Below the pieces are notes generated by a model. The model had not been told where the DNA came from. It searched no databases and saw only the letters and a list, made by a program, of their open reading frames with translations. Source: Puniceibacterium antarcticum (GTDB lineage: Bacteria > Pseudomonadota > Alphaproteobacteria > Rhodobacterales > Rhodobacteraceae). From it: a DNA stretch of 60,600 bases. The stretch's first letter is position 1. Every line of letters starts with the position of its first letter. The DNA lies in assembly GCF_002760615.1 (NCBI RefSeq), contig NZ_AWWI01000122.1, forward strand, positions 1 to 60,600, read 5' to 3'. The position numbers and the translations under genes are program-made. Shown piece by piece: positions 1 through 60,600 of the stretch.

Positions 1-94
1 GGGCGGGGCTGGCGGATGGGCCCCCTAGGACAGGTGGGTCGCCCGGTGGTGAGGGCGGCATTGCCGCGTCCCTGCGGGCCGCGGGGGAAGCGGA

Positions 95-179
95 CACCAA
101 GGCTGCCTGAGACTGAATGCGACGTAAGTATATAATTGACAGATCGGTATATTATCGTAAGGTGGGGGCAGCCTTGGTG
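95..179. other. candidate origin of transfer (oriT)
   Basis: A perfect 13-bp inverted repeat (95-107 and 167-179) encloses 59 bp with an AT-rich core. The core holds two direct copies of CGTAAG (123-128 and 156-161) and TATATAAT/TATATTAT stretches. A second small dyad, GCGGCATTGCCGC, lies just outside at 55-67. The block sits directly before the MobC-like and relaxase genes, where MOBP oriT sites commonly lie. No nic site can be named from the sequence alone. It could instead, or also, be the promoter/operator of the mob genes. Confidence 0.45.
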
Positions 180-213
180 GAAGGTGGCAGGAAATAGGGG
201 GTCTTTCTTCCGC

Positions 214-807
214 ATGTCCCGAACAAAACGCCTGACAGAGATCGAGAAGATGCAGATCGTCCGCGAGGCCGCGGAGGGTGTGTCGACGACCGCTCTGGCG
301 ACGCAGTTCGGGGTGACGGCACGGGCCGTGCGGTACGTCCTGAAAGCTGATGTCGAACGCCAGACGGACACGGGCGTTCCTGTTTCTGCGGTCAGTGTGA
401 AGGTGACCACCGCCGAGCTCGCAGCCCTTGACGCGGTGCTGGCGACAGCCGGGATCGAGAGCCGGGCCGAGGGGCTGCGGCGGCTCATTCAGGCGGCGGG
501 TGGCGTGTTCGTTCCGGACGCGCAGATGGCAGCAGAGATGGCGCGCTACCGCGCCTCTCTGCACGAGGTTGGCAATGGGGTCGCGCAGATCGCCAAGCAG
601 ATGACGCTGGCCAACCGGCAAGGGCAGGGGGCCGGGGGAGGCACGAGTGCCGAGTTCACCGAATTGCGCCTTGCCCAGATGCGCGGGTTGGCGCGGTTCA
701 TCCTGGATTCCGCTGACGAGATCGATCTGCTCCTGCGGCGCCGTCGGGACGCGATGCAGCTGGAGGCCACGGCCGCGCTGAGGGAGTTTGCGCATGCGGC
801 TGAATGA
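214..807 (+). CDS. MobC-like relaxosome accessory DNA-binding protein
   Basis: The product has about 197 residues from the ATG at 214; an upstream in-frame TTG at 136 would put the start inside the candidate oriT and is less likely. The N-terminus holds a helix-turn-helix-like stretch (LTEIEKMQIVREA... to VRYVLK). It is followed by a ribbon-helix-helix/MobC-like region, with the late signature around NGVAQIAKQMTLANRQG and a helical C-terminus rich in Arg. Such proteins bind oriT and help the relaxase load. The gene overlaps the relaxase start by about 14 bp, so the two are probably co-translated. The family is inferred from pattern and context, not from a search. Confidence 0.6.
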   Translation: MSRTKRLTEIEKMQIVREAAEGVSTTALATQFGVTARAVRYVLKADVERQTDTGVPVSAVSVKVTTAELAALDAVLATAGIESRAEGLRRLIQAAGGVFVPDAQMAAEMARYRASLHEVGNGVAQIAKQMTLANRQGQGAGGGTSAEFTELRLAQMRGLARFILDSADEIDLLLRRRRDAMQLEATAALREFAHAAE

Positions 808-3127
808 TGCCGTCCATGCCGTCACGGGCGAGGTCTTCCGGGATGGCTGGAGCCGCGTCCGGGGCTCGATGCAAGGTCTGCATGTCGCCAAGCAGACCCA
901 GCTTACCCGCGCGGCAGCAGGGCATCGGCCAGCGGTCTTCAAGGCGATCCGGGGCGGGGGCACGCATACCAAATCGCAGCTCGCAAACCAGCTCGATTAC
1001 CTCACCACCAAGTCCACCCATATCGTCGACAGTAGCGGCTTCCTGGATGGCAAGGCGAAACTCGAGGCGGGTGACATCAAGGACCTGACCGAGCGCTTTG
1101 CCAAGCGCTGGGATGCGGGCTTCAGGCCCAAGCTGGGCCAGACCACCCACATGCTCATGTCATTCCCCATCGGCACGCGCGGGGAGGATGTGCGCGACAT
1201 CGCAACCGATGTGGCCGAGCGGTTCTTCCAGACTGACGCGGGGCATTTCGACTACATCATCGCGGTGCATGAGGACCGCGATCACCCCCATGCGCATCTG
1301 GTGCTGAACCGCCGCTCGCAGGAAGGCGAGTTCTTCTTTCTGGGGCGCAACCACCGCTTCAACTACGACGATTTCCGCCTCGCCATGGTCGAGGAGGCGG
1401 AGAAGTACGGCGTGCGGCTGGAGGCCACGCGCCGGGTGGATCGCGGGGTTGTGCATTACCCGGCCCGCACAAGCGAGATCTATGCGGCGAAAGAAGAGGG
1501 TCGCGCGCCCCGCGAGCGGGAACGCGTTGGGACCGACCTAGCCCGGACGCTGGCGGAAATCGCCAACACCAGAACCGTCTACCATTCGCTTGCCGCGGAG
1601 GCCTCCCGGGAGGCCCGCGAGGATATTGCCGCGGCACTCTTCCGCGCGGGCGAGGTGCTGGCGCGCGGCGGGCAGGTGGACCGAACAGGAGATGTGTATA
1701 TGGCCGAGGATCAGAGTTTCGAGGATCTGAGAAGCCTCTATGCGGAGAAGCTGGCGCGGGTGCAGGGCATGATCGCCGAGAAGTCCGACGCGGAACGTCC
1801 CGTGCTGGAAAAGCGCCTCATCGAGATCCAGACGCAGGTCCAGCACATGCAGCCCTTGGGGCTGCGCTCAGGCTCACTGTCAGAGACCCCCTCGGAGGGC
1901 GGGATCTATTCCGAAGCCAATATCGACGCCAGCCAGCGCGAGCGACTGGCCGAGCCCGACCTGAGATCGCGCATTGACGCGGCACTACGGGGCACCGGGA
2001 TCAGCACATCGGAAGTGGTGGCCCGGATCGAGACGGGCGCCTCAAATGCAGCGCTCGAGCATCAATGGATCGCCAATGATCTCGCCAAGGTGGCCGAGGC
2101 GCGGGATCTGAACCTCGAGCGCCGCGCCGATCTGGAACAGGCGCGCGACATTCTCAACGATGTGCATGTCGCGCTCGGCACGCTGCTGGAACGCGAACAG
2201 GTGCTGCGCCGGGATGGTGTCATGGAAGCGGAACCGGACAGCGAGCGGTTCCATTATCATGAGGGCGCGGTCCGGGCGATGGAAGGGACAATCCGTCAGG
2301 AGATGCGCGCAGACGACCTGACAGCGCAGCAGATCGAGGACCGGGATTGGGAGGTTGTATCGCGAGCGGAGCGCCGGATCGAGACGGAGCAGCGCGCGTA
2401 TCTCGAGGCACACCCGGAGCTGCTTGCACGCCCTGGCGATGTGATGGACCGGTCTGAGCCCTACAGGGAGACCATCACCGATGCGGCCCGCGCCAGCGAG
2501 ATCACCCGAGAAGTCGACCGGATCATGGAGGGACGCGACCTCCGCACGCCCGTTGCAGATGCTGTCACGGATGACTTGCGCGCGCGCTATCCGGACATGC
2601 CGTCCCACCTCGCCCGCGGGCTCGGCGCGACCTATGCGGCCGTCGTCGAGATCCGCGACACGGAGGTCATCAATCAGGTCCGCCGCGAAAACGAGTTGCG
2701 CGAGGGGCTTGGGGTTGGCACGCGCGACGCACTCCTCGCAGCCCGCGGTGAAACTGCTTCGCAGTCTGGCCGTGCCGACCGCCTAGCAGACGAGATTGCG
2801 CGTGTCCTGGACCATGAGCGGGCCGGGGAATTGTCCGCGCCCTTCGAGACCGAGGCGGAGCGGGACGCCTTTCGCGACGAGATCGCGCGGGTGCTGGACG
2901 TTCGCCAACTCGATCGGCTCACATCCGGCGATGCCGATGCGCTGGACAAGGTTCTCGAGGACCGCCTCGACCGGCTCTATGTCGCCAAGGTCTATCTGCA
3001 ATCGGATGCAGCAACGGCCAACACGGAGGCCTTGCGCCAGGTGGTCGATGATCTTGCCGACACCGAATATGAAAAACACCGCACCGCTGACGTGGATGGC
3101 GAGACCGAGCGGGGTCAGGTCCATTGA
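794..3127 (+). CDS. VirD2-like relaxase (MOBP type)
   Basis: This relaxase nicks oriT and pilots the single strand through the type IV channel. The N-terminal relaxase domain shows a candidate catalytic tyrosine near residue 69 (QLDYLTTKS) and the metal-binding histidine cluster HEDRDHPHAHL around residues 159-169. The rest (about 250-777) is a long charged helical tail of the kind that carries translocation signals. The ATG at 794 is preferred over the TTG at 788 because GGGAG lies 7 bases before it. The gene overlaps the MobC-like gene upstream. It ends in TTGA shared with the virD4 start, so the three genes form one operon. Confidence 0.85.
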   Translation: MRLNDAVHAVTGEVFRDGWSRVRGSMQGLHVAKQTQLTRAAAGHRPAVFKAIRGGGTHTKSQLANQLDYLTTKSTHIVDSSGFLDGKAKLEAGDIKDLTERFAKRWDAGFRPKLGQTTHMLMSFPIGTRGEDVRDIATDVAERFFQTDAGHFDYIIAVHEDRDHPHAHLVLNRRSQEGEFFFLGRNHRFNYDDFRLAMVEEAEKYGVRLEATRRVDRGVVHYPARTSEIYAAKEEGRAPRERERVGTDLARTLAEIANTRTVYHSLAAEASREAREDIAAALFRAGEVLARGGQVDRTGDVYMAEDQSFEDLRSLYAEKLARVQGMIAEKSDAERPVLEKRLIEIQTQVQHMQPLGLRSGSLSETPSEGGIYSEANIDASQRERLAEPDLRSRIDAALRGTGISTSEVVARIETGASNAALEHQWIANDLAKVAEARDLNLERRADLEQARDILNDVHVALGTLLEREQVLRRDGVMEAEPDSERFHYHEGAVRAMEGTIRQEMRADDLTAQQIEDRDWEVVSRAERRIETEQRAYLEAHPELLARPGDVMDRSEPYRETITDAARASEITREVDRIMEGRDLRTPVADAVTDDLRARYPDMPSHLARGLGATYAAVVEIRDTEVINQVRRENELREGLGVGTRDALLAARGETASQSGRADRLADEIARVLDHERAGELSAPFETEAERDAFRDEIARVLDVRQLDRLTSGDADALDKVLEDRLDRLYVAKVYLQSDAATANTEALRQVVDDLADTEYEKHRTADVDGETERGQVH

Positions 3128-5115
3128 GCGCCTCCACGGGAAAAGCGCGGATCGCAACAGGGGTCTTGCTGGTGACGCTGGTGACCGCCGCCATGGGCTA
3201 TACCATCGCCTCGGCGGTGCTGACCTACCAGGATCTCGGCTTCGGGGCCGAGATCGACTTTGCCTATATCGCGCAGAACTACATGGCGATCCTCGATCGC
3301 CGCCCGGAGGACGCCCAACTTATTCACCTGATCATCGGCAGCTTCGCCGCCGCCGGCCTCATGCTGAGCCTCGCCCTCTCGGGGTCGGCCCTGACACGCT
3401 TTGGCCAGACCCATTGGCAGAGCGCGCGCGAGATGAAGGCCAATGGGTTCTTCGGGGCGCCCGGCACCGGGTTCATCCTCGGCAAGCTGGGGCCGCCGGG
3501 CTCCCGCGCCAGCTACATCTGCTCCAAGGTCTTCCCCCATGCGCTGATCGTGGCGCCCACGGGCCGCGGCAAGACCACGGGCTTCGTCATTCCGAACCTG
3601 TTGACCTGGCAAGGCTCCGCCGTGACGCTCGATGTGAAGGGCGAGTGTTTCGAGGCCACGGCCCGGCACCGCGCATCTCAAGGCGACAAGGTCTATCGCT
3701 TTGCCCCCACCGATTGGGAGGGCAAGCGCACGCATCGCTACAACCCGCTCCTGCGCATCTATCAACTGAAAGATCCCGCGCGGCAACAGATGGAACTGCA
3801 GCTTCTGGCGACGCTCTTCCTGCAAAGCGACAATGACCGGGTGCAGGGCCTGCTCAAAGGCGGGATCGATCTCTTCGTGGCGGCAGGTCTGCTGGCGTTC
3901 CAGCGCAAGCGCCCCACCTTGGGCGAGATCTATCGCATCGCGGCCTCCGGAGGGAACAAGCAGAAGGAATACTTCGCGCGGGGCCATGAGGTCGACAACA
4001 GGGCCGCCAAGCTGATCTTCACCCGGCTGGCCTCGACCAACAACGACACGCTGACCTCATACGTCTCGCTCCTGATGACCTCGGGGCTCGATCAATGGCA
4101 GAACCCGGCCATCGACGAGGCGACGGCGGTCTCGGACTTTGATTTCCGGACGATCCGCAAGAAGCCCTTTTCGGTCTATCTCGTGGTCCAGCCGCTGATG
4201 GTGAAGCCGCTCGCGCCGCTGATCCGGCTCTTTTTCTCCGACCTCCTTTCCGCCATGCAGGAAAAAGATCCCGGGCCCGACGAGCCGTGGCCCGTGATGA
4301 TCATGCTCGACGAGTTCAACCGCCTAGGCAAGATGCCCATCGTGGTCGAAAGCATCGAGACCCTGCGCACCTATCGCGGTCACCTCGCTGTGGTCACCCA
4401 AACCATCCCCGCCCTCGATGAAATCTATGGCGAGAACACCCGCCGCGCGCTGCAAGGCAACGCGGGCGTGAAGCTCTACCTGACGCCTTCGGATGAAAAA
4501 ACCGTCGAAGAGCTGAGCAAGGCGGTTGGCAAGACCACGAAGACCGTTATCACGCGGTCCCAGTCCATCGGCAAGAACCCCTTCGAGGGCCGCAGCCAAT
4601 CCACACGGACCGAAGAAAGCTCGCTGTTACCCGAAGATGAGGCGCGCCGCCTGCCGCTCGACGAAATCGTCATGGTCATCGATGCGCAAATGCCGGTCCG
4701 TGCAAAGCGGATCCAGTACTTCGACGATCGGCTGTTCAAGGCGATCCATGCGGCGCAGACGGGCGAGCTGCCGTTTCCGGAGCCGGGGGGAGGGGGGCCG
4801 CAAGGCAGTCTGCCGCTGAGTGTGCGCGCTATGCCGATGACTCCGCCTTCGAATGGACCAAGTGGACCTGACGCCGTCGTGGAAAACTCAGCTCAGGCTT
4901 CTGGGGGTCAACTGTCACGACAAACTGACGGCGTTCCAAAGAAAACCGCGCCCGTCGTTCAAGCCGTTATCGCCGAGGAACAGCGACAGATGGAGATGGA
5001 TTTTGCCTCTCAGGTGTCCTCTGATGATCTGGCAAAGGAGGTGGGTGACGAGCAGGTGAGGACCGCTGTGGATGGCCTGGGCGCGCTAGAGTCGGCTATG
5101 AAAGATGGGCCTTAA
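3124..5115 (+). CDS. virD4: VirD4/TraG type IV coupling protein
   Basis: This inner-membrane ATPase recruits the relaxase-DNA complex to the VirB channel. The start is a TTG overlapping the relaxase stop by 4 bases. Two membrane segments lie near the N-terminus (about residues 10-30 and 60-85). Walker A (PTGRGKTTG) follows near residues 145-153 and Walker B (IMLDEFNRLG) near 392-402. The TraG/VirD4 signature ALIVAPTGRGKTTGFVIPN is clear. The last 100 residues are low-complexity and charged, typical of variable C-termini. It is transcribed away from the virB genes, which lie 15 kb further on and on the other strand. Confidence 0.9.
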   Translation: MSASTGKARIATGVLLVTLVTAAMGYTIASAVLTYQDLGFGAEIDFAYIAQNYMAILDRRPEDAQLIHLIIGSFAAAGLMLSLALSGSALTRFGQTHWQSAREMKANGFFGAPGTGFILGKLGPPGSRASYICSKVFPHALIVAPTGRGKTTGFVIPNLLTWQGSAVTLDVKGECFEATARHRASQGDKVYRFAPTDWEGKRTHRYNPLLRIYQLKDPARQQMELQLLATLFLQSDNDRVQGLLKGGIDLFVAAGLLAFQRKRPTLGEIYRIAASGGNKQKEYFARGHEVDNRAAKLIFTRLASTNNDTLTSYVSLLMTSGLDQWQNPAIDEATAVSDFDFRTIRKKPFSVYLVVQPLMVKPLAPLIRLFFSDLLSAMQEKDPGPDEPWPVMIMLDEFNRLGKMPIVVESIETLRTYRGHLAVVTQTIPALDEIYGENTRRALQGNAGVKLYLTPSDEKTVEELSKAVGKTTKTVITRSQSIGKNPFEGRSQSTRTEESSLLPEDEARRLPLDEIVMVIDAQMPVRAKRIQYFDDRLFKAIHAAQTGELPFPEPGGGGPQGSLPLSVRAMPMTPPSNGPSGPDAVVENSAQASGGQLSRQTDGVPKKTAPVVQAVIAEEQRQMEMDFASQVSSDDLAKEVGDEQVRTAVDGLGALESAMKDGP

Positions 5116-5321
5116 GACGTCTAGTGATTTTGTGGAGGGATGTTTTCTTGAAAAATGGGAATGAGGAATGAAATTTTGGTGCAATGAGAACAGTATGGCA
5201 ACATTTGCAGTCGCCCGAAATCGTGGTAAGCGGGAAAAGCCATCAGAAAATGGGGTTACTGTGGCTCATTGTGTTTTTTGTTTGAGCGCTAATCGGCGGA
5301 TGACGGAGTAAAGCTTACACC
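5116..5321. other. intergenic region before the defence island
   Basis: About 206 bases separate virD4 from the sspA-like gene. The stretch is visibly AT-richer than virD4. It contains AGACGTCT just after the virD4 stop, but no T-run makes this a convincing terminator. A short ATG-led reading frame (ATGACGGAGTAA, about 5299-5310) precedes the sspA-like ATG. No gene, IS end or attachment repeat was recognised. A promoter for the ssp genes must lie here, but no confident -35/-10 pair was found. Confidence 0.4.
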
Positions 5322-6479
5322 ATGTATTACCTTGATGGCCTCGCCAGCTGGCCAATGCGTCCGGAAGCCAAGGACGTTCTTATTGAGGCGCTGGCTCAAC
5401 CCGGAAACGCGAACTCCAATCACGTTGCAGGCTGGCAGGCTAACCGCCTCTACGAAAAAGGAAGGAGGGCCGTTGCGACCCTCATCGGTGCTGCGCCAAA
5501 CGAGATCTTCATTACCTCGGGCGCTACTGAGGCAAACGCGCTCGCGATCATAGGGACTTCGCGCGCCGTTGCAGAACAGTTTCCGCACAGAAACAAAATC
5601 ATTCTGTCCGCGCTGGAACACGACGCGGTTCGACGTCCTGCGGAAGCACTGCGCGAGTTGGGCTTCGAGGTCCTGATGTGTCCTGTCGGCATAAATGGTT
5701 CGATTTGCCTGGAAAGTCTCGAGGCTCTTTTGGGCGAGACCACACTGCTCGTCAGCACAATGCTTGCAAGCAATTTAACGGGTGTAATCCAACCAATTGA
5801 AAAGATAAGTGAAATGGCGCATGCCGTCGGCGCGCTCATGCATGTCGATGCTGCTCAGGCCGCGGGCAAGCATCCGATCGACGTATTCGATCTCGGTGCC
5901 GATTACCTCAGCCTGTCGGCTCATAAATTTGGGGGACCACAGGGTGTCGGTGCACTTTTTGTGGCCGCCAACGCCCCAAAGCCAACCGAGCTGACATCCG
6001 CAAGACAGTTGGAAGAGCATCTGAGCGGAACGCAACCAGCCGCGTTAGTTGCGGCAATGGGCCGTGCAGCCGAGATATCGGCTCAGAATATGGCGCGAGA
6101 GTCTGTCCACAGTAGGGGTCTGATATCCCTGTTCGAGGAGCAACTCTCTGGCGACGGCTTGCGTGTGGAACGGCTTTTCCCATCAAGTCCGGCGGTTCCT
6201 GGAGCTGCCGCATTCATAGTCGACACGCCGGCGAGCTCAGATCTGATCGACAGTCTGAACACCAAAGTATGTCTTTCGAACGCGTCTGCCTGCCATTCCG
6301 GTTCATTGCAGCCTTCGCCGGTTCTTTCCGCGCTGCATCTCACTCATGACGAGCAGAAACGCTTCCTGCGTATAGGTGTCGGGTGGTGGCTTTCTGAAGA
6401 CGATATTGGCTCGGCGACGGCGATCATGGTCGGCGCTGTGGAGAAAGTCCTCCTTGCTACTGGTGAGCTTCACCAGTAG
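5322..6479 (+). CDS. sspA: cysteine desulfurase, SspA/DndA-like
   Basis: This PLP enzyme releases sulfur from cysteine; in phosphorothioation systems it feeds sulfur to the DNA-modifying ATP pyrophosphatase. It has 385 residues, the normal length for NifS/IscS-type enzymes. The PLP lysine is in SAHKFGGPQGVGALF (about K202) and the persulfide cysteine in ASACHSGS (about C324). The HVDAAQAAGK stretch is also typical. The ATG at 5322 has only a distant GGAG upstream. The gene is followed after 9 bases by the DUF4007 gene and then the ATPase and PAPS-reductase-like genes. That order is why it is called sspA rather than a housekeeping iscS. A general desulfurase role is the alternative. Confidence 0.85.
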   Translation: MYYLDGLASWPMRPEAKDVLIEALAQPGNANSNHVAGWQANRLYEKGRRAVATLIGAAPNEIFITSGATEANALAIIGTSRAVAEQFPHRNKIILSALEHDAVRRPAEALRELGFEVLMCPVGINGSICLESLEALLGETTLLVSTMLASNLTGVIQPIEKISEMAHAVGALMHVDAAQAAGKHPIDVFDLGADYLSLSAHKFGGPQGVGALFVAANAPKPTELTSARQLEEHLSGTQPAALVAAMGRAAEISAQNMARESVHSRGLISLFEEQLSGDGLRVERLFPSSPAVPGAAAFIVDTPASSDLIDSLNTKVCLSNASACHSGSLQPSPVLSALHLTHDEQKRFLRIGVGWWLSEDDIGSATAIMVGAVEKVLLATGELHQ

Positions 6480-6488
6480 CATGGGCTT

Positions 6489-7415
6489 ATGGCCGATGTA
6501 TTTGACAATTGGTCCGGCAAACCGCAATTCGCCGGGCACGAAACATTCCCGCTGCGCATCCTTTGGTTGCGCAAAGCATATGACGCGGTTCGCGGTGGCG
6601 CCCCGCTGACGGTATTCAAGGACGACGAAGCCATCTCCCGGTTCGGCGTTGGCCGAAACATGGCTGTTTCAATGCGATTTTGGGCGCAAGCCGCGGAAGT
6701 TATCCAACTCGACGGCAAGGAGTTAAAGCCTGACAATTTGGGTGACCTGCTCTTCGGCGAGAACGGATTTGACCCTTTTCTGGAGCATCCGACCTCTCTG
6801 TGGCTCATCCATTGGAAGCTTGCATCGGTGCCGGAGCACACCACAACTTTCTACTATTGTTTCAACGGGTTATTTGGCCACGAGTTTCGATCGACAGATT
6901 TGGTGGATGTCATCGAGAAGTTGATCGAGCAAAAGGGATGGCGTGGTGCTCACAAGACTATCCAGAACGACGTCACGGTCTTTCTGCGGAGCTACTGCAG
7001 CCGACCGAGCGGGGCGATGGATGACGCTGCGGAACCCTTGCTGGCTGAACTGGCATTGGTCCAGGAGACCGGCTCGAGCGGATGGTACGAATTCTCGATT
7101 GGCCCAAAGCCGAACCTTCACGACGCCCTGTTCGCCTACGCATTGGATGCCTACTGGACTCGCGCGCACGACAACCGCGCGACGCTCGCCGCAGAAATGA
7201 TCTGCCACGACGCCGGCAGTCCCGGCCGGGTGTTTAAGATGGACGAAGACAGCGTCATCGAACGGCTGATGCGGATCGACGAAAGCACTGGTGGCGCTTT
7301 CGTCTGGACCGATACGGCAGGCCTGCGACAAGTCCAACGGAATCGGCGTCCTGACTTGGATGCTCTGCTGCAAAGCGCGTTTGGCGAGATTGCGCGCCGC
7401 GGAAAGGCTGTATGA
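6489..7415 (+). CDS. sspB: DUF4007 protein, SspB-like
   Basis: The 308-residue protein has the DUF4007 opening pattern (QFAGHETFPLRILWLRKAYDAV) and the continuing FGVGRNMAVSMRFWAQA. DUF4007 proteins occur beside PAPS-reductase-like genes. In the SspABCD system the member SspB is described as the nickase that opens the strand for sulfur insertion. No catalytic residue can be pointed to with confidence here. It lies 9 bases after the cysteine desulfurase gene and 1 base before the likely ATG of the next gene, so it is in one operon with both. Confidence 0.8.
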   Translation: MADVFDNWSGKPQFAGHETFPLRILWLRKAYDAVRGGAPLTVFKDDEAISRFGVGRNMAVSMRFWAQAAEVIQLDGKELKPDNLGDLLFGENGFDPFLEHPTSLWLIHWKLASVPEHTTTFYYCFNGLFGHEFRSTDLVDVIEKLIEQKGWRGAHKTIQNDVTVFLRSYCSRPSGAMDDAAEPLLAELALVQETGSSGWYEFSIGPKPNLHDALFAYALDAYWTRAHDNRATLAAEMICHDAGSPGRVFKMDEDSVIERLMRIDESTGGAFVWTDTAGLRQVQRNRRPDLDALLQSAFGEIARRGKAV

Positions 7416-7416
7416 C

Positions 7417-10400
7417 ATGGCGCGTGAAACGCTCTCAGACAAAGTCAGACTGAACGGCCGGTTCGTACGAAGCGCGCGGATCGACATGGATCTGACCGGC
7501 ACGCCGCCCCTTCAAGGTTATGTGCTCCAAGCCAGTACCGAAAAATTGCTCCTCGCGATGGCCGCATCGCTATCGGAGGGAGCACAAAGTGCTTTTACCT
7601 GGACAGGACCCTACGGCGGCGGCAAGTCGAGTACCGCACTGCTTTTGGGTAACCTGGTTGCCGGTTCCAAAGAGGGAAGGTCTCTCGCTCGGAAGATCGC
7701 CGGTCCGAAGCTGTCAAAGGCAATTGAGAAAGCCTTTGATCCCGGCTTGGGTGGTTGGAGCGTTATTCCGGTTACCGGAAGCCGTGTTAGCCTGAGACAG
7801 GCCATCGCCGAGAAGATGGCAGAGCGATACGGGTGGACACGCGCAAAAAAGGACCGCGCGACAAAAAGCGATGGCCAACTCGTCCAAGACATATCTGATC
7901 ACGCAAGTCAGGGACCAATTATTCTGGTTCTGGATGAACTGGGAAAGTTCCTCGAAGCCGCGGCCGATAAAGACCACGATGCGCACCTCCTGCAGGATCT
8001 GGCTGAGATAAGTGCCAGAAGCGAAGGCCGTTTCGTTGTGATCGGAATCTTGCATCAGGCTTTTGAGGCATATGCGGACAAGCTCGCTTCGAGCGCCCGT
8101 CTCGAATGGGCGAAGATCCAGGGGCGGTTTCAGGATCTCTCCTTCCTTTCCGCAAGTGATGAAACGGTCAGGCTGCTCGGGCGGGCGATCGATACGGATA
8201 ATATCCCTAGCACAGCGGAAGCGCAGGCCAAAAGCTTGGCCAAAATCGTCGGTTCAAATCGACCAACGGACGAAGAGGAGCTGACCGAGGCGCTTTCGCA
8301 GACCTGGCCTTTGAACCCGATTTGCGCGTTGTTGCTCGGCGGCATCACGCGCCGAAGTTTCGGTCAGAACGAGCGTAGCATCTTCGGATTCTTGGCGTCC
8401 GAAGAACCTGGGGGGTTTCGTGAGTTCCTGAAGTCCACATCGGCGACGTCAGGGGAAACCTTCGGCCCCGATCGTCTTTGGGACTATCTTCAAACGAACT
8501 TTGGTCTTGCTCTTGCGGCTGGTCCGTTGGGGTTTCAAATGACGCTCGCGGCGGAGGCAATCGAGAAAGCGAACGTGCTCGGAACCGACCTTCACGTTAG
8601 GCTGACGAAATCTGCCGCACTCATTGAGATATTCAAGAACGGGACTGGATTGGCCGTCGATCAAGACGCCCTTTTGATAGCAGTTCCGGAAAGCCACATC
8701 TCTGATATTACAGGGGCACTCGACGAGCTATGTGATTGGGGAGTCATGCTTCGCCAGAAGCGAGTGGGCGGGTATGCGCTGTTCTCCGGCAGTGATTTTG
8801 ACCTCGATGCGGCTTTAGAGAGATTTGGCGGTCGGACGACCTCCTCCGATCTTTCCCAAGTCGCCGCAAAAGCGGGCTTCGACCACATTGTCGCTAAACG
8901 ACATTACTTCGATTGCGGCGTGCTGCGGACCTTCGCGTTCCACGTAGAGTGCCTTGGGGACCAATTCGATCCAACTGAGTTCAAGCGCACAGTAGGTCGC
9001 AAGGCGTCATCCGCGAGTGGTGTCATGGTAATGGCTATCGCGCCCCAAGACGCGCGCTCACCGGACATCGAAGCGAAGATGGATGACATTGTTCGACTCC
9101 TGGAGGGCACGGGAATTGTGAGTGCAGTCTCTTTGGTCGGAGATGGGAAGCGGTTGATCGAAGATGCGGGCGACTTAGCGGCATTGTCTCAAGTTCAAAA
9201 GCATGTGCCGCAGATCGCAGGTGATAGGATCGCGCGGCGCGGAATTCGTGCGCGCGAAGCATTGCTGCGCAACCGCTCGAATGTCGAACTCCAGCGATTG
9301 ATGTTGTCGAGCCAATGGCAAATCTTAGCAGCAAACGCCTCCGAGTTGGTGTTCTCCCTATCTGCCGCCGCATCGCGCCTGGCTGATGTTGCATATCATT
9401 CGACGCCAATCATCCACAGTGAATTGCTGCAAAAGGACAGGCCTTCCTCGAGCGCCGCGGCTGCTCTTCGAGCGCTTTGCCATGCTATGGTTCAGAGCCC
9501 CGACCAGAAGAGCCTTGGTTTCGTAGGGTTTCCCGCTGCATTCGGTCTCTACCTCACGACTCTTGCTCCGAATGGTTTACATCGAAAGACCAAGTCAGGT
9601 TATGGTTTTGCCGAGCCAGATTCGACCAAAATTGGCGTCTCCCTGAAGCCAGCCTGGAAGGTCTTGCACTCGAAGAAAGAGCAGTCGCTGGCGGATGTCT
9701 ATGAGACTTGGCGGGGCGCGCCCATTGGTATGAAGTATGGTGTGATGCCGGTTTTGGCGCTCGCATTCATGCTTGCAAACCGGCAGAGCTATGCGGTCTA
9801 CCAAGACGGTCGCTTTGTTGCAGCGCTCGATGACATCTTTGTCGACAGGATGCTTCAAGATCCTTCGGCCATCGTTTTGAGGCCAGCCGGACGTTCGGAA
9901 CACCACCTAGCATTCCTCTCCCGTCTTGCAGAAGCGCTAAATCAATCTGATGCATCTGCACTGACCGTAGCAAGTGCAACCTTTCAGCGTATCGAGGCAT
10001 TGAGCGACTTTGCCAAACGAACCAATCGCGTCTCGGCCGACACGCGGAAGATACGAGATGCGATACGGCATGCAGACGATCCGGAAACACTCCTTTTCGA
10101 AACGCTTCCCGGTTTGGATATCAAGGGTGATCTTGTAGATAAGACCATTGCGGCGATTGAAGAGTGTGAAGCGGCTTATGACGTCCTCGCCAAGGAATTG
10201 CGACACGCGCTGGCGCAATCCATCGGTGTTCCAAGTGACACATTTTTTGGAAGTTTTGAGCGTGCAAAGTCCATCAAGGGTTTAAGTTCTGACCTCAAGT
10301 TCGAGGCATTCGCGGCGCGTGTAGGGGAGCTTGAAGCAGGGGCCGGCGGCTTAGAGGCGGTGGCCGGAACCCTGCAACCGAAGCCCATGCGCGACTGGTC

Positions 10401-10719
10401 TGACCGTAACTGCGAAGGAGCTCTGTCTGAGGTCGCCAGGCTTGGGCGCCGTTTCAAGCAGGCCGAGGCCGTTGCGTTGATGCGCGACCGAAAATCGAAC
10501 ACGGAAGCAATAGCTCTCATTGTAGGTGTCGATCCCAAGCAGCCGCCAATCCTTCAGAGTTTCGAACTTAGCGAAAGCGAAAAAGTAGCTGCAAGCAAGC
10601 TTGCAGACCAAATCCTTCGGAGTCTTGACCAAAGTGAACATGGTCATGTGCTCTTGCTAGCGGCTCTCGCTCGGGCTGTTGCGGCGCTCACCGACAATAT
10701 GGACAAGATCGAAGCATGA
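7417..10719 (+). CDS. sspC: large P-loop ATPase, SspC-like
   Basis: The ATG at 7417 is preferred over the longer frame from 7291: GGAAAGG lies 9 bases before it and it follows the sspB stop directly. The product has 1100 residues. Walker A (GPYGGGKSS) is at about 64-72 and a Walker-B-like ILVLDEL at about 169-175. The rest has no domain recognised by eye. In SspABCD systems the third gene is an ATPase that works with SspB and SspD in phosphorothioation; its exact step is less well defined. The stop overlaps the next gene by ATGA, giving translational coupling. Confidence 0.8.
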   Translation: MARETLSDKVRLNGRFVRSARIDMDLTGTPPLQGYVLQASTEKLLLAMAASLSEGAQSAFTWTGPYGGGKSSTALLLGNLVAGSKEGRSLARKIAGPKLSKAIEKAFDPGLGGWSVIPVTGSRVSLRQAIAEKMAERYGWTRAKKDRATKSDGQLVQDISDHASQGPIILVLDELGKFLEAAADKDHDAHLLQDLAEISARSEGRFVVIGILHQAFEAYADKLASSARLEWAKIQGRFQDLSFLSASDETVRLLGRAIDTDNIPSTAEAQAKSLAKIVGSNRPTDEEELTEALSQTWPLNPICALLLGGITRRSFGQNERSIFGFLASEEPGGFREFLKSTSATSGETFGPDRLWDYLQTNFGLALAAGPLGFQMTLAAEAIEKANVLGTDLHVRLTKSAALIEIFKNGTGLAVDQDALLIAVPESHISDITGALDELCDWGVMLRQKRVGGYALFSGSDFDLDAALERFGGRTTSSDLSQVAAKAGFDHIVAKRHYFDCGVLRTFAFHVECLGDQFDPTEFKRTVGRKASSASGVMVMAIAPQDARSPDIEAKMDDIVRLLEGTGIVSAVSLVGDGKRLIEDAGDLAALSQVQKHVPQIAGDRIARRGIRAREALLRNRSNVELQRLMLSSQWQILAANASELVFSLSAAASRLADVAYHSTPIIHSELLQKDRPSSSAAAALRALCHAMVQSPDQKSLGFVGFPAAFGLYLTTLAPNGLHRKTKSGYGFAEPDSTKIGVSLKPAWKVLHSKKEQSLADVYETWRGAPIGMKYGVMPVLALAFMLANRQSYAVYQDGRFVAALDDIFVDRMLQDPSAIVLRPAGRSEHHLAFLSRLAEALNQSDASALTVASATFQRIEALSDFAKRTNRVSADTRKIRDAIRHADDPETLLFETLPGLDIKGDLVDKTIAAIEECEAAYDVLAKELRHALAQSIGVPSDTFFGSFERAKSIKGLSSDLKFEAFAARVGELEAGAGGLEAVAGTLQPKPMRDWSDRNCEGALSEVARLGRRFKQAEAVALMRDRKSNTEAIALIVGVDPKQPPILQSFELSESEKVAASKLADQILRSLDQSEHGHVLLLAALARAVAALTDNMDKIEA

Positions 10720-11552
10720 CCAACGAACGACACATTCTCGGGATATCGGGCGGCCGCGATAGTGCGGCCTTGGCTGTCTATATGCGTCAAAACCACCCCG
10801 ACATCGACATGGAGTACTTCTTCACCGACACAGGGAAGGAACTACCAGAGGTCTATGACTTTCTTAACAGGCTTGAGGGGTTCCTTGGCAAGCGGATCAA
10901 TCGATTGAACCCGGATCGGGATTTCGATTTCTGGCTTGCCGAGTATGGGCATTTCCTACCGTCGGCCAAGACGCGTTGGTGCACACGACAGCTTAAGTTG
11001 AGGCCATTGAACCTATGGCTGCGTGACGACTTGGAGAAAGGCGTAGTCGTCCATTCCTACGTCGCGATTCGGGCCGATGAGCCAAATCGGTCTGGATACA
11101 AATCGCAGCATCCAAACATGTTGGTTCGCTTTCCACTTCGGGATGCCGGCATCGACAAGGCAGGTGTCGTCGGCTTGCTGAAAGACACTGACATCGGCGA
11201 GCCAGAATACTACCGCTGGCGGTCTCGGTCAGGATGCACCTTCTGCTTCTTCCAACAGAAGATAGAATGGGTGCGTTTGATGGAAGAGCATCCTGAAGCA
11301 TTTGAAGAAGCCCGCGCCTATGAGAAAACGGCTGAGGAACACGGCTCCCCCTTCACCTGGAGCGATGGTGAAAGTCTAGACGACCTCGCCAAACCTGAAC
11401 GTGTTGAGGCGATCAAGGCGGATTACGAAAAGCGCCGGGCCCGCGCCATGCGCGCCGTGCGACCCAACCCACTGTCAGCGCGCTCCGAGCCGTCGATCGA
11501 CGAGATTTTTGGTGTCTCTGAGGGAAATTCATGTGTTATTTGCCACAAATAG
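10716..11552 (+). CDS. sspD: PAPS-reductase-like ATP pyrophosphatase, SspD/DndC-like
   Basis: The 278-residue protein begins with a PP-loop, GISGGRDSAALAVY (about residues 9-22), typical of the PAPS reductase/DndC family. This family activates the DNA backbone oxygen for replacement by sulfur. Conserved cysteines occur at TRWCTRQLKL, SGCTFCFFQQK and near the end at SCVICHK; they could bind an iron-sulfur cluster or pass sulfur. The gene overlaps the SspC-like gene by 4 bases. It completes the modification set with the upstream cysteine desulfurase. A true PAPS reductase in sulfate assimilation is unlikely in this neighbourhood. Confidence 0.85.
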   Translation: MTNERHILGISGGRDSAALAVYMRQNHPDIDMEYFFTDTGKELPEVYDFLNRLEGFLGKRINRLNPDRDFDFWLAEYGHFLPSAKTRWCTRQLKLRPLNLWLRDDLEKGVVVHSYVAIRADEPNRSGYKSQHPNMLVRFPLRDAGIDKAGVVGLLKDTDIGEPEYYRWRSRSGCTFCFFQQKIEWVRLMEEHPEAFEEARAYEKTAEEHGSPFTWSDGESLDDLAKPERVEAIKADYEKRRARAMRAVRPNPLSARSEPSIDEIFGVSEGNSCVICHK

Positions 11553-11618
11553 TACTTGGCTCGCTCACAACCTGCATGAGAGGCTTCACACGTAAGCAGA
11601 ATGAAAAAAGGCCGCTAG

Positions 11619-14024
11619 TTGTTTAAAGTTACAGCGAGAACTGTTTTGGAACTAGGGTCTGAGCTCATTAGCTCAGACCCAATCGCGTTCTACGAACTGA
11701 TTAAAAACGGTATCGATGCTGGATCGAAAGATGGCGTAACTATCTTATTTGACATTGTCTTGCCGCGCAGAGATCTTGAGGAAGCTAAAGCACAAATCAA
11801 TCGCGCGATTTCGACTGATCAATTTGGCCCTGAAGGTGAGACCTGGGACTTTGAAGAGCTGAAGAATTGGATTTCCGCGAAATTAGTTACAGAAGCCGGG
11901 GTGCTTTGGGATCAGGCCGCAGAACTGATTGAGCAGAGCAGAAAATTTGAAGATCTCCTTCATGCCCTTGATAAAATCAATGGGTTAAACACGATCACCG
12001 TCAGGGATTCTGGCTCTGGAATGTCGTTGGATGATCTGAGCTCGCTTTTTCTCGTCATCGGCACACCTTCGCGTCGCAAAGACATTGATGCCGCCATTTC
12101 GGATGGGGCGTCAGATACACCTTATCTAGGAGAGAAGGGGATCGGGCGCCTCTCGGCGATGCGTTTGGGAGACGAACTGTCGGTCCGTACGGCCCAAAGG
12201 ACTGATGAACATTTCAGTCTCATCAACATAGACTGGTCCGCTTTTGATGACCCTTCAAAAATGATCGAGGACATTGAGATCAAACCAAAGCGGGGTGCTG
12301 AAAAGCCGAACCCTGATTTTAGCGGTACAGACATCCGTATCCACCGCCTAAACGCTGACTGGTCGGAAAAGCGCGTAGAGCGGCTTGCCATAGATGACTT
12401 GTCTCTACTCGTGAATCCGCTGGGAAAGAAAACCCGTCAACGGATTGCGGTATTCTGGAACGGGAAACGGGTAGCGATCCGTCGCTTGGAGCGGAGCTTT
12501 CTGTCTCACGCAAATGCGGTCGTTCGGGGGTCATACAAAGTTAGCGAAACCGGACCGGAGCTTGAGCTGCGTATCGAACTCAACAATCTTGGATTTAAGC
12601 ATCCCAAAGAAATTAGTATCGAAACAGCGACGGCGGACGTTCTACATGGCGCATTGGTTGGACCCAAAGCCAAACGCCGCCGCATGAACAAGCGAGACAT
12701 AGACTACACAGCACTGCGTTCAGTTGGTCCGTTTGACTTTGAGTTACATTGGTTCAACCGCTCGATACTCCGCAAAGGTAAGTCGACGGGCGACTACCAA
12801 GCCTTACGCAATCTTCTGGATCAATGGATGGGTGTCAGGCTTTATAGGGATGAGTTCCGAGTTTATCCGTATGGTTCAGAAGATGACGACTGGTTAGAGC
12901 TCGACAAGACGGCCCTGGCCTCAAAGGGGTATGCCTTGAACCGTATCCAGCTTGTCGGGCAAGTCGAAATAGGTCGCTTATCCAACCCAAGCCTCATTGA
13001 TCAAACTAATCGTGAGGGTCTTCGTCAGACGCCAGAAGAGGCAATTCTCAAGGAGACAGTACAGTTCGCGGTCGAACGTCTGCGTGATGAGATGAATCGT
13101 ATCACCCGGGAACAGAAAGACGCCAAAGAACCCTTCATTGTAGATGAAACAAGGACTGTGGATCTCGAGAAGCGAATGAAAAATACCATTCGCGCGATCA
13201 GCAAAGTTGTGCCAAATGAACATCGCAATGCCGTAGAAGAATTGGAGCTTATGCGAGAAGAATTTTCTCGATACGCGGCGCAAGCACGCGAGCGGATTGC
13301 AGATATGGAAAAGGACGCCGATCAGATGCTTGTTATGGCGGGGATTGGCTTGATGGTCGAAGTTGTTGCTCACGAGCTGACTCGGTCCGCCGAAGATGCC
13401 CTCGATATCCTCAATGGACTACGCAAGAAATCTGTTCCCGACGAAATCCGTCGTCGGTTGGAGAGTTTACGTGCCTCGATGAACAGCATTAGCAAGCGTC
13501 TGCGCATTCTAGACCCTTTAAGCGTCACCGGACGACAGCGGAAAGAACGCTTCAAACTCGATGAACTCGTGGAAGAGATTATAGAGGCGCACGAAGCCCA
13601 ATTTGAGCGTCACAAGGTCAAGCCCAACGTCTTGTTACCCGACAAGCCTATTGAGATATCCGCCGTAAAAGGCATGGTAGTTCAGGTTTTGGAGAACTTG
13701 ATATCCAACTCCGTTTACTGGATGGACGTTGAAAAGCAACGCAAGCTCTCGCTAGAGCCCGAGATAACAATCGTGGTGGAAGACAATCCACCTCGCATTA
13801 GATTCAGTGACAATGGCCCCGGTATCTCAAAGCAATACCGGGATCGTATCTTCGATCTGTTCTTTTCGCTCAAAGACAAAAGCCGACGCCGTGGGCTGGG
13901 ATTGTTTATTGCTAAGGAGGCAGCAGAGCACAACGGCGGTAGCCTGACATTGGATCCAGATATGACCAACTCTGAGGGTCGGTATACGACTTTCGACTAT
14001 CGCGTGGTGGGCGAGGGAGCATGA
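11619..14024 (+). CDS. double GHKL ATPase: Hsp90/MORC-like module plus histidine-kinase-like module
   Basis: The TTG at 11619 is the start: the frame has a stop (TAG, 11616-11618) just before it, and AAAGG lies 8 bases upstream. The product has 801 residues. The N-terminal GHKL fold shows ELIKNGIDAG (about 26-35), DSGSGMS (about 130-136) and GEKGIGRLSAM (about 171-181). A second module at the C-terminus is histidine-kinase-like. It has an H-box-like VAHELTRSAEDAL with His about 585, then VLENLISNS, FSDNGPGIS and GLGLFIAKEAA. A coiled region (about 520-570) joins them. It overlaps the receiver-like gene by ATGA. It probably senses an infection or DNA state and signals to that partner, but this is inference. 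Confidence 0.75.
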   Translation: MFKVTARTVLELGSELISSDPIAFYELIKNGIDAGSKDGVTILFDIVLPRRDLEEAKAQINRAISTDQFGPEGETWDFEELKNWISAKLVTEAGVLWDQAAELIEQSRKFEDLLHALDKINGLNTITVRDSGSGMSLDDLSSLFLVIGTPSRRKDIDAAISDGASDTPYLGEKGIGRLSAMRLGDELSVRTAQRTDEHFSLINIDWSAFDDPSKMIEDIEIKPKRGAEKPNPDFSGTDIRIHRLNADWSEKRVERLAIDDLSLLVNPLGKKTRQRIAVFWNGKRVAIRRLERSFLSHANAVVRGSYKVSETGPELELRIELNNLGFKHPKEISIETATADVLHGALVGPKAKRRRMNKRDIDYTALRSVGPFDFELHWFNRSILRKGKSTGDYQALRNLLDQWMGVRLYRDEFRVYPYGSEDDDWLELDKTALASKGYALNRIQLVGQVEIGRLSNPSLIDQTNREGLRQTPEEAILKETVQFAVERLRDEMNRITREQKDAKEPFIVDETRTVDLEKRMKNTIRAISKVVPNEHRNAVEELELMREEFSRYAAQARERIADMEKDADQMLVMAGIGLMVEVVAHELTRSAEDALDILNGLRKKSVPDEIRRRLESLRASMNSISKRLRILDPLSVTGRQRKERFKLDELVEEIIEAHEAQFERHKVKPNVLLPDKPIEISAVKGMVVQVLENLISNSVYWMDVEKQRKLSLEPEITIVVEDNPPRIRFSDNGPGISKQYRDRIFDLFFSLKDKSRRRGLGLFIAKEAAEHNGGSLTLDPDMTNSEGRYTTFDYRVVGEGA

Positions 14025-15964
14025 ACGATCGACGTCAGGTAGCGAATGCTGGTCTCCGATCCGCTATTATCGTGGACGACGGTTACGATGTGATCCCACT
14101 GGTTGATGAACTAAGAGACGAAGAAGGCTGGGATAATTTCTTTGATGATGTTCAGGTCGGCGACGAGGATCGAATTATCGCTTTTTATCCGGACTTCGAT
14201 ATTGGCGATCGAGACCGGCTTAAACAAGAACAAGGATTTGTTACGGCCCTGTGGGAGAACCGCAACGCAGTAAACGACCTCTTGGGCGATTTGTTTGCCA
14301 ATTATGAGCAGAAGGCGGCCGATAATGCACCCTTCCTTCGGTCGGCAGAGGCGGCACTTAGTGCGCTAGGAATTCCGTTTACGACTCATGGGCGTGACTT
14401 CGTTGCCGCAGCCGCATCTGCTGATCTCATTCTCATCGACTTGTTTCTGGGAATTCAGCAAGGCGCCCGAGATAGGGAGGTTACGGTTGAGCGCTTGAAA
14501 GAGGTGATCGACATGCGGAATGGGCCCCTCCCGTCAATCGTATTGATGTCCCAGATACCGACAATCGATGACCTGGCGAAGGAATTTCGCAATGATGTTC
14601 AGCTTCACGCGTCGGCTTTTCGTTACGTCCGCAAGAACGATCTCTCTGTCCCTGGGCGTGTTCGAGGCCTGATTCTGACGCTCGCGGCGCATCGCTCAGA
14701 CAGCCTAGCCTTGGCAACATTTGTCGATACGTGGGAACAGAAAGCCATTGAAGCCGTAGGAAAAGCAGCTGCCTCACTGCGAAAGATCGATATCGATGAT
14801 CTTCAGCATATTCGCACCATGCTCTTGCGTTTCGAGGGAGTAAATACTTCAAGCTATATGCTCGATGTATTCGATCGTGTTTTACAGTACCAAATCGAAG
14901 CACATGACGAGGTTCTCGAGGCCGCAGTTCCGCTTGATGAAATGGCTGACGATCCGCCACCGTTGATGATCTCGAATGATCGCGACACTTTTTCGATTCT
15001 GGAACAAACATTATTCGTTAATCCCTCCCGACGGGCACATGCGACAGGTGCGGTATGGCCAGTGACCTTCGGAGATATCATTGGGCCGAGACTCGGAGCT
15101 CCAGACAAACCTCGCGGGTTTTTCGGAGGTAGGAGAGATTTGGTATTCTTCGTCGCGTCGCCAGAGTGCGATCTCATTCGCACAGATGGTTTGAAAACTG
15201 TTTTGCTCGTTGCCGGAACGCTTGAGGAAGTTGATATGGCCAAACCTGTTCTCGGTGTATCAGGGAATACAACTCCGATCCTCAACTATGCTGGTGTTGG
15301 GCGCTTCCAGATTACTTGGGACTTCGGAGATCTTAGAACAATTGGCTTGTCGCGGGCGAAGGGGCTTTTGAGACCCGGTGGTGACGCAACCATTTTGGGA
15401 CGTCTTCGGGATGTTACGGCACTAGGTTTGAGACAACAGCTGCTTGGAAATGTCGGTAGAGTAGGTGAAATGGCACCTCTCCCACGATCATTCGCGTTTG
15501 ATGCAGAGGTACATTTTCCTCAAGCAGACGGAACGGTTGCACGGCTTGCTTTGCCGGATGGCGTGCAAATTCGTGGCAACATGTTGGTCCCACGCAAAGC
15601 GCGTTCCGCGAACCTCGTTCTCGACTCGAACTGCGAGAACGAGTTAACGCGAGCGATTTTGGACCTCGATATCGCAACTGTTCATCAAAGCAGCCGTGCC
15701 CGCATTAGCAAGTTGAAGGAACAAAGCCAGCTCAGAAAGCTGTTTCGGTCAGGACTTCAGTGGACAACGCTCCCCTTGCAAGGTGCGCGTGAAGCTGAAC
15801 TACTGAAGGATGGTGAGCCGTTACCCGATGAAGACGACAAGAAGCCAAAGACAGAGAAGATCGGCAAGATCGTCTTTGAACCGGATATCGTCGGTCAACT
15901 GGGTGCCGATCTAAGAAAGGCGGGGCTCATTTTCAGAATCAACGTCGAGGAGGTACCCGCTTAA
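14021..15964 (+). CDS. receiver-like protein with unknown C-terminal region, partner of the double GHKL protein
   Basis: The 647-residue protein overlaps the GHKL gene by 4 bases. The first 210 residues resemble a response-regulator receiver with a long insertion. The acidic pair is in IIVDDGYD (D19, D20) and a candidate phospho-acceptor in DLILIDLFLG (about D140). A Ser is in VLMSQIP (about S177) and a Lys in YVRKNDL (about K205). The remaining 430 residues are mixed alpha/beta with no fold recognised and no DNA-binding motif seen. It may be the effector switched by the kinase-like partner. The family is not recognised; the receiver reading is moderate because the insertion is unusual. Confidence 0.6.
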   Translation: MNDRRQVANAGLRSAIIVDDGYDVIPLVDELRDEEGWDNFFDDVQVGDEDRIIAFYPDFDIGDRDRLKQEQGFVTALWENRNAVNDLLGDLFANYEQKAADNAPFLRSAEAALSALGIPFTTHGRDFVAAAASADLILIDLFLGIQQGARDREVTVERLKEVIDMRNGPLPSIVLMSQIPTIDDLAKEFRNDVQLHASAFRYVRKNDLSVPGRVRGLILTLAAHRSDSLALATFVDTWEQKAIEAVGKAAASLRKIDIDDLQHIRTMLLRFEGVNTSSYMLDVFDRVLQYQIEAHDEVLEAAVPLDEMADDPPPLMISNDRDTFSILEQTLFVNPSRRAHATGAVWPVTFGDIIGPRLGAPDKPRGFFGGRRDLVFFVASPECDLIRTDGLKTVLLVAGTLEEVDMAKPVLGVSGNTTPILNYAGVGRFQITWDFGDLRTIGLSRAKGLLRPGGDATILGRLRDVTALGLRQQLLGNVGRVGEMAPLPRSFAFDAEVHFPQADGTVARLALPDGVQIRGNMLVPRKARSANLVLDSNCENELTRAILDLDIATVHQSSRARISKLKEQSQLRKLFRSGLQWTTLPLQGAREAELLKDGEPLPDEDDKKPKTEKIGKIVFEPDIVGQLGADLRKAGLIFRINVEEVPA

Positions 15965-16045
15965 GTCTGGCTAGGGGGCTTTTCCCTACTCTGCCGACTA
16001 ACGAGATTTACAAGTGTAGAAATTGTTCGAAGGCTTAGTCTCGTG

Positions 16046-16984
16046 TCAGCTGGATAAAGTACGGCCCCTAACCAGTATTTCTTGGCCAACTTCGATGCGA
16101 TATTGCGCAGGGAAGAAGTGCATCATCCAGCGCTTGAGAATTCTCCAGGCGTCAGTCGGACTGATCATTGATGACGCATCGATATACTCTGCGATCAAGT
16201 CGGCCGCTTGAGTATCCGAAACCCCTGAACTGCTGGCAGAAACCACTTTTTGGACGACTTCCAACTTTTGGAGCCGATCTGCAACGTACTCCAGGAACTG
16301 TTCCTCCGAGTAACCTTTGGGCGGACCCAGTGTTCTCAAATCGCGTTGTGCGAACTCGAAGGCCGACCGGACCATCTTTGCCTCGTCAAGCTCGCCGGTA
16401 TACACTTTGAATAGCCGTTCTGGCGACGGGCAGAGGGGTATCCATCGGAAAGTCGGATCATCGTCGTGCTCAACATCGATCGAGGTTTTCTTTGGACGCT
16501 GAGCCGCCAAGTCTGCGGCCTGGTGCGCGATCTGATCACGCAGTTCGACTGTCACTGAGACGCAGCTGCTCATTAAGGATGTTTCCCACGCCTGGAGCTC
16601 ATGTAGGTTCATATCTAGCTGAACAAGGAGTTCGAGATTGGTCGGGAGGCGCCAACCGAGTGCTCGCCCGGTCAGATTTGAGGAGCCGAGGAGACAAGAT
16701 TGGTCGGCCCTGAAGAATTTGGCATGCAGGTTTGGGTGCCTCCAAAGCTGCGCGTTCTCGCGATCGGTAATGACCTCGAAGATCTCCAAGTCACAGACGC
16801 CGTCTACGATATCTTCGGGCCGCCAACGCGTTACGCAGTCGATATGGAGCCCTGCCGAGATTGGGATGGCGTCCAATACCCGCTGGAGCGCATCGACCTT
16901 AATGAAGGGCGCAACGAGGACAACTCGCTCTTTCGCCGATGACACTAGTTCCAGCAGTTGGTCGCCCAGCATCTCACCCGCCAT
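16046..16984 (-). CDS. phospholipase D-like nuclease domain protein
   Basis: The product has about 312 residues. One HKD-type motif is visible: NLHAKFF with His/Lys near 87 and 89, followed by LLGSSNLTGRALG. The N-terminus (LLELVSSAKERVVLVAPFIK) is typical of PLD-like nucleases and helicase-linked PLD domains. With a single motif it would act as a dimer. The start ATG overlaps the upstream GHKL stop as TGATG, so it is the last gene of the helicase/GHKL/PLD operon. In that setting it is the best candidate for the DNA-cutting subunit. It faces the receiver-like gene tail to tail, 81 bases away. Confidence 0.75.
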   Translation of the reverse strand: MAGEMLGDQLLELVSSAKERVVLVAPFIKVDALQRVLDAIPISAGLHIDCVTRWRPEDIVDGVCDLEIFEVITDRENAQLWRHPNLHAKFFRADQSCLLGSSNLTGRALGWRLPTNLELLVQLDMNLHELQAWETSLMSSCVSVTVELRDQIAHQAADLAAQRPKKTSIDVEHDDDPTFRWIPLCPSPERLFKVYTGELDEAKMVRSAFEFAQRDLRTLGPPKGYSEEQFLEYVADRLQKLEVVQKVVSASSSGVSDTQAADLIAEYIDASSMISPTDAWRILKRWMMHFFPAQYRIEVGQEILVRGRTLSS

Positions 16985-18816
16985 CAATCATCCTCGCCAT
17001 CGTCCAGGAAGAACCGGGTCATCTTGCCCCACTCTTGACGCATGTCCGATAGGCGTTGCTTATGCCTGACTTCTTCCATTTCGTAGCGAGCCCAAGCCGA
17101 AAACACGATGCGCAGTGTGTCAGAAGCCATGTGTACGCGGTCGAGCAGTTCCTTTTCGGTATCTTCTTCTGTGTCCGGGTTCAGCGCTCTCACCAGGTTT
17201 TCGTAGAACGGATGGTTGGAATTGAAGATAACGTTGGTGACACCGCCTTGGACGCTCTCCACGTTGAAGAACGCATAGCCTTCCATGGCTTTTTCGAGGA
17301 AAGCAACCTTGCGCTTTCTCGTAAGGATGGCGTCAGCAATGGCTTTGGCGACGTCGTCGGGATAGTGCTTGTCGTCCTTCAAGTCGTCTTCATAGGCATC
17401 CCGGTCATCGGCTCCAAAATCCTCCGTGTCTCCTGGCGTCTCATGTCCCTCGTCCGCACGCTGACGGAATTTCGAGGTGACTGTGTCTTCTACGCCTGGT
17501 TCTTCGTGACGTTTGCGACCGCCCGTGCTTCTTGTGCCTTTCGTCTGCTGTTCTGTTCTTTTCCTCAGTTGGGTGATCTGTTCCCGGATGTGCTCGACGA
17601 TAGGGATTAGGAGCGCCCGCGGGTCACCTTCGCTGCTCGCTCGTTCAATGAAAGAGGAGCGGCTTTCATTTTCTTCCGCGTCGGCCTTCCAATCATATTG
17701 GGCCAGTTGCGAAAAGATCGTCGCACTTTGCTTGTTGTTCGTTACGCCGAAGATTTCGTCGAGCGTGGCAGGGAATTCGACCTCAGCTCCCCACCATCGT
17801 TCGGTGGGATCATAGCTGTTGGTCCAAGATGTATCCAAATCGAGTTCACGACCTTCTCGAACGATCGAAAGGCCGAGGTTCTTCATGGCATGTTTGCCAT
17901 ACGGCTTTGCGCCGCGATTCAGCCCGTCATCAGGCACGGTTTCCGGCTTGGCCCAACTGAATCTGACAAATACTTTATGCTGCTTGCCTCCAAGATCGAT
18001 TGTGAACTCTTCGTCGTTCTCGCCCCAACGTTGAAACATTGCAACCTTGTCAAAAGGTTCGGGAGTGGAGGAGTTCGGCATAAGGTAGAGGGGATCATTG
18101 ACAACCGCCAACCGGCGGCCGGTGTTCCCACCCTCTTCCACCCGTACGAGATGAATGGCGACACGGCCATCGTTAATGAACTTGCGATACATCCGGCCGA
18201 TGATCGCCTCGGTGTTTCGCAGGGTCGCCTCAGCGCCTCGCCATGTAAGTCGATACTCTTCAAATCGCGACCAGACCACGAGTGTACCGGAGGTCCCCAA
18301 GATTTCGGACCGTTCGCGCCATTTGCTGGGAAGGGCTGAAGGAGTTGGCGGCGGCACCCGATCTTTCACACCGCTTTGAATGTCAGCGACATCCAGATAG
18401 GAATGAATGGCATTGTCCGGCCCGTTCGTCCAAGTCCAGACATCCAAACGGCGACATTGCGAAATTGACGAGTTTGGAAGTCCCATGCCGAACCGTCCAA
18501 TGCCAGCTCGATCATCCAGGTGAGTGCCGTTTCCAAACTGCAGAGCGATGGCCAATGTTCGTGCGGACATGCCCTTGCCGTTGTCGATCGTGCCGATTTC
18601 CTGCAGGCGAAGGCGCTGCTGAGAATTTACCTGTTCGTACTTCTCGACACAGATGAGCTCAACTTCACTGGCGTCAGCCTGAATTGAGTTGTCGATCAGC
18701 TCTGCGAGAGCGTATGCGGTATTTCGATACCCACTATCGCGCATCGCTTTTACGGCGAGTTCCGGTGGAATAATGAACCCGGATTCAGTGGTCCCGTCGC
18801 TAACAATTTCGTTCAT
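16984..18816 (-). CDS. GHKL (Hsp90/MORC-like) ATPase
   Basis: The ATG at 18816 has GGGAAG 9 bases before it; an ATG at 18825 is the alternative. The product has about 610 residues. Its N-terminal GHKL fold has ELIDNSIQA (about 39-47), DNGKGMS (about 78-84) and GIGRFGMGLPNSSIS (about 105-119), the pattern of MORC-type ATPases. The middle is a basic, low-complexity linker. No nuclease motif was seen. It overlaps both the helicase gene upstream and the PLD gene downstream, so the three should form one complex. MORC/Hsp90-like ATPases recur in bacterial defence islands next to helicases and nucleases. Confidence 0.75.
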   Translation of the reverse strand: MNEIVSDGTTESGFIIPPELAVKAMRDSGYRNTAYALAELIDNSIQADASEVELICVEKYEQVNSQQRLRLQEIGTIDNGKGMSARTLAIALQFGNGTHLDDRAGIGRFGMGLPNSSISQCRRLDVWTWTNGPDNAIHSYLDVADIQSGVKDRVPPPTPSALPSKWRERSEILGTSGTLVVWSRFEEYRLTWRGAEATLRNTEAIIGRMYRKFINDGRVAIHLVRVEEGGNTGRRLAVVNDPLYLMPNSSTPEPFDKVAMFQRWGENDEEFTIDLGGKQHKVFVRFSWAKPETVPDDGLNRGAKPYGKHAMKNLGLSIVREGRELDLDTSWTNSYDPTERWWGAEVEFPATLDEIFGVTNNKQSATIFSQLAQYDWKADAEENESRSSFIERASSEGDPRALLIPIVEHIREQITQLRKRTEQQTKGTRSTGGRKRHEEPGVEDTVTSKFRQRADEGHETPGDTEDFGADDRDAYEDDLKDDKHYPDDVAKAIADAILTRKRKVAFLEKAMEGYAFFNVESVQGGVTNVIFNSNHPFYENLVRALNPDTEEDTEKELLDRVHMASDTLRIVFSAWARYEMEEVRHKQRLSDMRQEWGKMTRFFLDDGEDD

Positions 18817-20452
18817 TCCAAACATCTTCCCAATTGCAGAAAGCGTCAGCTACATCTCCGAAGCCGTGCATTTCAGTATCCGTCACCGTGACAATCTCTG
18901 AGGTTTCATTTCCCCCAGCTCTTACACCTCGCGTAGCCCGGCCCACCATTTGGCTAAAGAGAACCAAGGATTTGGTCGGGCGGGCAATGATGGCCGCGCT
19001 CGTTTGCGGTGCATCGAATCCAGTTGTCAGAACGCCATAGTTGAACATCACAATAGGTTCCGGCGCCTGGCTCTTGAAGCGTCGAATTGCCCGTTCGCGA
19101 GCCGCCGGAGCGGATTCTCCGGTGACGACAAGTGCTTCGGTGCCGCGTGCGACCATGATGGCTGCCAGCATCCTAGCGTTGGCAACCGATGGGGCAAAGA
19201 CAATGACGCGGCGATGGGATGACACGAGATGCTCGCACTCTGAAATTATCCTGAGGTTTCTTTGTGTGCTTTGACCTAGTCGCTCCAGAACGTCCCCCGG
19301 CACATCAATCGCCTGTGACAGGCCCTTCATGTCCTCTTGTGACAAGTCGAGTCCGGCCTGCACATTCAGAGTCCGGAAGTGCGGACGGGCAAGATAGCCT
19401 TCTTCCATCAGATATGTGACCGGGTCGGGGTGGCCTTCGATTTCCAACATTACCTTTTCACGACCGAAGAATTCGGAGAGCTCTTCGTCTTTGCTCAAAT
19501 CATCCCAGGTTCGTCCGGGAGTGGCCGTAAGGCCAAGGAGACGCGTCGTCGCCCGTTTTGTTGCTAGGGCGTCAAGTACAGAGCGATATGTTGGAGCGAT
19601 CGCTTGGTGTGCCTCGTCGATGATGACCAAAGATACTCGGTCAGCCAAAGTGAGCAATTCATTCACCGAGTTCTTTTCCAATGCTGACATTTTACCTAAG
19701 CCAGCGACAACTAGCCCGTCCTTGGCGTTGGCAAGATCGACACGCTTGTTTCCCCAAAGCCGCCAAAGCCCGACATCCCTGTTGCCAAGGAAGCGCCACG
19801 ACTTCTGAAACTCATCTGCGGCTTGATCGAGAAGCTCTATGTTCTGGGCGAGCCATACGACCAGTGTCGGCTCACTGGCGCTCAGGTGGGATGCGACAAG
19901 GTGCATTGCGGTACGTGTTTTTCCTGCGCCTGTTGGCATGTGCAGGACACCACGGTGGGGGCCCTCGAAGAGCATCCGTTCAGTGCGCCTTGCCGCCACT
20001 CGCTGATGCTCAAAGAGCCCATAGCCGACGGGCGCGCGATCATTTCCTGGTAGCTGCGCCCCTGGGGCAGTCGGGTCATCGATGACCCCAAAAAAGGAAA
20101 GCAATGCTGGGAAGTTCTCTTCGTCCGACGCGAGCTTCAGTGCATCATCGAAAGGGTTTCGCCCGGCTGGTGTCCCGAGTTTTGTGCAAAGCTCGCGCGC
20201 CTTCTTCAGCGGCATCAGAGAAATCACGGAGTCCCGCAACGTATCGTTCTGCAGCGTCTCGGTAGGATCCAGCATGTTCACTGCCAACGCAGTCAATTTC
20301 TTTGAAGTGCTGAAACCCGGTTCTAACCCATCCAGAATGTCGAGCATTTCGTCAGGAAGAAGCGCCTTTACCCTCCCGGGCTTCGCCAGCATTAGAAGTT
20401 TGGAAAATGCAAGGCCCGGCGAATCCAAATCAATGTCTGTATCGGATGACAT
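18800..20452 (-). CDS. superfamily 2 DEAH-type helicase
   Basis: The 550-residue protein has an N-terminal helical region of about 140 residues and then two RecA-like domains. Walker A is MPTGAGKTRTA (about 172-182), the DEAH box is VIIDEAHQ (about 276-283), motif III-like LGLTATPGR follows, and motif VI is QMVGRATRG. It should translocate on nucleic acid using ATP. It is the first gene of a minus-strand operon with the GHKL ATPase and PLD protein. Together with the sspABCD-like genes this resembles a restriction arm acting on unmodified DNA. The relation to the published SspFGH set is possible but not verified here. Confidence 0.8.
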   Translation of the reverse strand: MSSDTDIDLDSPGLAFSKLLMLAKPGRVKALLPDEMLDILDGLEPGFSTSKKLTALAVNMLDPTETLQNDTLRDSVISLMPLKKARELCTKLGTPAGRNPFDDALKLASDEENFPALLSFFGVIDDPTAPGAQLPGNDRAPVGYGLFEHQRVAARRTERMLFEGPHRGVLHMPTGAGKTRTAMHLVASHLSASEPTLVVWLAQNIELLDQAADEFQKSWRFLGNRDVGLWRLWGNKRVDLANAKDGLVVAGLGKMSALEKNSVNELLTLADRVSLVIIDEAHQAIAPTYRSVLDALATKRATTRLLGLTATPGRTWDDLSKDEELSEFFGREKVMLEIEGHPDPVTYLMEEGYLARPHFRTLNVQAGLDLSQEDMKGLSQAIDVPGDVLERLGQSTQRNLRIISECEHLVSSHRRVIVFAPSVANARMLAAIMVARGTEALVVTGESAPAARERAIRRFKSQAPEPIVMFNYGVLTTGFDAPQTSAAIIARPTKSLVLFSQMVGRATRGVRAGGNETSEIVTVTDTEMHGFGDVADAFCNWEDVWNERNC

Positions 20453-20639
20453 GGCCTGCTCGCTGCCCTCTCAATCGTTCTGGAACAATTGCTGGCAGGT
20501 TACGGTGGTTCTGAATAACGCGCCACCTTGAAAGCAGAATTTGCTTCCGTTTCGTCATAGAACGCTTGTTGCGAAGGATTAGCATACCCTCGATCAAGAC
20601 GGTTGGGTGCGTGAATCAAGTCGGTAGACTAGATAATCC
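20453..20639. other. intergenic region between the helicase operon and virB6
   Basis: These 187 bases lie upstream of the helicase operon and downstream of virB6 (both minus strand). They hold an operator-like dyad AAGCA-N5-TGCTT at 20532-20546, on the promoter side of the helicase gene. No gene, clear terminator or confident -35/-10 pair was seen. It marks the right edge of the defence island inside the conjugation genes. Confidence 0.35.
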
Positions 20640-21719
20640 TTACCGTCTGCCTAATCTCCCCAACCTAGAAAGCTGTGCCAGCATCCGAGCGCCAGTTCCG
20701 GTCCCGTCGCCGGCAGGAGATGCAGTTGGCCCACCCGCTGTATTGGGCCGGCGTGGCAACGCTTGCACACCGAAGAATTGTCGCGCTCGAAGGGCTGCGT
20801 ATTCAGCCCCGGTTGCACCCCCGATGGCGTAACGGTTGTAAACCTGTTGGCTACCTGCCAGCCCTCTGGCGAACGCATAGCTCCCCCCGAACCCTGCCGA
20901 AAGTGCCGGCATCATGATGTTGCCGGAAATTGCCCGAACCAAAAAGGGCGTTGCAATGATGAAGCCTTTTGCCATCAGCACCATCATGAAAAATGGGATA
21001 AGGGCCCCTATGTTCGAGGCTCCCTCCGGGTCGCCCAGTTCGGCAAGAAGAGCCCGAGAAACCCCCGTGATCGTCGCGAACACGCCAGCTACGACGATCG
21101 GATACATCGCAAAGGATATGAGTGCCGAAAGCCAGCGCGCGAAGTAGTCCTTGGTCACCTCGAAAAGGGTCAGGAAGATCATGACCGGCGCAATGCCGAT
21201 TAGAAGAGCGATCATGAGCCGTGACGCCACAACAATGAACGCTGCCAACCCGCCCAAAATTGAGAGCAGTAGGACGCCGAGCGTGTCCAGCAAGGCACCG
21301 GCCATCCAGTTTAGCTCAGATCCCGCCGCGTTCAGATAGTCCCCGAGGGCTGCGATCAGTTCGTCGAATTCCTCCGCAAAGGTTCCGGACGGACCTGGTG
21401 ATCCGCCGCCGACAGAAGCCACAAGGGCCCCGGCAATGCTGTCGATCCCATTCAGTATCGCTGAGGCAACCGCATTGAACTGGACCCAATTGGCCGCGAA
21501 GACTCCTATCAGCCCGACCTTCACGGCCAGCCAAAAGGCAGTTCGGCCGTCCATGGCGCGATACTGGTAGATCATGTTGATGAAGACCAGAATGACAACC
21601 AGTGTTGTGCCCAGAACCAGCAACGTGCCCACCGTTGCTGCGACCGCGCCGAATTGCGTCTCGGCAGCGGTATTGAGATAGCCTTCGGCCGTTTCCACGA
21701 AGTAGGTGACGACACTCAT
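20640..21719 (-). CDS. virB6: VirB6/TrbL-like polytopic inner-membrane protein
   Basis: The 359-residue product has several hydrophobic segments: about 22-52, 62-95, 140-180, 185-230 and 235-265. The central region WMAGALLDTLGVLLLSILGGLAAFIVVASRLMIALLIGIAPVMI is VirB6-like (quoted in part: LMIALLIGIAPVMIFLTLF). It forms part of the inner-membrane channel of the type IV apparatus. A Gly/Pro-rich basic tail ends the protein. It is the last gene of the virB operon, following a small secreted protein gene by 6 bases. The order virB11 before virB6 is a known variant in alphaproteobacterial plasmids. Confidence 0.8.
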   Translation of the reverse strand: MSVVTYFVETAEGYLNTAAETQFGAVAATVGTLLVLGTTLVVILVFINMIYQYRAMDGRTAFWLAVKVGLIGVFAANWVQFNAVASAILNGIDSIAGALVASVGGGSPGPSGTFAEEFDELIAALGDYLNAAGSELNWMAGALLDTLGVLLLSILGGLAAFIVVASRLMIALLIGIAPVMIFLTLFEVTKDYFARWLSALISFAMYPIVVAGVFATITGVSRALLAELGDPEGASNIGALIPFFMMVLMAKGFIIATPFLVRAISGNIMMPALSAGFGGSYAFARGLAGSQQVYNRYAIGGATGAEYAALRARQFFGVQALPRRPNTAGGPTASPAGDGTGTGARMLAQLSRLGRLGRR

Positions 21720-21725
21720 GGATAC

Positions 21726-22130
21726 CTACCAGTTTCCAGCGGCTTCGCAGATTGGCATGGCTTTGCGTCGAAGCTCATTTGCTTGGCGCCGGTATTGGGA
21801 CGTCGCTTCCACGATGTCCCAGTATTCGGACGAGGCGAAACGCTCAACGTATACGCGTTCGGCTGCTGCCCAAGATGGATACCGCGTGGGACATTCACAG
21901 CTTTGGGCTTCAACGATGCGTTGCATACTCTGCGCCCGATAGATTTGTTGGATCAGGAGCCGTTTGTGGGACTCGCGTACATCGATGTCTTGCATCCACT
22001 GTGGCTCGGGAGGCTGGTCTGGGCAGACATTCGGCTGATTGTCGAGCGTTGGGACCAGGTTCCGCTCGGCCACGCCAGCGGTTGGGCAGAGAGCGACGAG
22101 CAGGCCTGCCGTTGCAACGACCCGCATCAT
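21726..22130 (-). CDS. small exported protein of the type IV operon, function unknown
   Basis: The 134-residue product has a cleavable-type signal peptide (MMRVVATAGLLVALCPTAGVAE). The short periplasmic domain has four cysteines (NVCPDQPP, SCECPTRYP, PICEAAGNW) that could form disulfides. No family was recognised. It overlaps the DUF4177 gene by 4 bases and precedes virB6 by 6 bases, so it is translated with the channel genes. An exported accessory such as an entry-exclusion or assembly factor would fit, but nothing in the sequence proves this. Confidence 0.6.
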   Translation of the reverse strand: MMRVVATAGLLVALCPTAGVAERNLVPTLDNQPNVCPDQPPEPQWMQDIDVRESHKRLLIQQIYRAQSMQRIVEAQSCECPTRYPSWAAAERVYVERFASSEYWDIVEATSQYRRQANELRRKAMPICEAAGNW

Positions 22131-22315
22131 TCTGAAGCCGCCTTCGTCGCAACAGTTTCACGCTTCAAGAACGTGGTGTAGCCGTAGTCACCCGCTTCGG
22201 CGGTGATGACTTCCCACCCCTCCGCGCCGCGCTCATTCAAGGCGCTTCGCATCGCGTCGTAGTCCTTTTGTTTTTTCACCTCAAAGAACAAGATATCGTA
22301 TTCAAAGTTCTTCAT
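22127..22315 (-). CDS. DUF4177-like small protein
   Basis: The 62-residue product shows the DUF4177 pattern: FEYDILFFEV near the start, then LNERGAEGWEVITA, then YTTFLKRE. Family members are small cytoplasmic proteins of unknown role. The gene overlaps virB11 by 4 bases and the exported protein gene by 4 bases, so it belongs to the virB operon. Confidence 0.65.
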   Translation of the reverse strand: MKNFEYDILFFEVKKQKDYDAMRSALNERGAEGWEVITAEAGDYGYTTFLKRETVATKAASE

Positions 22316-23298
22316 GAGGAAGTTCCAATCTCAGTTGCGCCGGGGAGGTAGAATTCGGTGATGCCGCGTTTGCCGTCATGGCGGCCGGCCTGGATGATCA
22401 CGTCGATGGAGTTCTCGATGTACTGGATCATGTCGGCATAGGTCATCGGGATTTCGGTCTTGAGTGCTGCGATCGCAAGCCGCTGCACGGCCAGTTGCGG
22501 GGTTTCGGCATGAAGCGTGGTCATGGAGCCGCCATGGCCGGTGTTGATGGCTTCCAGAAACGTCATGGCCTCCTTGCCACGCACCTCGCCCAGGATGATC
22601 CGGTCGGGGCGCATGCGCAGCGTGGCGGTGAGAAGCACATCGGCGGTCTGGAATTCTGCGTCGCGATTGGCGATGAGGGTCACGGCATTGGGCTGGGTCG
22701 GCAGAAGCTCGGCCGCTTCCTCGATGGTGACGATGCGTTCCTCGGCCGGCACATGGGCGAGGATCTTGCGCGCGGCCACGGTCTTGCCGGTGGAGGTGCC
22801 GCCCGAGACGATCATGTTGAGCTTGTTCTCGACGCAAAATGCCAGCGCATCATCGATCACGCCCGCGGCCACGACGGCGCGCAAGGCGCGCTTCTTATCC
22901 ACGCGCAGGTCTTCGAGCTTTCGCTCCTTTCCGTAGAGGAAATCGAGCGCAATGCCCTTGAGTGGCAGGCTTGAGAAGAACCGCAGGCTGATCGACATGG
23001 CCGAGAGCACGGCGGGCGGGGTGATGACCTGTGCGCGGATCGGGCGCCCCTTGTAGGTGATCGAGACCGAGACGATGGGCCGGTCCTTGCTCATGGTGGT
23101 GTTGGCGGAGGAGGCGATCTGGTTGCCGAGATCCTTCACTTCTGTCGCGGTCAGCGTTTGATCCAGCGCCCGCATGAAATGATCGCCCTGGAATTCGCCC
23201 CAACAGGTCCCGTCGGGGTTGATGCAGATCTCGATGACGTCGTCGCGGGCGGCGGCGTCGATCCGGTCGAGCGAGGTTTCGAGATAGCTCAGCGACAT
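22312..23298 (-). CDS. virB11: VirB11 secretion ATPase
   Basis: This hexameric traffic ATPase powers pilus assembly and substrate transfer at the inner membrane. The start MSLSYLETSLDRIDAA is preferred over a longer frame. The product then has 328 residues, the usual VirB11 length, and follows virB10 after 4 bases. Walker A is GGTSTGKTVAARK, the Asp box is RIVTIEEAAELL, Walker B is RIILGEVRGKEAM, and the His box is INTGHGGSMTTLHAET. All VirB11 signatures are intact. Confidence 0.92.
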   Translation of the reverse strand: MSLSYLETSLDRIDAAARDDVIEICINPDGTCWGEFQGDHFMRALDQTLTATEVKDLGNQIASSANTTMSKDRPIVSVSITYKGRPIRAQVITPPAVLSAMSISLRFFSSLPLKGIALDFLYGKERKLEDLRVDKKRALRAVVAAGVIDDALAFCVENKLNMIVSGGTSTGKTVAARKILAHVPAEERIVTIEEAAELLPTQPNAVTLIANRDAEFQTADVLLTATLRMRPDRIILGEVRGKEAMTFLEAINTGHGGSMTTLHAETPQLAVQRLAIAALKTEIPMTYADMIQYIENSIDVIIQAGRHDGKRGITEFYLPGATEIGTSS

Positions 23299-23302
23299 GG
23301 GC

Positions 23303-24682
23303 TCAGAATATCTCCAGATCGCGGTCGACCATGACCGTGACGCGGGCGCCCTGGTCGACATAGATGACGGGGCCGATTGAGAGATAGTCGCCGATGACGC
23401 TGTCCGTCGCATCTGCCAGATCATCGCCCACGTCTTCGAGAACGTCGGCGGCAGTCTCATCCTGGACCTGGGATGCGGCGGCACTTGGTGCGGCGGAAAT
23501 CAGCGAGATCAGGGCTGCCGACCCGAAACGCTTGGCAAAGCGCGTGTCTATGAGGCCGGTGACACCGGAGCGGCCCAGTTCATCACCTCCGAAGGAGCTG
23601 ATCTGGACGGTTTGGCCCGCGGGCAGGATAATCCGATCCCAGGCGATCGTGACGCGGCGCTGCGCGATATCGACGCCCGAGCGATAGCGCCCGATGAGAC
23701 GGGATCCGCGCGGGATCAAGAGGCGCGCGCCATCGACGCTGTAAACATCCTCGGACACCACGGCACGGGTCTGGCCGGGCAGGGAGCTGTCGAGGGCGGT
23801 TTCCATGACGGCCTGGATCATGGTGCCCTGGATTATGGTGTTGGAGGGATTGGCGATCACCTCGGCCTGCGTCACGGCGGAGGGCAACGCACCGTTCAGC
23901 ACGAAATCCGTCACCTCGCCAAAAGTGCGTTCGGTCAGAGCCGTTTCATTCGCTCCGGAGGCACCGCCAAAGGCGATGGTCGGTGAGGCGATGCGCCGCT
24001 CCTGGAAGGCGCGTTCCTCCGCGGCGCGGCGCTCCAGCTCGGCCATGCGCCGGGCTTCTTCCTCGCGGCGCAGTCGCTCTTGCTCGCGTGCGCGCAGCTC
24101 GTCTTCCGAGGGCCCGGCTGGGGCGGGTTGCGGGCGATTGGCTTCGAGTTGGACCAGCTCCAGATCCATGCGCAATTGCTCGAGGCTGCGATCCCGCGCC
24201 GTCAGTTCATCTTGGAAGCGCTGCTGTGCGGCTTCCGATGCAGCTTGCAGCGCAGCGATCTGAGCGGTCAGCGCGTCGATCGCCTCTGCGGCGGCGGTGT
24301 CTTCCTCGACGACCGGTTCGGGAGCGTTGCGCAATTCTTCGATCTGGGCCTGCAGGGCGGTGATCTGCGCCAGAAGCTCGGCATTGGGCTCGACCGGATC
24401 GGGTGCGACGAACACCACCTCGGGCTCGGGCGGGGGCAAGGTCTCGATGGTGCCAAAGCCGTCCCCCTCGTTTTGGAAGACGTCCGGGGTGGCCGTCGGC
24501 AAGGCTTCCTCTTCGTCGGGCTGTGAGAGGAGATAAAGCAGGGCACCACCCGCGCCGATGACGAGGACCACGATCAGCGCGAGAAGGGGCGACCGGCGCT
24601 GCGCCGCCGTGGGGGCGCGGGCACTGCCTTTCTCAAGGGCGGCGAGGCGTTTTTCCAGCTCGGTGTTCCCGGTATCGCTCAT
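23303..24682 (-). CDS. virB10: VirB10 channel protein
   Basis: This energy-sensing scaffold spans both membranes. It has 459 residues from MSDTGNTELEKRL; a longer frame exists but this start overlaps virB9 by ATGA. A cytoplasmic N-terminus is followed by one membrane segment (LLALIVVLVIGAGGALLYLL). A Pro/Glu-rich and coiled Gln/Arg-rich region comes next. The conserved C-terminal VirB10/TrbI domain follows (ALPSAVTQAEVIANPSNTI, then PRGSRLIGRYRSGVDIAQ). It ends in the membrane-proximal LSIGPVIYVDQGARVTVMV. Confidence 0.92.
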   Translation of the reverse strand: MSDTGNTELEKRLAALEKGSARAPTAAQRRSPLLALIVVLVIGAGGALLYLLSQPDEEEALPTATPDVFQNEGDGFGTIETLPPPEPEVVFVAPDPVEPNAELLAQITALQAQIEELRNAPEPVVEEDTAAAEAIDALTAQIAALQAASEAAQQRFQDELTARDRSLEQLRMDLELVQLEANRPQPAPAGPSEDELRAREQERLRREEEARRMAELERRAAEERAFQERRIASPTIAFGGASGANETALTERTFGEVTDFVLNGALPSAVTQAEVIANPSNTIIQGTMIQAVMETALDSSLPGQTRAVVSEDVYSVDGARLLIPRGSRLIGRYRSGVDIAQRRVTIAWDRIILPAGQTVQISSFGGDELGRSGVTGLIDTRFAKRFGSAALISLISAAPSAAASQVQDETAADVLEDVGDDLADATDSVIGDYLSIGPVIYVDQGARVTVMVDRDLEIF

Positions 24683-25374
24683 GAGGTGGCCTCTGCGGGC
24701 GGGATCGCCTCGATGCAGACCACCTCTTCGCCAAGTCGCAGGACCCATTGGCGGTTCACACCGCTGACGCGGATCACGCCGTCCTCAGGGGTTTGCGTGT
24801 TGACCGTGCGCTCACGGCCGCCCGCGTAGCGGAAGATCGCGGGCACAGGTGCGTTCCGCGGAAACGCGAAATACGTGAACGTCCCGTCATCCCAGATGCG
24901 GGTTGGCGTAAACTCGGTCCGCGCGCTGGCACCGTAATTGTAGTTTGGCGCTTGGGCGGCGATGGCTCGAGTCGGGCGCCCAGCGTCATCAGGATAGCGG
25001 AACTGCACCACATAGAAGGTCGGGCTGCGAACCTCCTCGACGTTGAAGTAGTAGCTTCGCCTGTTCGTGTAGACCGTCACATTGGTATGGACACCGCGCG
25101 CGACGGGCTTGATGGCGAAGGCCTGCCCGCCCGGCACGCCATCGATCTCGAAGCCCTCGGTGTCGCCCGCGATGATCGAGCGGATGCTTTCACCCTCACC
25201 GAACTCGATGGTGGTCACATGGGTGAGCGACACGCTGAGACGGTAGACCTGACCCTCCTGGTAGGTGGCCAAGCGCACTCGGCTGTCGTTGGGACCGCCA
25301 CGCGGGATGGCTTCGGCAGACGCGAGGCCGGGCAACAGGGCAATGGCAAAAATAAGCGATCTTATAAACAACAA
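24679..25374 (-). CDS. virB9: VirB9 outer-membrane core protein
   Basis: The 231-residue product has a signal peptide (LIFAIALLPGLASAEA). It has the VirB9/CagX layout, with an N-terminal beta domain (RVRLATYQEGQVYRLSVS) and a C-terminal domain. The C-terminal domain carries YNYGASA, the PTRIWDDGTFTYFAFP motif and VNRQWVLRLGEEVVCI. It binds VirB7 and VirB10 in the outer-membrane ring. It overlaps virB10 by 4 bases and follows virB8 after 2 bases. Confidence 0.92.
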   Translation of the reverse strand: MLFIRSLIFAIALLPGLASAEAIPRGGPNDSRVRLATYQEGQVYRLSVSLTHVTTIEFGEGESIRSIIAGDTEGFEIDGVPGGQAFAIKPVARGVHTNVTVYTNRRSYYFNVEEVRSPTFYVVQFRYPDDAGRPTRAIAAQAPNYNYGASARTEFTPTRIWDDGTFTYFAFPRNAPVPAIFRYAGGRERTVNTQTPEDGVIRVSGVNRQWVLRLGEEVVCIEAIPPAEATS

Positions 25375-25376
25375 CG

Positions 25377-26030
25377 TCAGTTCTCCAATCTGTCGGAGCG
25401 GATGGAATATTCGAGGACGGTGAAGCCGAATGGATTGGTCCAGACCTCATCGATGGACCGGCGGGTCTCGGGACGGAACTCAAAGAGAAGCGTCGCAGTG
25501 AAGAGGCCGGTTTGGGTGCCGTTGATGGAGGTCAGACGCTTGCGGAGGCGCACCGTGGCGCGGTTGGTGCCGATCCGGTTGATGCTGAGGATTTCCACGT
25601 CGAGCCGGGCATTGGGGCCATAGACGGTCGGCGGATAGTTTTCATTTGCGCTGTTCCAGATCTGGCGCAGCCCGCTCTCGGCAGCTCCGTCCGAGCGGCG
25701 CAGGACGCTGCGGATGCGCAGATCGTTGTCGAGCTGGTTATAGACCTCCCGGTCGGTCACATAGCGGAAGACCTCCGCCTCGATGATCGCCTGGTTGGCG
25801 GTCACCGAGGAGGCGCCCACCGAGGCTTCGGGGAGTGCAAAGCCGGTGGCGGGATCATAGGGGACAACGACGGGGGGTGGGTCGACATCGAGAATCGCGA
25901 CTGCTGCTGCGCTCAGACAACCGATGATGCCGAAGACAAGACCTGCCAGACCAAGGCGTTGCCAGAGCCGTTCGCGGCGCAGGGCACCGTAGACCAGCTC
26001 TTCCTCAATGATCTCTTGTTCAGTCGCCAC
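25377..26030 (-). CDS. virB8: VirB8 inner-membrane assembly protein
   Basis: The 217-residue bitopic protein has a short cytoplasmic N-terminus, one membrane segment (about 27-47) and a periplasmic NTF2-like domain. That domain shows VRYVTDREVYN-type and NPFGFTVLEYSIRSD stretches characteristic of VirB8. It links inner and outer parts of the channel. It lies 17 bases after the VirB5-like gene in the same operon. Confidence 0.9.
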   Translation of the reverse strand: MATEQEIIEEELVYGALRRERLWQRLGLAGLVFGIIGCLSAAAVAILDVDPPPVVVPYDPATGFALPEASVGASSVTANQAIIEAEVFRYVTDREVYNQLDNDLRIRSVLRRSDGAAESGLRQIWNSANENYPPTVYGPNARLDVEILSINRIGTNRATVRLRKRLTSINGTQTGLFTATLLFEFRPETRRSIDEVWTNPFGFTVLEYSIRSDRLEN

Positions 26031-26047
26031 CCGTCATGCCCCCACGA

Positions 26048-26860
26048 TCAGTCTGCCCGGAGGTCTGGTAGCGTGAAATCCATGAAGCGCTGCTCTTCGG
26101 AGATGGTGGCGGCATCGATCACGCCGCCGGTGCCATCACCCACCGTTTGCACGGCTTCGAGCTGCCACATGGCGACCAGCGCAATGGCGAGCTCCGCCGT
26201 CACGCGCGTGTTGAGATCGACGCTTTGCTTGAGCTCTTCCATGTCGTCAATGAGCCCGACAAGGCGGTCTACCCGCTCGAGCGACTGGCCGGCATCTTCA
26301 TAGCTGTTCTGGGCGGCGGCTGAGACGAGTGCGCCGGTTGTTGCCTGCGTGGCCACACGGTTGGCCCCGGGATTGCCGCTGGTGGCCATTTCCGAGAGCG
26401 TGTCTTCATCGAAGCCGAGATCGGCCAGCACCCGGTCCATCTGGGTTTCGATTTCGCCTGCGCCGGAGCCCGAGAGTCCCGAGAAATCCCCAGTCTTGAT
26501 CGCCTCAATCGTGGCGAGGATGTCCCCGAACTCCTGGTCGAGCAGGCCATTGAGTTCGTCTTCCATCTCGGTGCGAATGATTTCTGGAAGCTCGGCAAGG
26601 CGGGTAAGCGCTTCATAGGTGCGTTGCAGCTCCGCGAGTTGATCCGTGAGTGTGGCAAGCTGTTCACGGAGCTGCGTCAGCTGCTCGTTTTGCAGGATCT
26701 CGTCTTCGATCATCTGCCGCAGCTGCTGGATGTTTTGCGCGATGTTCTGGGTGTCGACGACGGGCACGCCTTGTGCTGCGGCAGGGGGTAGGGCGCTGAA
26801 CTGCAAGCCAATGCCAAGCGTGGTGACCAAAGCCGTCCTCAAGAGCAGATGTCCCATCAT
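26048..26860 (-). CDS. virB5: VirB5/TrbJ-like protein
   Basis: The 270-residue product has a signal peptide ending PPAAAQ and a mature start QGVPVVDTQNI. A long coiled, Gln/Glu-rich region (about 40-95) and a conserved helical tail follow (about 205-270). VirB5 proteins are minor pilus components that sit at the pilus tip. The tail SVDLNTRVTAEL...RFMDFT and the mature N-terminus closely match those of the neighbouring transglycosylase, whose gene it overlaps by 4 bases. This points to a shared origin. Confidence 0.8.
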   Translation of the reverse strand: MMGHLLLRTALVTTLGIGLQFSALPPAAAQGVPVVDTQNIAQNIQQLRQMIEDEILQNEQLTQLREQLATLTDQLAELQRTYEALTRLAELPEIIRTEMEDELNGLLDQEFGDILATIEAIKTGDFSGLSGSGAGEIETQMDRVLADLGFDEDTLSEMATSGNPGANRVATQATTGALVSAAAQNSYEDAGQSLERVDRLVGLIDDMEELKQSVDLNTRVTAELAIALVAMWQLEAVQTVGDGTGGVIDAATISEEQRFMDFTLPDLRAD

Positions 26861-28011
26861 TCAATCTCCCTGATCGTAAAATCCATGAACGCGCCTTCGG
26901 CCATGCGGGCGCTGGCCTGGGCCAGCTCCTCGGCAGAAAGGACGCGGGTGCGTGCCGACTGAAGCCGGATGCGTGCAGCGACGAGGCGCACGAGTTCGGC
27001 GCGGGCATAGGTGTTGAGTGCGATGCTTTCCTGCACGTCTTCAGTCTCGGAAATCCGTTCGACGATGTCGGAAATGCGCAGGGCGGCTTGGCGGATCGCG
27101 GCGGGTGAGTTGCTGCCATAGAAGGCAGCGCCATGCCCGGTGATTGAGAGGTTGGCATTGGCCAGAAGCGCGGGGTCGATCGTGCCAAGCGCTTCGATCC
27201 CGCCGATACGGGTCAAATAGAGGTTATAGCGTTGGGGGATCACCTGGACGTAGTGCTGGGTCTCGCGGAAGGGCGGCACGCCGCCATACTCGAAAACCCG
27301 GCCGGGTCCGGCGTTATAGGCCGCGAGCGCGTTGATAATATTGCCATCGAATGTGTTGAGCTGGGTCGCGAGATAGCGCGCGCCGCCATGCACCTGCAGG
27401 TAAGGGCTGTCATAGTATTTTGGGTTGATGCCCAGATCGCTGGCCGTCCCAGGCATGATCTGGGTGAGGCCAAAGGCGCCGACCGGCGAGCGCGCGCCGA
27501 TGGTAAACCGGCTTTCCTGCCAGATGAGCGCCTGTAGGAGTGCGCGCCATTGGACCGGGGAGAGGCCCGCGCGGCCAACGCCGGCAAAGCCGCTGGTCTC
27601 CTGAGCCACGCGGATAATGAGCTGCTCGATGTTTTCCGCCGCATCCCCGAACATCTGCGCACCGCCGGGATTGGGATCAATGTCACCCGTGCCATAGACG
27701 GCTTCCACGGCGCGGTCGGGATCGCCGCTGCCGCTTTCCAGCCCCGAGACCATAGCCGGCAATCCCTGACCGCCGAAGCTGGTGTGGGCATCGAGGATGC
27801 GTCGGAGGGTTTCCAGCTGTTCGCGCTCGATCTCCGCGATGAGTTCGCGCACTGCAAGCTTGTCGGCCTGAACAGCCAAGTCTGCGTCGCGATCGCCGGT
27901 CTCGACGATATCACGCGCGGTCAGCCCACTGTCATTGGTCGGCACGCCTTGAGACAAGGCGAGACCGGGCAGCAGGCAAAGCGCCAGGATATGAGGCAGG
28001 CTAGACTTCAA
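26857..28011 (-). CDS. lytic transglycosylase domain set in a VirB5-like protein
   Basis: The 384-residue exported protein has a signal peptide ending LALS. Its mature start is QGVPTNDSGL. A goose-lysozyme-type SLT domain (about 155-290) has catalytic Glu at about 166 (IWQESRF), then GAFGLTQIMPGTA and AAYNAGPGRV. The tail has SIALNTYARAEL and ends AFMDFTIREIE, matching the VirB5-like neighbour (SVDLNTRVTAEL, RFMDFTLPDL). It would open peptidoglycan for the channel. It overlaps the lipoprotein gene upstream and the virB5 gene downstream. A second, more ordinary transglycosylase lies at the operon start. Confidence 0.8.
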   Translation of the reverse strand: MKSSLPHILALCLLPGLALSQGVPTNDSGLTARDIVETGDRDADLAVQADKLAVRELIAEIEREQLETLRRILDAHTSFGGQGLPAMVSGLESGSGDPDRAVEAVYGTGDIDPNPGGAQMFGDAAENIEQLIIRVAQETSGFAGVGRAGLSPVQWRALLQALIWQESRFTIGARSPVGAFGLTQIMPGTASDLGINPKYYDSPYLQVHGGARYLATQLNTFDGNIINALAAYNAGPGRVFEYGGVPPFRETQHYVQVIPQRYNLYLTRIGGIEALGTIDPALLANANLSITGHGAAFYGSNSPAAIRQAALRISDIVERISETEDVQESIALNTYARAELVRLVAARIRLQSARTRVLSAEELAQASARMAEGAFMDFTIREIE

Positions 28012-28168
28012 CGTCGCCCTCCCGCGCGCCGAGCGGTGCGAAGTGGCAATCCTGGGCTGTCGCTGCCGTCGAGGCGAGAAAGGAAAAGCAATTGGCCTGC
28101 GGCTCCCGATACTGGGTGCAGGAGGCCAGCGCGCCGAGCGCAGCCAAAGCGATAAGAATACGGATCAT
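28001..28168 (-). CDS. virB7: VirB7-like lipoprotein
   Basis: The 55-residue product starts MIRILIALAALGALASC, a classical lipobox with the lipidated Cys at residue 17. The mature part has two further cysteines (QANCFSF, QDCHFAP). VirB7 proteins are small outer-membrane lipoproteins that anchor VirB9. The gene overlaps the virB4 stop by 4 bases and the transglycosylase start by 11, so its place in the operon fits. Confidence 0.7.
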   Translation of the reverse strand: MIRILIALAALGALASCTQYREPQANCFSFLASTAATAQDCHFAPLGAREGDVEV

Positions 28169-30540
28169 GAAAGCCTCCAAAAATCTGGGCGGTCGCGGTA
28201 ATCGGCGCCAACAAGCGCTTCGCCCTTTTCCATGCCGCCAAGGATGGTGAGATTGGGCCCAAGGGCGCTCAGATCGGCATCGACCACGATCGAGCCCTGA
28301 TCGTCGCGGATCAGCGCCAAGCGGCTGTTGCTGCCCGTGTTGAGAAGGACGTCGAGCTCCTTCTCCGTGAGGTTCAGCATGGCGTAATCCGCAGGCTGCG
28401 CGCGGATATTGGGCAGCAGGATCTGCGTCGGCACCGCCTCGATGATGGTCTTGCCGGTCCGGGTGCGCTCGAGCTGGCTGGCATATTGCGTCATCATCAC
28501 CGCGACGGTGTTCTGCTTGCGCGCGGTCACCAGCCAGTTCGACAACCGTTCGGCGAAATATGCGTTGTCGAGCGCCTTCCAGGCCTCGTCGATCACGATG
28601 ATGGTGGGGCGGCGATCCTCGATCTCGCGCTCGACCCGGCGGAAAAGATAGGAGAGAACCGCCATCCGTTCCTTGTCGGCCTCGCTGTCGAGAATGCCGG
28701 TCAGATCGAAACCCACCACATCGCCTTTGAGCGAGAAGGTGTCCTCGAGGCTCTGCCCGAAGATCCAGCCATAGCGGCCGTCTTCGGTCCACTCGAGCAG
28801 GCGCTGGTGCAGATCGCCGCCATCATCGGTGGACACAAAAAGCGACGCGAAATCCCGCCAGTTCCGCAGGGCGGGGTTTGTGGCCTGTGCGTTCTGGCGC
28901 ACGACCTCCTGGATACGGTTGGTCTGCGCCGGGGTCAGGGGTTTGTCGTCGCGGTAGAGCAGGGTGGCAAGCCAGTCCGAGAGCCAGGCGGTGCCGCGCG
29001 CATCGGTCTCGGTCCAGAGCGGGTTGAGGCCCGTGGGCTGACCGGCGTTCAGGGACGCGTAGCGCCCGCCATTGGCGCGGACCGCCATCTCCATGCCGAG
29101 GCGGTAGTCGAAAACGAAGATCCGGGCGCCCGCGCGACGGGCCTGGGTCATCAGAAAGGCCGAGAGCACCGACTTGCCCGACCCGGGGCGCCCCATGATC
29201 AGGGTATGGCCGCTGGTGGGTTCTTTGTCGGGCGAGCCTTGCTCGTGATAGGAAAACCGGTAGGCGCTCTGCTCCGGCGTGGGCAGATAGGTGATGACCC
29301 GGCCCCAGGGCGTAAGCGCTGCGGGTTTGCCGAGCTGCGTCCGGTGGAAGGCCGCGAAATCTGCGAAGTTGCGATTGGTCACAGCGCTCGCGCGGACGCG
29401 CTTGGGCTGGTTGCCGGGGTGCTGGCTCAAGTAATGCGCCTTGGCCGCGACCCGCTCGCCGATCATCTTCACGCCTTCGGTCGCGGCGGCATTCACGATC
29501 TCGGCGCTGAGGGTTTGCAGTTCTTCGAGCGTGTCGCAAAAGAGCGTCACGACCATGTGATGCTCGCCGAAGCTTTGGCGCTTGGCCTCGAGATCATCGG
29601 CGGCGATGTCGAGGGCTTCCAGGAGCGAGAGGGCTGCGTCCTGGCTGGCCTGCATCTGGCGCTTTTGCCGCTTGATACGGCCCGCCATAAGGTTCGAATT
29701 GATCGGCGTGAAGGAATGGGTGACGATCATGTCGACCGGCAGGTTCAGCATGTCGAACATGGTGCAGGAGGTGCCTTCCGAGTATTCCCCGATGGTGAAA
29801 CTCTTGCCGTAGCGATGGCCCACGACGCCTTCCGAGAGCTCGAAATGATCGCCGTGGAACGTCACGCGGGTATTGGCGACGTTGAAGGACAGAAATCCGT
29901 AGGTGTTGGCCGGGTAGAGCGGCAGCTCTTGCCCCGTGTTCAGCGCGCCCAGAAACCCCACCAATTCCCCCGATGCAGCCGAAAGCAGGCGCGGCTTGAG
30001 CTCGGTAAGCCCCGAGCGGAAGACGTTCACGGCCTCACCGAGGCGCTGCAGGCGTTTGCGGGTCTCCTCCTTCAGTCGGTCCGGCGCGCTGCGGCTGAGG
30101 AACGGCAGGAGGCTTTTCGGGGGTGGGCGGTGAATGACGGTGAGCGTCAGCGTCTTGTCGCGCAGCCCGCTGGTTGCGAGTTTCGCGCGCCAGCGCCGGT
30201 CCACCTCGCCTGCGAAGCTGTCCTCACGGATGGGGTCCAGATCCGGTCTGATGGCCTTGGAGACCTTGTGGACGTAATAGCTGAATTCCGGCCCGAGCTG
30301 CGCGACGATGCGGGCAAAGAGCGCCGTCACCTTGTCGAGATAGGCATCGTCGGTTGTGTAGCTGTTGATCCCCTCGAGCCGGATGCAGCGGAAGAGTTCG
30401 TTCACCCGCGTCCGCACGGTCTGGTCGTCAACGAGGCTCACATAGGGCAGCATATGCGCGAGGCGGGTCTCGCGCGCATACCAGTCCGGCGTCATTGTGC
30501 GGGCATCGAGCGCAGCATCACGGGCGTCATCACGGGGCAT
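28165..30540 (-). CDS. virB4: VirB4 secretion ATPase
   Basis: This is the largest ATPase of the channel, needed for pilus subunit extraction and transfer. The product has about 791 residues. Walker A is MGRPGSGKSVLSA near the middle. Walker B is PTIIVIDEAWKALDN, followed by the late motif QYASQLERTRTGKTIIEAVPTQI. The start MPRDDARD at 30540 is favoured by GGGG six bases upstream; MAGTAMPRDD at 30555 is the alternative. It overlaps virB3 and the lipoprotein gene. A 709-residue open frame on the other strand is a shadow. Confidence 0.93.
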   Translation of the reverse strand: MPRDDARDAALDARTMTPDWYARETRLAHMLPYVSLVDDQTVRTRVNELFRCIRLEGINSYTTDDAYLDKVTALFARIVAQLGPEFSYYVHKVSKAIRPDLDPIREDSFAGEVDRRWRAKLATSGLRDKTLTLTVIHRPPPKSLLPFLSRSAPDRLKEETRKRLQRLGEAVNVFRSGLTELKPRLLSAASGELVGFLGALNTGQELPLYPANTYGFLSFNVANTRVTFHGDHFELSEGVVGHRYGKSFTIGEYSEGTSCTMFDMLNLPVDMIVTHSFTPINSNLMAGRIKRQKRQMQASQDAALSLLEALDIAADDLEAKRQSFGEHHMVVTLFCDTLEELQTLSAEIVNAAATEGVKMIGERVAAKAHYLSQHPGNQPKRVRASAVTNRNFADFAAFHRTQLGKPAALTPWGRVITYLPTPEQSAYRFSYHEQGSPDKEPTSGHTLIMGRPGSGKSVLSAFLMTQARRAGARIFVFDYRLGMEMAVRANGGRYASLNAGQPTGLNPLWTETDARGTAWLSDWLATLLYRDDKPLTPAQTNRIQEVVRQNAQATNPALRNWRDFASLFVSTDDGGDLHQRLLEWTEDGRYGWIFGQSLEDTFSLKGDVVGFDLTGILDSEADKERMAVLSYLFRRVEREIEDRRPTIIVIDEAWKALDNAYFAERLSNWLVTARKQNTVAVMMTQYASQLERTRTGKTIIEAVPTQILLPNIRAQPADYAMLNLTEKELDVLLNTGSNSRLALIRDDQGSIVVDADLSALGPNLTILGGMEKGEALVGADYRDRPDFWRLS

Positions 30541-30808
30541 AGCTGTCCCCGCCATGGATGGACCTGTTGCGCGTGGGCGGTGTCTCCTGCAGGGCCGTCA
30601 TCATCACATCTATGAAGCGCGGGTCCCAATCCGCGGCCTTCCACAGCACCGGATAGAGTAGGGCGGCGACAGCCAGCACCGCGATATGCTGGACCCAGAC
30701 AAACAAGAGCACCGAGCCAAAGAGCCAGACCATCGCGTACATGATGGGCAGGCCCAGAAGCTTGGGCGGGCGCACGAGGCCGAGAAAGAGAGGCGCGCGC
30801 TCAGCCAC
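30530..30808 (-). CDS. virB3: VirB3 inner-membrane protein
   Basis: The product has about 92 residues from a GTG ([15 protein letters not shown]) that overlaps the virB2 stop. Two hydrophobic segments follow the typical LFLGLVRPPKLLGLPIMY opening. VirB3 works with VirB4 in pilus assembly. The longer open frame (to 30850) would run into virB2 and is rejected. The gene end overlaps the virB4 start. Confidence 0.85.
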   Translation of the reverse strand: MAERAPLFLGLVRPPKLLGLPIMYAMVWLFGSVLLFVWVQHIAVLAVAALLYPVLWKAADWDPRFIDVMMTALQETPPTRNRSIHGGDSYAP

Positions 30809-31094
30809 CGGCAAAAACCGCGGCAACGATGGTGGGGGCGGCCGCAACACCGGCGATGCCCACGAGGACCCAAAGCGCTTGGCGCAGGTCGATGATGTTG
30901 AAGAACCAGCTCAAGAAAACGCCGAGGACCGCGAGTGTGGCGATGACCACACCAAGAGGTCCGGTCAGCGCATCGACAATGCCCTGCAACAAGCTTTGGA
31001 TCGGGGAGAGATCGATGCTCTGTGCAAGGGCGGGCTCGGCAATGAACAGGAATAGTGCCAGCGAGGCGACGAAAAGCGTTGAAATCTGTCTCAT
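30801..31094 (-). CDS. virB2: VirB2 major pilin
   Basis: The 97-residue product has a signal peptide cut near PALAQ. Two long hydrophobic segments follow ([20 protein letters not shown] and [20 protein letters not shown]) joined by a short polar loop, FNIIDLRQA. This is the VirB2/TrbC pilin layout. It overlaps virB3 and follows the virB1-type transglycosylase by ATGA. Confidence 0.88.
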
Positions 31095-31846
31095 GAATTT
31101 GATCCTTCCAATCGGGCCACGACGGCCATGACGCGGGCCACGTGGTTCTGGGTTTCTCGGTATGGGGGAATGCCACCGTGCTGGCGCACGGCGTCCGGCC
31201 CCGCGTTGTAGGCCGCCAGCGCCAGATGCGGATCGCCGAAGCGCTCCAGCATCATCGTGAGGTAACGGGCAGAGCCCTCGAGGTTCTGTTGGGGGTCACG
31301 CGGGTCAACGCCGAGATCACGGGCAGTGGCGGGCATCAGCTGGCCAAGGCCAATGGCGCCCGCGCGGGAGACCGCATCCTGCCGGTAGGCGCTCTCAACC
31401 TCGATATTGGCCCGGTAGAGAGCCAGCCAATCCGTGACGGACAGTCCCGCGCGGCGCAAACCGGGATGGCTGGCATAGCGCAGGGCTGTTGCCTCGATGT
31501 CCGAGAGAACGTCTGCGCGGGGCAGGGGTGCTGGCTGGGCGAGTGCTGCAAACCTCAGCGCGTCAGGTTTGGGCGCTGCTTCAGTCTCGCCAAGAATGGC
31601 CAAACCATCGGACGCCGATCCCTGACCAACGCCGTCATTGTAGTTCTGGGCAAAACCGCTCTGAGACCGGGATGGGGTCAGAGAGCCGTCGCTCTCCATG
31701 ACCAGGACCATTTGCGCTGAGGCTGGCGCGGCGACCAGCCAGAGGCAGACAAGGTTAGTTGCCAGCGCCCTTGTCTGATGGGGCTTTGTCTGGCGGGGCG
31801 AGTTTTTGCGTGCGGCTTGTACCCGCCTCAAGCGGCAGGTCGACAT
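31091..31846 (-). CDS. virB1: VirB1-type lytic transglycosylase
   Basis: This exported muramidase-like enzyme has a hydrophobic signal stretch ([16 protein letters not shown]) and a C-terminal SLT domain. The domain shows [30 protein letters not shown] and [16 protein letters not shown]. It has the order and size of VirB1. The start is uncertain. There is no ATG close to the signal peptide; an in-frame ATG at 31846 lies inside the previous gene and gives a long basic leader, while a CTG at 31765 would give a normal leader. The end overlaps virB2 by 4 bases. Confidence 0.8.
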
Positions 31847-32165
31847 GCGCAAAGCCAAGGCCAATGAAGAAAGACACCACGCCGGAGATCGTCTTGAACT
31901 CACGGATTTTGATATCGTTGTAGGTCGTCCGCGTGCGGGCGGTGACGAGGAGCTTTTCCACCCCGTCATCAGAGACAACACGCATGATCCAGACCCCGTA
32001 ATAGCTGGGGCCTTTCTTATGTGCCGACTCCTGGCACAGGATTTCTGCGCTATAGCCGCTTTCCACGAGTTCGCGGAAACGCGCTTCCGTAACCACATTT
32101 GGTGCTTCGATGTCCCAGTTCATGGCCCGGCTCACGCTTTCTGCAAAGACGCAACGCCTGGGCAT
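31755..32165 (-). CDS. conserved hypothetical protein, first gene of the virB operon
   Basis: The product has about 136 residues from [10 protein letters not shown] (32165); [11 protein letters not shown] at 32123 is the alternative. It has no signal peptide and no recognised domain. The core [29 protein letters not shown] (read in part: [10 protein letters not shown]) looks like a small beta-rich fold, and the tail is Pro/Lys-rich. It overlaps the transglycosylase reading frame, so it is the leading gene of the transfer operon and might be regulatory. Confidence 0.55.
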
Positions 32166-32184
32166 TTCTACTTGAAGCCCAGAG

Positions 32185-32223
32185 TTACGATAGTATATTA
32201 TCAACCGCAAGATGTAATATCGT
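32185..32223. promoter_or_regulatory. dyad operator upstream of the virB operon
   Basis: The inverted repeat ACGATA (32187-32192) / TATCGT (32218-32223) flanks an AT-rich core with TATATTA and TAATA. It lies 20 bases before the first gene of the virB operon and about 70 bases before the divergent exported protein gene. The stretch TTACGATA-n-TATA (32185-32197) also occurs, inverted, in the oriT/mob region at 148-160, which suggests one regulator for both transfer modules. Confidence 0.4.
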
Positions 32224-32292
32224 GCTTTAGCTGTAGTTTGGTTACGCAAACACTAGTCACGGCCAGTGTCCGCGATCAAGGAGATAACAGGT

Positions 32293-32586
32293 TTGAGAAA
32301 CCGCAGGTTGAGAGGCCAACACCTATTGCGGGCTGTACCGATACTCCTGGTTGTCCCTGGCGCGGGTTTCGCAGAATCCTGCTTCGCCCCGGCCCGTCCT
32401 TTTCTGCCAAGCGATTCGCAGGCGGCGCGGGACTATGCGGACATCATCCGTGGCGATTTCGAAGACTACATCCAGGATATCCAGAGCTACTTCCGTTGCC
32501 TCGACAGCGAACGCGCCCGCGCTTTCGAGGAAGCGCGCGAAGTCAGCGAGGACTATGGCCGATTTCTGCAATTGGTAGGGGATTGA
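32293..32586 (+). CDS. small exported protein divergent from the virB operon
   Basis: The TTG at 32293 is chosen over the GTG at 32266 because AAGGAG (32278-32283) lies 9 bases before it. The product has 97 residues with a signal peptide (LLRAVPILLVVPGAGFAE) and a mature part with two cysteines (ESCFAPA, YFRCLDSE). No family was recognised. The sequence RDYADIIRGDFEDYIQDIQSY (partly quoted) suggests an alpha-helical periplasmic protein. Its position next to the transfer operon suggests a conjugation-related role. Confidence 0.6.
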   Translation: MRNRRLRGQHLLRAVPILLVVPGAGFAESCFAPARPFLPSDSQAARDYADIIRGDFEDYIQDIQSYFRCLDSERARAFEEAREVSEDYGRFLQLVGD

Positions 32587-32710
32587 TGGGCAGCCTCGGG
32601 AGCATCAGACTTGCAGCCCATGGAAACCAGACGCCGATAACACCCTCAAATATCTACTTTTTAGATAACAGATTTCATCCGCTAGCGACGTCACAAAAGG
32701 TATGTGACGC

Positions 32711-32968
32711 GTGGCAAAGACAATCAGAAGCACGGGACAGGTGGCACTCTGCCAAGCATTGGTCGACGCCCGTGTCAAAGCGGGCCTTGGTCAGAAAGAC
32801 TTGGCGGACAGGCTCAGATGCCACCAATCCCTTATTGCCCGTCTTGAAAGCGGCCAGCGCCGGGTTGACGTCGTCGAACTGGTCGTTTTGGCCCGCGCCA
32901 TCGGCTTTGACCCGTTCGAAGTTCTGGCGATCGTTGAAGCCGCCACGGAGCCCGACCACAGGATTTGA
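32711..32968 (+). CDS. XRE-family helix-turn-helix regulator
   Basis: The 85-residue product starts at a GTG. The HTH reads ALVDARVKAGLGQKDLADRL, RCHQSLIARLESGQRRV and ELVVLARAIGFDPFEVL, a compact Cro/C1-type domain that fills the whole protein. It is a candidate repressor for the AT-rich dyads at 32185-32223 and 34281-34352, because no other small DNA-binding regulator lies near the transfer genes. This pairing is inference. Confidence 0.8.
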   Translation: MAKTIRSTGQVALCQALVDARVKAGLGQKDLADRLRCHQSLIARLESGQRRVDVVELVVLARAIGFDPFEVLAIVEAATEPDHRI

Positions 32969-33137
32969 AGCCAATGAATTGTTGAGAACACGGGAACCCA
33001 TTTTCCCGGTCTGATGAGCACTCCCTCATCTAGAACCAGTTAGCCAAAATCAACGAAGTCCGGCGCGCGGTCGTAGTGAACGCTCTGCAACCCCACGCCG
33101 CAATTCGCAGCGCCATAGTGCAGGAAGTCAGTAAACA
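32969..33137. other. intergenic stretch without recognised feature
   Basis: These 169 bases follow the XRE regulator gene. A long minus-strand open frame crosses the area but shows the Ser/Arg/His-rich composition of a shadow frame. No repeat, terminator or promoter was identified. Confidence 0.4.
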
Positions 33138-33365
33138 GTGAACGAAGATAAGGGTGAGGGCGTCGCGATCGCCAATCTGATGGGGACCGATGGGTGCAGT
33201 GTTGTTGGTTGGGTTTATCGCTGGAGTACAGGATCACATGCGGTGATGTGGGACGTCCAAGGGCCCCAGCCGGTATCGGAAACCCGGCCGGATATAAGTG
33301 ACGAACAAAAGCAAGAAATCGACTTCGATGCGCTGACGAGGATCGGAAGAAGGGACGACGGGTGA
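33138..33365 (+). CDS. small hypothetical protein
   Basis: The 75-residue frame starts at a GTG with AGGAAG about 11 bases upstream. The composition is protein-like (NLMGTDGCSVVGWVYRWSTGSHAVMWD). No domain was recognised. It lies between the XRE regulator and a convergent exported protein. It could be spurious, but the codon use and ribosome-binding site argue for a real gene. Confidence 0.45.
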   Translation: MNEDKGEGVAIANLMGTDGCSVVGWVYRWSTGSHAVMWDVQGPQPVSETRPDISDEQKQEIDFDALTRIGRRDDG

Positions 33366-33485
33366 ATAGAGCGAACCCGCAGTGTTTGCCGAAACGCCAA
33401 ACAGCATGTGGACCGCGACGCGTATGCGGTGCGGTCGTACACGCCAAAGGAGCCGTCTTCCGAGACAAATCTACGTGGCGGCAGG

Positions 33486-34241
33486 TCAGTAGTTCACCTG
33501 CTCGAACCCGTAGTTGCCCTCATAGTCACGCCAATCGACGAAGACGGATCGGTGATAAATGCCAGGGCAATGCTCGCCCCAGCGTTCAAGACCTACGTGA
33601 GCCGAAGGAAGGGCAGTGACGGAAGACCTTTGCCAGGCGAAGTCACCTTGGGTCCCATATGTGCCGAGGACCACGGTCGCACTTCGGTTGCAATCCCCAT
33701 CTCGCCCGGATTCGTGCTGGCGGGCATAGCGAACGTCAAAGACGCGGATGGACCGCACAAAATTGAACTCCGGACCGCTGATATCGATATCAGCACGATC
33801 CTGAACAAGGCGAAGCACGAAGTCTGCTGGAATGCCGCCCGTTCCGGTTTCTGGAGAGCGCCAAACGGCACTTGTTGATTTTGTTTGGACGGCAACATCA
33901 TTGCCTAGAAACGATTGGTGGGGCGAATAGTCCTTGGCGTGAAACAAGGTTTCGAAGATCCGGCCTACATTGCTCGGATGCCGTTCGGTCTCATAAGATG
34001 CGCCCATAGGACAGCGCCAAATCTGTAGTGGTGGTTCCACAGGCCATGGCGTGATGCGACGAATAAACTCGGCGCGGGCACGGCTGCAAGGCACGGAAGC
34101 GGGCCAACCCCCGGACAGACAGAGGAGGATTGCGCAGTCGATTGGGTAGGTTTGAGCCTTTGTGATGCTCGGCAGCCAACCAGCCGCTAAAGTGATTGCT
34201 GCGGTTAGGCATAGCGACAGTCTCTTGAGTTGAAAGCGCAT
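33486..34241 (-). CDS. exported conserved hypothetical protein of the transfer region
   Basis: The start at MRFQLKRLSLC (34241) has AAAGGGG upstream; a longer frame begins at 34268. The product has about 251 residues with a signal peptide ending SITKAQ. A Cys/Pro-rich segment follows (IDCAILLCLSGGWPASVPCSRARAEF, read in part: IDCAILLCLSGGWP). Then come ITPWPVEPPLQIWRC and a C-terminal region ending FVDWRDYEGNYGFEQVNY. This type of protein occurs beside alphaproteobacterial transfer genes, but its role is unknown to me. The overlapping plus-strand frame at 33408-33878 is taken as a shadow. Confidence 0.65.
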   Translation of the reverse strand: MRFQLKRLSLCLTAAITLAAGWLPSITKAQTYPIDCAILLCLSGGWPASVPCSRARAEFIRRITPWPVEPPLQIWRCPMGASYETERHPSNVGRIFETLFHAKDYSPHQSFLGNDVAVQTKSTSAVWRSPETGTGGIPADFVLRLVQDRADIDISGPEFNFVRSIRVFDVRYARQHESGRDGDCNRSATVVLGTYGTQGDFAWQRSSVTALPSAHVGLERWGEHCPGIYHRSVFVDWRDYEGNYGFEQVNY

Positions 34242-34280
34242 GGTAGGGGCCCCTTTGTCGGACACCATCTTACCTTCAAT

Positions 34281-34352
34281 AATATACTAACGCAACATTA
34301 AGTATATTGCACCCATAATCAGGGTTATGTAAATTACAGTCGTATTTTACAT
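34281..34352. promoter_or_regulatory. two inverted repeats with equal 12-base spacers
   Basis: AATATACT (34281-34288) pairs with AGTATATT (34301-34308), and ATGTAAA (34327-34333) pairs with TTTACAT (34346-34352). Both pairs have a 12-base spacer. They lie in the AT-rich 279-base gap between the divergent exported protein (minus) and L,D-transpeptidase (plus) genes, where shared control would act. GTATATTAT-like words also occur before the mob and virB genes. Confidence 0.4.
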
Positions 34353-34520
34353 TAAGTGCTCGAATAATCGCCATCGACCACGCGACAAGATGTAGAAGCC
34401 GAGCAATCAATCTGTGTCAAAAGAAACTCCTTGAAGCTCTAGTTGGTAGAGGTTCTATGGTACATTAAACGCCGTTTCTCGTGTCACGGCATTCGCCAGA
34501 CAAAGCTGGAAGAGTATAGT

Positions 34521-35186
34521 ATGCTGACTAGACGACATTTCGTGATGACCACCGCCGCCCTCTTTTCTGCCCCGGTTGCCAGCCCGGTGCTGGCAAATAC
34601 CTGGCCGACCGAATCGCAGAAGGTTGCCTGGGACGCACAGGTGACGCCGCCCGGCTTTGACCCGGCAACCTCGAACCCCTGGGGCTTACATCCGCGGTTT
34701 CTCCCGACCCGGGTGGCCGCGAAAGACGGGCTGACACCGGGTGACATTCATGTCGATGCGGTTGCGCGCTACCTTTATCACATCGAGGAGGGCGGGACTG
34801 CCATGCGCTATGGCGTCGCCATTGCTCGTGGTGATCTGTACGAACCAGGTACATACACGATCAAGCGTAAAGTCAGATGGCCGCATTGGCAGCCGACGCA
34901 GAACATGATCGACCGCGACCCAGAACTCTACGCTGATATCGCCGACGGTATGGAGCCCGGACCTAAGAATGCGCTTGGGTCGCGAGCTCTCTATCTCTTT
35001 CTCGGCGACCGGGACACTTATCTCCGCATTCACGGTACGCCACAGCCGAGAAGCATTGGCGGTCGTGCAAGTTCCGGCTGCGTCAGAATGGTCATGGCGC
35101 ACATAAACGAGCTTTATCCCAACGTCGATATTGGTTCGACGGCTTTCCTCTACTCGGCCGAGGACAGTGTCACTGCGGGAAGCTGA
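34521..35186 (+). CDS. L,D-transpeptidase (YkuD) with Tat-type signal
   Basis: The ATG at 34521 has GGAAGAG about 8 bases upstream. The product has about 221 residues. The leader MLTRRHFVMTTAALFSAP has a twin-arginine look. The YkuD catalytic site is IHGTPQPRSIGGRASSGCVRM with the nucleophile Cys in SSGCVRM. The preceding Gly/Arg-rich YTIKRKVRWPHW and the NALGSRALYLF stretch are also typical. It cross-links peptidoglycan or attaches outer-membrane protein to it. It is one of three such genes in the window. Confidence 0.88.
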   Translation: MLTRRHFVMTTAALFSAPVASPVLANTWPTESQKVAWDAQVTPPGFDPATSNPWGLHPRFLPTRVAAKDGLTPGDIHVDAVARYLYHIEEGGTAMRYGVAIARGDLYEPGTYTIKRKVRWPHWQPTQNMIDRDPELYADIADGMEPGPKNALGSRALYLFLGDRDTYLRIHGTPQPRSIGGRASSGCVRMVMAHINELYPNVDIGSTAFLYSAEDSVTAGS

Positions 35187-35269
35187 GGCCGTGTACCAAA
35201 GCACCATCGGTCAGGGAAAGTGACGGGAGTTTATCCTAGCCGGGGAGCACTTCGGATTATTGAACCCCG

Positions 35270-35539
35270 CTAGGCCGCCGGCGCGGTACAAATCGGATTT
35301 CCGCGAGGGGTTCGGAGCGGCACCAGGGTAACTTCCACGGGACCGTTGTGCAGATACCAGTAGCAGCCGTCTTCCGGCAAAAGGCGCGCGGACTGAAGAT
35401 CCTGACCCGTTGCGGCCATAGCGACGACTGCCTCCGGCAGTGGTCTGTTTTGTGCAGTGTCGGGCCCGCCAGGAATAGAAGCGGAACACGCTCCCAACAA
35501 AAACGCTGCTGGGAGAAGTAAGCCAAGATGAATTCGCAT
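35270..35539 (-). CDS. small lipoprotein
   Basis: The 89-residue product has a lipobox (LLPAAFLLGACS) with the lipidated Cys at residue 18. The mature part has two cysteines (DGCYWYLHNG and NPICTAPAA). No family was recognised. It follows a minus-strand L,D-transpeptidase gene after 17 bases, so the two are likely co-transcribed and may act together at the envelope. Confidence 0.7.
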   Translation of the reverse strand: MRIHLGLLLPAAFLLGACSASIPGGPDTAQNRPLPEAVVAMAATGQDLQSARLLPEDGCYWYLHNGPVEVTLVPLRTPRGNPICTAPAA

Positions 35540-35556
35540 ATTTAAAATTTCCGCCC

Positions 35557-36150
35557 TTAGAACAACTTAACCTGAGTACCAACCTCGGCTAATCCAAACA
35601 ACTCTTCGATATGTTCGTTGTAGAGGCCGATGCAGCCGTTCGACGATTGTCGACCGATCTTGCGCGTGTCACCTGTGCCGTGAACGCGGTAGTACTGCCA
35701 TGACAGATAAAGGGCGTGTGTTCCAAGGGGATTGTCGGGGCCAGGGCCAACGAAATCCGGCCATTCGGGATTGCGCTCCTTCATCGACGGCGTAGGTCGC
35801 CAGCTCGGGCCATCCACCTTGCGAACGATTTCGGTGTAACCGCGCCGCGTCAACTCCTCCGTAAGAGGGACGCTGGAGGGGTAAAGCTTGTAGACGTTTT
35901 CGTCTTCCGACCAGAACTGCACCGCGCGGGAGTCAATGTCGCAGAGAATCGCGCCATTCCGCAGGTTGTCAAAATGATGTTGCCAGGACGCAACCCTAAA
36001 CCCGGAAATATTGCTTCGCACCGCCGGTGTCGCCAGACCCTCGTTTGTCTGTGCCACTCCCCTGCCGGTTCCGAGAACCAAGCCGCTTGCGGCGGCCCCC
36101 AGGAGCGCAGCCCTGCGCGTGACTGACATGTCGTTCGCTCGTTTCATCAT
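35557..36150 (-). CDS. L,D-transpeptidase (YkuD) with Tat-type signal
   Basis: The 197-residue product may start at MMKRAND or at MSVTRRAALLGAA. The twin-arginine leader is followed by a YkuD domain: the histidine is in YRVHGTGDTRKIG and the nucleophile Cys in QSSNGCIGLYNEHI. The DGPSWRPTPSMKERNP motif is shared with periplasmic transpeptidases of alphaproteobacteria. It is probably co-transcribed with the small lipoprotein gene 17 bases downstream. Confidence 0.88.
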   Translation of the reverse strand: MMKRANDMSVTRRAALLGAAASGLVLGTGRGVAQTNEGLATPAVRSNISGFRVASWQHHFDNLRNGAILCDIDSRAVQFWSEDENVYKLYPSSVPLTEELTRRGYTEIVRKVDGPSWRPTPSMKERNPEWPDFVGPGPDNPLGTHALYLSWQYYRVHGTGDTRKIGRQSSNGCIGLYNEHIEELFGLAEVGTQVKLF

Positions 36151-36255
36151 GAAAACCTCAAATTTTATCTGTTTGGACTATTCTCGGACCTCCACCCACT
36201 AGAGCTTCAACAGGCTGCCACTCACAAAGCCGTGAGATCAGCTGTCCTTATGCTG

Positions 36256-36819
36256 TCAGAGAAACCTGCGGGTTGTGCGGAGGTAGCCTCGGTATGGGTC
36301 CCCGTAGCGATCAATCAACCAGCGCTCTTCAGCGAAGGGCGCGAGTGCCAATGCAGTAACGCCGGTGATAATCACTGGCCACGCGAGGATCGAGGCGGAG
36401 AGCAGTCCGATCCCGATGAGGATCGCCATGTCAGCCACATACTGAGGATTGCGGGAGAACCGGTAAAGGCCACGGGTCCGCAGAACGCCTTCATCACCAC
36501 TCGTCGCCGCCATCCCAAGTTGCATCACACCGGACCAGACAACGGCATTGCCCAGAACGATCAGACAAAGCCCTAGACCCCAACGTATGATCCATGGGAA
36601 GTCGAGCTCACCCCATTCTAGCAGAGCCAAAACGATGGCAGATCCGAAGCCGACGCACGTAAGTCCCCAGACGACAATCTTGTGGGCTCCTGTAGAGTGA
36701 ATCGGCGGCCAGACTCGTCGCTCCGGTTGGAACATGGACCAGAGTATACCCGCGACCAGCAACAGATTGGCCGCACAACCCAGCACGAGAACCACGGTTT
36801 TGAGGTCACCCATGACCAT
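36256..36819 (-). CDS. isoprenylcysteine methyltransferase-like (ICMT/PEMT) membrane protein
   Basis: The product has about 187 residues from MVMGDLKTVV, overlapping the CDF gene end by 14 bases. Four or five hydrophobic segments are followed by the methyltransferase signature GLYRFSRNPQYVADMAI and the late EERWLIDRYGDPYRGYLRTT. Bacterial members methylate unknown membrane-linked substrates. It is the last gene of a metal-controlled operon with the transglutaminase-like and CDF genes. Confidence 0.75.
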   Translation of the reverse strand: MVMGDLKTVVLVLGCAANLLLVAGILWSMFQPERRVWPPIHSTGAHKIVVWGLTCVGFGSAIVLALLEWGELDFPWIIRWGLGLCLIVLGNAVVWSGVMQLGMAATSGDEGVLRTRGLYRFSRNPQYVADMAILIGIGLLSASILAWPVIITGVTALALAPFAEERWLIDRYGDPYRGYLRTTRRFL

Positions 36820-37714
36820 ACCTGTCTGCGTCCCGATGTTTGGTCGCTGAGCGTTCAAACTCCAGCGTTAAGTGGTCGATCCCGAATTCCTCGTCGAGGC
36901 GGGTCTTGATTGCCGTCTTGATGTTTTCGAGGTCATCCCAGCGGTCCTCGGCGATTACGACGTGGGTATCGAGCGCCGCACGATGCTCCTGCATCTGCCA
37001 GAAATGTGCGTGATGAACTTCCTCGACTCCGTCCACGTCCTCCACGGCCGCGATAACCTTGTCCGTGTCGATATCGGGCGGGCTTCCCAACATCAGGGTG
37101 CGGATCGGGCCACCGATCTCGCTGAAGGCGAGCCAGAGGATATAGGCGGCAATCCCGATGGTGATCGCCGGATCAACCCAGCGGACATCGTAGAGAAGGA
37201 TGAGAACGCCACCGACGATCACGGCCACAGACGCCAGCGCATCGCTGAGGTTGTGGAGGAACAGCGCCCGGATGTTCACGCTGCCTTTCTGCATCGAATA
37301 GGTCAGCCACGCGGTGAGGGTATCGATGAACAGCGCCACACTGCCCAGGATGACCACGGTCCAACCCGCGACTTCGGGCGGATCAACAAACCGCATCGCG
37401 CCCTCATAGACCAGATAAAGGCCGATGATGATCAGCGAGGTATAATTGATAAGCGCGGCGACGATCTCGACCCTGCCATATCCGAAGGTCATTTTCGCAT
37501 CGGCCGGGCGGCGCGCGATCTTGCGCGCGCCGAATGCGATGACGAGCGACGCCATGTCGGAGAAGTTGTGGATGGCATCCGCGATCAGCGCGAGGCTGCC
37601 GGATAGTATCCCGCCGACAATCTGCGCGACTGTCAGGAGGCCGTTTGCCCAGATGGCAATGGCAACCCGCCGGTCGCCTTCTTTAGGCTCCATATGGGCA
37701 TGATCATGCGGCAC
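36806..37714 (-). CDS. cation diffusion facilitator (CzcD/ZntB-type CDF exporter)
   Basis: The GTG at 37714 has GAGGAGG 6 bases upstream and is preferred over the longer frame. The product has about 302 residues with six membrane segments. The metal site is HNFSDMASLVIAFGA in TM2 and LHNLSDALASVAVIVG in TM5. The cytoplasmic C-terminal domain is VEDVDGVEEVHHAHFWQMQ. The N-terminal PHDHAHMEPKEGD adds metal-binding histidines. It exports Zn, Cd or Co from the cytoplasm in exchange for protons. It overlaps the transglutaminase-like gene by 11 bases. Confidence 0.88.
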   Translation of the reverse strand: MPHDHAHMEPKEGDRRVAIAIWANGLLTVAQIVGGILSGSLALIADAIHNFSDMASLVIAFGARKIARRPADAKMTFGYGRVEIVAALINYTSLIIIGLYLVYEGAMRFVDPPEVAGWTVVILGSVALFIDTLTAWLTYSMQKGSVNIRALFLHNLSDALASVAVIVGGVLILLYDVRWVDPAITIGIAAYILWLAFSEIGGPIRTLMLGSPPDIDTDKVIAAVEDVDGVEEVHHAHFWQMQEHRAALDTHVVIAEDRWDDLENIKTAIKTRLDEEFGIDHLTLEFERSATKHRDADRYGHG

Positions 37715-38474
37715 GAGAAGCCTCCTCATGGCCGTGGTTTGGCCGGCTGAGCCCTGGAACGCTTGGCAAACGACAAGCGCGGATCGCCCTGACGCGGGCA
37801 TTCATCCAATGGCGAATGAGGTGCCGATAGATCCAGTCGCGCAGGGGGCCAAACGCCTGACGATGGTGCTCATAAAACATGTCAGGATTATCGAATGTTC
37901 CAAAATCGCGGGCGATGCCGGTCTTCTGGATATATGTACTCTCCCCCGTCCATCCGACTGGCGGTGCGCTCAAGCAGTCGGTCCCGGCACCGTAGCCGCA
38001 TAGGGACCGTGTCTCGGGAAACGACCGCTGCAGGGCCAACAGGAAGGGTGTGTCGAGGATGAAGCCCTCAAGATCGACCCATCCTGCCTCGGTCTCGACC
38101 TCGATCCATGAGTGGAGGATTTCTGCGGGTGCGATCGGATAGATCAGTTCAGGCACGACGCCCCGTTGCAACGCTTTGTGGATTGTGAAGCCGTGCAAGC
38201 GGCATCTTACGCCGACAGCGCGTAGAAGCGCCATCAGCAGCGTTCCCTTCGTGTTGCATTGTCCATACCTGTCGTCGAGTACTTCAGAGGCAGGAATGTC
38301 GTCGGCGCGGTTATAGCCAAAGTCGATCTCGTTTCGCACGAAGTCGTAGATTGCACCAATTCGATCATGCAACGGCAAGGTTCCCCACCCCCGGTCGGCG
38401 ATCAGAGCGGCAAGTGAAGGATGCCTGACATCCAAGAGTGGCGTCGACGAAAGCAGCGGGTCAACAGGGGTCAT
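37704..38474 (-). CDS. transglutaminase-like (cysteine protease fold) protein
   Basis: The 256-residue protein has the transglutaminase-like triad: Cys in DDRYGQCNTKGTLLMALLRA, His in EILHSWIEVET and Asp in GWVDLEGFI. No signal peptide is seen, so it is likely cytoplasmic. It is the first gene after the MerR-type promoter at 38504-38534 and overlaps the CDF exporter gene. Its role in metal response is not known to me; hydrolysis or cross-linking of a thiol or peptide substrate is possible. Confidence 0.75.
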   Translation of the reverse strand: MTPVDPLLSSTPLLDVRHPSLAALIADRGWGTLPLHDRIGAIYDFVRNEIDFGYNRADDIPASEVLDDRYGQCNTKGTLLMALLRAVGVRCRLHGFTIHKALQRGVVPELIYPIAPAEILHSWIEVETEAGWVDLEGFILDTPFLLALQRSFPETRSLCGYGAGTDCLSAPPVGWTGESTYIQKTGIARDFGTFDNPDMFYEHHRQAFGPLRDWIYRHLIRHWMNARVRAIRACRLPSVPGLSRPNHGHEEASRAA

Positions 38475-38503
38475 GAGCGTTTCCTAGAATCAACTATACA
38501 GAG

Positions 38504-38534
38504 ATGATAGTTTCTACAGTCACTGTAGCTTCAA
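38504..38534 (-). promoter_or_regulatory. MerR-type promoter of the transglutaminase-CDF-methyltransferase operon
   Basis: Read on the minus strand: -35 TTGAAG (38529-38534), 19-bp spacer, -10 TATCAT (38504-38509). The spacer holds a perfect dyad CTACAGT-G-ACTGTAG (38514-38528). The over-long 19-bp spacer with a central dyad is the hallmark of MerR-family metal promoters. The MerR gene at 39615-40043 is the likely regulator. Confidence 0.85.
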
Positions 38535-38560
38535 CCTTTATCTTGTCGCGACGCGAGAGA

Positions 38561-39178
38561 CTATTCTGGTTGGTGATTGTGAACTGCCTTGTGATGCTCG
38601 TCATGCGCGTCCCGCAGGATGCCTATGCCGCCCCACGCCGCGATGCCAGCCACCGCGACCCCGACAACGAGGTCGGGCCAGTTGCTGCCCAACCACCAAA
38701 CGAGACCGCCCGCGATCAGGATGCCGCCGTTCGATGCGAAATCGTTGAGGCTGAAGGTGTTGGCGGCCCGGATGTTCACGTCCGGTTCCTTCAGTCGCCC
38801 GAGCAGCCAGATGCAGGCGAGGTTGACGACCGCAGCGATCAGCGACATTGCGATCATCAGAGTTCCGAGCGGTTCGGAACCGCCGACATAGCGCCGCCAA
38901 GCGTCAATCAGAATGCCAACCGCAAAGATCAGAAGCAATCCGCCGGATACGTTCGCGGCACCCCGCTTCCACTTCGACGACCGGGACAAGGCCAGAAGGC
39001 TGATGCCATAGACGAGGCTGTCGGATGTGTTGTCGAGACCATTGGCGATCAGGGCGCTGGAATCGCCGATAGCTCCCGTGGCGAAGAACCCCGCAGCGAT
39101 TGCGAGATTGAGACCGAGAACAATCCAGAGCGTCTGGCGCTCTTTTTCATTCTTCTCGCTGAATTCGCTTTCGACCAT
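38561..39178 (-). CDS. short CDF-like cation transporter
   Basis: The 205-residue product has six membrane segments and keeps the CDF metal motifs ANGLDNTSDSLVYGISL and FSLNDFASNGGILIAGG. It lacks the long cytoplasmic domain and ends in a His-rich tail (DAHDEHHKAVHNHQ). It would export a divalent cation. A MerR-type promoter at 39251-39281 lies upstream. Confidence 0.8.
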   Translation of the reverse strand: MVESEFSEKNEKERQTLWIVLGLNLAIAAGFFATGAIGDSSALIANGLDNTSDSLVYGISLLALSRSSKWKRGAANVSGGLLLIFAVGILIDAWRRYVGGSEPLGTLMIAMSLIAAVVNLACIWLLGRLKEPDVNIRAANTFSLNDFASNGGILIAGGLVWWLGSNWPDLVVGVAVAGIAAWGGIGILRDAHDEHHKAVHNHQPE

Positions 39179-39250
39179 CGAACTGGCAAACCTTTCGATT
39201 TCTAAGAAAGGGGGCAGAAACGCCCTCTTCGGATGCAGCTGTCAATAAGA

Positions 39251-39281
39251 TATATAGAACCTCTAGCGACTGTAGATCCAA
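39251..39281 (-). promoter_or_regulatory. MerR-type promoter of the short cation transporter
   Basis: Read on the minus strand: -35 TTGGAT (39276-39281), 19-bp spacer 39257-39275 with the dyad CTACAGTCGCTAGAG, -10 TATATA (39251-39256). The dyad matches those at 38514, 40059, 40160 and 50838 in its CTACAG/CTAGAG half-sites. It should respond to the same metal-sensing MerR protein. Confidence 0.8.
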
Positions 39282-39291
39282 AATAGCTTAT

Positions 39292-39618
39292 TTACGTCCC
39301 TCTGGGCACCGAAAGAATAATCGCGGCACCGATCAAACAGATGGACGTCCCTATGAAGTCCCATCTGTCAGGTCGCTCGCCCTCGACGAACCACATCCAG
39401 AGCATGGAGGCCCCGATGTAGATGCCGCCATAGGCTGCGAAAGCGCGGCCCGCTGCGCTGGTTTCGACCTGCGCCAGCAACCAGCCGAAAAGCGCGAGCG
39501 CGATTATGCCGGGTGCGAGCCAGAGCGGTGATGCCCCAAGACGCCACCACGCCCAGATGGCGAAACACCCGCTGATCTCCGCGACAGCAGCCAGCGGATA
39601 GGCAATTGCGGCGTTCAA
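39292..39618 (-). CDS. YnfA/UPF0060 family small membrane protein
   Basis: The start is a TTG overlapping the MerR stop as TTGA, giving about 108 residues; the longer frame to 39684 is unlikely. Four membrane segments carry the family pattern [39 protein letters not shown] and [17 protein letters not shown]. The family is small-multidrug-resistance-like and of uncertain function. It lies downstream of merR and is probably co-transcribed with it. Confidence 0.85.
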
Positions 39619-40043
39619 GCCCCAATCTCGTCGTGCTCGGTGAGACATTCCGCATGGTCTCGAAGGACCTCCAGAACCTTGCACTCCGCAACGCTGTCAC
39701 CGTCGCACTCGGCGACCATGCGTTTCAATTCCTTCTTAAGCGCTTGCAGACGCTTGATCCGCTGTTCGACTTGGTGGAGTTGCCGACGCGCGATCGAATC
39801 CGCCTCCGCGCAGGATTGGGACGGGTTGTCCGAGAGGTCCAGCAGCTCCCGGATGGAGTCGAGCGAAAATCCGAGCTGGCGTGAGTGCCGGATGAAAGCC
39901 AGACGGTCGAGGTCCTTTTCAAAGTAACGGCGCTGGCCGCCTGAGGTCCTTCCGGCCTCGTTCATCAAACCGATTTCTTCGTAGTAGCGGATCGTCTGAA
40001 CCTTGGTTCCGGTTCTCCGCGAGAGTGTTCCAATTGCCAGCAT
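39615..40043 (-). CDS. MerR-family metal-responsive regulator
   Basis: The 142-residue protein has an N-terminal MerR HTH ([25 protein letters not shown]) and a long dimerisation helix. Metal-binding residues are SC at about 78, C113, C121, H130 and C133, the layout of ZntR/CadR/PbrR-type sensors rather than CueR. It would twist its 19-bp-spacer promoters on binding Zn, Cd, Pb or similar. Four such promoters with related dyads occur in the window. The dyad at 40059-40073 next to its own start suggests autoregulation. Confidence 0.88.
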
Positions 40044-40058
40044 GTACGATCCTTCAAT

Positions 40059-40073
40059 CTACAAAGACTGTAG
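40059..40073. promoter_or_regulatory. MerR-type dyad in the merR upstream region
   Basis: CTACAAAGACTGTAG has 5-base arms and 5-base centre, the same 15-base length as the other dyads. It lies 16 bases before the merR start. The flanking -35/-10 hexamers are poor in both directions, so it may serve for self-repression. Confidence 0.6.
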
Positions 40074-40153
40074 CTTACTGAAGAGCCAACTCCATTGAAA
40101 AGACAAAGGTTTCACTTTGGTGTGACTTCGGACAACAAAAAGTAACTTTTCGC

Positions 40154-40184
40154 TTGAACCTCTATCTGCTGTAGCTTGCATCCC
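40154..40184 (+). promoter_or_regulatory. MerR-type promoter of the sco-dsb-lnt operon
   Basis: The -35 is TTGAAC (40154-40159) and the 19-bp spacer starts with CTCTATCTGCTGTAG (40160-40174). The -10 position (40179-40184) is weak. The half-sites CTCTA and CTGTAG match the inverse of the dyad at 39261-39275. It lies 38 bases before the first Sco gene and faces the long plus-strand operon. Confidence 0.65.
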
Positions 40185-40221
40185 GCGCACAGACAAACTG
40201 AACAGGTGGGTAGCGCAAGCA

Positions 40222-40830
40222 ATGAAGAAGGTCCGGATAGTTCTCTGGTCGGCAGTGGTTGTCGCTGCGGCGGTGTCAGCCACGCTTTGGATGACTGAAC
40301 GCAATCAGGGACCGGTCCCCGCGCGTGTTGATCCTGAGGCCGAGAGTTTCACTGCGGATTTTGAGCTGACGGACCATACCGGTATGGTGCAGACCGACGA
40401 GGATTTCCGAGGGCGCTGGATGCTCGTCTTTTTCGGATTTGCGAACTGCCCCGACGTGTGTCCCATGGGGCTCGCAACCATCGCGCAGGTCATGGACGAG
40501 CTCGGCACCCAAGGTTCCGCCGTCCAGCCCCTGTTCATCACGGTCGACCCTGAAAGGGATACGCCAAGCGCTCTGGCCGACTACGTTCCCCAGTTTGGTC
40601 AGGGAATCCTTGGGTTGAGCGGACCGCCGGACCAAATCGAACGCACTGCCGAGACCTTCAAGATCTACTACCAGAAGATCGAGGAAGCCTCGGCGCCCGA
40701 CGGCTATACGATGGGGCATACCTCGTCCTTCCTTCTCTTCGATCCGGAAGGCGAATTTGTCCGCATCTACGAATACGACGAGGAACCCAGACTGATCGTT
40801 ACTGATCTTCGCGAAAGGATCGGCGCGTGA
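40222..40830 (+). CDS. SCO1/SenC-type copper chaperone
   Basis: This 202-residue membrane-anchored thioredoxin-fold protein has a signal anchor at residues 5-25. The copper site is CPDVC (C76, C80) with the distal His in YTMGHTSSFLLF. Sco proteins deliver copper or reduce cysteines for Cu-A maturation. It is the first gene of an 11-gene overlapping operon and overlaps dsbB by GTGA. A second Sco gene lies four genes on. Confidence 0.9.
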   Translation: MKKVRIVLWSAVVVAAAVSATLWMTERNQGPVPARVDPEAESFTADFELTDHTGMVQTDEDFRGRWMLVFFGFANCPDVCPMGLATIAQVMDELGTQGSAVQPLFITVDPERDTPSALADYVPQFGQGILGLSGPPDQIERTAETFKIYYQKIEEASAPDGYTMGHTSSFLLFDPEGEFVRIYEYDEEPRLIVTDLRERIGA

Positions 40831-41270
40831 CAGCTGGCCCAGACGCAACGCCACGCGCCGCGAGCCCGGTAGCTTTCCTCTTCGCGGCATGGTTCGTCGC
40901 CTTGTCCGCGTCGCTTGCCGTGCTCTTCATCGGAGAGGTTCTGGGGCAGACCCCCTGCAATCTGTGCTGGTTCCAGCGTGCCTTCATGTTCCCGCTCGCG
41001 GTCATCCTCGGGGTGGCGGCTTGGCGCGCCGACCTCTCGATCTGGCGCTATGCCGCGCCGCTCGCGGTTCTGGGTGGTGCCGTCGCCCTTTACCATTCCC
41101 TGCTTTACGCAGGGATCGTGCCGGCGCCGATCGTCCCCTGCACGGCGTCCGGGCCATCCTGCACCGATGACGCGATGCTGATCCTTGGCCTGCCAATCCC
41201 TCTGCTCTCCCTGCTGACGTTCGGGGCGATCCTTGTCCTTCTCATTCAACTTCGACGGATATCAATATGA
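40827..41270 (+). CDS. dsbB: DsbB-like disulfide oxidoreductase
   Basis: The 147-residue membrane protein starts at a GTG overlapping the Sco stop. Four membrane helices are visible. The first periplasmic pair is QTPCNLCWFQRAFMFPL (CxxC) and the second is VPCTASGPSC, matching DsbB/BdbC. It would reoxidise the DsbA-like protein encoded next, with which it overlaps by 4 bases. Confidence 0.88.
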   Translation: MTAGPDATPRAASPVAFLFAAWFVALSASLAVLFIGEVLGQTPCNLCWFQRAFMFPLAVILGVAAWRADLSIWRYAAPLAVLGGAVALYHSLLYAGIVPAPIVPCTASGPSCTDDAMLILGLPIPLLSLLTFGAILVLLIQLRRISI

Positions 41271-41929
41271 ACCGAAAGACTCTTCTGCTCGCGATACTCA
41301 CTCTGGTACTGGCCGTTTTCGTGGCTGGTGCCTGGTTCGTATCGCGCCCCGATCCGACCCCGGTGGCGACAGCCGCTCCACTGGAACAACAGGATAGTCT
41401 TGTTCGGTCCTATTCTCCCATACTCGGGCGTGAGGATGCGCCAGTGACCATCGTGGAGTTCTTCGACCCGGCCTGCGAGGCCTGCCGCGCCTTCCATCCC
41501 ATCGTGAAGCAGATACTGACGCAATACCCCGACGATGTGCGCGTCGTCATGCGCTACACGCCGTTCCACGGCGAGGGGTCCGAGCTGGCAATCAAGGTGC
41601 TGGAAGCGGCCCGGTTGCAGGACGTTTTTGTTCCCGTGCTGGAAGCGCTGCTTGAAAATCAGCCCGCCTGGGCCTCTCACGGCGCTCCGGCAGCTGAGCG
41701 CATCATGGAGATCGCCGGAGCGGCGGGCTTGGACACAGACGCCGCCGCAAATCAGATCATGTCACCCAGCATCGTCGGCGTCCTCAATCAAGACCGGGCA
41801 GACGTCGAAGCTGTCGGAATCCAAGGCACACCGACGTTCTTCGTCAACGGTAAGCCTTTGCCAGAGTTCGGTGCGGAGCAGCTCTTGTCGCTCGTCCAAG
41901 CCGAAGTCGAAGCTGCGGCAACAAACTAG
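41267..41929 (+). CDS. DsbA-like thiol oxidoreductase
   Basis: The 220-residue exported protein has an N-terminal signal anchor. A DsbA/thioredoxin fold has the active site FDPACEACRAFHP (C70, C73) and the cis-Pro loop IQGTPTFFVNG. It belongs to the BdbD/DsbA-like group often paired with short DsbB proteins. It overlaps dsbB. In this operon it probably makes or repairs disulfides in metal-binding envelope proteins. Confidence 0.88.
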   Translation: MNRKTLLLAILTLVLAVFVAGAWFVSRPDPTPVATAAPLEQQDSLVRSYSPILGREDAPVTIVEFFDPACEACRAFHPIVKQILTQYPDDVRVVMRYTPFHGEGSELAIKVLEAARLQDVFVPVLEALLENQPAWASHGAPAAERIMEIAGAAGLDTDAAANQIMSPSIVGVLNQDRADVEAVGIQGTPTFFVNGKPLPEFGAEQLLSLVQAEVEAAATN

Positions 41930-41948
41930 AACGAACAGGAGACCCAAC

Positions 41949-42431
41949 GTGTTCAAAACCTTCGCAAAGGCAATCCAGAGCCTGTCTGTCGCTTTTCTGA
42001 TGGGCTTGCCAATGGCATCCTCAGCGCAGCAGTTGTCAGAGAACGCATCGATTGTGGTCGAGAGCCCCTGGGCGCGCGCGAGCCTTGGAATGTCGCGGCC
42101 CGGCGGGGCCTATCTGACCGTTCGGAACGAGGGCAGCGATCAGATCTCCCTTATCGGTCTTCGCGCGGAGATCTCCGGCATGGCTTCGATCCACGAAACC
42201 AGAACCAATTCTGACGGCGTCAGCAGCATGGCTCCGGCGGACGATATCGTGATCCCGCCCGGGGGTATGTTCGCCCTTGAACCCGGCGGATATCACGCCA
42301 TGCTGATGCAACTGCAATCTCCGCTCGTCGAGGGGGAGACCTTTCCGCTGACCCTGCTCTTTTCCGATGGAACAGAGCTTGAAATCACCGTCCCGGTCCT
42401 TGGCATCGGCGCACGCGGCCCCGAAGGCTGA
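41949..42431 (+). CDS. PCuAC-type periplasmic copper chaperone
   Basis: A GTG at 41949 with AGGAG upstream gives about 160 residues. After a signal peptide (MGLPMASSAQ) comes the PCuAC domain with WARASLGMSRPGGAYL. The copper ligands are in MASIHETR, VSSMAP and GGYHAMLMQL, following the family H(x10)M(x21)HxM pattern. It passes Cu(I) to Sco and oxidase. Its position between the DsbA-like and second Sco gene fits a copper relay. Confidence 0.88.
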   Translation: MFKTFAKAIQSLSVAFLMGLPMASSAQQLSENASIVVESPWARASLGMSRPGGAYLTVRNEGSDQISLIGLRAEISGMASIHETRTNSDGVSSMAPADDIVIPPGGMFALEPGGYHAMLMQLQSPLVEGETFPLTLLFSDGTELEITVPVLGIGARGPEG

Positions 42432-42439
42432 TCCGGCTG

Positions 42440-43063
42440 ATGATGAGGGTGGCCAAAATCGCAGCGATCGGAGCGGCGGCGGTCTTTGCCGCCCTGTTTG
42501 TCGGCTGGTGGCAGGTAGATGGGCCTGGCGCTGACTCCGCGCCGGGCAAGCGGTCTCTACCGCTGACTGCTATGGAATTCAGCCTGACGGATCAGGATGG
42601 TCGGGATGTCGGCCCGGAAACCCTCATCGGCGAGCCGAGTCTGGTCTTCTTCGGATTCACCTATTGCCCCGACGTTTGCCCGACGACCCTCTCGGACATT
42701 TCCGGATGGCTCGACGAGATTGGGCCGGACGCCGAAGACGTGAATACCGTTTTCATCACCGTAGATCCGGACCGCGACACGGTCGAGACCATGGCCGAGT
42801 ATGTCTCGTATTTCCATCCGCAGATACAAGGATGGACGGGCTTGCCAGACCAGATCGCGGCCATCGCCGATGGTTTCCGTGTCACCTATGAGAAGGTTGA
42901 GGCGGAAAACGGCGAATATACGATGAACCACACGGCGGGTGTTTTCTTGTTCGATGCGACAGGTCGCTTCGTCACCACCATCGACTATCACGAACCACTC
43001 GAATTCGCCGTGCCGAAGATAAGGCGCGCGATGCAGAACAGAACCGAGAGGGCAGAATCTTGA
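42440..43063 (+). CDS. second SCO1/SenC-type copper chaperone
   Basis: The 207-residue protein has a signal anchor, FFGFTYCPDVCPTTLSD (C76, C80) and the distal MNHTAGVFLFD histidine. It is only distantly similar to the first Sco in the operon, so this looks like two functional types rather than a recent duplication. It overlaps the M23 gene by TTGA. Confidence 0.9.
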   Translation: MMRVAKIAAIGAAAVFAALFVGWWQVDGPGADSAPGKRSLPLTAMEFSLTDQDGRDVGPETLIGEPSLVFFGFTYCPDVCPTTLSDISGWLDEIGPDAEDVNTVFITVDPDRDTVETMAEYVSYFHPQIQGWTGLPDQIAAIADGFRVTYEKVEAENGEYTMNHTAGVFLFDATGRFVTTIDYHEPLEFAVPKIRRAMQNRTERAES

Positions 43064-44409
43064 AACTGAGACATATCGTTCTGGGAACGACAATGGCCGC
43101 GGCAGCGGTCAGCACGATAGCGAGCCGGGCTTTGATCCTGGAGGCGCCGCCCGAGTACATCTTTTCCGAGGCTCCGGAAGCCTTGGACAGTCCGCCCGAA
43201 CCTCTCGATGGACCAGGCGTCAACGCATCCGGCGAGACGATGCCGAATATGCTTCCGGCCGCTTTTCAGCCGCCTGAGTTTCCCGCACTCGAAGGGGCCG
43301 AGCCAGATAATCTGATGGCGCTTGTTCAGGCCCTCGCCACGCCGCCTTGGGAGGCGACGGTCGAGGCGGGTGACACATTGGACGTGCTTCTCTCTCTCGC
43401 GGACATGGATGCGCAAACACGGACCGAAGTCGCACTGGCACTGACGGTTGAATACGACCTGCGCCGCCTTCGACCGGGCCATCGTCTCAGCGTCGACTTT
43501 CGCCCGGACGGGACGCCATCCGTTGTGACGTTGGCTGTCGATGACGGTGTGCGGATCGAAGTCACCCTGGACGACACCATTGCGAGTCGGACGGTAACGC
43601 CGAGCGCGTTGACAGTCGAGCGTGCGAGCCAGCTGCTGGTAAACGGGTCGATCTACGCTTCGCTGGATCGAGCAGGCGTCCCGGCCCGTTTTGCCGTCGA
43701 TCTCGCACAAATCCTCGGGGAAACGGTCGACTTTCGCAGGGATCTTCAAGGCGGAGAGACCCTGAATATCCTTTGGGGTCAGACCGTCCTTCGCGATGGT
43801 TCAGAGGTCGGTCAACCGTCAATCTCCTATGCGGCCCTCGATCTGGCCGACGACCGCTTCGAAATCCTCTGGTCAGCCGAAGACAGCGGGCGGGCAACGG
43901 TCTATTTGAATGGTGAAATCCTGCGGACGGTCGCGCCGCCGGTGGAAGGCGCACGATTGTCGTCGGTCTTCGGGCAGCGCAAGCATCCGATCTACGGCAA
44001 TATGCGGATGCACACAGGTGTCGATTATGCCGCCGCTGCGGGGACACCGATAGCAGCGACCGCACCCGGACGGGTGTCCTTCATCGGATGGCGGAGCGGG
44101 TATGGCCGAGTGATCGAGATCACGCACGGGTCAGACACGATGACCCGCTACGCGCACCTCAGCGCCGTGCCGGAGGGTCTGGCCGTCGGAAACCGCGTGG
44201 TCGCGGGCGAAACGATTGGCCAGGTCGGTGAGACAGGCACGGCGACAGCTCCGAACCTTCACTACGAAGTGCGCGTGGACGGCCGACCTATCGATCCGCT
44301 CGGGGAGGAATTGCTCGCCTCTGCGGAAAATTTCGACACTGCGGATGCCACTGAAATCCTTGAAGCGACGCGCACACGGTTCGCGACCTTTCTTCGCGAA
44401 GACACATGA
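43060..44409 (+). CDS. M23 (LytM-type) metallopeptidase
   Basis: The 449-residue exported protein starts at a TTG overlapping the Sco stop. An N-terminal signal and a LysM-like/OapA-like region (WEATVEAGDTLDVLLSLADM) precede a C-terminal M23 domain. The zinc site is MHTGVDYAA and NLHYEVRVDG, with VIEITHGSDTMTRYAHLS between. It would cut peptidoglycan cross-bridges. Overlap with the DUF411 gene keeps it in the operon. Confidence 0.88.
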   Translation: MKLRHIVLGTTMAAAAVSTIASRALILEAPPEYIFSEAPEALDSPPEPLDGPGVNASGETMPNMLPAAFQPPEFPALEGAEPDNLMALVQALATPPWEATVEAGDTLDVLLSLADMDAQTRTEVALALTVEYDLRRLRPGHRLSVDFRPDGTPSVVTLAVDDGVRIEVTLDDTIASRTVTPSALTVERASQLLVNGSIYASLDRAGVPARFAVDLAQILGETVDFRRDLQGGETLNILWGQTVLRDGSEVGQPSISYAALDLADDRFEILWSAEDSGRATVYLNGEILRTVAPPVEGARLSSVFGQRKHPIYGNMRMHTGVDYAAAAGTPIAATAPGRVSFIGWRSGYGRVIEITHGSDTMTRYAHLSAVPEGLAVGNRVVAGETIGQVGETGTATAPNLHYEVRVDGRPIDPLGEELLASAENFDTADATEILEATRTRFATFLREDT

Positions 44410-44429
44410 CTGATTTGAAAGGAATTACG

Positions 44430-44882
44430 ATGAAAGACCGGTTCCAACTGCTGGCCGCCACAACCCTTATGATCGTAACCGCGACGGCCGTGACCGCGCA
44501 GACCGCTATCCACGTCGGAAAGACGCGCGGCTGCGGTTGTTGCCTTGCCTGGATGGAAAAGCTGTCCGAGGCCGGGTTCGCTCCTGAAGGTGAGAATATG
44601 GGCGGCGCGCTGATCCGTCTGAAGATGGATAGGGGTATCCCTGTCGACATGTTCTCGTGCCACACGGCGACTGTCGAAGGCTACACCATCGAGGGCCACG
44701 TTCCGCCAGCCGACATCGCCCGGCTGCTTGAGGAACGTCCCGACGCCATCGGTCTTGCCGTGCCCGGCATGCCCATCGGCTCGCCCGGCATGGATTTCGG
44801 CGACGATGCCGAAGCCTACGACGTCTTTCTGGTGAAACCGGACGGCACTACCGAAGTCTTCTCGTCCTATCCGGCGAGCTGA
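44430..44882 (+). CDS. DUF411 metal-binding periplasmic protein
   Basis: The ATG at 44430 has AAAGGA about 8 bases upstream; an earlier ATG at 44406 overlaps the M23 stop. The product has about 150 residues with a signal peptide ending AVTAQ. The DUF411 core is GKTRGCGCCLAWMEKL, then SCHTATVEGYTIEGHVPP and GLAVPGMPIGSPGMD. DUF411 proteins are linked to copper and other metal resistance. Confidence 0.88.
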   Translation: MKDRFQLLAATTLMIVTATAVTAQTAIHVGKTRGCGCCLAWMEKLSEAGFAPEGENMGGALIRLKMDRGIPVDMFSCHTATVEGYTIEGHVPPADIARLLEERPDAIGLAVPGMPIGSPGMDFGDDAEAYDVFLVKPDGTTEVFSSYPAS

Positions 44883-44883
44883 A

Positions 44884-45675
44884 GTGGAGCAGGTCGCAAC
44901 ACTTTCGCCTGTCGCACTCGGCTTTCTGGGCAGTCTCGCCGCCGGTCTGATGACCGCCGTCGGAGCGACGCCCGTCCTTTTGGGCAAGACCCCCTCGCGC
45001 AAATGGCGCGATATCTCGCTCGGTTTTGCTGCTGGGGTCATGCTTGCCGCATCGTTCTTCTCGCTCATCATCCCCGCCCTCGACGCGGCAGAGGGGCGAT
45101 ACGGAGACGGTGCGATACCTGCACTGATCGTCTGCATCGCGATCCTGATGGGCATGGGTGCGGTCGCCCTGATGAACGAAATGATACCGCACGAGCATTT
45201 CAGCAGCGGTCGTGAGGGCCCGGAGGCCGTCTCGCTACGACGTGTGTGGCTCTTCATCATTGCCATCACGATCCACAATGCGCCGGAGGGTCTGGCCGTC
45301 GGCGTCGCGTTCGGTGCCGACGGTTTTACAGGCGGATTTCCCGTCGCTCTCGGGATCGGATTGCAGAACGCGCCTGAAGGGCTGGCTGTTGCAGTCGCCC
45401 TACTGGGCGAGCGATACTCGGCGGGCCGTGCGTTCGGCATCGCAGCACTGACTGGTTTGGTCGAACCCGTCACGGGCTTTCTTGGTGCCGCGGTGATCGT
45501 CGTGGCGCAGCCTCTCTTGCCCTGGGGTCTGGCTTTTGCGGCGGGCGCGATGCTCTATGTCATCAGCCACGAGATCATCCCGGAAACCCATCGCAGCGGC
45601 CACCAGAAGCAGGCGACGACCGGGCTCGCGATCGGCCTCGTCGTCATGCTGTTCCTAGATGTCTGGTTGGGGTGA
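44884..45675 (+). CDS. ZIP-family metal transporter
   Basis: The GTG start lies 1 base after the previous stop. The 263-residue protein has eight membrane segments with the ZIP binuclear site HNAPEGLAVGVAFG (TM4) and QNAPEGLAVAVALLG / ISHEIIPETH (TM5 and later). It moves Zn(II) or other divalent metals into the cytoplasm, or in some bacterial forms out. A ZIP inside an otherwise export and tolerance region is notable. Confidence 0.88.
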   Translation: MEQVATLSPVALGFLGSLAAGLMTAVGATPVLLGKTPSRKWRDISLGFAAGVMLAASFFSLIIPALDAAEGRYGDGAIPALIVCIAILMGMGAVALMNEMIPHEHFSSGREGPEAVSLRRVWLFIIAITIHNAPEGLAVGVAFGADGFTGGFPVALGIGLQNAPEGLAVAVALLGERYSAGRAFGIAALTGLVEPVTGFLGAAVIVVAQPLLPWGLAFAAGAMLYVISHEIIPETHRSGHQKQATTGLAIGLVVMLFLDVWLG

Positions 45676-45678
45676 TTC

Positions 45679-46155
45679 ATGGCAATTCGCTCCATTGGCA
45701 TTTGCACAGCTGTCGCGGCGCTCGCCGCCGATCAGGCATCGAAGGCGTTCGTGCTCGCGAATGCGGAAACGCTCGCCCCCGGCGTCGCTGTGTTCCCCGG
45801 CTTCAACCTGATCTTCCACCGCAACTACGGCGTGACCTTCGGGTTCTTTCAGAATGTGCCGTGGTGGCTCCTTGCATTGGTCGCCACCACCATCGTCCTG
45901 TTTCTTGCCGTCTCGCTAATCCGGGCAACGCGGGCAGCCGAGGCGGTTGCCTACGGCATGGTGATCGGCGGCGCTCTTGGGAATGTCGTGGATCGTTTTC
46001 GCTTTGGCGGTGTGACCGACTTTCTGGATTTCTATCTCGGAACGGCGCATTGGCCAGCGTTCAACCTCGCGGATGTCTTAGTGGTCTGCGGCGTCGGGAT
46101 TTTGCTGATCTTCTCGGGGCGCGAAAAGGTCGCTGCGTCCGAAACCTCAAGATAG
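45679..46155 (+). CDS. lspA: lipoprotein signal peptidase (LspA)
   Basis: The 158-residue four-helix membrane protease has catalytic aspartates in RFGGVTDFLDFY (about D114) and FNLADVLVV (about D132), with the earlier GNVVDRFRFGG. It removes signal peptides from lipidated prolipoproteins. An lspA-like gene (pbrC) is known from lead-resistance operons. Here it lies directly before lnt, in a metal-controlled operon. Confidence 0.9.
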   Translation: MAIRSIGICTAVAALAADQASKAFVLANAETLAPGVAVFPGFNLIFHRNYGVTFGFFQNVPWWLLALVATTIVLFLAVSLIRATRAAEAVAYGMVIGGALGNVVDRFRFGGVTDFLDFYLGTAHWPAFNLADVLVVCGVGILLIFSGREKVAASETSR

Positions 46156-46161
46156 ATCTCG

Positions 46162-47697
46162 GTGATTTCAATCGGCATCACTGTTCTCCGCATTTCCGGA
46201 ATGTCAGGTATCATCCTCACATTCTGTGCATTCGGCCTCGGCGCTTTGGCGGTTCTCGCTCTGCCACCATTCTCGATGCCGGTGCTTTTGCCCGTCGCGT
46301 TTGGCGCGCTGTATCTCCTCACGGTCGGAGAGAGCCGCATGCGGGCCGGACTTGCCGGATGGGCGTTCGGCGTTGGCTTCTTCCTGTTCGGATTGTCCTG
46401 GATCGCGGAGAGCTTTTTCGTCGACGCGGAGCGGTTCGGCTGGATGGCCGTTCCTGCGGTGGCTGGACTGGCCGCCGGCCTTGCGCTGTTTCCGGCGGCG
46501 GCAATGGCAGCGTTCGCATGGAGCAGGACGAAAGGTGTCTCCGGCGCATTGATCTTCGCGGTCTGCTGGTCGGTTTCGGAATGGCTTCGAGGCACCGTGC
46601 TGACAGGCTTTCCCTGGAACCTGATCGCCTATGCATGGGCCGACTACGATGTTCCGCGCCAGACGGCGGCATGGGTTGGCAGCTACGGACTTGGCCTCCT
46701 CACAGTTCTGCTGTCGGTCCTGCCCGTAACGCTCCTCATGCGGAACCGTCGGCACAATACGTTCGCCGCATTTGTTTTCATGTCGGTCGTGGCGAGTGCC
46801 GGATCCATCGGCACGGTTCGCATTATGGCCACCACACCGCCAACAGACACAACCGTCAGGATCGTTCAGGTAAACATTCCTCAGACGGAGAAATGGGACC
46901 CCGCGTTCCGCGACCGGAACATATCCCGCTATCTGGACCTGTCTGCGCAGTCTGGCAGCTTCGACGTCCTTCTCTGGGCCGAAAGTGCATTTCCCGGTTA
47001 TCTCGACGAGGATCCTGGAATGTTGGATCAGATTGCCGAACGTCTGCCTGAGGGCCGCGTTCTTCTCACCGGGGCACAGACGCGCGAGTCGGATGGCACT
47101 GACATACGCTATAGAAATTCGATCCTCGCGGTCGATCAGACCGGACGGATCGTCACGAGATACGCCAAGCATCATCTCGTGCCGTTCGGGGAATACGTTC
47201 CCTTGCGGGGTTTTCTTCCGCTCCAGCGACTGACCGCGGGTCTGGGGGACTTCACTCCCGGTCCCGGCCCTCAGACCGTTGAGCTACCCGGTTTATCTCC
47301 GGTCGGCCTTTCGATCTGCTACGAGGCCATTTTTCCGGGACGTGTCGTAGACGCCGCTTCGCGTCCGGACTGGATATTCAACGCCACCAATGACGCTTGG
47401 TTCGGTGCGTCTCTCGGTCCCCGGCAACATCTGGCCTCTGCCAGGATGCGCGCGGTCGAAGAGGGGCTGCCTTTGGTTCGCGCGGCCAACACGGGCATTT
47501 CAGCAGTTATCGATGGGTACGGCCGGATCGTCGCCCGCCTCGGGCTCGATGAGACCGGCGTGCTGGACGCCCGCTTGCCAGTTGCGCTCCCGGCCACGCC
47601 ATTCGCGAAATACGGGCAGATGATGTTCCTGCTCGTTTTGGCAGCGTGCATCGCGGGAGCCATTGGGTTGACTATTGGAAAGGAAAAGGCACCATGA
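46162..47697 (+). CDS. lnt: apolipoprotein N-acyltransferase (Lnt)
   Basis: The product has up to 511 residues, with an alternative ATG at 46201. Six N-terminal membrane segments are followed by a nitrilase domain. The catalytic residues are Glu in LLWAESAFPGY, Lys in YAKHHLVPFGEYVP and Cys in GLSICYEAIFPG. It adds the third acyl chain to lipoproteins. The chromosome must carry its own lnt, so this copy is probably a metal-induced paralogue. Confidence 0.9.
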   Translation: MISIGITVLRISGMSGIILTFCAFGLGALAVLALPPFSMPVLLPVAFGALYLLTVGESRMRAGLAGWAFGVGFFLFGLSWIAESFFVDAERFGWMAVPAVAGLAAGLALFPAAAMAAFAWSRTKGVSGALIFAVCWSVSEWLRGTVLTGFPWNLIAYAWADYDVPRQTAAWVGSYGLGLLTVLLSVLPVTLLMRNRRHNTFAAFVFMSVVASAGSIGTVRIMATTPPTDTTVRIVQVNIPQTEKWDPAFRDRNISRYLDLSAQSGSFDVLLWAESAFPGYLDEDPGMLDQIAERLPEGRVLLTGAQTRESDGTDIRYRNSILAVDQTGRIVTRYAKHHLVPFGEYVPLRGFLPLQRLTAGLGDFTPGPGPQTVELPGLSPVGLSICYEAIFPGRVVDAASRPDWIFNATNDAWFGASLGPRQHLASARMRAVEEGLPLVRAANTGISAVIDGYGRIVARLGLDETGVLDARLPVALPATPFAKYGQMMFLLVLAACIAGAIGLTIGKEKAP

Positions 47698-47858
47698 TCG
47701 TGATCTTCGGAGCATTGGCCGGCACCGCATGGGGCGGATATCTCGCCAAGAAGCGTGGCGGCAACAGGCTGGACATCGCCCAGTACGCGGCAAGTTCCGC
47801 GATCGCATTCGGACTCCTGGCGTTGTTCGCCTCGATCGTTCTCGCACGGGTTCTATGA
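47694..47858 (+). CDS. small membrane protein at the end of the metal operon
   Basis: The 54-residue product starts with an ATG overlapping the lnt stop. Two hydrophobic segments (VIFGALAGTAWGGYLA and AIAFGLLALFASIVLARV) flank a basic loop KKRGGNRLD. No family was recognised. It is too short for most automated calls, but the overlap and composition support it. Confidence 0.65.
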   Translation: MIVIFGALAGTAWGGYLAKKRGGNRLDIAQYAASSAIAFGLLALFASIVLARVL

Positions 47859-47883
47859 ACCGCCGTCCAAGGCCGGATAGGCG

Positions 47884-48387
47884 CTAGGCGAATATGTCGA
47901 TCGGCGTCCCGTCCCGCACCATCGCGTAGATATCCTCAATTTCGCGGTCCGACACCGCGATGCAACCCGCCGTCCAGTCTGGCTTGATCGCGTCGATGCC
48001 GGGTCGTGGCCCCCCATGGATGAAAATATCACCGCCCGGTTCACGTCCCTGGGCAGCGGCAAATGCGATATCGGCCTCGTTCGGATAAGAGATTCCGATG
48101 GAGAGATGGAACAGACTGTCGGGATTGCGTCGGTCGACGGTATAAGCCCCTTCGGGCGTTTTCCCGTCACCCTCGAACTGCTTGGGCCCCTCGGGCGCGA
48201 AACCGAGGTCTATCCTGTAGGCTTTCAGGACCGAAGTATTGTTGAACAGGAACAGGTTCCGGTCACCTTTGAACATCTGCAACCGGGTGACCTCGGGCCC
48301 ATCGTAGGTTCGGAATTTGCTGGCGCACCCTGCAAGGCCAAGTGCAAGTCCGCCCAAGAGTGCCGTTCGTCGTGTCGTTTTCATCAT
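47884..48387 (-). CDS. L,D-transpeptidase (YkuD) lipoprotein
   Basis: The 167-residue product has a twin-arginine-like leader ending in a lipobox, GLALGLAGCAS. The YkuD site is DIFIHGGPRPG and DWTAGCIAVSDREIE with the nucleophile Cys in TAGCIAV. It is the third YkuD protein in the window. It is convergent with the Lnt operon and lies downstream of the P-type ATPase on the same strand. Confidence 0.88.
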   Translation of the reverse strand: MMKTTRRTALLGGLALGLAGCASKFRTYDGPEVTRLQMFKGDRNLFLFNNTSVLKAYRIDLGFAPEGPKQFEGDGKTPEGAYTVDRRNPDSLFHLSIGISYPNEADIAFAAAQGREPGGDIFIHGGPRPGIDAIKPDWTAGCIAVSDREIEDIYAMVRDGTPIDIFA

Positions 48388-48445
48388 GTCGTCCGCTCGA
48401 TCTTTTTACCTGTCCACTCATATCGGTATCGGTATGTCTGATCAA

Positions 48446-50797
48446 TCAATGGCCGTGCGCCAGGGCTCCCTGCGCCATCTTCTCGCCCACTTGCTCACCC
48501 CCGGACCCGTCCGGCCGATCCTTCTTGGCCCGGAGCAGCCTTAGTGCGTTGGCGACTACCAGTAGCGAAACGCCGACATCCGCAGCGATGGCACCCCACA
48601 TTGTTGCCATGCCGAACGCTGTCAGCCCGACGAACAGCGCCTTCGTCGCAAGCGCAATTGCGATGTTCTGATGGATGACGTTCATGGTGCGGCGCGAATG
48701 CTCGATCAGCCACGGCACTTTGGAAATATCGTCTGTCATCAGCGCAATATCGGCCGTTTCGATGGCTGCATCCGATCCGACCGCGCCCATGGCGATGGCG
48801 AAATGCGCCCGCGCCATGGCTGGGGCGTCATTCACACCATCTCCGATCATTGCCACGACATCGTAACTGGCAACCAGTTCTTCGATTGCCGCCACCTTGT
48901 CTTCTGGCAGGAGTTCTGCGCGAACCTCATCGATGCCGACTTCCGCCGCCACGGCGCGCGCCGTGCGTTCATTGTCGCCGGTCAGCATGATGATCTTTTT
49001 TACGCCCTGGGCATGCAGGCGTGCCACGACCACCTTCGCATCCGGGCGGATGCGGTCGCGCAGTTCGATCAGGCCCAGCAGGCGGTCTGCGGAGCCTACG
49101 GCAACGAGTGTGCTGCCAGCCCCTTCTATCCGTTCCAGCAGGTCGCGGGGGATCGCTTCGCCAAGCCCCTTCTCGGTCGCAAATCGATCCGAGCCGAGCC
49201 AGACGGGCTGACCCTCCCAGGTTCCCTCGACACCGCGGCCCGGCACCGTTTTGGTGTCGGTAGCCGCCGACTGCCTCAACCCGTCGCGTTCGCCGCGCGC
49301 CAGGATGGCCCGCGCCAGAGGATGCGAAGAGCGGGCTTCCAACGCGACAGCGGCGCTCAGAAGGTCGCGTTCGACCGTGCCGCCTAAAGGATGCAGGCCC
49401 GCGACCTCCGGTTCTCCCATGGTGATCGTCCCGGTCTTGTCCATTGCCAGAGCTGTCAGGCGTGACGGAGCCTCCACATAGGCACCGCCCTTGATCAGCA
49501 CGCCATTGCGTGCCGAGGCCGCGAGCGAAGCGACGATGGAGACCGGCGTAGAAATCACGAGCGCACAGGGGCAAGCGATTACCAGAAGAACCAGCGCATT
49601 GTAGAACCAGTAATTCCATGCCCCCGCGAACAGCAGCGGCGGAACGACGGCGATTAGAATCGCCAGCGCCATCACGATGGGCGTGTAAATGCGGGCGAAT
49701 TTCGTGACCCATTGCTCGACCTCGGCGCGGCGCGAATGGGCGTCGCCTACCATACGGATGATTTTCGAGAGCACGGTATCGCCCGCGGCCTTCGTGGCCC
49801 TGACCGTCAACGTGCCGTCGCCATTAATTGTGCCAGCGTAGACCTCGTCTCCGGCTTCCTTGGCGACTAGTGCGCTTTCCCCGGTAATCGGAGCCTGATC
49901 AACATCGCCCCGACCCTCGGTCACCTCTCCGTCGAGCGGGATACGGTCTCCGCCGCGCACCACGAAGCGGTCACCGATCGCAACCTGAGCCGCAGGAACA
50001 TCGGTCTCTGATCCGTCGGCGCGAATGACGCGCGCCGTGGGTGGTGCCAGGTCCAACAGGGCCGAGACCGCGTTGCGCGCACGCCCCACGCTCCAGGATT
50101 CGAGAGCGAGGGACAGAGCAAAGAAGAATGCGACCGTCGCCGCCTCGAAAAACTCGCCCAGCCCGATCGCACCGGCTACGGCAACGATCATCAGGAGGTT
50201 CATGTCAGGCGACAATCTACGCGCGGCGGACCATGCTTTGGGGGCGACCAGCCAGGCTCCGAACACCACCGCCAGCATGAACAGCCCCATCTCGACCAGA
50301 GGCATAGACGTCTCGCCATGACCGGAGAAGAGCCGCAGCGCGCCGCCCGCCCCCGTCTCGACGATGTGGTAAAGGAACCCCGCGGCCCAGAAGCCGCCGC
50401 TGAGTCCGGTGAAGAGGCGTTGACGTGCGAAATGCGCCGCCTGATCCGCTTCGGCGCTTTCGGCATCCCACATCTTCGCGCTCATCCCAGTCGACCCGAC
50501 GATCTTGATGATCTTATCGTCGCTGAGCGGTTTGGCGCTTTTGAGGATGGTCATGCGCCCGTTGATCACATCGAAGGCCAGATGCTCGCTGCCGCCGACT
50601 TCCGGCCCGACGACCTTGTTCAGGATCGCGACCTCTTCCGCACAATCCAGCCCGTTAACGCGAAAACTGCGTCCGGAGGATGGTGGAGGTGCTGCCACCT
50701 GCGCGGTGTCTTCGGCCGTCTGGCCACAGCAAGCCTTTGTGTCTTTGCGATCATCCTGATGACCGTGCGGATGCGTGTCTGGACCGTCGTGGGACAT
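48446..50797 (-). CDS. zntA: Zn/Cd/Pb-exporting P1B-type ATPase (ZntA/CadA-like)
   Basis: The 783-residue pump has a His/Cys-rich N-terminus (DTHPHGHQDD, ACCGQ) and a heavy-metal-associated domain with GLDCAEEV. It also has the TM6 site VIACPCALVIS, the phosphorylation motif AMDKTGTIT and the hinge MIGDGVNDAPAMA. The His-rich tail is LAHGH. It exports soft divalent metals at ATP cost. A MerR-type promoter lies at 50828-50858. Confidence 0.92.
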   Translation of the reverse strand: MSHDGPDTHPHGHQDDRKDTKACCGQTAEDTAQVAAPPPSSGRSFRVNGLDCAEEVAILNKVVGPEVGGSEHLAFDVINGRMTILKSAKPLSDDKIIKIVGSTGMSAKMWDAESAEADQAAHFARQRLFTGLSGGFWAAGFLYHIVETGAGGALRLFSGHGETSMPLVEMGLFMLAVVFGAWLVAPKAWSAARRLSPDMNLLMIVAVAGAIGLGEFFEAATVAFFFALSLALESWSVGRARNAVSALLDLAPPTARVIRADGSETDVPAAQVAIGDRFVVRGGDRIPLDGEVTEGRGDVDQAPITGESALVAKEAGDEVYAGTINGDGTLTVRATKAAGDTVLSKIIRMVGDAHSRRAEVEQWVTKFARIYTPIVMALAILIAVVPPLLFAGAWNYWFYNALVLLVIACPCALVISTPVSIVASLAASARNGVLIKGGAYVEAPSRLTALAMDKTGTITMGEPEVAGLHPLGGTVERDLLSAAVALEARSSHPLARAILARGERDGLRQSAATDTKTVPGRGVEGTWEGQPVWLGSDRFATEKGLGEAIPRDLLERIEGAGSTLVAVGSADRLLGLIELRDRIRPDAKVVVARLHAQGVKKIIMLTGDNERTARAVAAEVGIDEVRAELLPEDKVAAIEELVASYDVVAMIGDGVNDAPAMARAHFAIAMGAVGSDAAIETADIALMTDDISKVPWLIEHSRRTMNVIHQNIAIALATKALFVGLTAFGMATMWGAIAADVGVSLLVVANALRLLRAKKDRPDGSGGEQVGEKMAQGALAHGH

Positions 50798-50827
50798 GGG
50801 AAACCTCTGAGAATAAGCGTTGAGCCA

Positions 50828-50858
50828 AAGATAGGAGCTTCAGTTGCTAGAGGTTCAA
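50828..50858 (-). promoter_or_regulatory. MerR-type promoter of zntA
   Basis: Read on the minus strand: -35 TTGAAC (50853-50858), 19-bp spacer 50834-50852 beginning CTCTAGCAACTGAAG, -10 TATCTT (50828-50833). It lies 31 bases before the zntA start. Its half-sites match the other MerR dyads in the window. Confidence 0.85.
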
Positions 50859-50975
50859 GAAGTTTCTTGGGATGTTCTGTGCTTAAGGCCATCACAATCA
50901 GCGTATGCGGTGTCTGGATCCCACCTTCCCGGGGTTAATCTGATCTGAGACTCAGGTCCTGTTGGATAGCAGGAA

Positions 50976-51392
50976 GTGAGTTTCTCCATGGAGAGTACGA
51001 GAGAGTTTCTCACGCGGTTGGGCGTTGAGGTCTCACAGACGGGTCACCGGCGGTGGCCGGATCGCGTCAAGGCGCGGATCGTGGCGGAAACGCTGGCGCC
51101 GGGCGCGACGGTGAATGACGTGGCGCGGAAGTATGACCTGCGGCCGAACCATCTTTCGGCGTGGCGGCGTATGGCCAAGGATGGCGACCTCGTTCTGCCC
51201 GCACCAGAGGCAGAGGCGGAGTTCGCGCCGTTGGTGGTGTTCGATGTGGAGACGCCTCCACCGACCGAAGCTGCTGAACCGGTGACCTCAGAGATCGAGA
51301 TCATGGTCGGCGCAGTTGCTGTCCGGCTGGACGGTGCCACGCCTGCGGGCCGGATTGCGGAAATTGTCCACGCGCTCGGTGGTGGCGCATGA
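50976..51392 (+). CDS. tnpA: IS66 Orf1 (TnpA), DNA-binding
   Basis: The 138-residue product starts at a GTG, or at the ATG at 50988. The HTH region RRWPDRVKARIVAETLAPGATVNDVARKYDLRPNHLSAWRR (read in part: VARKYDLRPNHLSAWRR) is typical of the IS66/IS3 accessory protein. It overlaps tnpB by 4 bases. Confidence 0.9.
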   Translation: MSFSMESTREFLTRLGVEVSQTGHRRWPDRVKARIVAETLAPGATVNDVARKYDLRPNHLSAWRRMAKDGDLVLPAPEAEAEFAPLVVFDVETPPPTEAAEPVTSEIEIMVGAVAVRLDGATPAGRIAEIVHALGGGA

Positions 51393-51742
51393 TCTTCCCG
51401 TCGAACCGTGTGCGCATCCTCGTGGCGACGCAGCCCGTCGATTTCCGCAAGGGACACGATGGCCTCGCCGCCATGGTGCAATCCGTGCTCCGAAAGGACC
51501 CGTTCACCGGGACGGTCTTCGTGTTCCGGGCCAAGCGCCTGGATCGGCTGAAGCTGTTGTACTGGGACGGGACCGGTCTGGTCATGGCGTACAAACGGCT
51601 GGAGGACACGACCTTCACCTGGCCCGCGATCAGGGAAGGGATGATGGCGCTGAACCACGCGCAATTCGAAGCGCTTTTTTCTGGTCTGGACTGGCGCAAG
51701 GTGAAGGCCTTGGAGACCCGCTCACCAGCTGCGGCGGAGTGA
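51389..51742 (+). CDS. tnpB: IS66 Orf2 (TnpB)
   Basis: The 117-residue product has the IS66 Orf2 pattern: VRILVATQPVDFRKGHDGLA, then GTVFVFRAKRLDRLKLLYWDGTG and LVMAYKRLEDTTFTWP. It is needed for IS66 transposition together with tnpA and tnpC. The gene is intact and overlaps tnpA. Confidence 0.92.
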   Translation: MIFPSNRVRILVATQPVDFRKGHDGLAAMVQSVLRKDPFTGTVFVFRAKRLDRLKLLYWDGTGLVMAYKRLEDTTFTWPAIREGMMALNHAQFEALFSGLDWRKVKALETRSPAAAE

Positions 51743-51798
51743 CTCAGGGGCGTCGAATGCAGCGGTCACGGCTTTGATTTTGGTCTACAAATCCGGCC

Positions 51799-53358
51799 AT
51801 GACCGCCGCCGCCAAAGACCTCGATCTGTCCGTTCTGCCGCCGGAATACCGCGCTGCGTTCGAGGCGCAGGCCGCCCGTGTGGCGGAACTGGAGGAGACC
51901 AACCAGCGTCAGGAACATCTGATCGCCGAGATGCACCATGCGCTCTACGGCAAGAAGTCTGAAAAATTGAACGAGGACGACCGGCAACTGGCCTTCGAGG
52001 ATCTCGAGGTTGCGCTTGCCGAGGTCGAAGAGAAGAAATCGGAGCAGGTCCCTGGCGACGAAAAGCCCAAACGCAAACGGGTCGCCAAGCGTAATCGCGG
52101 CAATCTGCCCGAGGGGCTGCCGCGCATCGAGCAGGTGATCGAGCCGGATAGTCTCGAGTGCCCCTGTGGCTGCGGGTTGATGCACAGGATCGGCGAGGAC
52201 CGCAACGAGCGGCTCGACATCCTCCCGGCACAGTGCCGGGTGATCGTGACCGTGCGACCCAAATACGCCTGCCGCACCTGCACCGACGGGATCACGCAGG
52301 CACCGACGCCGCCTTGGCTGATCGAGGGCGGGCTGCCCACCGAAGGGGCCATCGCGCATGTGCTGGTCAGCAAATATGCGGACCACCTCCCTTTATACCG
52401 GCAGTCCCAAATCCTGGCCCGATCCGGCATCGACATTCATCGGTCCACGCTGGCGGACTGGGTCGGGGTAGCGGCCTTCCACCTCCGCCCTGTCGTGGAC
52501 CGGCTGGCCGAGCACCTGAAGACGTCCACGAAGCTGTTCATGGACGAAACTACGGCGCCAGTGCTGGACCCGGGCCGCGGGCGCACGAAAACCGGCTTTC
52601 TCTGGGCTCTGGCCCGCGATGATCGATCATGGGGCGGCGATGACCCGCCCGGCGTGGTCTATTTCTACGCCCCCGGGCGCCATGGCGAACATGCCGAAAC
52701 TTTCCTGACAGGCTTCAACGGTATTCTGCAGATCGACGGCTACCCAGGCTACAACCGGCTGACCAGACCGGCGCGCAAGGGCGGCGATCCCGTCATCGTG
52801 GCGCATTGCTGGGCCCACGCCCGCCGCAAGCTCAAGGAGATCTTTGACCGCGACGGCTCGGAAATCGCCGCAGAGGGCCTGCGCCGGATTGCCGAGATTT
52901 ACGCCATCGAAAAGGACATCCGCGGCACGCGTCCCGGCCAGCGCCTGTCCGCCCGTCAGACCCGATCCGACCCACTGGTCGCCGCCTTCGGAGACTGGCT
53001 GCAGGCGCAGCGCCTGCGCATCTCGGCCAAGTCACGCCTCGGCGAAAAACTCGCCTATATCCACCGCCACTGGGACGGCTTACAGACCTTCCTGACGGAC
53101 GGCCGCGTCGAGATCGACTCCAACAGCGTCGAAAATCTCGTGCGCCCAATAGCTCTCAATCGCAAGAACGCGTTATTCGCGGGTCATGACGAAGGCGGCC
53201 GTGCTTGGGGTCGCATCGCCTCCTTGATCGAGACATGCAAGATCAACGGCGTGGAGCCATTCGCCTACCTGAAATCTACGCTCGGAGCGATCGCCGCAGA
53301 TCATCCGAAAAACCGCATTGACGACCTGCTGCCTTGGAACTTCCAGCCGTCAACCTAA
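51799..53358 (+). CDS. tnpC: IS66 transposase (TnpC)
   Basis: The 519-residue transposase has an N-terminal coiled segment and a zinc-finger-like C-C-C-C region (LECPCGCGLMHRIGED, YACRTCTDG). The DDE domain carries FMDETTAPVLDPGRGRTKTG, QIDGYPGYNRL, HCWAHARRKLKEI and SNSVENLVRPIALNRKNALFAG. It is intact. The stop lies 29 bases before the IS right end. Confidence 0.93.
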   Translation: MTAAAKDLDLSVLPPEYRAAFEAQAARVAELEETNQRQEHLIAEMHHALYGKKSEKLNEDDRQLAFEDLEVALAEVEEKKSEQVPGDEKPKRKRVAKRNRGNLPEGLPRIEQVIEPDSLECPCGCGLMHRIGEDRNERLDILPAQCRVIVTVRPKYACRTCTDGITQAPTPPWLIEGGLPTEGAIAHVLVSKYADHLPLYRQSQILARSGIDIHRSTLADWVGVAAFHLRPVVDRLAEHLKTSTKLFMDETTAPVLDPGRGRTKTGFLWALARDDRSWGGDDPPGVVYFYAPGRHGEHAETFLTGFNGILQIDGYPGYNRLTRPARKGGDPVIVAHCWAHARRKLKEIFDRDGSEIAAEGLRRIAEIYAIEKDIRGTRPGQRLSARQTRSDPLVAAFGDWLQAQRLRISAKSRLGEKLAYIHRHWDGLQTFLTDGRVEIDSNSVENLVRPIALNRKNALFAGHDEGGRAWGRIASLIETCKINGVEPFAYLKSTLGAIAADHPKNRIDDLLPWNFQPST

Positions 53359-53387
53359 AAGCCCGGTGCCCTCCAGCCGCCGCTTAC

Positions 53388-54356
53388 GCCCTTTCGGCCG
53401 GGCCGATAATGGAACACCACGCCCGGTGGCGCCGAGCCGTTCCAGCCCCGGTCATCGCGCAGCACCGCCCAAAGGTAGCCGGTCTTCGTCTTGCCACGCC
53501 CCGGGTCCAGAACAGGAGCGGTCGTCTCGTCGACATAGAGCCGGGTGCCGCCTTGCTTCAGCAGCACCGCCATTCGGTCCACCACCGGCGCAATCAGCGC
53601 ACCGGTTCGACCCATCCAATCGGCGAGGACCGATCGGTCGATCGGCACACCGTGCCGCGCCATGACCACGGCTTGGCGGTTCAGGGGCATGTGCTCGGAA
53701 TGCTTGGACACGGCGATCTGGGCCAACAGCGCCTCGGTGGGCCAGCTGCCCTCCAGAAGATGCGCCGGGGCTTTGGCCTGAACCACACCCGCGCGCCCTT
53801 TGGGGCAAGCGTATTTCGGGCGGATCGTGACGATCACCTGATAGCGCGCCGGGATGTAGTCCAGCCGATCGACCCTGTCCTCACCGATCCGCGCCATGTC
53901 GCCGCAACCGCATGGGCAGACGATGCTGTCAGGCTCGATGACACGCTCGACGCGCGGCAGGTGTTCCGGCAAGGCGCGCGCCTTGCGCTTCTTGCGCGGC
54001 GCCTTCTTCTCGGGATCGGTCTCGCTGGCCGCGATCTTCGCCTCGACCGCGGCAATCTGTTCCTGGGTTTCGGCGATGGCCGCTTCCAGATCCTCGAGAG
54101 CCAGCTCGAGCTGCGTGGGGTCCAGCTTCTCGGATTTAGGGCCGAACTTCGCATGCCGGTATTGACCGATCTGGCCTTCCAGCTTCTCGATCAGGGCCTT
54201 CAACTCGGTGATGAAGGCGTCCTTTTCGGCACCCACCGCTTGTTCATGCTGGCGGGCGGCACGCTCGACCGCCAGCTCGAACTGCGCGGCCTCGAACGCC
54301 TTCACAACCTCGGGCGGAAGGTCCGGAAACTGGCTGAGATCGAAGGGCTGAGACAT
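53388..54356 (-). pseudogene. IS66 transposase, 3' end missing
   Basis: The N-terminal 323 residues of a second, different IS66 transposase remain. They include the zinc region and YVDETTAPVLDPGRGKTKTGYL, ending at VVFHYRPGRKG where the other IS66 copy begins. The open frame continues for 11 foreign residues into that copy (to 53355). The catalytic second half is gone, so it cannot act as a transposase. Confidence 0.85.
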
Positions 54357-54419
54357 GCGGATTCATAGCCGTTCCGAACAGGAAAGGCCAATAAAACAAC
54401 GCCAAAACAGCTGAGTAAA

Positions 54420-54773
54420 TCATCCCGCCGCAATGGGTGGAGCGACCCGTTGCGCAACGATCCGGCGCCAATCCAGTCCTTCGAACAAAGCCTCGTGCTG
54501 GGCCCGCGACAGCCGCATTGTCCCGTCCTGAACTTTGGGCCAAGCAAAGCTGCCTTGTTCCAGAACTTTGTAGATCATCACGAGACCGGTTCCGTCCCAG
54601 ACCAGAATCTTCAACCTGTCGCCGCGTTTCGAACGGAATATGATCGTCACCCCGGAATGCGGATCGAGCTTCAGCTCGGTCTGCACGATCAGCGCCAGCG
54701 CCCGATGTCCGCAGCGGAAGTCCACCGGCCGCGTCGCGATCAGGATCGGCTGGCGCTGCCCCGCGACGATCAT
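54420..54773 (-). CDS. tnpB: IS66 Orf2 (TnpB) of the truncated copy
   Basis: The 117-residue product reads RQPILIATRPVDFRCGHRALALIVQ, then GVTIIFRSKRGDRLKILVWDGTG and GSFAWPKVQDGTMRLSRAQHEALF. It is intact and overlaps tnpA by 4 bases. It differs clearly from the TnpB of the complete copy, so the two elements are not recent duplicates. Confidence 0.9.
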   Translation of the reverse strand: MIVAGQRQPILIATRPVDFRCGHRALALIVQTELKLDPHSGVTIIFRSKRGDRLKILVWDGTGLVMIYKVLEQGSFAWPKVQDGTMRLSRAQHEALFEGLDWRRIVAQRVAPPIAAG

Positions 54774-55207
54774 GCCGGTTCTCGCAGCGCACGCGCCACC
54801 GCTGCTGCCCGCTCTGCCGGAACATCGCCCGGCACCCGCAGCACGAGATCGTTGCCGATCTCAATCGTGATGACGCCGCCGGTCCGGTCGGCATCCATTG
54901 ACGGACACACGTCCTCAGGCTCCACCGAAACCGGAACAAATGCCGGCAGAGGGGCGTCTGACGGCATCCTGGCCATGGCGTCAGCGGGCAGGACAAGACG
55001 GCCCTCGCGCGCCTGACGCCGCCAATCCGAAAGCTGATGCGCTGCCAGATCATGCTGCCGCGCAACGTCCGCCACCCGCGCGCCCGGCTGAAAGCTCTCG
55101 GCCACGATCCGGGCTTTCACCTCATCCGGCCAGCGCCGATATCCACGCGTCCGCTGCAGAACCTCGATGCAACCGTCAAACCCGTCCCCGCCGTCCGCCA
55201 TCATCAT
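54770..55207 (-). CDS. tnpA: IS66 Orf1 (TnpA) of the truncated copy
   Basis: The 145-residue product has the HTH region RRWPDEVKARIVAESFQPGARVADVARQHDLAAHQLSDWRRQA (in part: VARQHDLAAHQLSDWRR). It is intact. The outer IS end GCGCATAC lies 86 bases upstream of its start at 55293. Confidence 0.88.
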   Translation of the reverse strand: MMMADGGDGFDGCIEVLQRTRGYRRWPDEVKARIVAESFQPGARVADVARQHDLAAHQLSDWRRQAREGRLVLPADAMARMPSDAPLPAFVPVSVEPEDVCPSMDADRTGGVITIEIGNDLVLRVPGDVPAERAAAVARALREPA

Positions 55208-55348
55208 CTCCTTCTGAATGCTCAGAACGAGACTCGTCCCTCGGTCAGCGTCGGGAAACCGCAGAAATCAATGGGGCGGAAACGGCGCATACCAATCAGC
55301 ACTGTACCTCCTCTGAACTGTTCGGGCGCGACAGCGAGGCGATTGGAC

Positions 55349-55379
55349 TTGACCTTCCATCTACGGGAAGCACTATTTG
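55349..55379 (+). promoter_or_regulatory. CueR/HmrR-type copper promoter, now orphaned
   Basis: The -35 is TTGACC (55349-55354), followed by a 19-bp spacer with the dyad CTTCC-N7-GGAAG (spanning 55354-55370) and -10 TATTTG (55374-55379). The CTTCC/GGAAG arms are those of copper-sensing MerR proteins and differ from the CTACAG dyads elsewhere in the window. It faces the truncated cusA, and no start codon follows in that frame. No CueR-like gene is seen in the window. Confidence 0.7.
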
Positions 55380-55407
55380 CGGTCCCAGTGTAGTTTTTGA
55401 AAGGCTG

Positions 55408-56031
55408 GGCTATTCTTTGGGCTGGAGCGGTCAGTTCGAATACCATGAACGCGCGAAACAGCGGCTGGCCACTGTTGTGCCGCTGACGCTGGCGCTGATC
55501 TTTCTGCTGCTTTACCTAAACTTCCGCCGCCTGACGGAAACCTTGATCGTGATGCTGTCGCTGCCTTTCGCTCTGGTCGGTGGCATTTGGCTCATGTGGT
55601 TCATGGGCTTCAACATGTCGGTTGCGGTGGCCGTCGGGTTTATCGCGCTGGCCGGGGTGGCGGCTGAAACCGGAGTGATCATGTTGATCTATCTCGATCA
55701 GGCGTTGAATGAAGCGCGTGCCCGCGCGGGCGACAGGGACCTGACCCGCGACGAGCTCCACGCCGCGATCATGGTGGGTGCAGTAGACCGCGTGCGCCCC
55801 AAGATGATGACAGTTGTCGCAATCATGGCCGGCCTGATGCCGATCCTTTGGGCGCATGGCACCGGGTCCGAGATCATGCAGCGCATCGCAGTGCCCATGA
55901 TCGGGGGAATGGTGTCGTCAACCTTGCTGACCCTGATCGTCATTCCGGCGGTTTATGCCATCATCAAAGGGTGGAGCCTGAAGCAAGCCGGTACAGTGCC
56001 TGATTTGGCCCTCGGGCGGGCCGCAGAATAA
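55408..56031 (+). pseudogene. 3' fragment of a CusA/CzcA-type RND efflux pump
   Basis: About 208 residues match the C-terminal part of heavy-metal RND pumps (normally about 1040 residues). They read GYSLGWSGQFEYHERAKQRL, membrane segments LTLALIFLLLYLNF and SLPFALVGGIWLMW, AGVAAETGVIMLIYLDQAL, and VDRVRPKMMTVVAIMAGLMP. The AETGVIMLIYLDQ form is CusA-like (Cu/Ag). The 5' four-fifths is missing. The break (about 55408) is just after the copper promoter and not at the IS end, so a deletion preceded or accompanied the IS events. Confidence 0.85.
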
Positions 56032-56081
56032 GGGCAACGGCGTCAAGCAAGCAATAGGATATTGAGATGTATGCTCGAAAC

Positions 56082-57323
56082 CTATGGAGTCACCGCGACT
56101 TCGACCATGCGGATTGTAGTGTCGCCATCCCCGCCGCCGGTCGGCTGCGTCCAGGCCACAAACGTACCGGCGTCTCCGCGCGCCATTCGGGGAAAACCGA
56201 TCGATCCGCCGCCCCGATTGATATGGAGCGCCTGAGGCGCTGCGCATCCGGTACTTCGCGATATGTGGCACATGACGATCGCTTCACCGCCTCCCACATA
56301 TTCAATCCAGAGCGCCAATGCGCTTCCATCCGGCATTTGCAGAACATCCACCCGTCCCGCGGCTGTGCCGAGGTCAATGCGGAGCGGTTCGTCAAACTGC
56401 GCGCCGCCATCGTCCGAAAACGCGATATAAACCTCCGGTTTATTCTCAGCTGCAGTGAACCAGATGACGGACACCTTGTCGTCCATCGTATCAACAGCTG
56501 GGCCATTTACGGGGCAGCCGGCAATTTCCCATCCGTCGTCGTGAACAGTGAGGGGTTGCGTCCAGTCCCCTCCGGTAGATCGAACAATCGAAATGTCGCG
56601 GATTTCATCGGCGGTTCGATCACGATAGACCGCCACGATATCGCCCGAAGCGGTCCGCGCTGCGGACGTCTGACAACAAGTACAAGCGCGCGCGTCCAAC
56701 AGGCTTTCTGGCTTCATCGTTCCGTCAGAGTTGATCTGTCGTGCGCGCAGCTGCATCGCATTCTCGAAGTTTTCGCCTTCTGTTTGACTGTCATACTCCC
56801 GGCCATCCAGCCACAGCGCCGTCAACCCGCCAAACTGATCGGGAACCAACGAAACAAAACCGTGCTCGCGTTGTGATCTGTCATCATGGGGAACAAGCGG
56901 TTCCGTCCAGCTTCTGCCTTCATCTTTAGAAAAAGCGATATTGACGTCATATTGGTAATCACCCTCCCCATTCAGTTTAAGCCATTGTGCCGCCAGGCCG
57001 CCATCAGCCAGCACCGCTACCGATGGAAAATCGGCCCAGTTGATGTAAATCTTTGACGATTTATGAATTGTGCGAGCGTCCGACCACTCGCTGCCATCAA
57101 GGATGGCCATGCGAACTTCCGCTTCGGCTCCGTTTTCTTCTGTCCAACTCAATATGACCCGGCCATCCGGCAAGGTTGCAAGTGATGGCTCACGGGCACC
57201 GATGCCGACCGGGGCTGCGCGGTCGGTCAATCTGAAGAGGTCGGTTTCCTCGGCATATGTTGCGGTGAAAGAACTGAAAAATGCACCAATACTCAATATG
57301 GACGCATAAAGACATTTACTCAT
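56082..57323 (-). CDS. exported sialidase-fold (BNR-like) beta-propeller protein
   Basis: The start at MSKCLYASIL (57323) gives about 413 residues with a signal peptide. Repeated Asp-box-like motifs (FSKDEGRSWTEP, RSTGGDWTQP, FSDDGGAQFDEP) mark a six-bladed sialidase-like propeller. An unusual ARACTCCQTS motif (about residues 210-218) and SRSTGCAAP could bind metal. The REPSLATLPDGRVILSW opening is typical. True sialidase activity is unlikely in this copper cluster, and the real substrate is unknown. Confidence 0.7.
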   Translation of the reverse strand: MSKCLYASILSIGAFFSSFTATYAEETDLFRLTDRAAPVGIGAREPSLATLPDGRVILSWTEENGAEAEVRMAILDGSEWSDARTIHKSSKIYINWADFPSVAVLADGGLAAQWLKLNGEGDYQYDVNIAFSKDEGRSWTEPLVPHDDRSQREHGFVSLVPDQFGGLTALWLDGREYDSQTEGENFENAMQLRARQINSDGTMKPESLLDARACTCCQTSAARTASGDIVAVYRDRTADEIRDISIVRSTGGDWTQPLTVHDDGWEIAGCPVNGPAVDTMDDKVSVIWFTAAENKPEVYIAFSDDGGAQFDEPLRIDLGTAAGRVDVLQMPDGSALALWIEYVGGGEAIVMCHISRSTGCAAPQALHINRGGGSIGFPRMARGDAGTFVAWTQPTGGGDGDTTIRMVEVAVTP

Positions 57324-57417
57324 GAAAACGTTCTTCCGCCAGTTGTGGCCATGTCGCGGCGAACCTAGTAGTCGTTGACCGCGAACCAAACTCCACCCTC
57401 TTATCTGTCGAAACGGC

Positions 57418-57876
57418 TTAATTGATCCCATTGGCACGCTGCAATGCTCGAATATACGTCACGATAGCAAGGATCTCTGATCGCGTCACGCCTTCAACCG
57501 CTGGCATGTTTCCAAATTTCCAATGATGCGCCCGCACTCCATTTTGCGCCGCGAGGACAAACGCCATGTCGCTGTGATGGCTCGGTTCGTAAATCTTGTG
57601 AACAAGCGGTGGAGCAACGCCATCCCGGCCTTGCCCGTTCAGGCCGTGGCACACGGCACAGACCGCATCATAAGCGCCTGCGCCGATTTGCTCCTGCTCT
57701 GTAAAACTTGCTGGTAGCGTGACAGTTACAAGCGCGCCTGCGGGAAGCGCGACGCCCTCATCCGTCTGCGTACCCGTTTGAGAGTAATCCGGCTGCATGA
57801 TGTACCAGCCTGCTGAAGCAACGGCGATCAAAGCAAAGAATATCGCTGCCCATTTCATCCCATCAAACTCCTTCAT
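57418..57876 (-). CDS. membrane-anchored class I c-type cytochrome
   Basis: The 152-residue product has one N-terminal membrane anchor (WAAIFFALIAVASAGWYIM). It has one haem site CAVCHGLNGQG and the distal Met in WKFGNMPAVEGVT. It probably accepts electrons from periplasmic copper proteins encoded alongside. It overlaps the ABC membrane protein gene by 4 bases. Confidence 0.88.
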   Translation of the reverse strand: MKEFDGMKWAAIFFALIAVASAGWYIMQPDYSQTGTQTDEGVALPAGALVTVTLPASFTEQEQIGAGAYDAVCAVCHGLNGQGRDGVAPPLVHKIYEPSHHSDMAFVLAAQNGVRAHHWKFGNMPAVEGVTRSEILAIVTYIRALQRANGIN

Positions 57877-59177
57877 GATGTTGCTATGGCCCCCTGCCCT
57901 ACCAAAGACAGAGCTGGGTATCTCTGCTTGGATCGCTCGAATTGGCCAGCCTCTTGTGGCGCAGTGTTGTCTGGCTGAGCATGCCCCAATGGCTGAATCG
58001 ATTTGTTTAAAAAGGCCATGATTTCCTGATACCGGATCCGCGTGTCTTCCAGCGTCTGATAGTAATTGAAGAGCTCTTTCAGCGGTGCCGAGAAGTCCTT
58101 GTGTGCTGCCAGGACGGCCACCAGCGCGCCGAGTGTAATGCGACCTTCGATGACAAAATATCCACCCAAAGAGTAGAACAGGAATGGCGTCAGCGCGGTC
58201 AGAAAATTGTTGAGGGCCTTGATGAAGAACTTCAGACGGAAAATCTTCCTGCGCACGCGCTCAAGCTCTCTAAAACTTGTACTCACTGGCAGCAGCCCGG
58301 CCGGATTGACCTGTCGTTCGCGCAACTGATCGCTGAGCTGCCTGCCAAGTTGTCGGACTTCCCTGATCCTTGTGCGTGAAAGGGCGTTGACCCGGCGTTG
58401 TAGCTTGGGCAGCAGCACGAGTTGAATTGGCAGCACCGTCAGTGCGGCGGCACCCAACACAGGGTCCTGAACGAACATGAAAGACAGGATCGTCAGAAGC
58501 GTACCGCCTTGCAGGATTGGTAGCGCAAGGACATCTGCAGCAAAGCCACCTATGGGCTCAACTTCCTGTGCGAGAATAGGGATGATTTCGCTCTGGTTTC
58601 GGGAGTCTGCATCGCTGCGCCATTGCCGATAGACCAGCAGGCGGAAGCGCCGCAGAAACCGCTCCGCGACATACCCTTTGAAGACGTTAAGACCATATTT
58701 GTTTAGCCCGTTCAGGATGATCGCCAGAAGATAGAGACCACAAAGCAGCATGAGAAAAACGACCTGGTCGAGGTCGCGTCCCAAAACGGCAATGGGGAAG
58801 CGATCAGAGTCCAAAGCGTTGTTTACGATCTGCTTTGGCAATTCGAGCGTCAGATAGAGAATAGGCATCGCGATGAGGCTAACCATGATCATCAACGCTT
58901 GCTGCCTTCTTGAATAGCGCAAGACGGTGCTGAAAAGACTTCCTTCGAGCCCTCGTATGGGCTCTGCGTGGAACGCAGGCATGCTGCGGTCCTTCCAAAG
59001 CTTCAGAACGCCGCGAATTGCAAGATATAAGCCAACACTGATCAGCAGCGCAGGCGCCAAGACCAGTATGAGATGAATGAACGGGTGAACCCAGTCTGGC
59101 GTGGCATCGTTGTAGTCGTATCCGAACGCGGCAGATACGTTATGTACAAACACGTGATATCTATCCAAGAGTGACAT
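57873..59177 (-). CDS. ABC-exporter-like membrane protein without ATPase domain
   Basis: The start MSLLDRYHVFVHN at 59177 gives about 434 residues. A first membrane segment (about 30-55) precedes a six-helix type I exporter domain, from YSRRQQALMIMVSLIAMPILY to the late LGGYFVIEGRITLGALVAVLAAHKDFSAPLKELFNYYQ (in part: EGRITLGALVAVLAAHKDF). The usual nucleotide-binding domain does not follow: the protein stops about 65 residues after this region. No Walker motif lies in the cluster. It may use a partner ATPase elsewhere or have a different function. Confidence 0.75.
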   Translation of the reverse strand: MSLLDRYHVFVHNVSAAFGYDYNDATPDWVHPFIHLILVLAPALLISVGLYLAIRGVLKLWKDRSMPAFHAEPIRGLEGSLFSTVLRYSRRQQALMIMVSLIAMPILYLTLELPKQIVNNALDSDRFPIAVLGRDLDQVVFLMLLCGLYLLAIILNGLNKYGLNVFKGYVAERFLRRFRLLVYRQWRSDADSRNQSEIIPILAQEVEPIGGFAADVLALPILQGGTLLTILSFMFVQDPVLGAAALTVLPIQLVLLPKLQRRVNALSRTRIREVRQLGRQLSDQLRERQVNPAGLLPVSTSFRELERVRRKIFRLKFFIKALNNFLTALTPFLFYSLGGYFVIEGRITLGALVAVLAAHKDFSAPLKELFNYYQTLEDTRIRYQEIMAFLNKSIQPLGHAQPDNTAPQEAGQFERSKQRYPALSLVGQGAIATS

Positions 59178-59185
59178 GGAAAAGT

Positions 59186-59719
59186 CTAGCCCTTGGATTT
59201 CGGCGCAAGGTGATCGTGCACGATGATGACGCCCCACATGCCCGCTTCCCGGTGGCCGGGGATCAAGCATACGAACTCCAGGTTGGTCATATCGGAGAAC
59301 TCCCAGATCAACTCGGCATTTTGTCCACTAGGGATAGAAACTGAATTGGCGTTGTCATGTTGCATATCGGGATGTTCGCGCATCCACTGCTGGTGTTCTG
59401 CAACCTCGTTAAAGGAGCCGAGAAAAAACTCGTGATCCAGTCCGCCCAGATTGCTGATCAAAAAGCGGATAACTGAACCGCTCTCGATGTGGAGTGCGTC
59501 CGGCTCGAAAAGCATGTAGCCGCTTTCTGTCTCCCTGATGGACAATTCAATCGTCGTGTCGATTGAGGAGCCATCACCGGGTTTCCCGATCGGATCATGG
59601 CCAGGCACTTCGAAGGCTCGGGCGTGAGGCTGCTGGCCCTTGCCACTGGAAGCGCCCACTGAAAAAGCCGGAAGGACGAGCGCAAGGGCGATGGTGCAGG
59701 TTCTCAGGAAATTCGTCAT
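59186..59719 (-). CDS. cupredoxin
   Basis: The 177-residue exported protein has a signal peptide (IALALVLPAFSVGAS) and a cupredoxin fold. The type 1 copper ligands are in GGLDHEFFLG, EFVCLIPGHREAGMWG (Cys, His, Met). It stores or carries copper in the periplasm. It is 107 bases downstream of the cupredoxin-CusF fusion gene and 8 bases before the ABC membrane protein gene. Confidence 0.88.
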   Translation of the reverse strand: MTNFLRTCTIALALVLPAFSVGASSGKGQQPHARAFEVPGHDPIGKPGDGSSIDTTIELSIRETESGYMLFEPDALHIESGSVIRFLISNLGGLDHEFFLGSFNEVAEHQQWMREHPDMQHDNANSVSIPSGQNAELIWEFSDMTNLEFVCLIPGHREAGMWGVIIVHDHLAPKSKG

Positions 59720-59789
59720 GCTCGGCTACCTCCGTAGCGCTTGATTTTTTGGGATCTTCTTGCTTGCTCGGGCCAAGCCTCAAAGCGAT

Positions 59790-59815
59790 GGGGCCAAGGC
59801 GTTTGCCCTGGCCCC
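59790..59815. terminator. strong hairpin between the two cupredoxin genes
   Basis: GGGGCCAAGGC and GCCCTGGCCCC form an 11-bp stem with one mismatch and a 4-base loop. It lies just after the fusion gene stop. No clear T-run follows on the minus strand, so it may weaken rather than stop transcription, or stabilise the upstream mRNA. Confidence 0.5.
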
Positions 59816-59826
59816 ATGGATTTTCA

Positions 59827-60543
59827 TCACTTGATCTGTGTGACAGTGAGTTTGCCCTTGACCCGGTCAGCGACGAATTCGATGTCCTGACCTTCCGACA
59901 TGTTCGCGATCATCGTCTCGTCCGCGCGAAACACCATGGTCATGGCGGGCATGTCGAGCGTGACCAACGGCCCGTGGATGATTGTAACCTTGCCGGCCTT
60001 GGCGTCGATTTTCTTGATGGTGCCGCTCGTGTATTCCACGTCAGCCTGAGCCATCTGCTCACCTACTGCGACCTCACGGTGCATGCCGGATTCGTAGTGG
60101 CCGGCGATCAAGCATGCCGCTTCGAATGTGCCAGAATTTGAGAAAGTCCAGACAACCTCGCCCGAAGCGCCCGCATCGAGACGGATACGGTTCGGATCGT
60201 CATGTTCCATGTCCATCTTGGCCATTTCGATCTTATGCTCGGCATTACGCTCTACCGTGTCGAGGACGAATTCATGCTCCAGCTCACCCTTGTTGGTGAT
60301 GTTGAAGCGGATGGTTTCGCCCTCCTTGATATCCATCGGCTCACTCTCGATCAGCATCTGGCCCTCATCGTTTTCGAGCAAAGTGACGTCGATTGTGCGG
60401 TCAACCTTGGCGGCGTCACCCGGCATGCCGACCATCATTGCGGCTGGCTTGGTCTCCCCATGTCCGCCGTCGTGTGTACCTGCAGCAAAGGCCGGTGCTG
60501 ATAGCGCGATCGCGAAGCTTGTCGTCAAAAGAAGATTTTTCAT
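59827..60543 (-). CDS. cupredoxin-CusF fusion protein
   Basis: The 238-residue exported protein has a signal peptide ending PAFAAG and a His-rich stretch (THDGGHGE). Its cupredoxin domain ligands are LEHEFVLD, CLIAGHYESGMHRE. A C-terminal CusF-like Cu/Ag-binding domain (about 170-238) carries IHGPLVTLDMPAMTMVF. It can hold two copper ions and would hand Cu(I) to an efflux pump. It is the first gene of the minus-strand copper cluster in this window. Confidence 0.88.
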   Translation of the reverse strand: MKNLLLTTSFAIALSAPAFAAGTHDGGHGETKPAAMMVGMPGDAAKVDRTIDVTLLENDEGQMLIESEPMDIKEGETIRFNITNKGELEHEFVLDTVERNAEHKIEMAKMDMEHDDPNRIRLDAGASGEVVWTFSNSGTFEAACLIAGHYESGMHREVAVGEQMAQADVEYTSGTIKKIDAKAGKVTIIHGPLVTLDMPAMTMVFRADETMIANMSEGQDIEFVADRVKGKLTVTQIK

Positions 60544-60600
60544 TTTATTGTCCTGTAGGTTGGTTCGGTTGGAGATGACGAAGGGCCGCTCAGCCCTTCG

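Follow-up and report, generated by a model that had tools for sequence, protein, structure and literature searches.

A HEF_HK-type kinase and its receiver-domain partner beside the sspABCD genes of Puniceibacterium antarcticum

This study analyzed a 60,600-nucleotide stretch of DNA from Puniceibacterium antarcticum (contig NZ_AWWI01000122.1; the window), in which a full sspABCD DNA phosphorothioate cassette (5322-11552) is followed immediately by the genes of a kinase and a receiver-domain partner. The results revealed that the pair belongs to the known HEF_HK/Response_reg_2 family and that its ssp-linked branch is the variant part. In sequence comparisons, the pair is a separate branch, forming a single clade, within a set of relatives most of which adjoin DNA methylases. 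We give about even chances to the reading that it is a phosphorothioate-coupled branch of this family acting as an add-on sensing or restricting module of sspABCD, on the basis of the ssp linkage at every locus found, the single clade, and the conserved residues.

The kinase gene and its ssp neighborhood

The genes surrounding the pair were assigned as follows.

5322..6479, plus strand: sspA, cysteine desulfurase (PADLOC SspA, 1.7e-92)
6489..7415, plus strand: sspB, DUF4007 (PADLOC SspB, 2.9e-100; PF13182, 1.9e-78)
7291..10719, plus strand: sspC ATPase, true start probably near 7430 (PADLOC SspC, E = 0, 1056 bits)
10716..11552, plus strand: sspD, PAPS-reductase family (PADLOC SspD, 3.2e-130)
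16046..16987, minus strand: PLD-fold protein of a convergent three-gene module, an optional companion (Pfam/PADLOC)
16984..18825, minus strand: GHKL ATPase with a MzaB-like N-terminus, same helicase-GHKL-PLD module (Pfam/PADLOC)
18800..20452, minus strand: SF2 helicase (RadD/PbeA-like), same module (Pfam/PADLOC)

The sspABCD genes lie directly upstream. The defense context that the original prediction had proposed for the kinase-receiver pair was supported. The window is a conjugative element, and profiles detected none of sspF, sspG, and sspH (FtsK/SpoIIIE-type SspH) in it. The original prediction contained no mention of the cassette, the key context of the pair.

The kinase gene carries the following features.

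11619..14024, plus strand: HEF_HK-type kinase gene, 801 aa, TTG start (ORF call, Pfam, conservation)
11694..11696, plus strand: E26 codon, candidate catalytic Glu of the first GHKL ATPase (17/17 Ssp-branch kinases; invariant in 28 rows)
13344..13523, plus strand: HEF_HK (DHp-like) segment, residues 576-635 (Pfam)
13371..13373, plus strand: H585 codon, candidate phospho-acceptor His (17/17 Ssp-branch kinases; invariant in 28 rows)
13677..13997, plus strand: second GHKL domain (HATPase_c), residues 687-793 (Pfam, 2.8e-18)

The TTG start is located directly 3' of an in-frame TAG, with AAAAAAGG upstream of the start. The protein comprises an N-terminal MORC/Hsp90-type GHKL ATPase, a linker, a DHp segment with H585, and a C-terminal histidine-kinase-type GHKL domain. 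Pfam placed HATPase_c_3 at residues 124-224 (1.1e-12), and HATPase_c_3, HEF_HK, and HATPase_c were all found in this one protein; the HEF_HK match is borderline, scoring 23.3 bits versus a cut-off of 24.1 and, in a genome-frame search, 26.7, which is above the cut-off. The kinase was predicted to be soluble, with a hydropathy maximum of 1.59, barely below the usual 1.6.

Both ATP sites are intact in sequence, in agreement with the two GHKL modules that had been proposed for this protein. The residues of the first site (E26, N30, D130, GxGM, and GxKGxG) and of the second (N693, N697, D731, GxG, and GLGL) were identical across all 17 Ssp-branch kinases; E26 is the putative catalytic Glu of the first ATPase. 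H585, the earlier candidate for the phospho-His, held up as well: together with E586 it was identical in the 17 Ssp-branch rows, and it was unchanged throughout a 28-row alignment spanning both branches. Judged by two-component criteria, the kinase has an H-box His and N/G1/G2-type motifs, and the partner receiver has acidic residues, a Ser/Thr, and a Lys.

The receiver-domain partner

The partner gene, for which a 4-base overlap had been correctly proposed, shares ATGA with the kinase gene and has the following features.

14021..15964, plus strand: receiver-domain partner gene, 647 aa, ATG start
14075..14080, plus strand: D19/D20 codons, acidic pair ending strand b1 (17/17)
14081..14296, plus strand: helical stretch inserted between b1 and a1 in the Ssp branch, about residues 21-92 (alignment, AlphaFold)
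14438..14440, plus strand: D140 codon, candidate phospho-acceptor Asp ending b3 (17/17; 22/22; AlphaFold)
14633..14635, plus strand: K205 codon, after b5 (17/17)
15038..15520, plus strand: output domain common to methylase-branch partners, about residues 340-500 (profile comparison)
15167..15169, plus strand: C383 codon, output domain (17/17; 28/28)

D19, D20, D140, and K205 were kept in all 17 relatives, and S177 in 16 of them (T in one). In the AlphaFold model, D20, D140, S177, and K205 end strands b1, b3, b4, and b5, respectively; the mean pLDDT was 59.5, and of the 21 ten-residue blocks at the N-terminal end, 14 had values of at least 70, with lower values (50-67) in the b5 region. A 22-row partner profile matched two canonical response regulators at 85.2% (E 6e-6) and a 17-row Ssp-only profile at 45.8% (E 2e-4), versus at most 3.9% and 4.0%, respectively, for 11 decoy profiles. 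By these comparisons, the N-terminus of the partner is a true receiver, as its acidic residues and Lys had led the original prediction to propose. A lack of any receiver fold, or homologues lying always in non-defense contexts, had been named beforehand as refuting that prediction, and neither was found. The large insertion that it described is helical and spans approximately 70 residues that are missing from the aligned methylase-branch partners.

A b1-like hydrophobic-acidic motif was present within the first 50 residues in 68 of 73 ORFs downstream of viral-locus kinases versus 113 of 698 controls, which were M-to-stop stretches of at least 200 aa in six frames. Six of the 79 viral loci (L032, L037, L050, L065, L098, and L108) had no downstream ORF of at least 200 aa within the span searched, four of them at contig ends. 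No Pfam match to a classical DNA-binding output domain was obtained in any of 15 partners, consistent with the earlier claim of no DNA-binding output. SspE-type DUF262/GmrSD domains were absent from the window pair and from the 15 partners, and the identity of the partner as SspE was rejected; the sole PF03235 match of the genome sits on another contig.

The C-terminus of approximately 430 residues had been described as unknown. This description was partly revised: about residues 340-500 are a domain common to the family, and its fold stays without confident assignment (model pLDDT 57.5). Profiles of Ssp-branch and methylase-branch partners matched each other from the receiver through the output domain (97.5%, E 8.6e-12, 331 columns), and the Ssp-branch partners have a longer C-tail than other HEF_HK/Response_reg_2 partners. 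No nuclease was recognized in the output domain, and nothing reached E 0.001 in fold searches with the model of the entire partner. MazF occupied Foldseek ranks 1, 2, 5, and 8, but the model was of low confidence and the E values were 0.56-1.7. In three local comparisons with a profile of nine PemK-family sequences, the domain scored no better than decoys; three global comparisons put the match at the top, just behind the top, and below fifth place, once each. A MazF/PemK-like output domain was thus rejected, and a MazF-like fold for the C383 domain may be read as a weak, statistically unsupported hint from the model. A partner-SspF profile match (P 0.02 among 36 comparisons) was judged to be noise.

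Linkage to ssp and inheritance of the pair

SspB and/or SspC was present in all 17 loci with a complete Ssp-branch kinase, none of which had been chosen by ssp, and an 18th locus (L032), in which the kinase is cut by the contig end, likewise carries ssp. A near full-length kinase occurred in 16 plasmid records (H1-H16), every one of which was among the 69 SspD-bearing records of 72,556; neighborhoods were taken for 12 of the 16, leaving out H3, H13, H14, and H16. The pair adjoins an ssp modification gene in 11 of the 17 loci, and in L004 it sits between sspC and sspD. Many of its relatives are located on plasmids. The neighborhoods of 17 further ssp loci in sampled genomes (one contig was short) all lacked the pair. 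The pair is therefore dispensable for ssp, which counts against its being a module of sspABCD.

Among the 79 viral loci, the two high scorers adjoin ssp, and the 77 low scorers reached at most 298 bits. SspB/SspC occurred in none of the low-scoring loci, and a small profile set matched a C5/N6 methylase or Vsr in 48 of them; this count is a lower bound, because L061, L086, and L091, which belong to the 29 loci without such a match, have adjacent methylase-family genes by Pfam. Weak SspD-profile matches were obtained in two low-scoring loci, L076 (62 bits) and L081 (55 bits). The small profile set also missed the D12-class adenine methylase that adjoins sspA in L011, the only locus with this arrangement. 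With the partner as the query, the genome of origin alone was matched among 385, 398, and 292 sampled genomes, and three GTDB contigs were matched; viral scans with single proteins as the query gave no match, and a phage collection search gave five partial matches.

In a 96-row tree built without L032, L089, L098, and L108, the 17 Ssp-branch kinases formed one clade (SH-aLRT 99). The branch label was set by kinase score and agrees with the ssp context in the 17 Ssp rows, the 77 low-scoring viral loci, and L017-L021. The sisters of the clade, L061, L086, and L091, are directly beside methylase-family genes, the L086 match being below its cut-off. In Mantel tests, which ignore shared ancestry, the kinase-partner distance correlation was 0.97, or 0.90 without near copies (L006, L007, L008, and L016 dropped). 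Kinase and partner were inherited as one unit. The ssp proteins co-varied among themselves at 0.89-0.98, and the correlation of the pair with SspB/C/D was only 0.45-0.56, with SspD missing in L005, SspB missing in L002, L010, and L013, and some SspC cut by the flank. The strong correlation within the pair and within ssp, together with the lower values across them, suggests that the pair is a swappable module.

Known systems and the role of the pair

Detocs is a phosphorelay-type immune system without classical transcriptional output. Detocs has another architecture and gene set, whereas the window pair is tied to a DNA-modification cassette; a PADLOC scan returned no DtcA, DtcB, or DtcC match, with a release that may lack Detocs models. 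The original prediction regarded the pair as distinct from classical regulators; a distinct new architecture was rejected because a HATPase_c_3+HEF_HK+HATPase_c kinase (group 1) with an adjoining receiver gene was published in 2021 (PMC8011034). As described there, the HEF_HK/Response_reg_2 family (PF19191/PF19192) resembles the pair in kinase architecture, the adjacent receiver gene, and the linkage to DNA modification. That family is linked to methylase-based R-M, whereas the window pair is beside ssp phosphorothioation genes, and the main text of PMC8011034 contains no mention of phosphorothio, sulfur, Ssp, or DUF4007. The window branch further differs in its receiver insertion, in its only borderline HEF_HK match, and in that none of the 15 partners tested matched Response_reg_2 (PF19192) at E up to 1.

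Two papers comment on a histidine kinase adjoining the Acinetobacter ssp genes (PMC7464106; PMC12421847). It was speculated to regulate SspE (PMC7464106), and ssp with the kinase was suggested to be a possible new Ssp variant; sspE was not found alongside in 5,518 of 5,530 cases, and the A. baumannii Ssp region also contains restriction endonuclease genes (PMC12421847). As far as their text deals with this region, neither paper analyzes the kinase architecture, the receiver partner, the family, or a link beyond Acinetobacter. What PMC7464106 labels "SspE" next to the kinase may be the receiver partner. SspE and SspFGH are optional companions of SspABCD in differing combinations, and SspFGH accepts PT marks from another SspBCD and is reported to be toxic or to damage DNA when sspABCD is lacking (PMC8092258); the pair is likewise an optional companion, and no domain common to it and the SspE or SspFGH modules was detected. 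MORC/paraMORC ATPases, for which DNA looping in R-M operons without any phosphorelay has been proposed (PMC2292703), share with the kinase an N-terminal GHKL domain with intact motifs and a DNA-modification setting. The window kinase differs in that its GHKL domain is joined to a histidine-kinase core and that it has a receiver protein as partner.

In the reading that we favor, the N-terminal MORC/MutL-type ATPase would be an ATP-gated clamp sensing DNA or a DNA-bound complex. On clamp closure, the kinase would phosphorylate itself at H585 and pass the phosphoryl group to partner residue D140. Phosphorylation would then switch the C-terminal domain of the partner, which would exert or license the restriction of sulfur-free DNA; SspABCD marking would keep this restriction off self DNA. 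Phosphotransfer and phage defense are activities that we infer for the pair. A particular Ssp protein is less likely than the mark or DNA to be what the pair responds to, because such pairs accompany methylases as well as ssp and have been exchanged among ssp cassettes.

The pair may instead be a cytoplasmic regulator tuning SspABCD and any restriction module, being itself neither immune sensor nor effector, which we consider possible but rather unlikely. Other companions occur at these loci: SspFGH was recognized in 6 of 17 (L001, L002, L004, L010, L013, and L014; sspF of L001 is broken by an IS5-family transposase gene, and an SspH fragment lies at the L003 edge), the helicase-GHKL-PLD module in three (the window, L006, and L008, the last from a marine Roseovarius), and a protein of approximately 810 aa in three (L005, L007, and L016). 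Because 12 or 13 of the 17 loci contain some other candidate companion, the pair may regulate rather than restrict, as was speculated for the Acinetobacter kinase and SspE (PMC7464106). However, no DNA-binding domain was recognized in the 15 partners, the correlation with SspB/C/D is low, and 4 of the 17 loci (L011, L012, L015, and L031) showed no known ssp companion by profile, their neighbors having been covered in part by Pfam. Three of these are not clean: L031 has a MrcB_N-HNH endonuclease approximately 7 kb off, L015 (Acinetobacter) has a TnsA-like endonuclease beside transposase genes, and L011 has the D12-class methylase. A doubtful extension of the restricting role is that the pair makes up a complete restriction arm by itself, with a phosphorelay effector in place of the nuclease-type R component and working alongside methylation or phosphorothioation; ssp, kinase, and receiver would then be the whole system where no other effector is recognized (for example, L011, L012, and L015), and the C383 domain would be a new phosphorylation-gated effector. 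The endonuclease in L031 and the endonuclease genes of the A. baumannii region (PMC12421847) make this extension less likely.

The looping proposed for MORC/paraMORC ATPases without phosphorelay (PMC2292703) and the conservation of the first ATPase site at all checked residues would also suit a MORC-like complex whose kinase-like part and receiver form a nucleotide-driven conformational switch without His-Asp phosphotransfer. This appears improbable, because a dead relay would not need the H585-E586, N/G1/G2-type, and receiver acid/Lys residues to be invariant in 17 of 17 relatives. That the pair consists of passenger genes of mobile defense islands, functionally uncoupled from ssp, would fit the conjugative element and the many plasmid-borne relatives; however, the confinement of all 16 kinase records to SspD-bearing records, the position inside the ssp operon in L004, and the one clade in one context make it very improbable indeed.

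Restriction-modification is usually conceived as a mark plus a nuclease. The pair accompanies the enzyme that sets the mark regardless of the chemistry used, and the family appears to have switched once, from methylation to phosphorothioation, suggesting that self-marking is coupled to phosphorelay in bacteria. In most A. baumannii genomes with ssp, the Ssp cassette lacks its partner (PMC12421847), and the pair is a candidate for this role as well.

The window locus and its kinase

The kinase-receiver pair lies downstream of sspABCD, which were recognised by PADLOC (SspA, 1.7e-92; SspB, 2.9e-100; SspC, 1056 bits; SspD, 3.2e-130), and the locus is arranged as follows.

5322-11552, same strand as the pair and upstream of it: sspABCD (PADLOC)
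11619-14024, same strand as sspABCD: kinase gene, TTG start right behind an in-frame TAG
14021-15964, same strand: partner gene, ATGA overlap with the kinase gene
16046-20452, minus strand, convergent to the pair: PLD/GHKL/helicase trio
788-5115 and 20640-30555: conjugation genes (relaxase, VirD4, VirB6/TrbL, VirB11-type ATPase, VirB10/TrbI, VirB8, VirB4)

The ssp genes, the pair, and the trio are cargo of a conjugative element, because they are flanked by relaxase and VirD4 genes on one side and type IV secretion genes on the other. A P-type ATPase gene (minus strand) and an IS66 transposase gene occupy 48446-53358. The purine-rich AAAAAAGG sits upstream of the TTG start of the kinase gene, and the kinases of L001 and L006-L008 begin at the corresponding residue.

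Pfam searches of the kinase identified HATPase_c_3, HEF_HK, and HATPase_c, with HEF_HK borderline in one search and above the cut-off in the genome-frame search. Functional names of the kinase residues are those customary for GHKL proteins and histidine kinases. The first ATP site (E26, N30, D33, D130, GxGM, and GxKGxG), the second ATP site (N693, N697, D731, GxG, and GLGL), and H585, E586, and R589 were identical in 17 relatives of the Ssp branch, in which the pair accompanies ssp genes. These domains and residues bear out the original prediction of two GHKL modules and a candidate phospho-His at H585, which was invariant across both this branch and the methylase branch in a 28-row alignment. 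The kinase hydropathy maximum was 1.59, slightly below 1.6, the cut-off commonly used for membrane segments.

The receiver domain and C-terminus of the partner

The partner yielded no significant match in Pfam, PADLOC, or NCBIfam, and Response_reg_2 matched none of 15 partner relatives. Despite this, the partner is a receiver protein, as indicated by its predicted topology, a partial PF00072 match, and a receiver-profile match. The AlphaFold model (pLDDT 59.5 overall; at least 70 in 14 of the first 21 ten-residue blocks, with b5 lower) placed strands at 15-19 (b1), 120-123 (b2), 136-140 (b3), 172-177 (b4), and 200-204 (b5), and D20, D140, S177, and K205 at strand ends; fold searches with this model returned nothing significant. 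A partner relative on a viral contig matched PF00072 below the cut-off (E 0.0014, residues 127-177), a span including residue 143, the equivalent of D140. A receiver profile of 22 partners matched two canonical response regulators at 85%, compared with 3.9% or less for 11 decoys, with the acidic pair and the phospho-Asp aligned. The predicted receiver-like character was thereby upheld, as was the large insertion, which places approximately 70 extra residues between b1 and a1 of Ssp-branch partners and is missing from the aligned methylase-branch partners. The single hydropathy peak of the partner (2.07), on the b3 region, was read as the core strand of the receiver. In L057, L062, L077, and similar IMG/VR loci, the partners are only approximately 210 aa, barely beyond the receiver, and represent the smallest form of the pair.

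The 430-residue C-terminus, originally described as unknown, is not private to this protein, since parts of residues ~340-500 were also found in methylase-branch partners; a model of this part came out at a pLDDT of only 57.5. Profiles of partners from the two branches matched at 97.5% (E 8.6e-12, 331 columns). In the shared pattern, GD is followed by a variable stretch, a strand that closes near xPxCD, at least ~80 residues, and RLR...RPG; C383 was invariant (28/28 rows). A MazF-like fold was considered but is not supported: MazF proteins gave the best Foldseek hits, at E 0.56-1.7, and profile comparison did not back them.

Linkage to ssp genes and separation from the methylase branch

The kinase or the partner, and at no time ssp, served as the query for gathering relatives from plasmids, GTDB contigs, and IMG/VR. 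SspB and/or SspC were present at all 17 loci with a complete Ssp-branch kinase (the window, L001-L008, L010-L016, and L031) and at an 18th, L032, which is cut by its contig. The pair directly adjoins an ssp modification gene in 11 of the 17 (the window, L004, L006-L008, L011, L012, L014-L016, and L031), and in L004, a Chloroflexota plasmid, sspC and sspD flank it within the operon. Each of the 16 plasmid records whose kinase is near full-length was among the 69 SspD-bearing records of 72,556, although near-copies by species (four Acinetobacter, two Agrobacterium) bring the independent number nearer 12. The hosts belong to the Alpha-, Beta-, and Gammaproteobacteria and to the Chloroflexota. The pair is optional: 385 Alphaproteobacteria and 398 phylum-wide genomes yielded 18 ssp loci, and only that of the window has it within the fetched stretch, the contig of L111 being short.

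Against the Ssp-branch kinase profile, IMG/VR relatives were bimodal: two scored 580-781 bits and both adjoin ssp genes, and the other 77 did not exceed 298 bits. SspB/SspC occurred in 0/77 of the latter, weak SspD-profile hits in 2/77, and a C5/N6 methylase or Vsr in 48/77; five low-scoring plasmid relatives (L017-L021) were also without ssp. In a tree of 96 kinases, the 17 Ssp-linked kinases formed one clade (SH-aLRT 99), and the nearest sisters (L061, L086, and L091) directly adjoin methylase-family genes, the L086 match being weak. Most simply, this can be read as a single switch from methylation to phosphorothioation. Neighbouring genes do not divide the branches perfectly: a D12-class adenine DNA methylase adjoins sspA in L011 (8057-8761). 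Methyltransf_11-type class I SAM methyltransferases also lie near sspA in L005 (20091-20681, minus), L012 (7342-7938, minus), and L016 (25950-26543).

Companions and putative role of the pair

Kinase and partner distances correlated at 0.97 (0.90 without near copies) and those of SspB/C/D at 0.89-0.98 with one another, whereas the pair correlated with SspB/C/D at only 0.45-0.56; the pair appears to be a module of its own. SspFGH accompanied 6/17 pair loci, and L003 has part of SspH at its edge. In L001, an IS5-family transposase gene splits sspF (11942-14662) and leaves the pair intact, so this SspFGH may be inactive. The helicase-GHKL-PLD trio accompanied 3/17 pair loci and is a recurrent Ssp companion, because it was seen beside ssp without the pair elsewhere (L110, L113, L114, L116, L127, and L131; in L132 and L135, helicase and GHKL with a sub-threshold PLD score). 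PADLOC matched the window trio to parts of PbeA, MzaB, and DrmC/ZacB models. Another candidate companion, in 3/17 pair loci, is a protein of ~810 aa that adjoins ssp with or without the pair.

L007, 11944-14400: ~810-aa protein
L005, 16618-19038, minus strand: ~810-aa protein
L016, 11874-14291, minus strand: ~810-aa protein
L115, 14846-17284, minus strand: ~810-aa protein

In L005 and L007, this protein gave a weak HATPase_c_3 match (E 0.006) and no PADLOC hit. Next to the ssp and pair locus of L012 lies a gene (19404-20996, minus) whose 530-aa product begins like a receiver and contains TCAD9 and an APH-type kinase domain. No companion was recognised by profile in 4/17 pair loci; among these, L031 has an MrcB_N-HNH endonuclease ~7 kb off, and L015 has a TnsA-like endonuclease and transposase genes. 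PMC12421847 mentions restriction endonuclease genes in the Ssp region of A. baumannii.

In the most likely reading, which goes beyond the observed parts, residues, ssp linkage, and common clade, the clamp-like ATPase would do the sensing, H585 would relay phosphate to D140, and the output would exert or license restriction of unmarked DNA. Pairs of this type occur with methylases as well as with ssp and are reshuffled between ssp cassettes, which favours reading of DNA or of the mark over binding of one Ssp protein. Loci without another known companion would favour a pair that itself restricts rather than only regulates, and SspFGH-bearing loci would allow either. This mixing and matching with companions resembles that of SspE and SspFGH, which are reported to be additive in combination and to accept marks from another SspBCD (PMC8092258).

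The family was defined in PMC8011034, together with the neighbouring receiver gene and the link to R-M systems, which the family was proposed to control; "phosphorothio" and "Ssp" are absent from the main text of that paper. PMC7464106 noted that 211 Acinetobacter strains have kinase genes next to "SspE" and speculated on regulation. The main text of PMC10853773 (phosphorothioation genes) lacks "histidine kinase", "receiver", "GHKL", and "two-component", and literature searches of open-licence papers listed no description or test of the wider Ssp-linked branch. Judged by sequence, the pair is a real, well-conserved, phosphorothioate-linked branch of the published kinase-receiver family, with a putative function.
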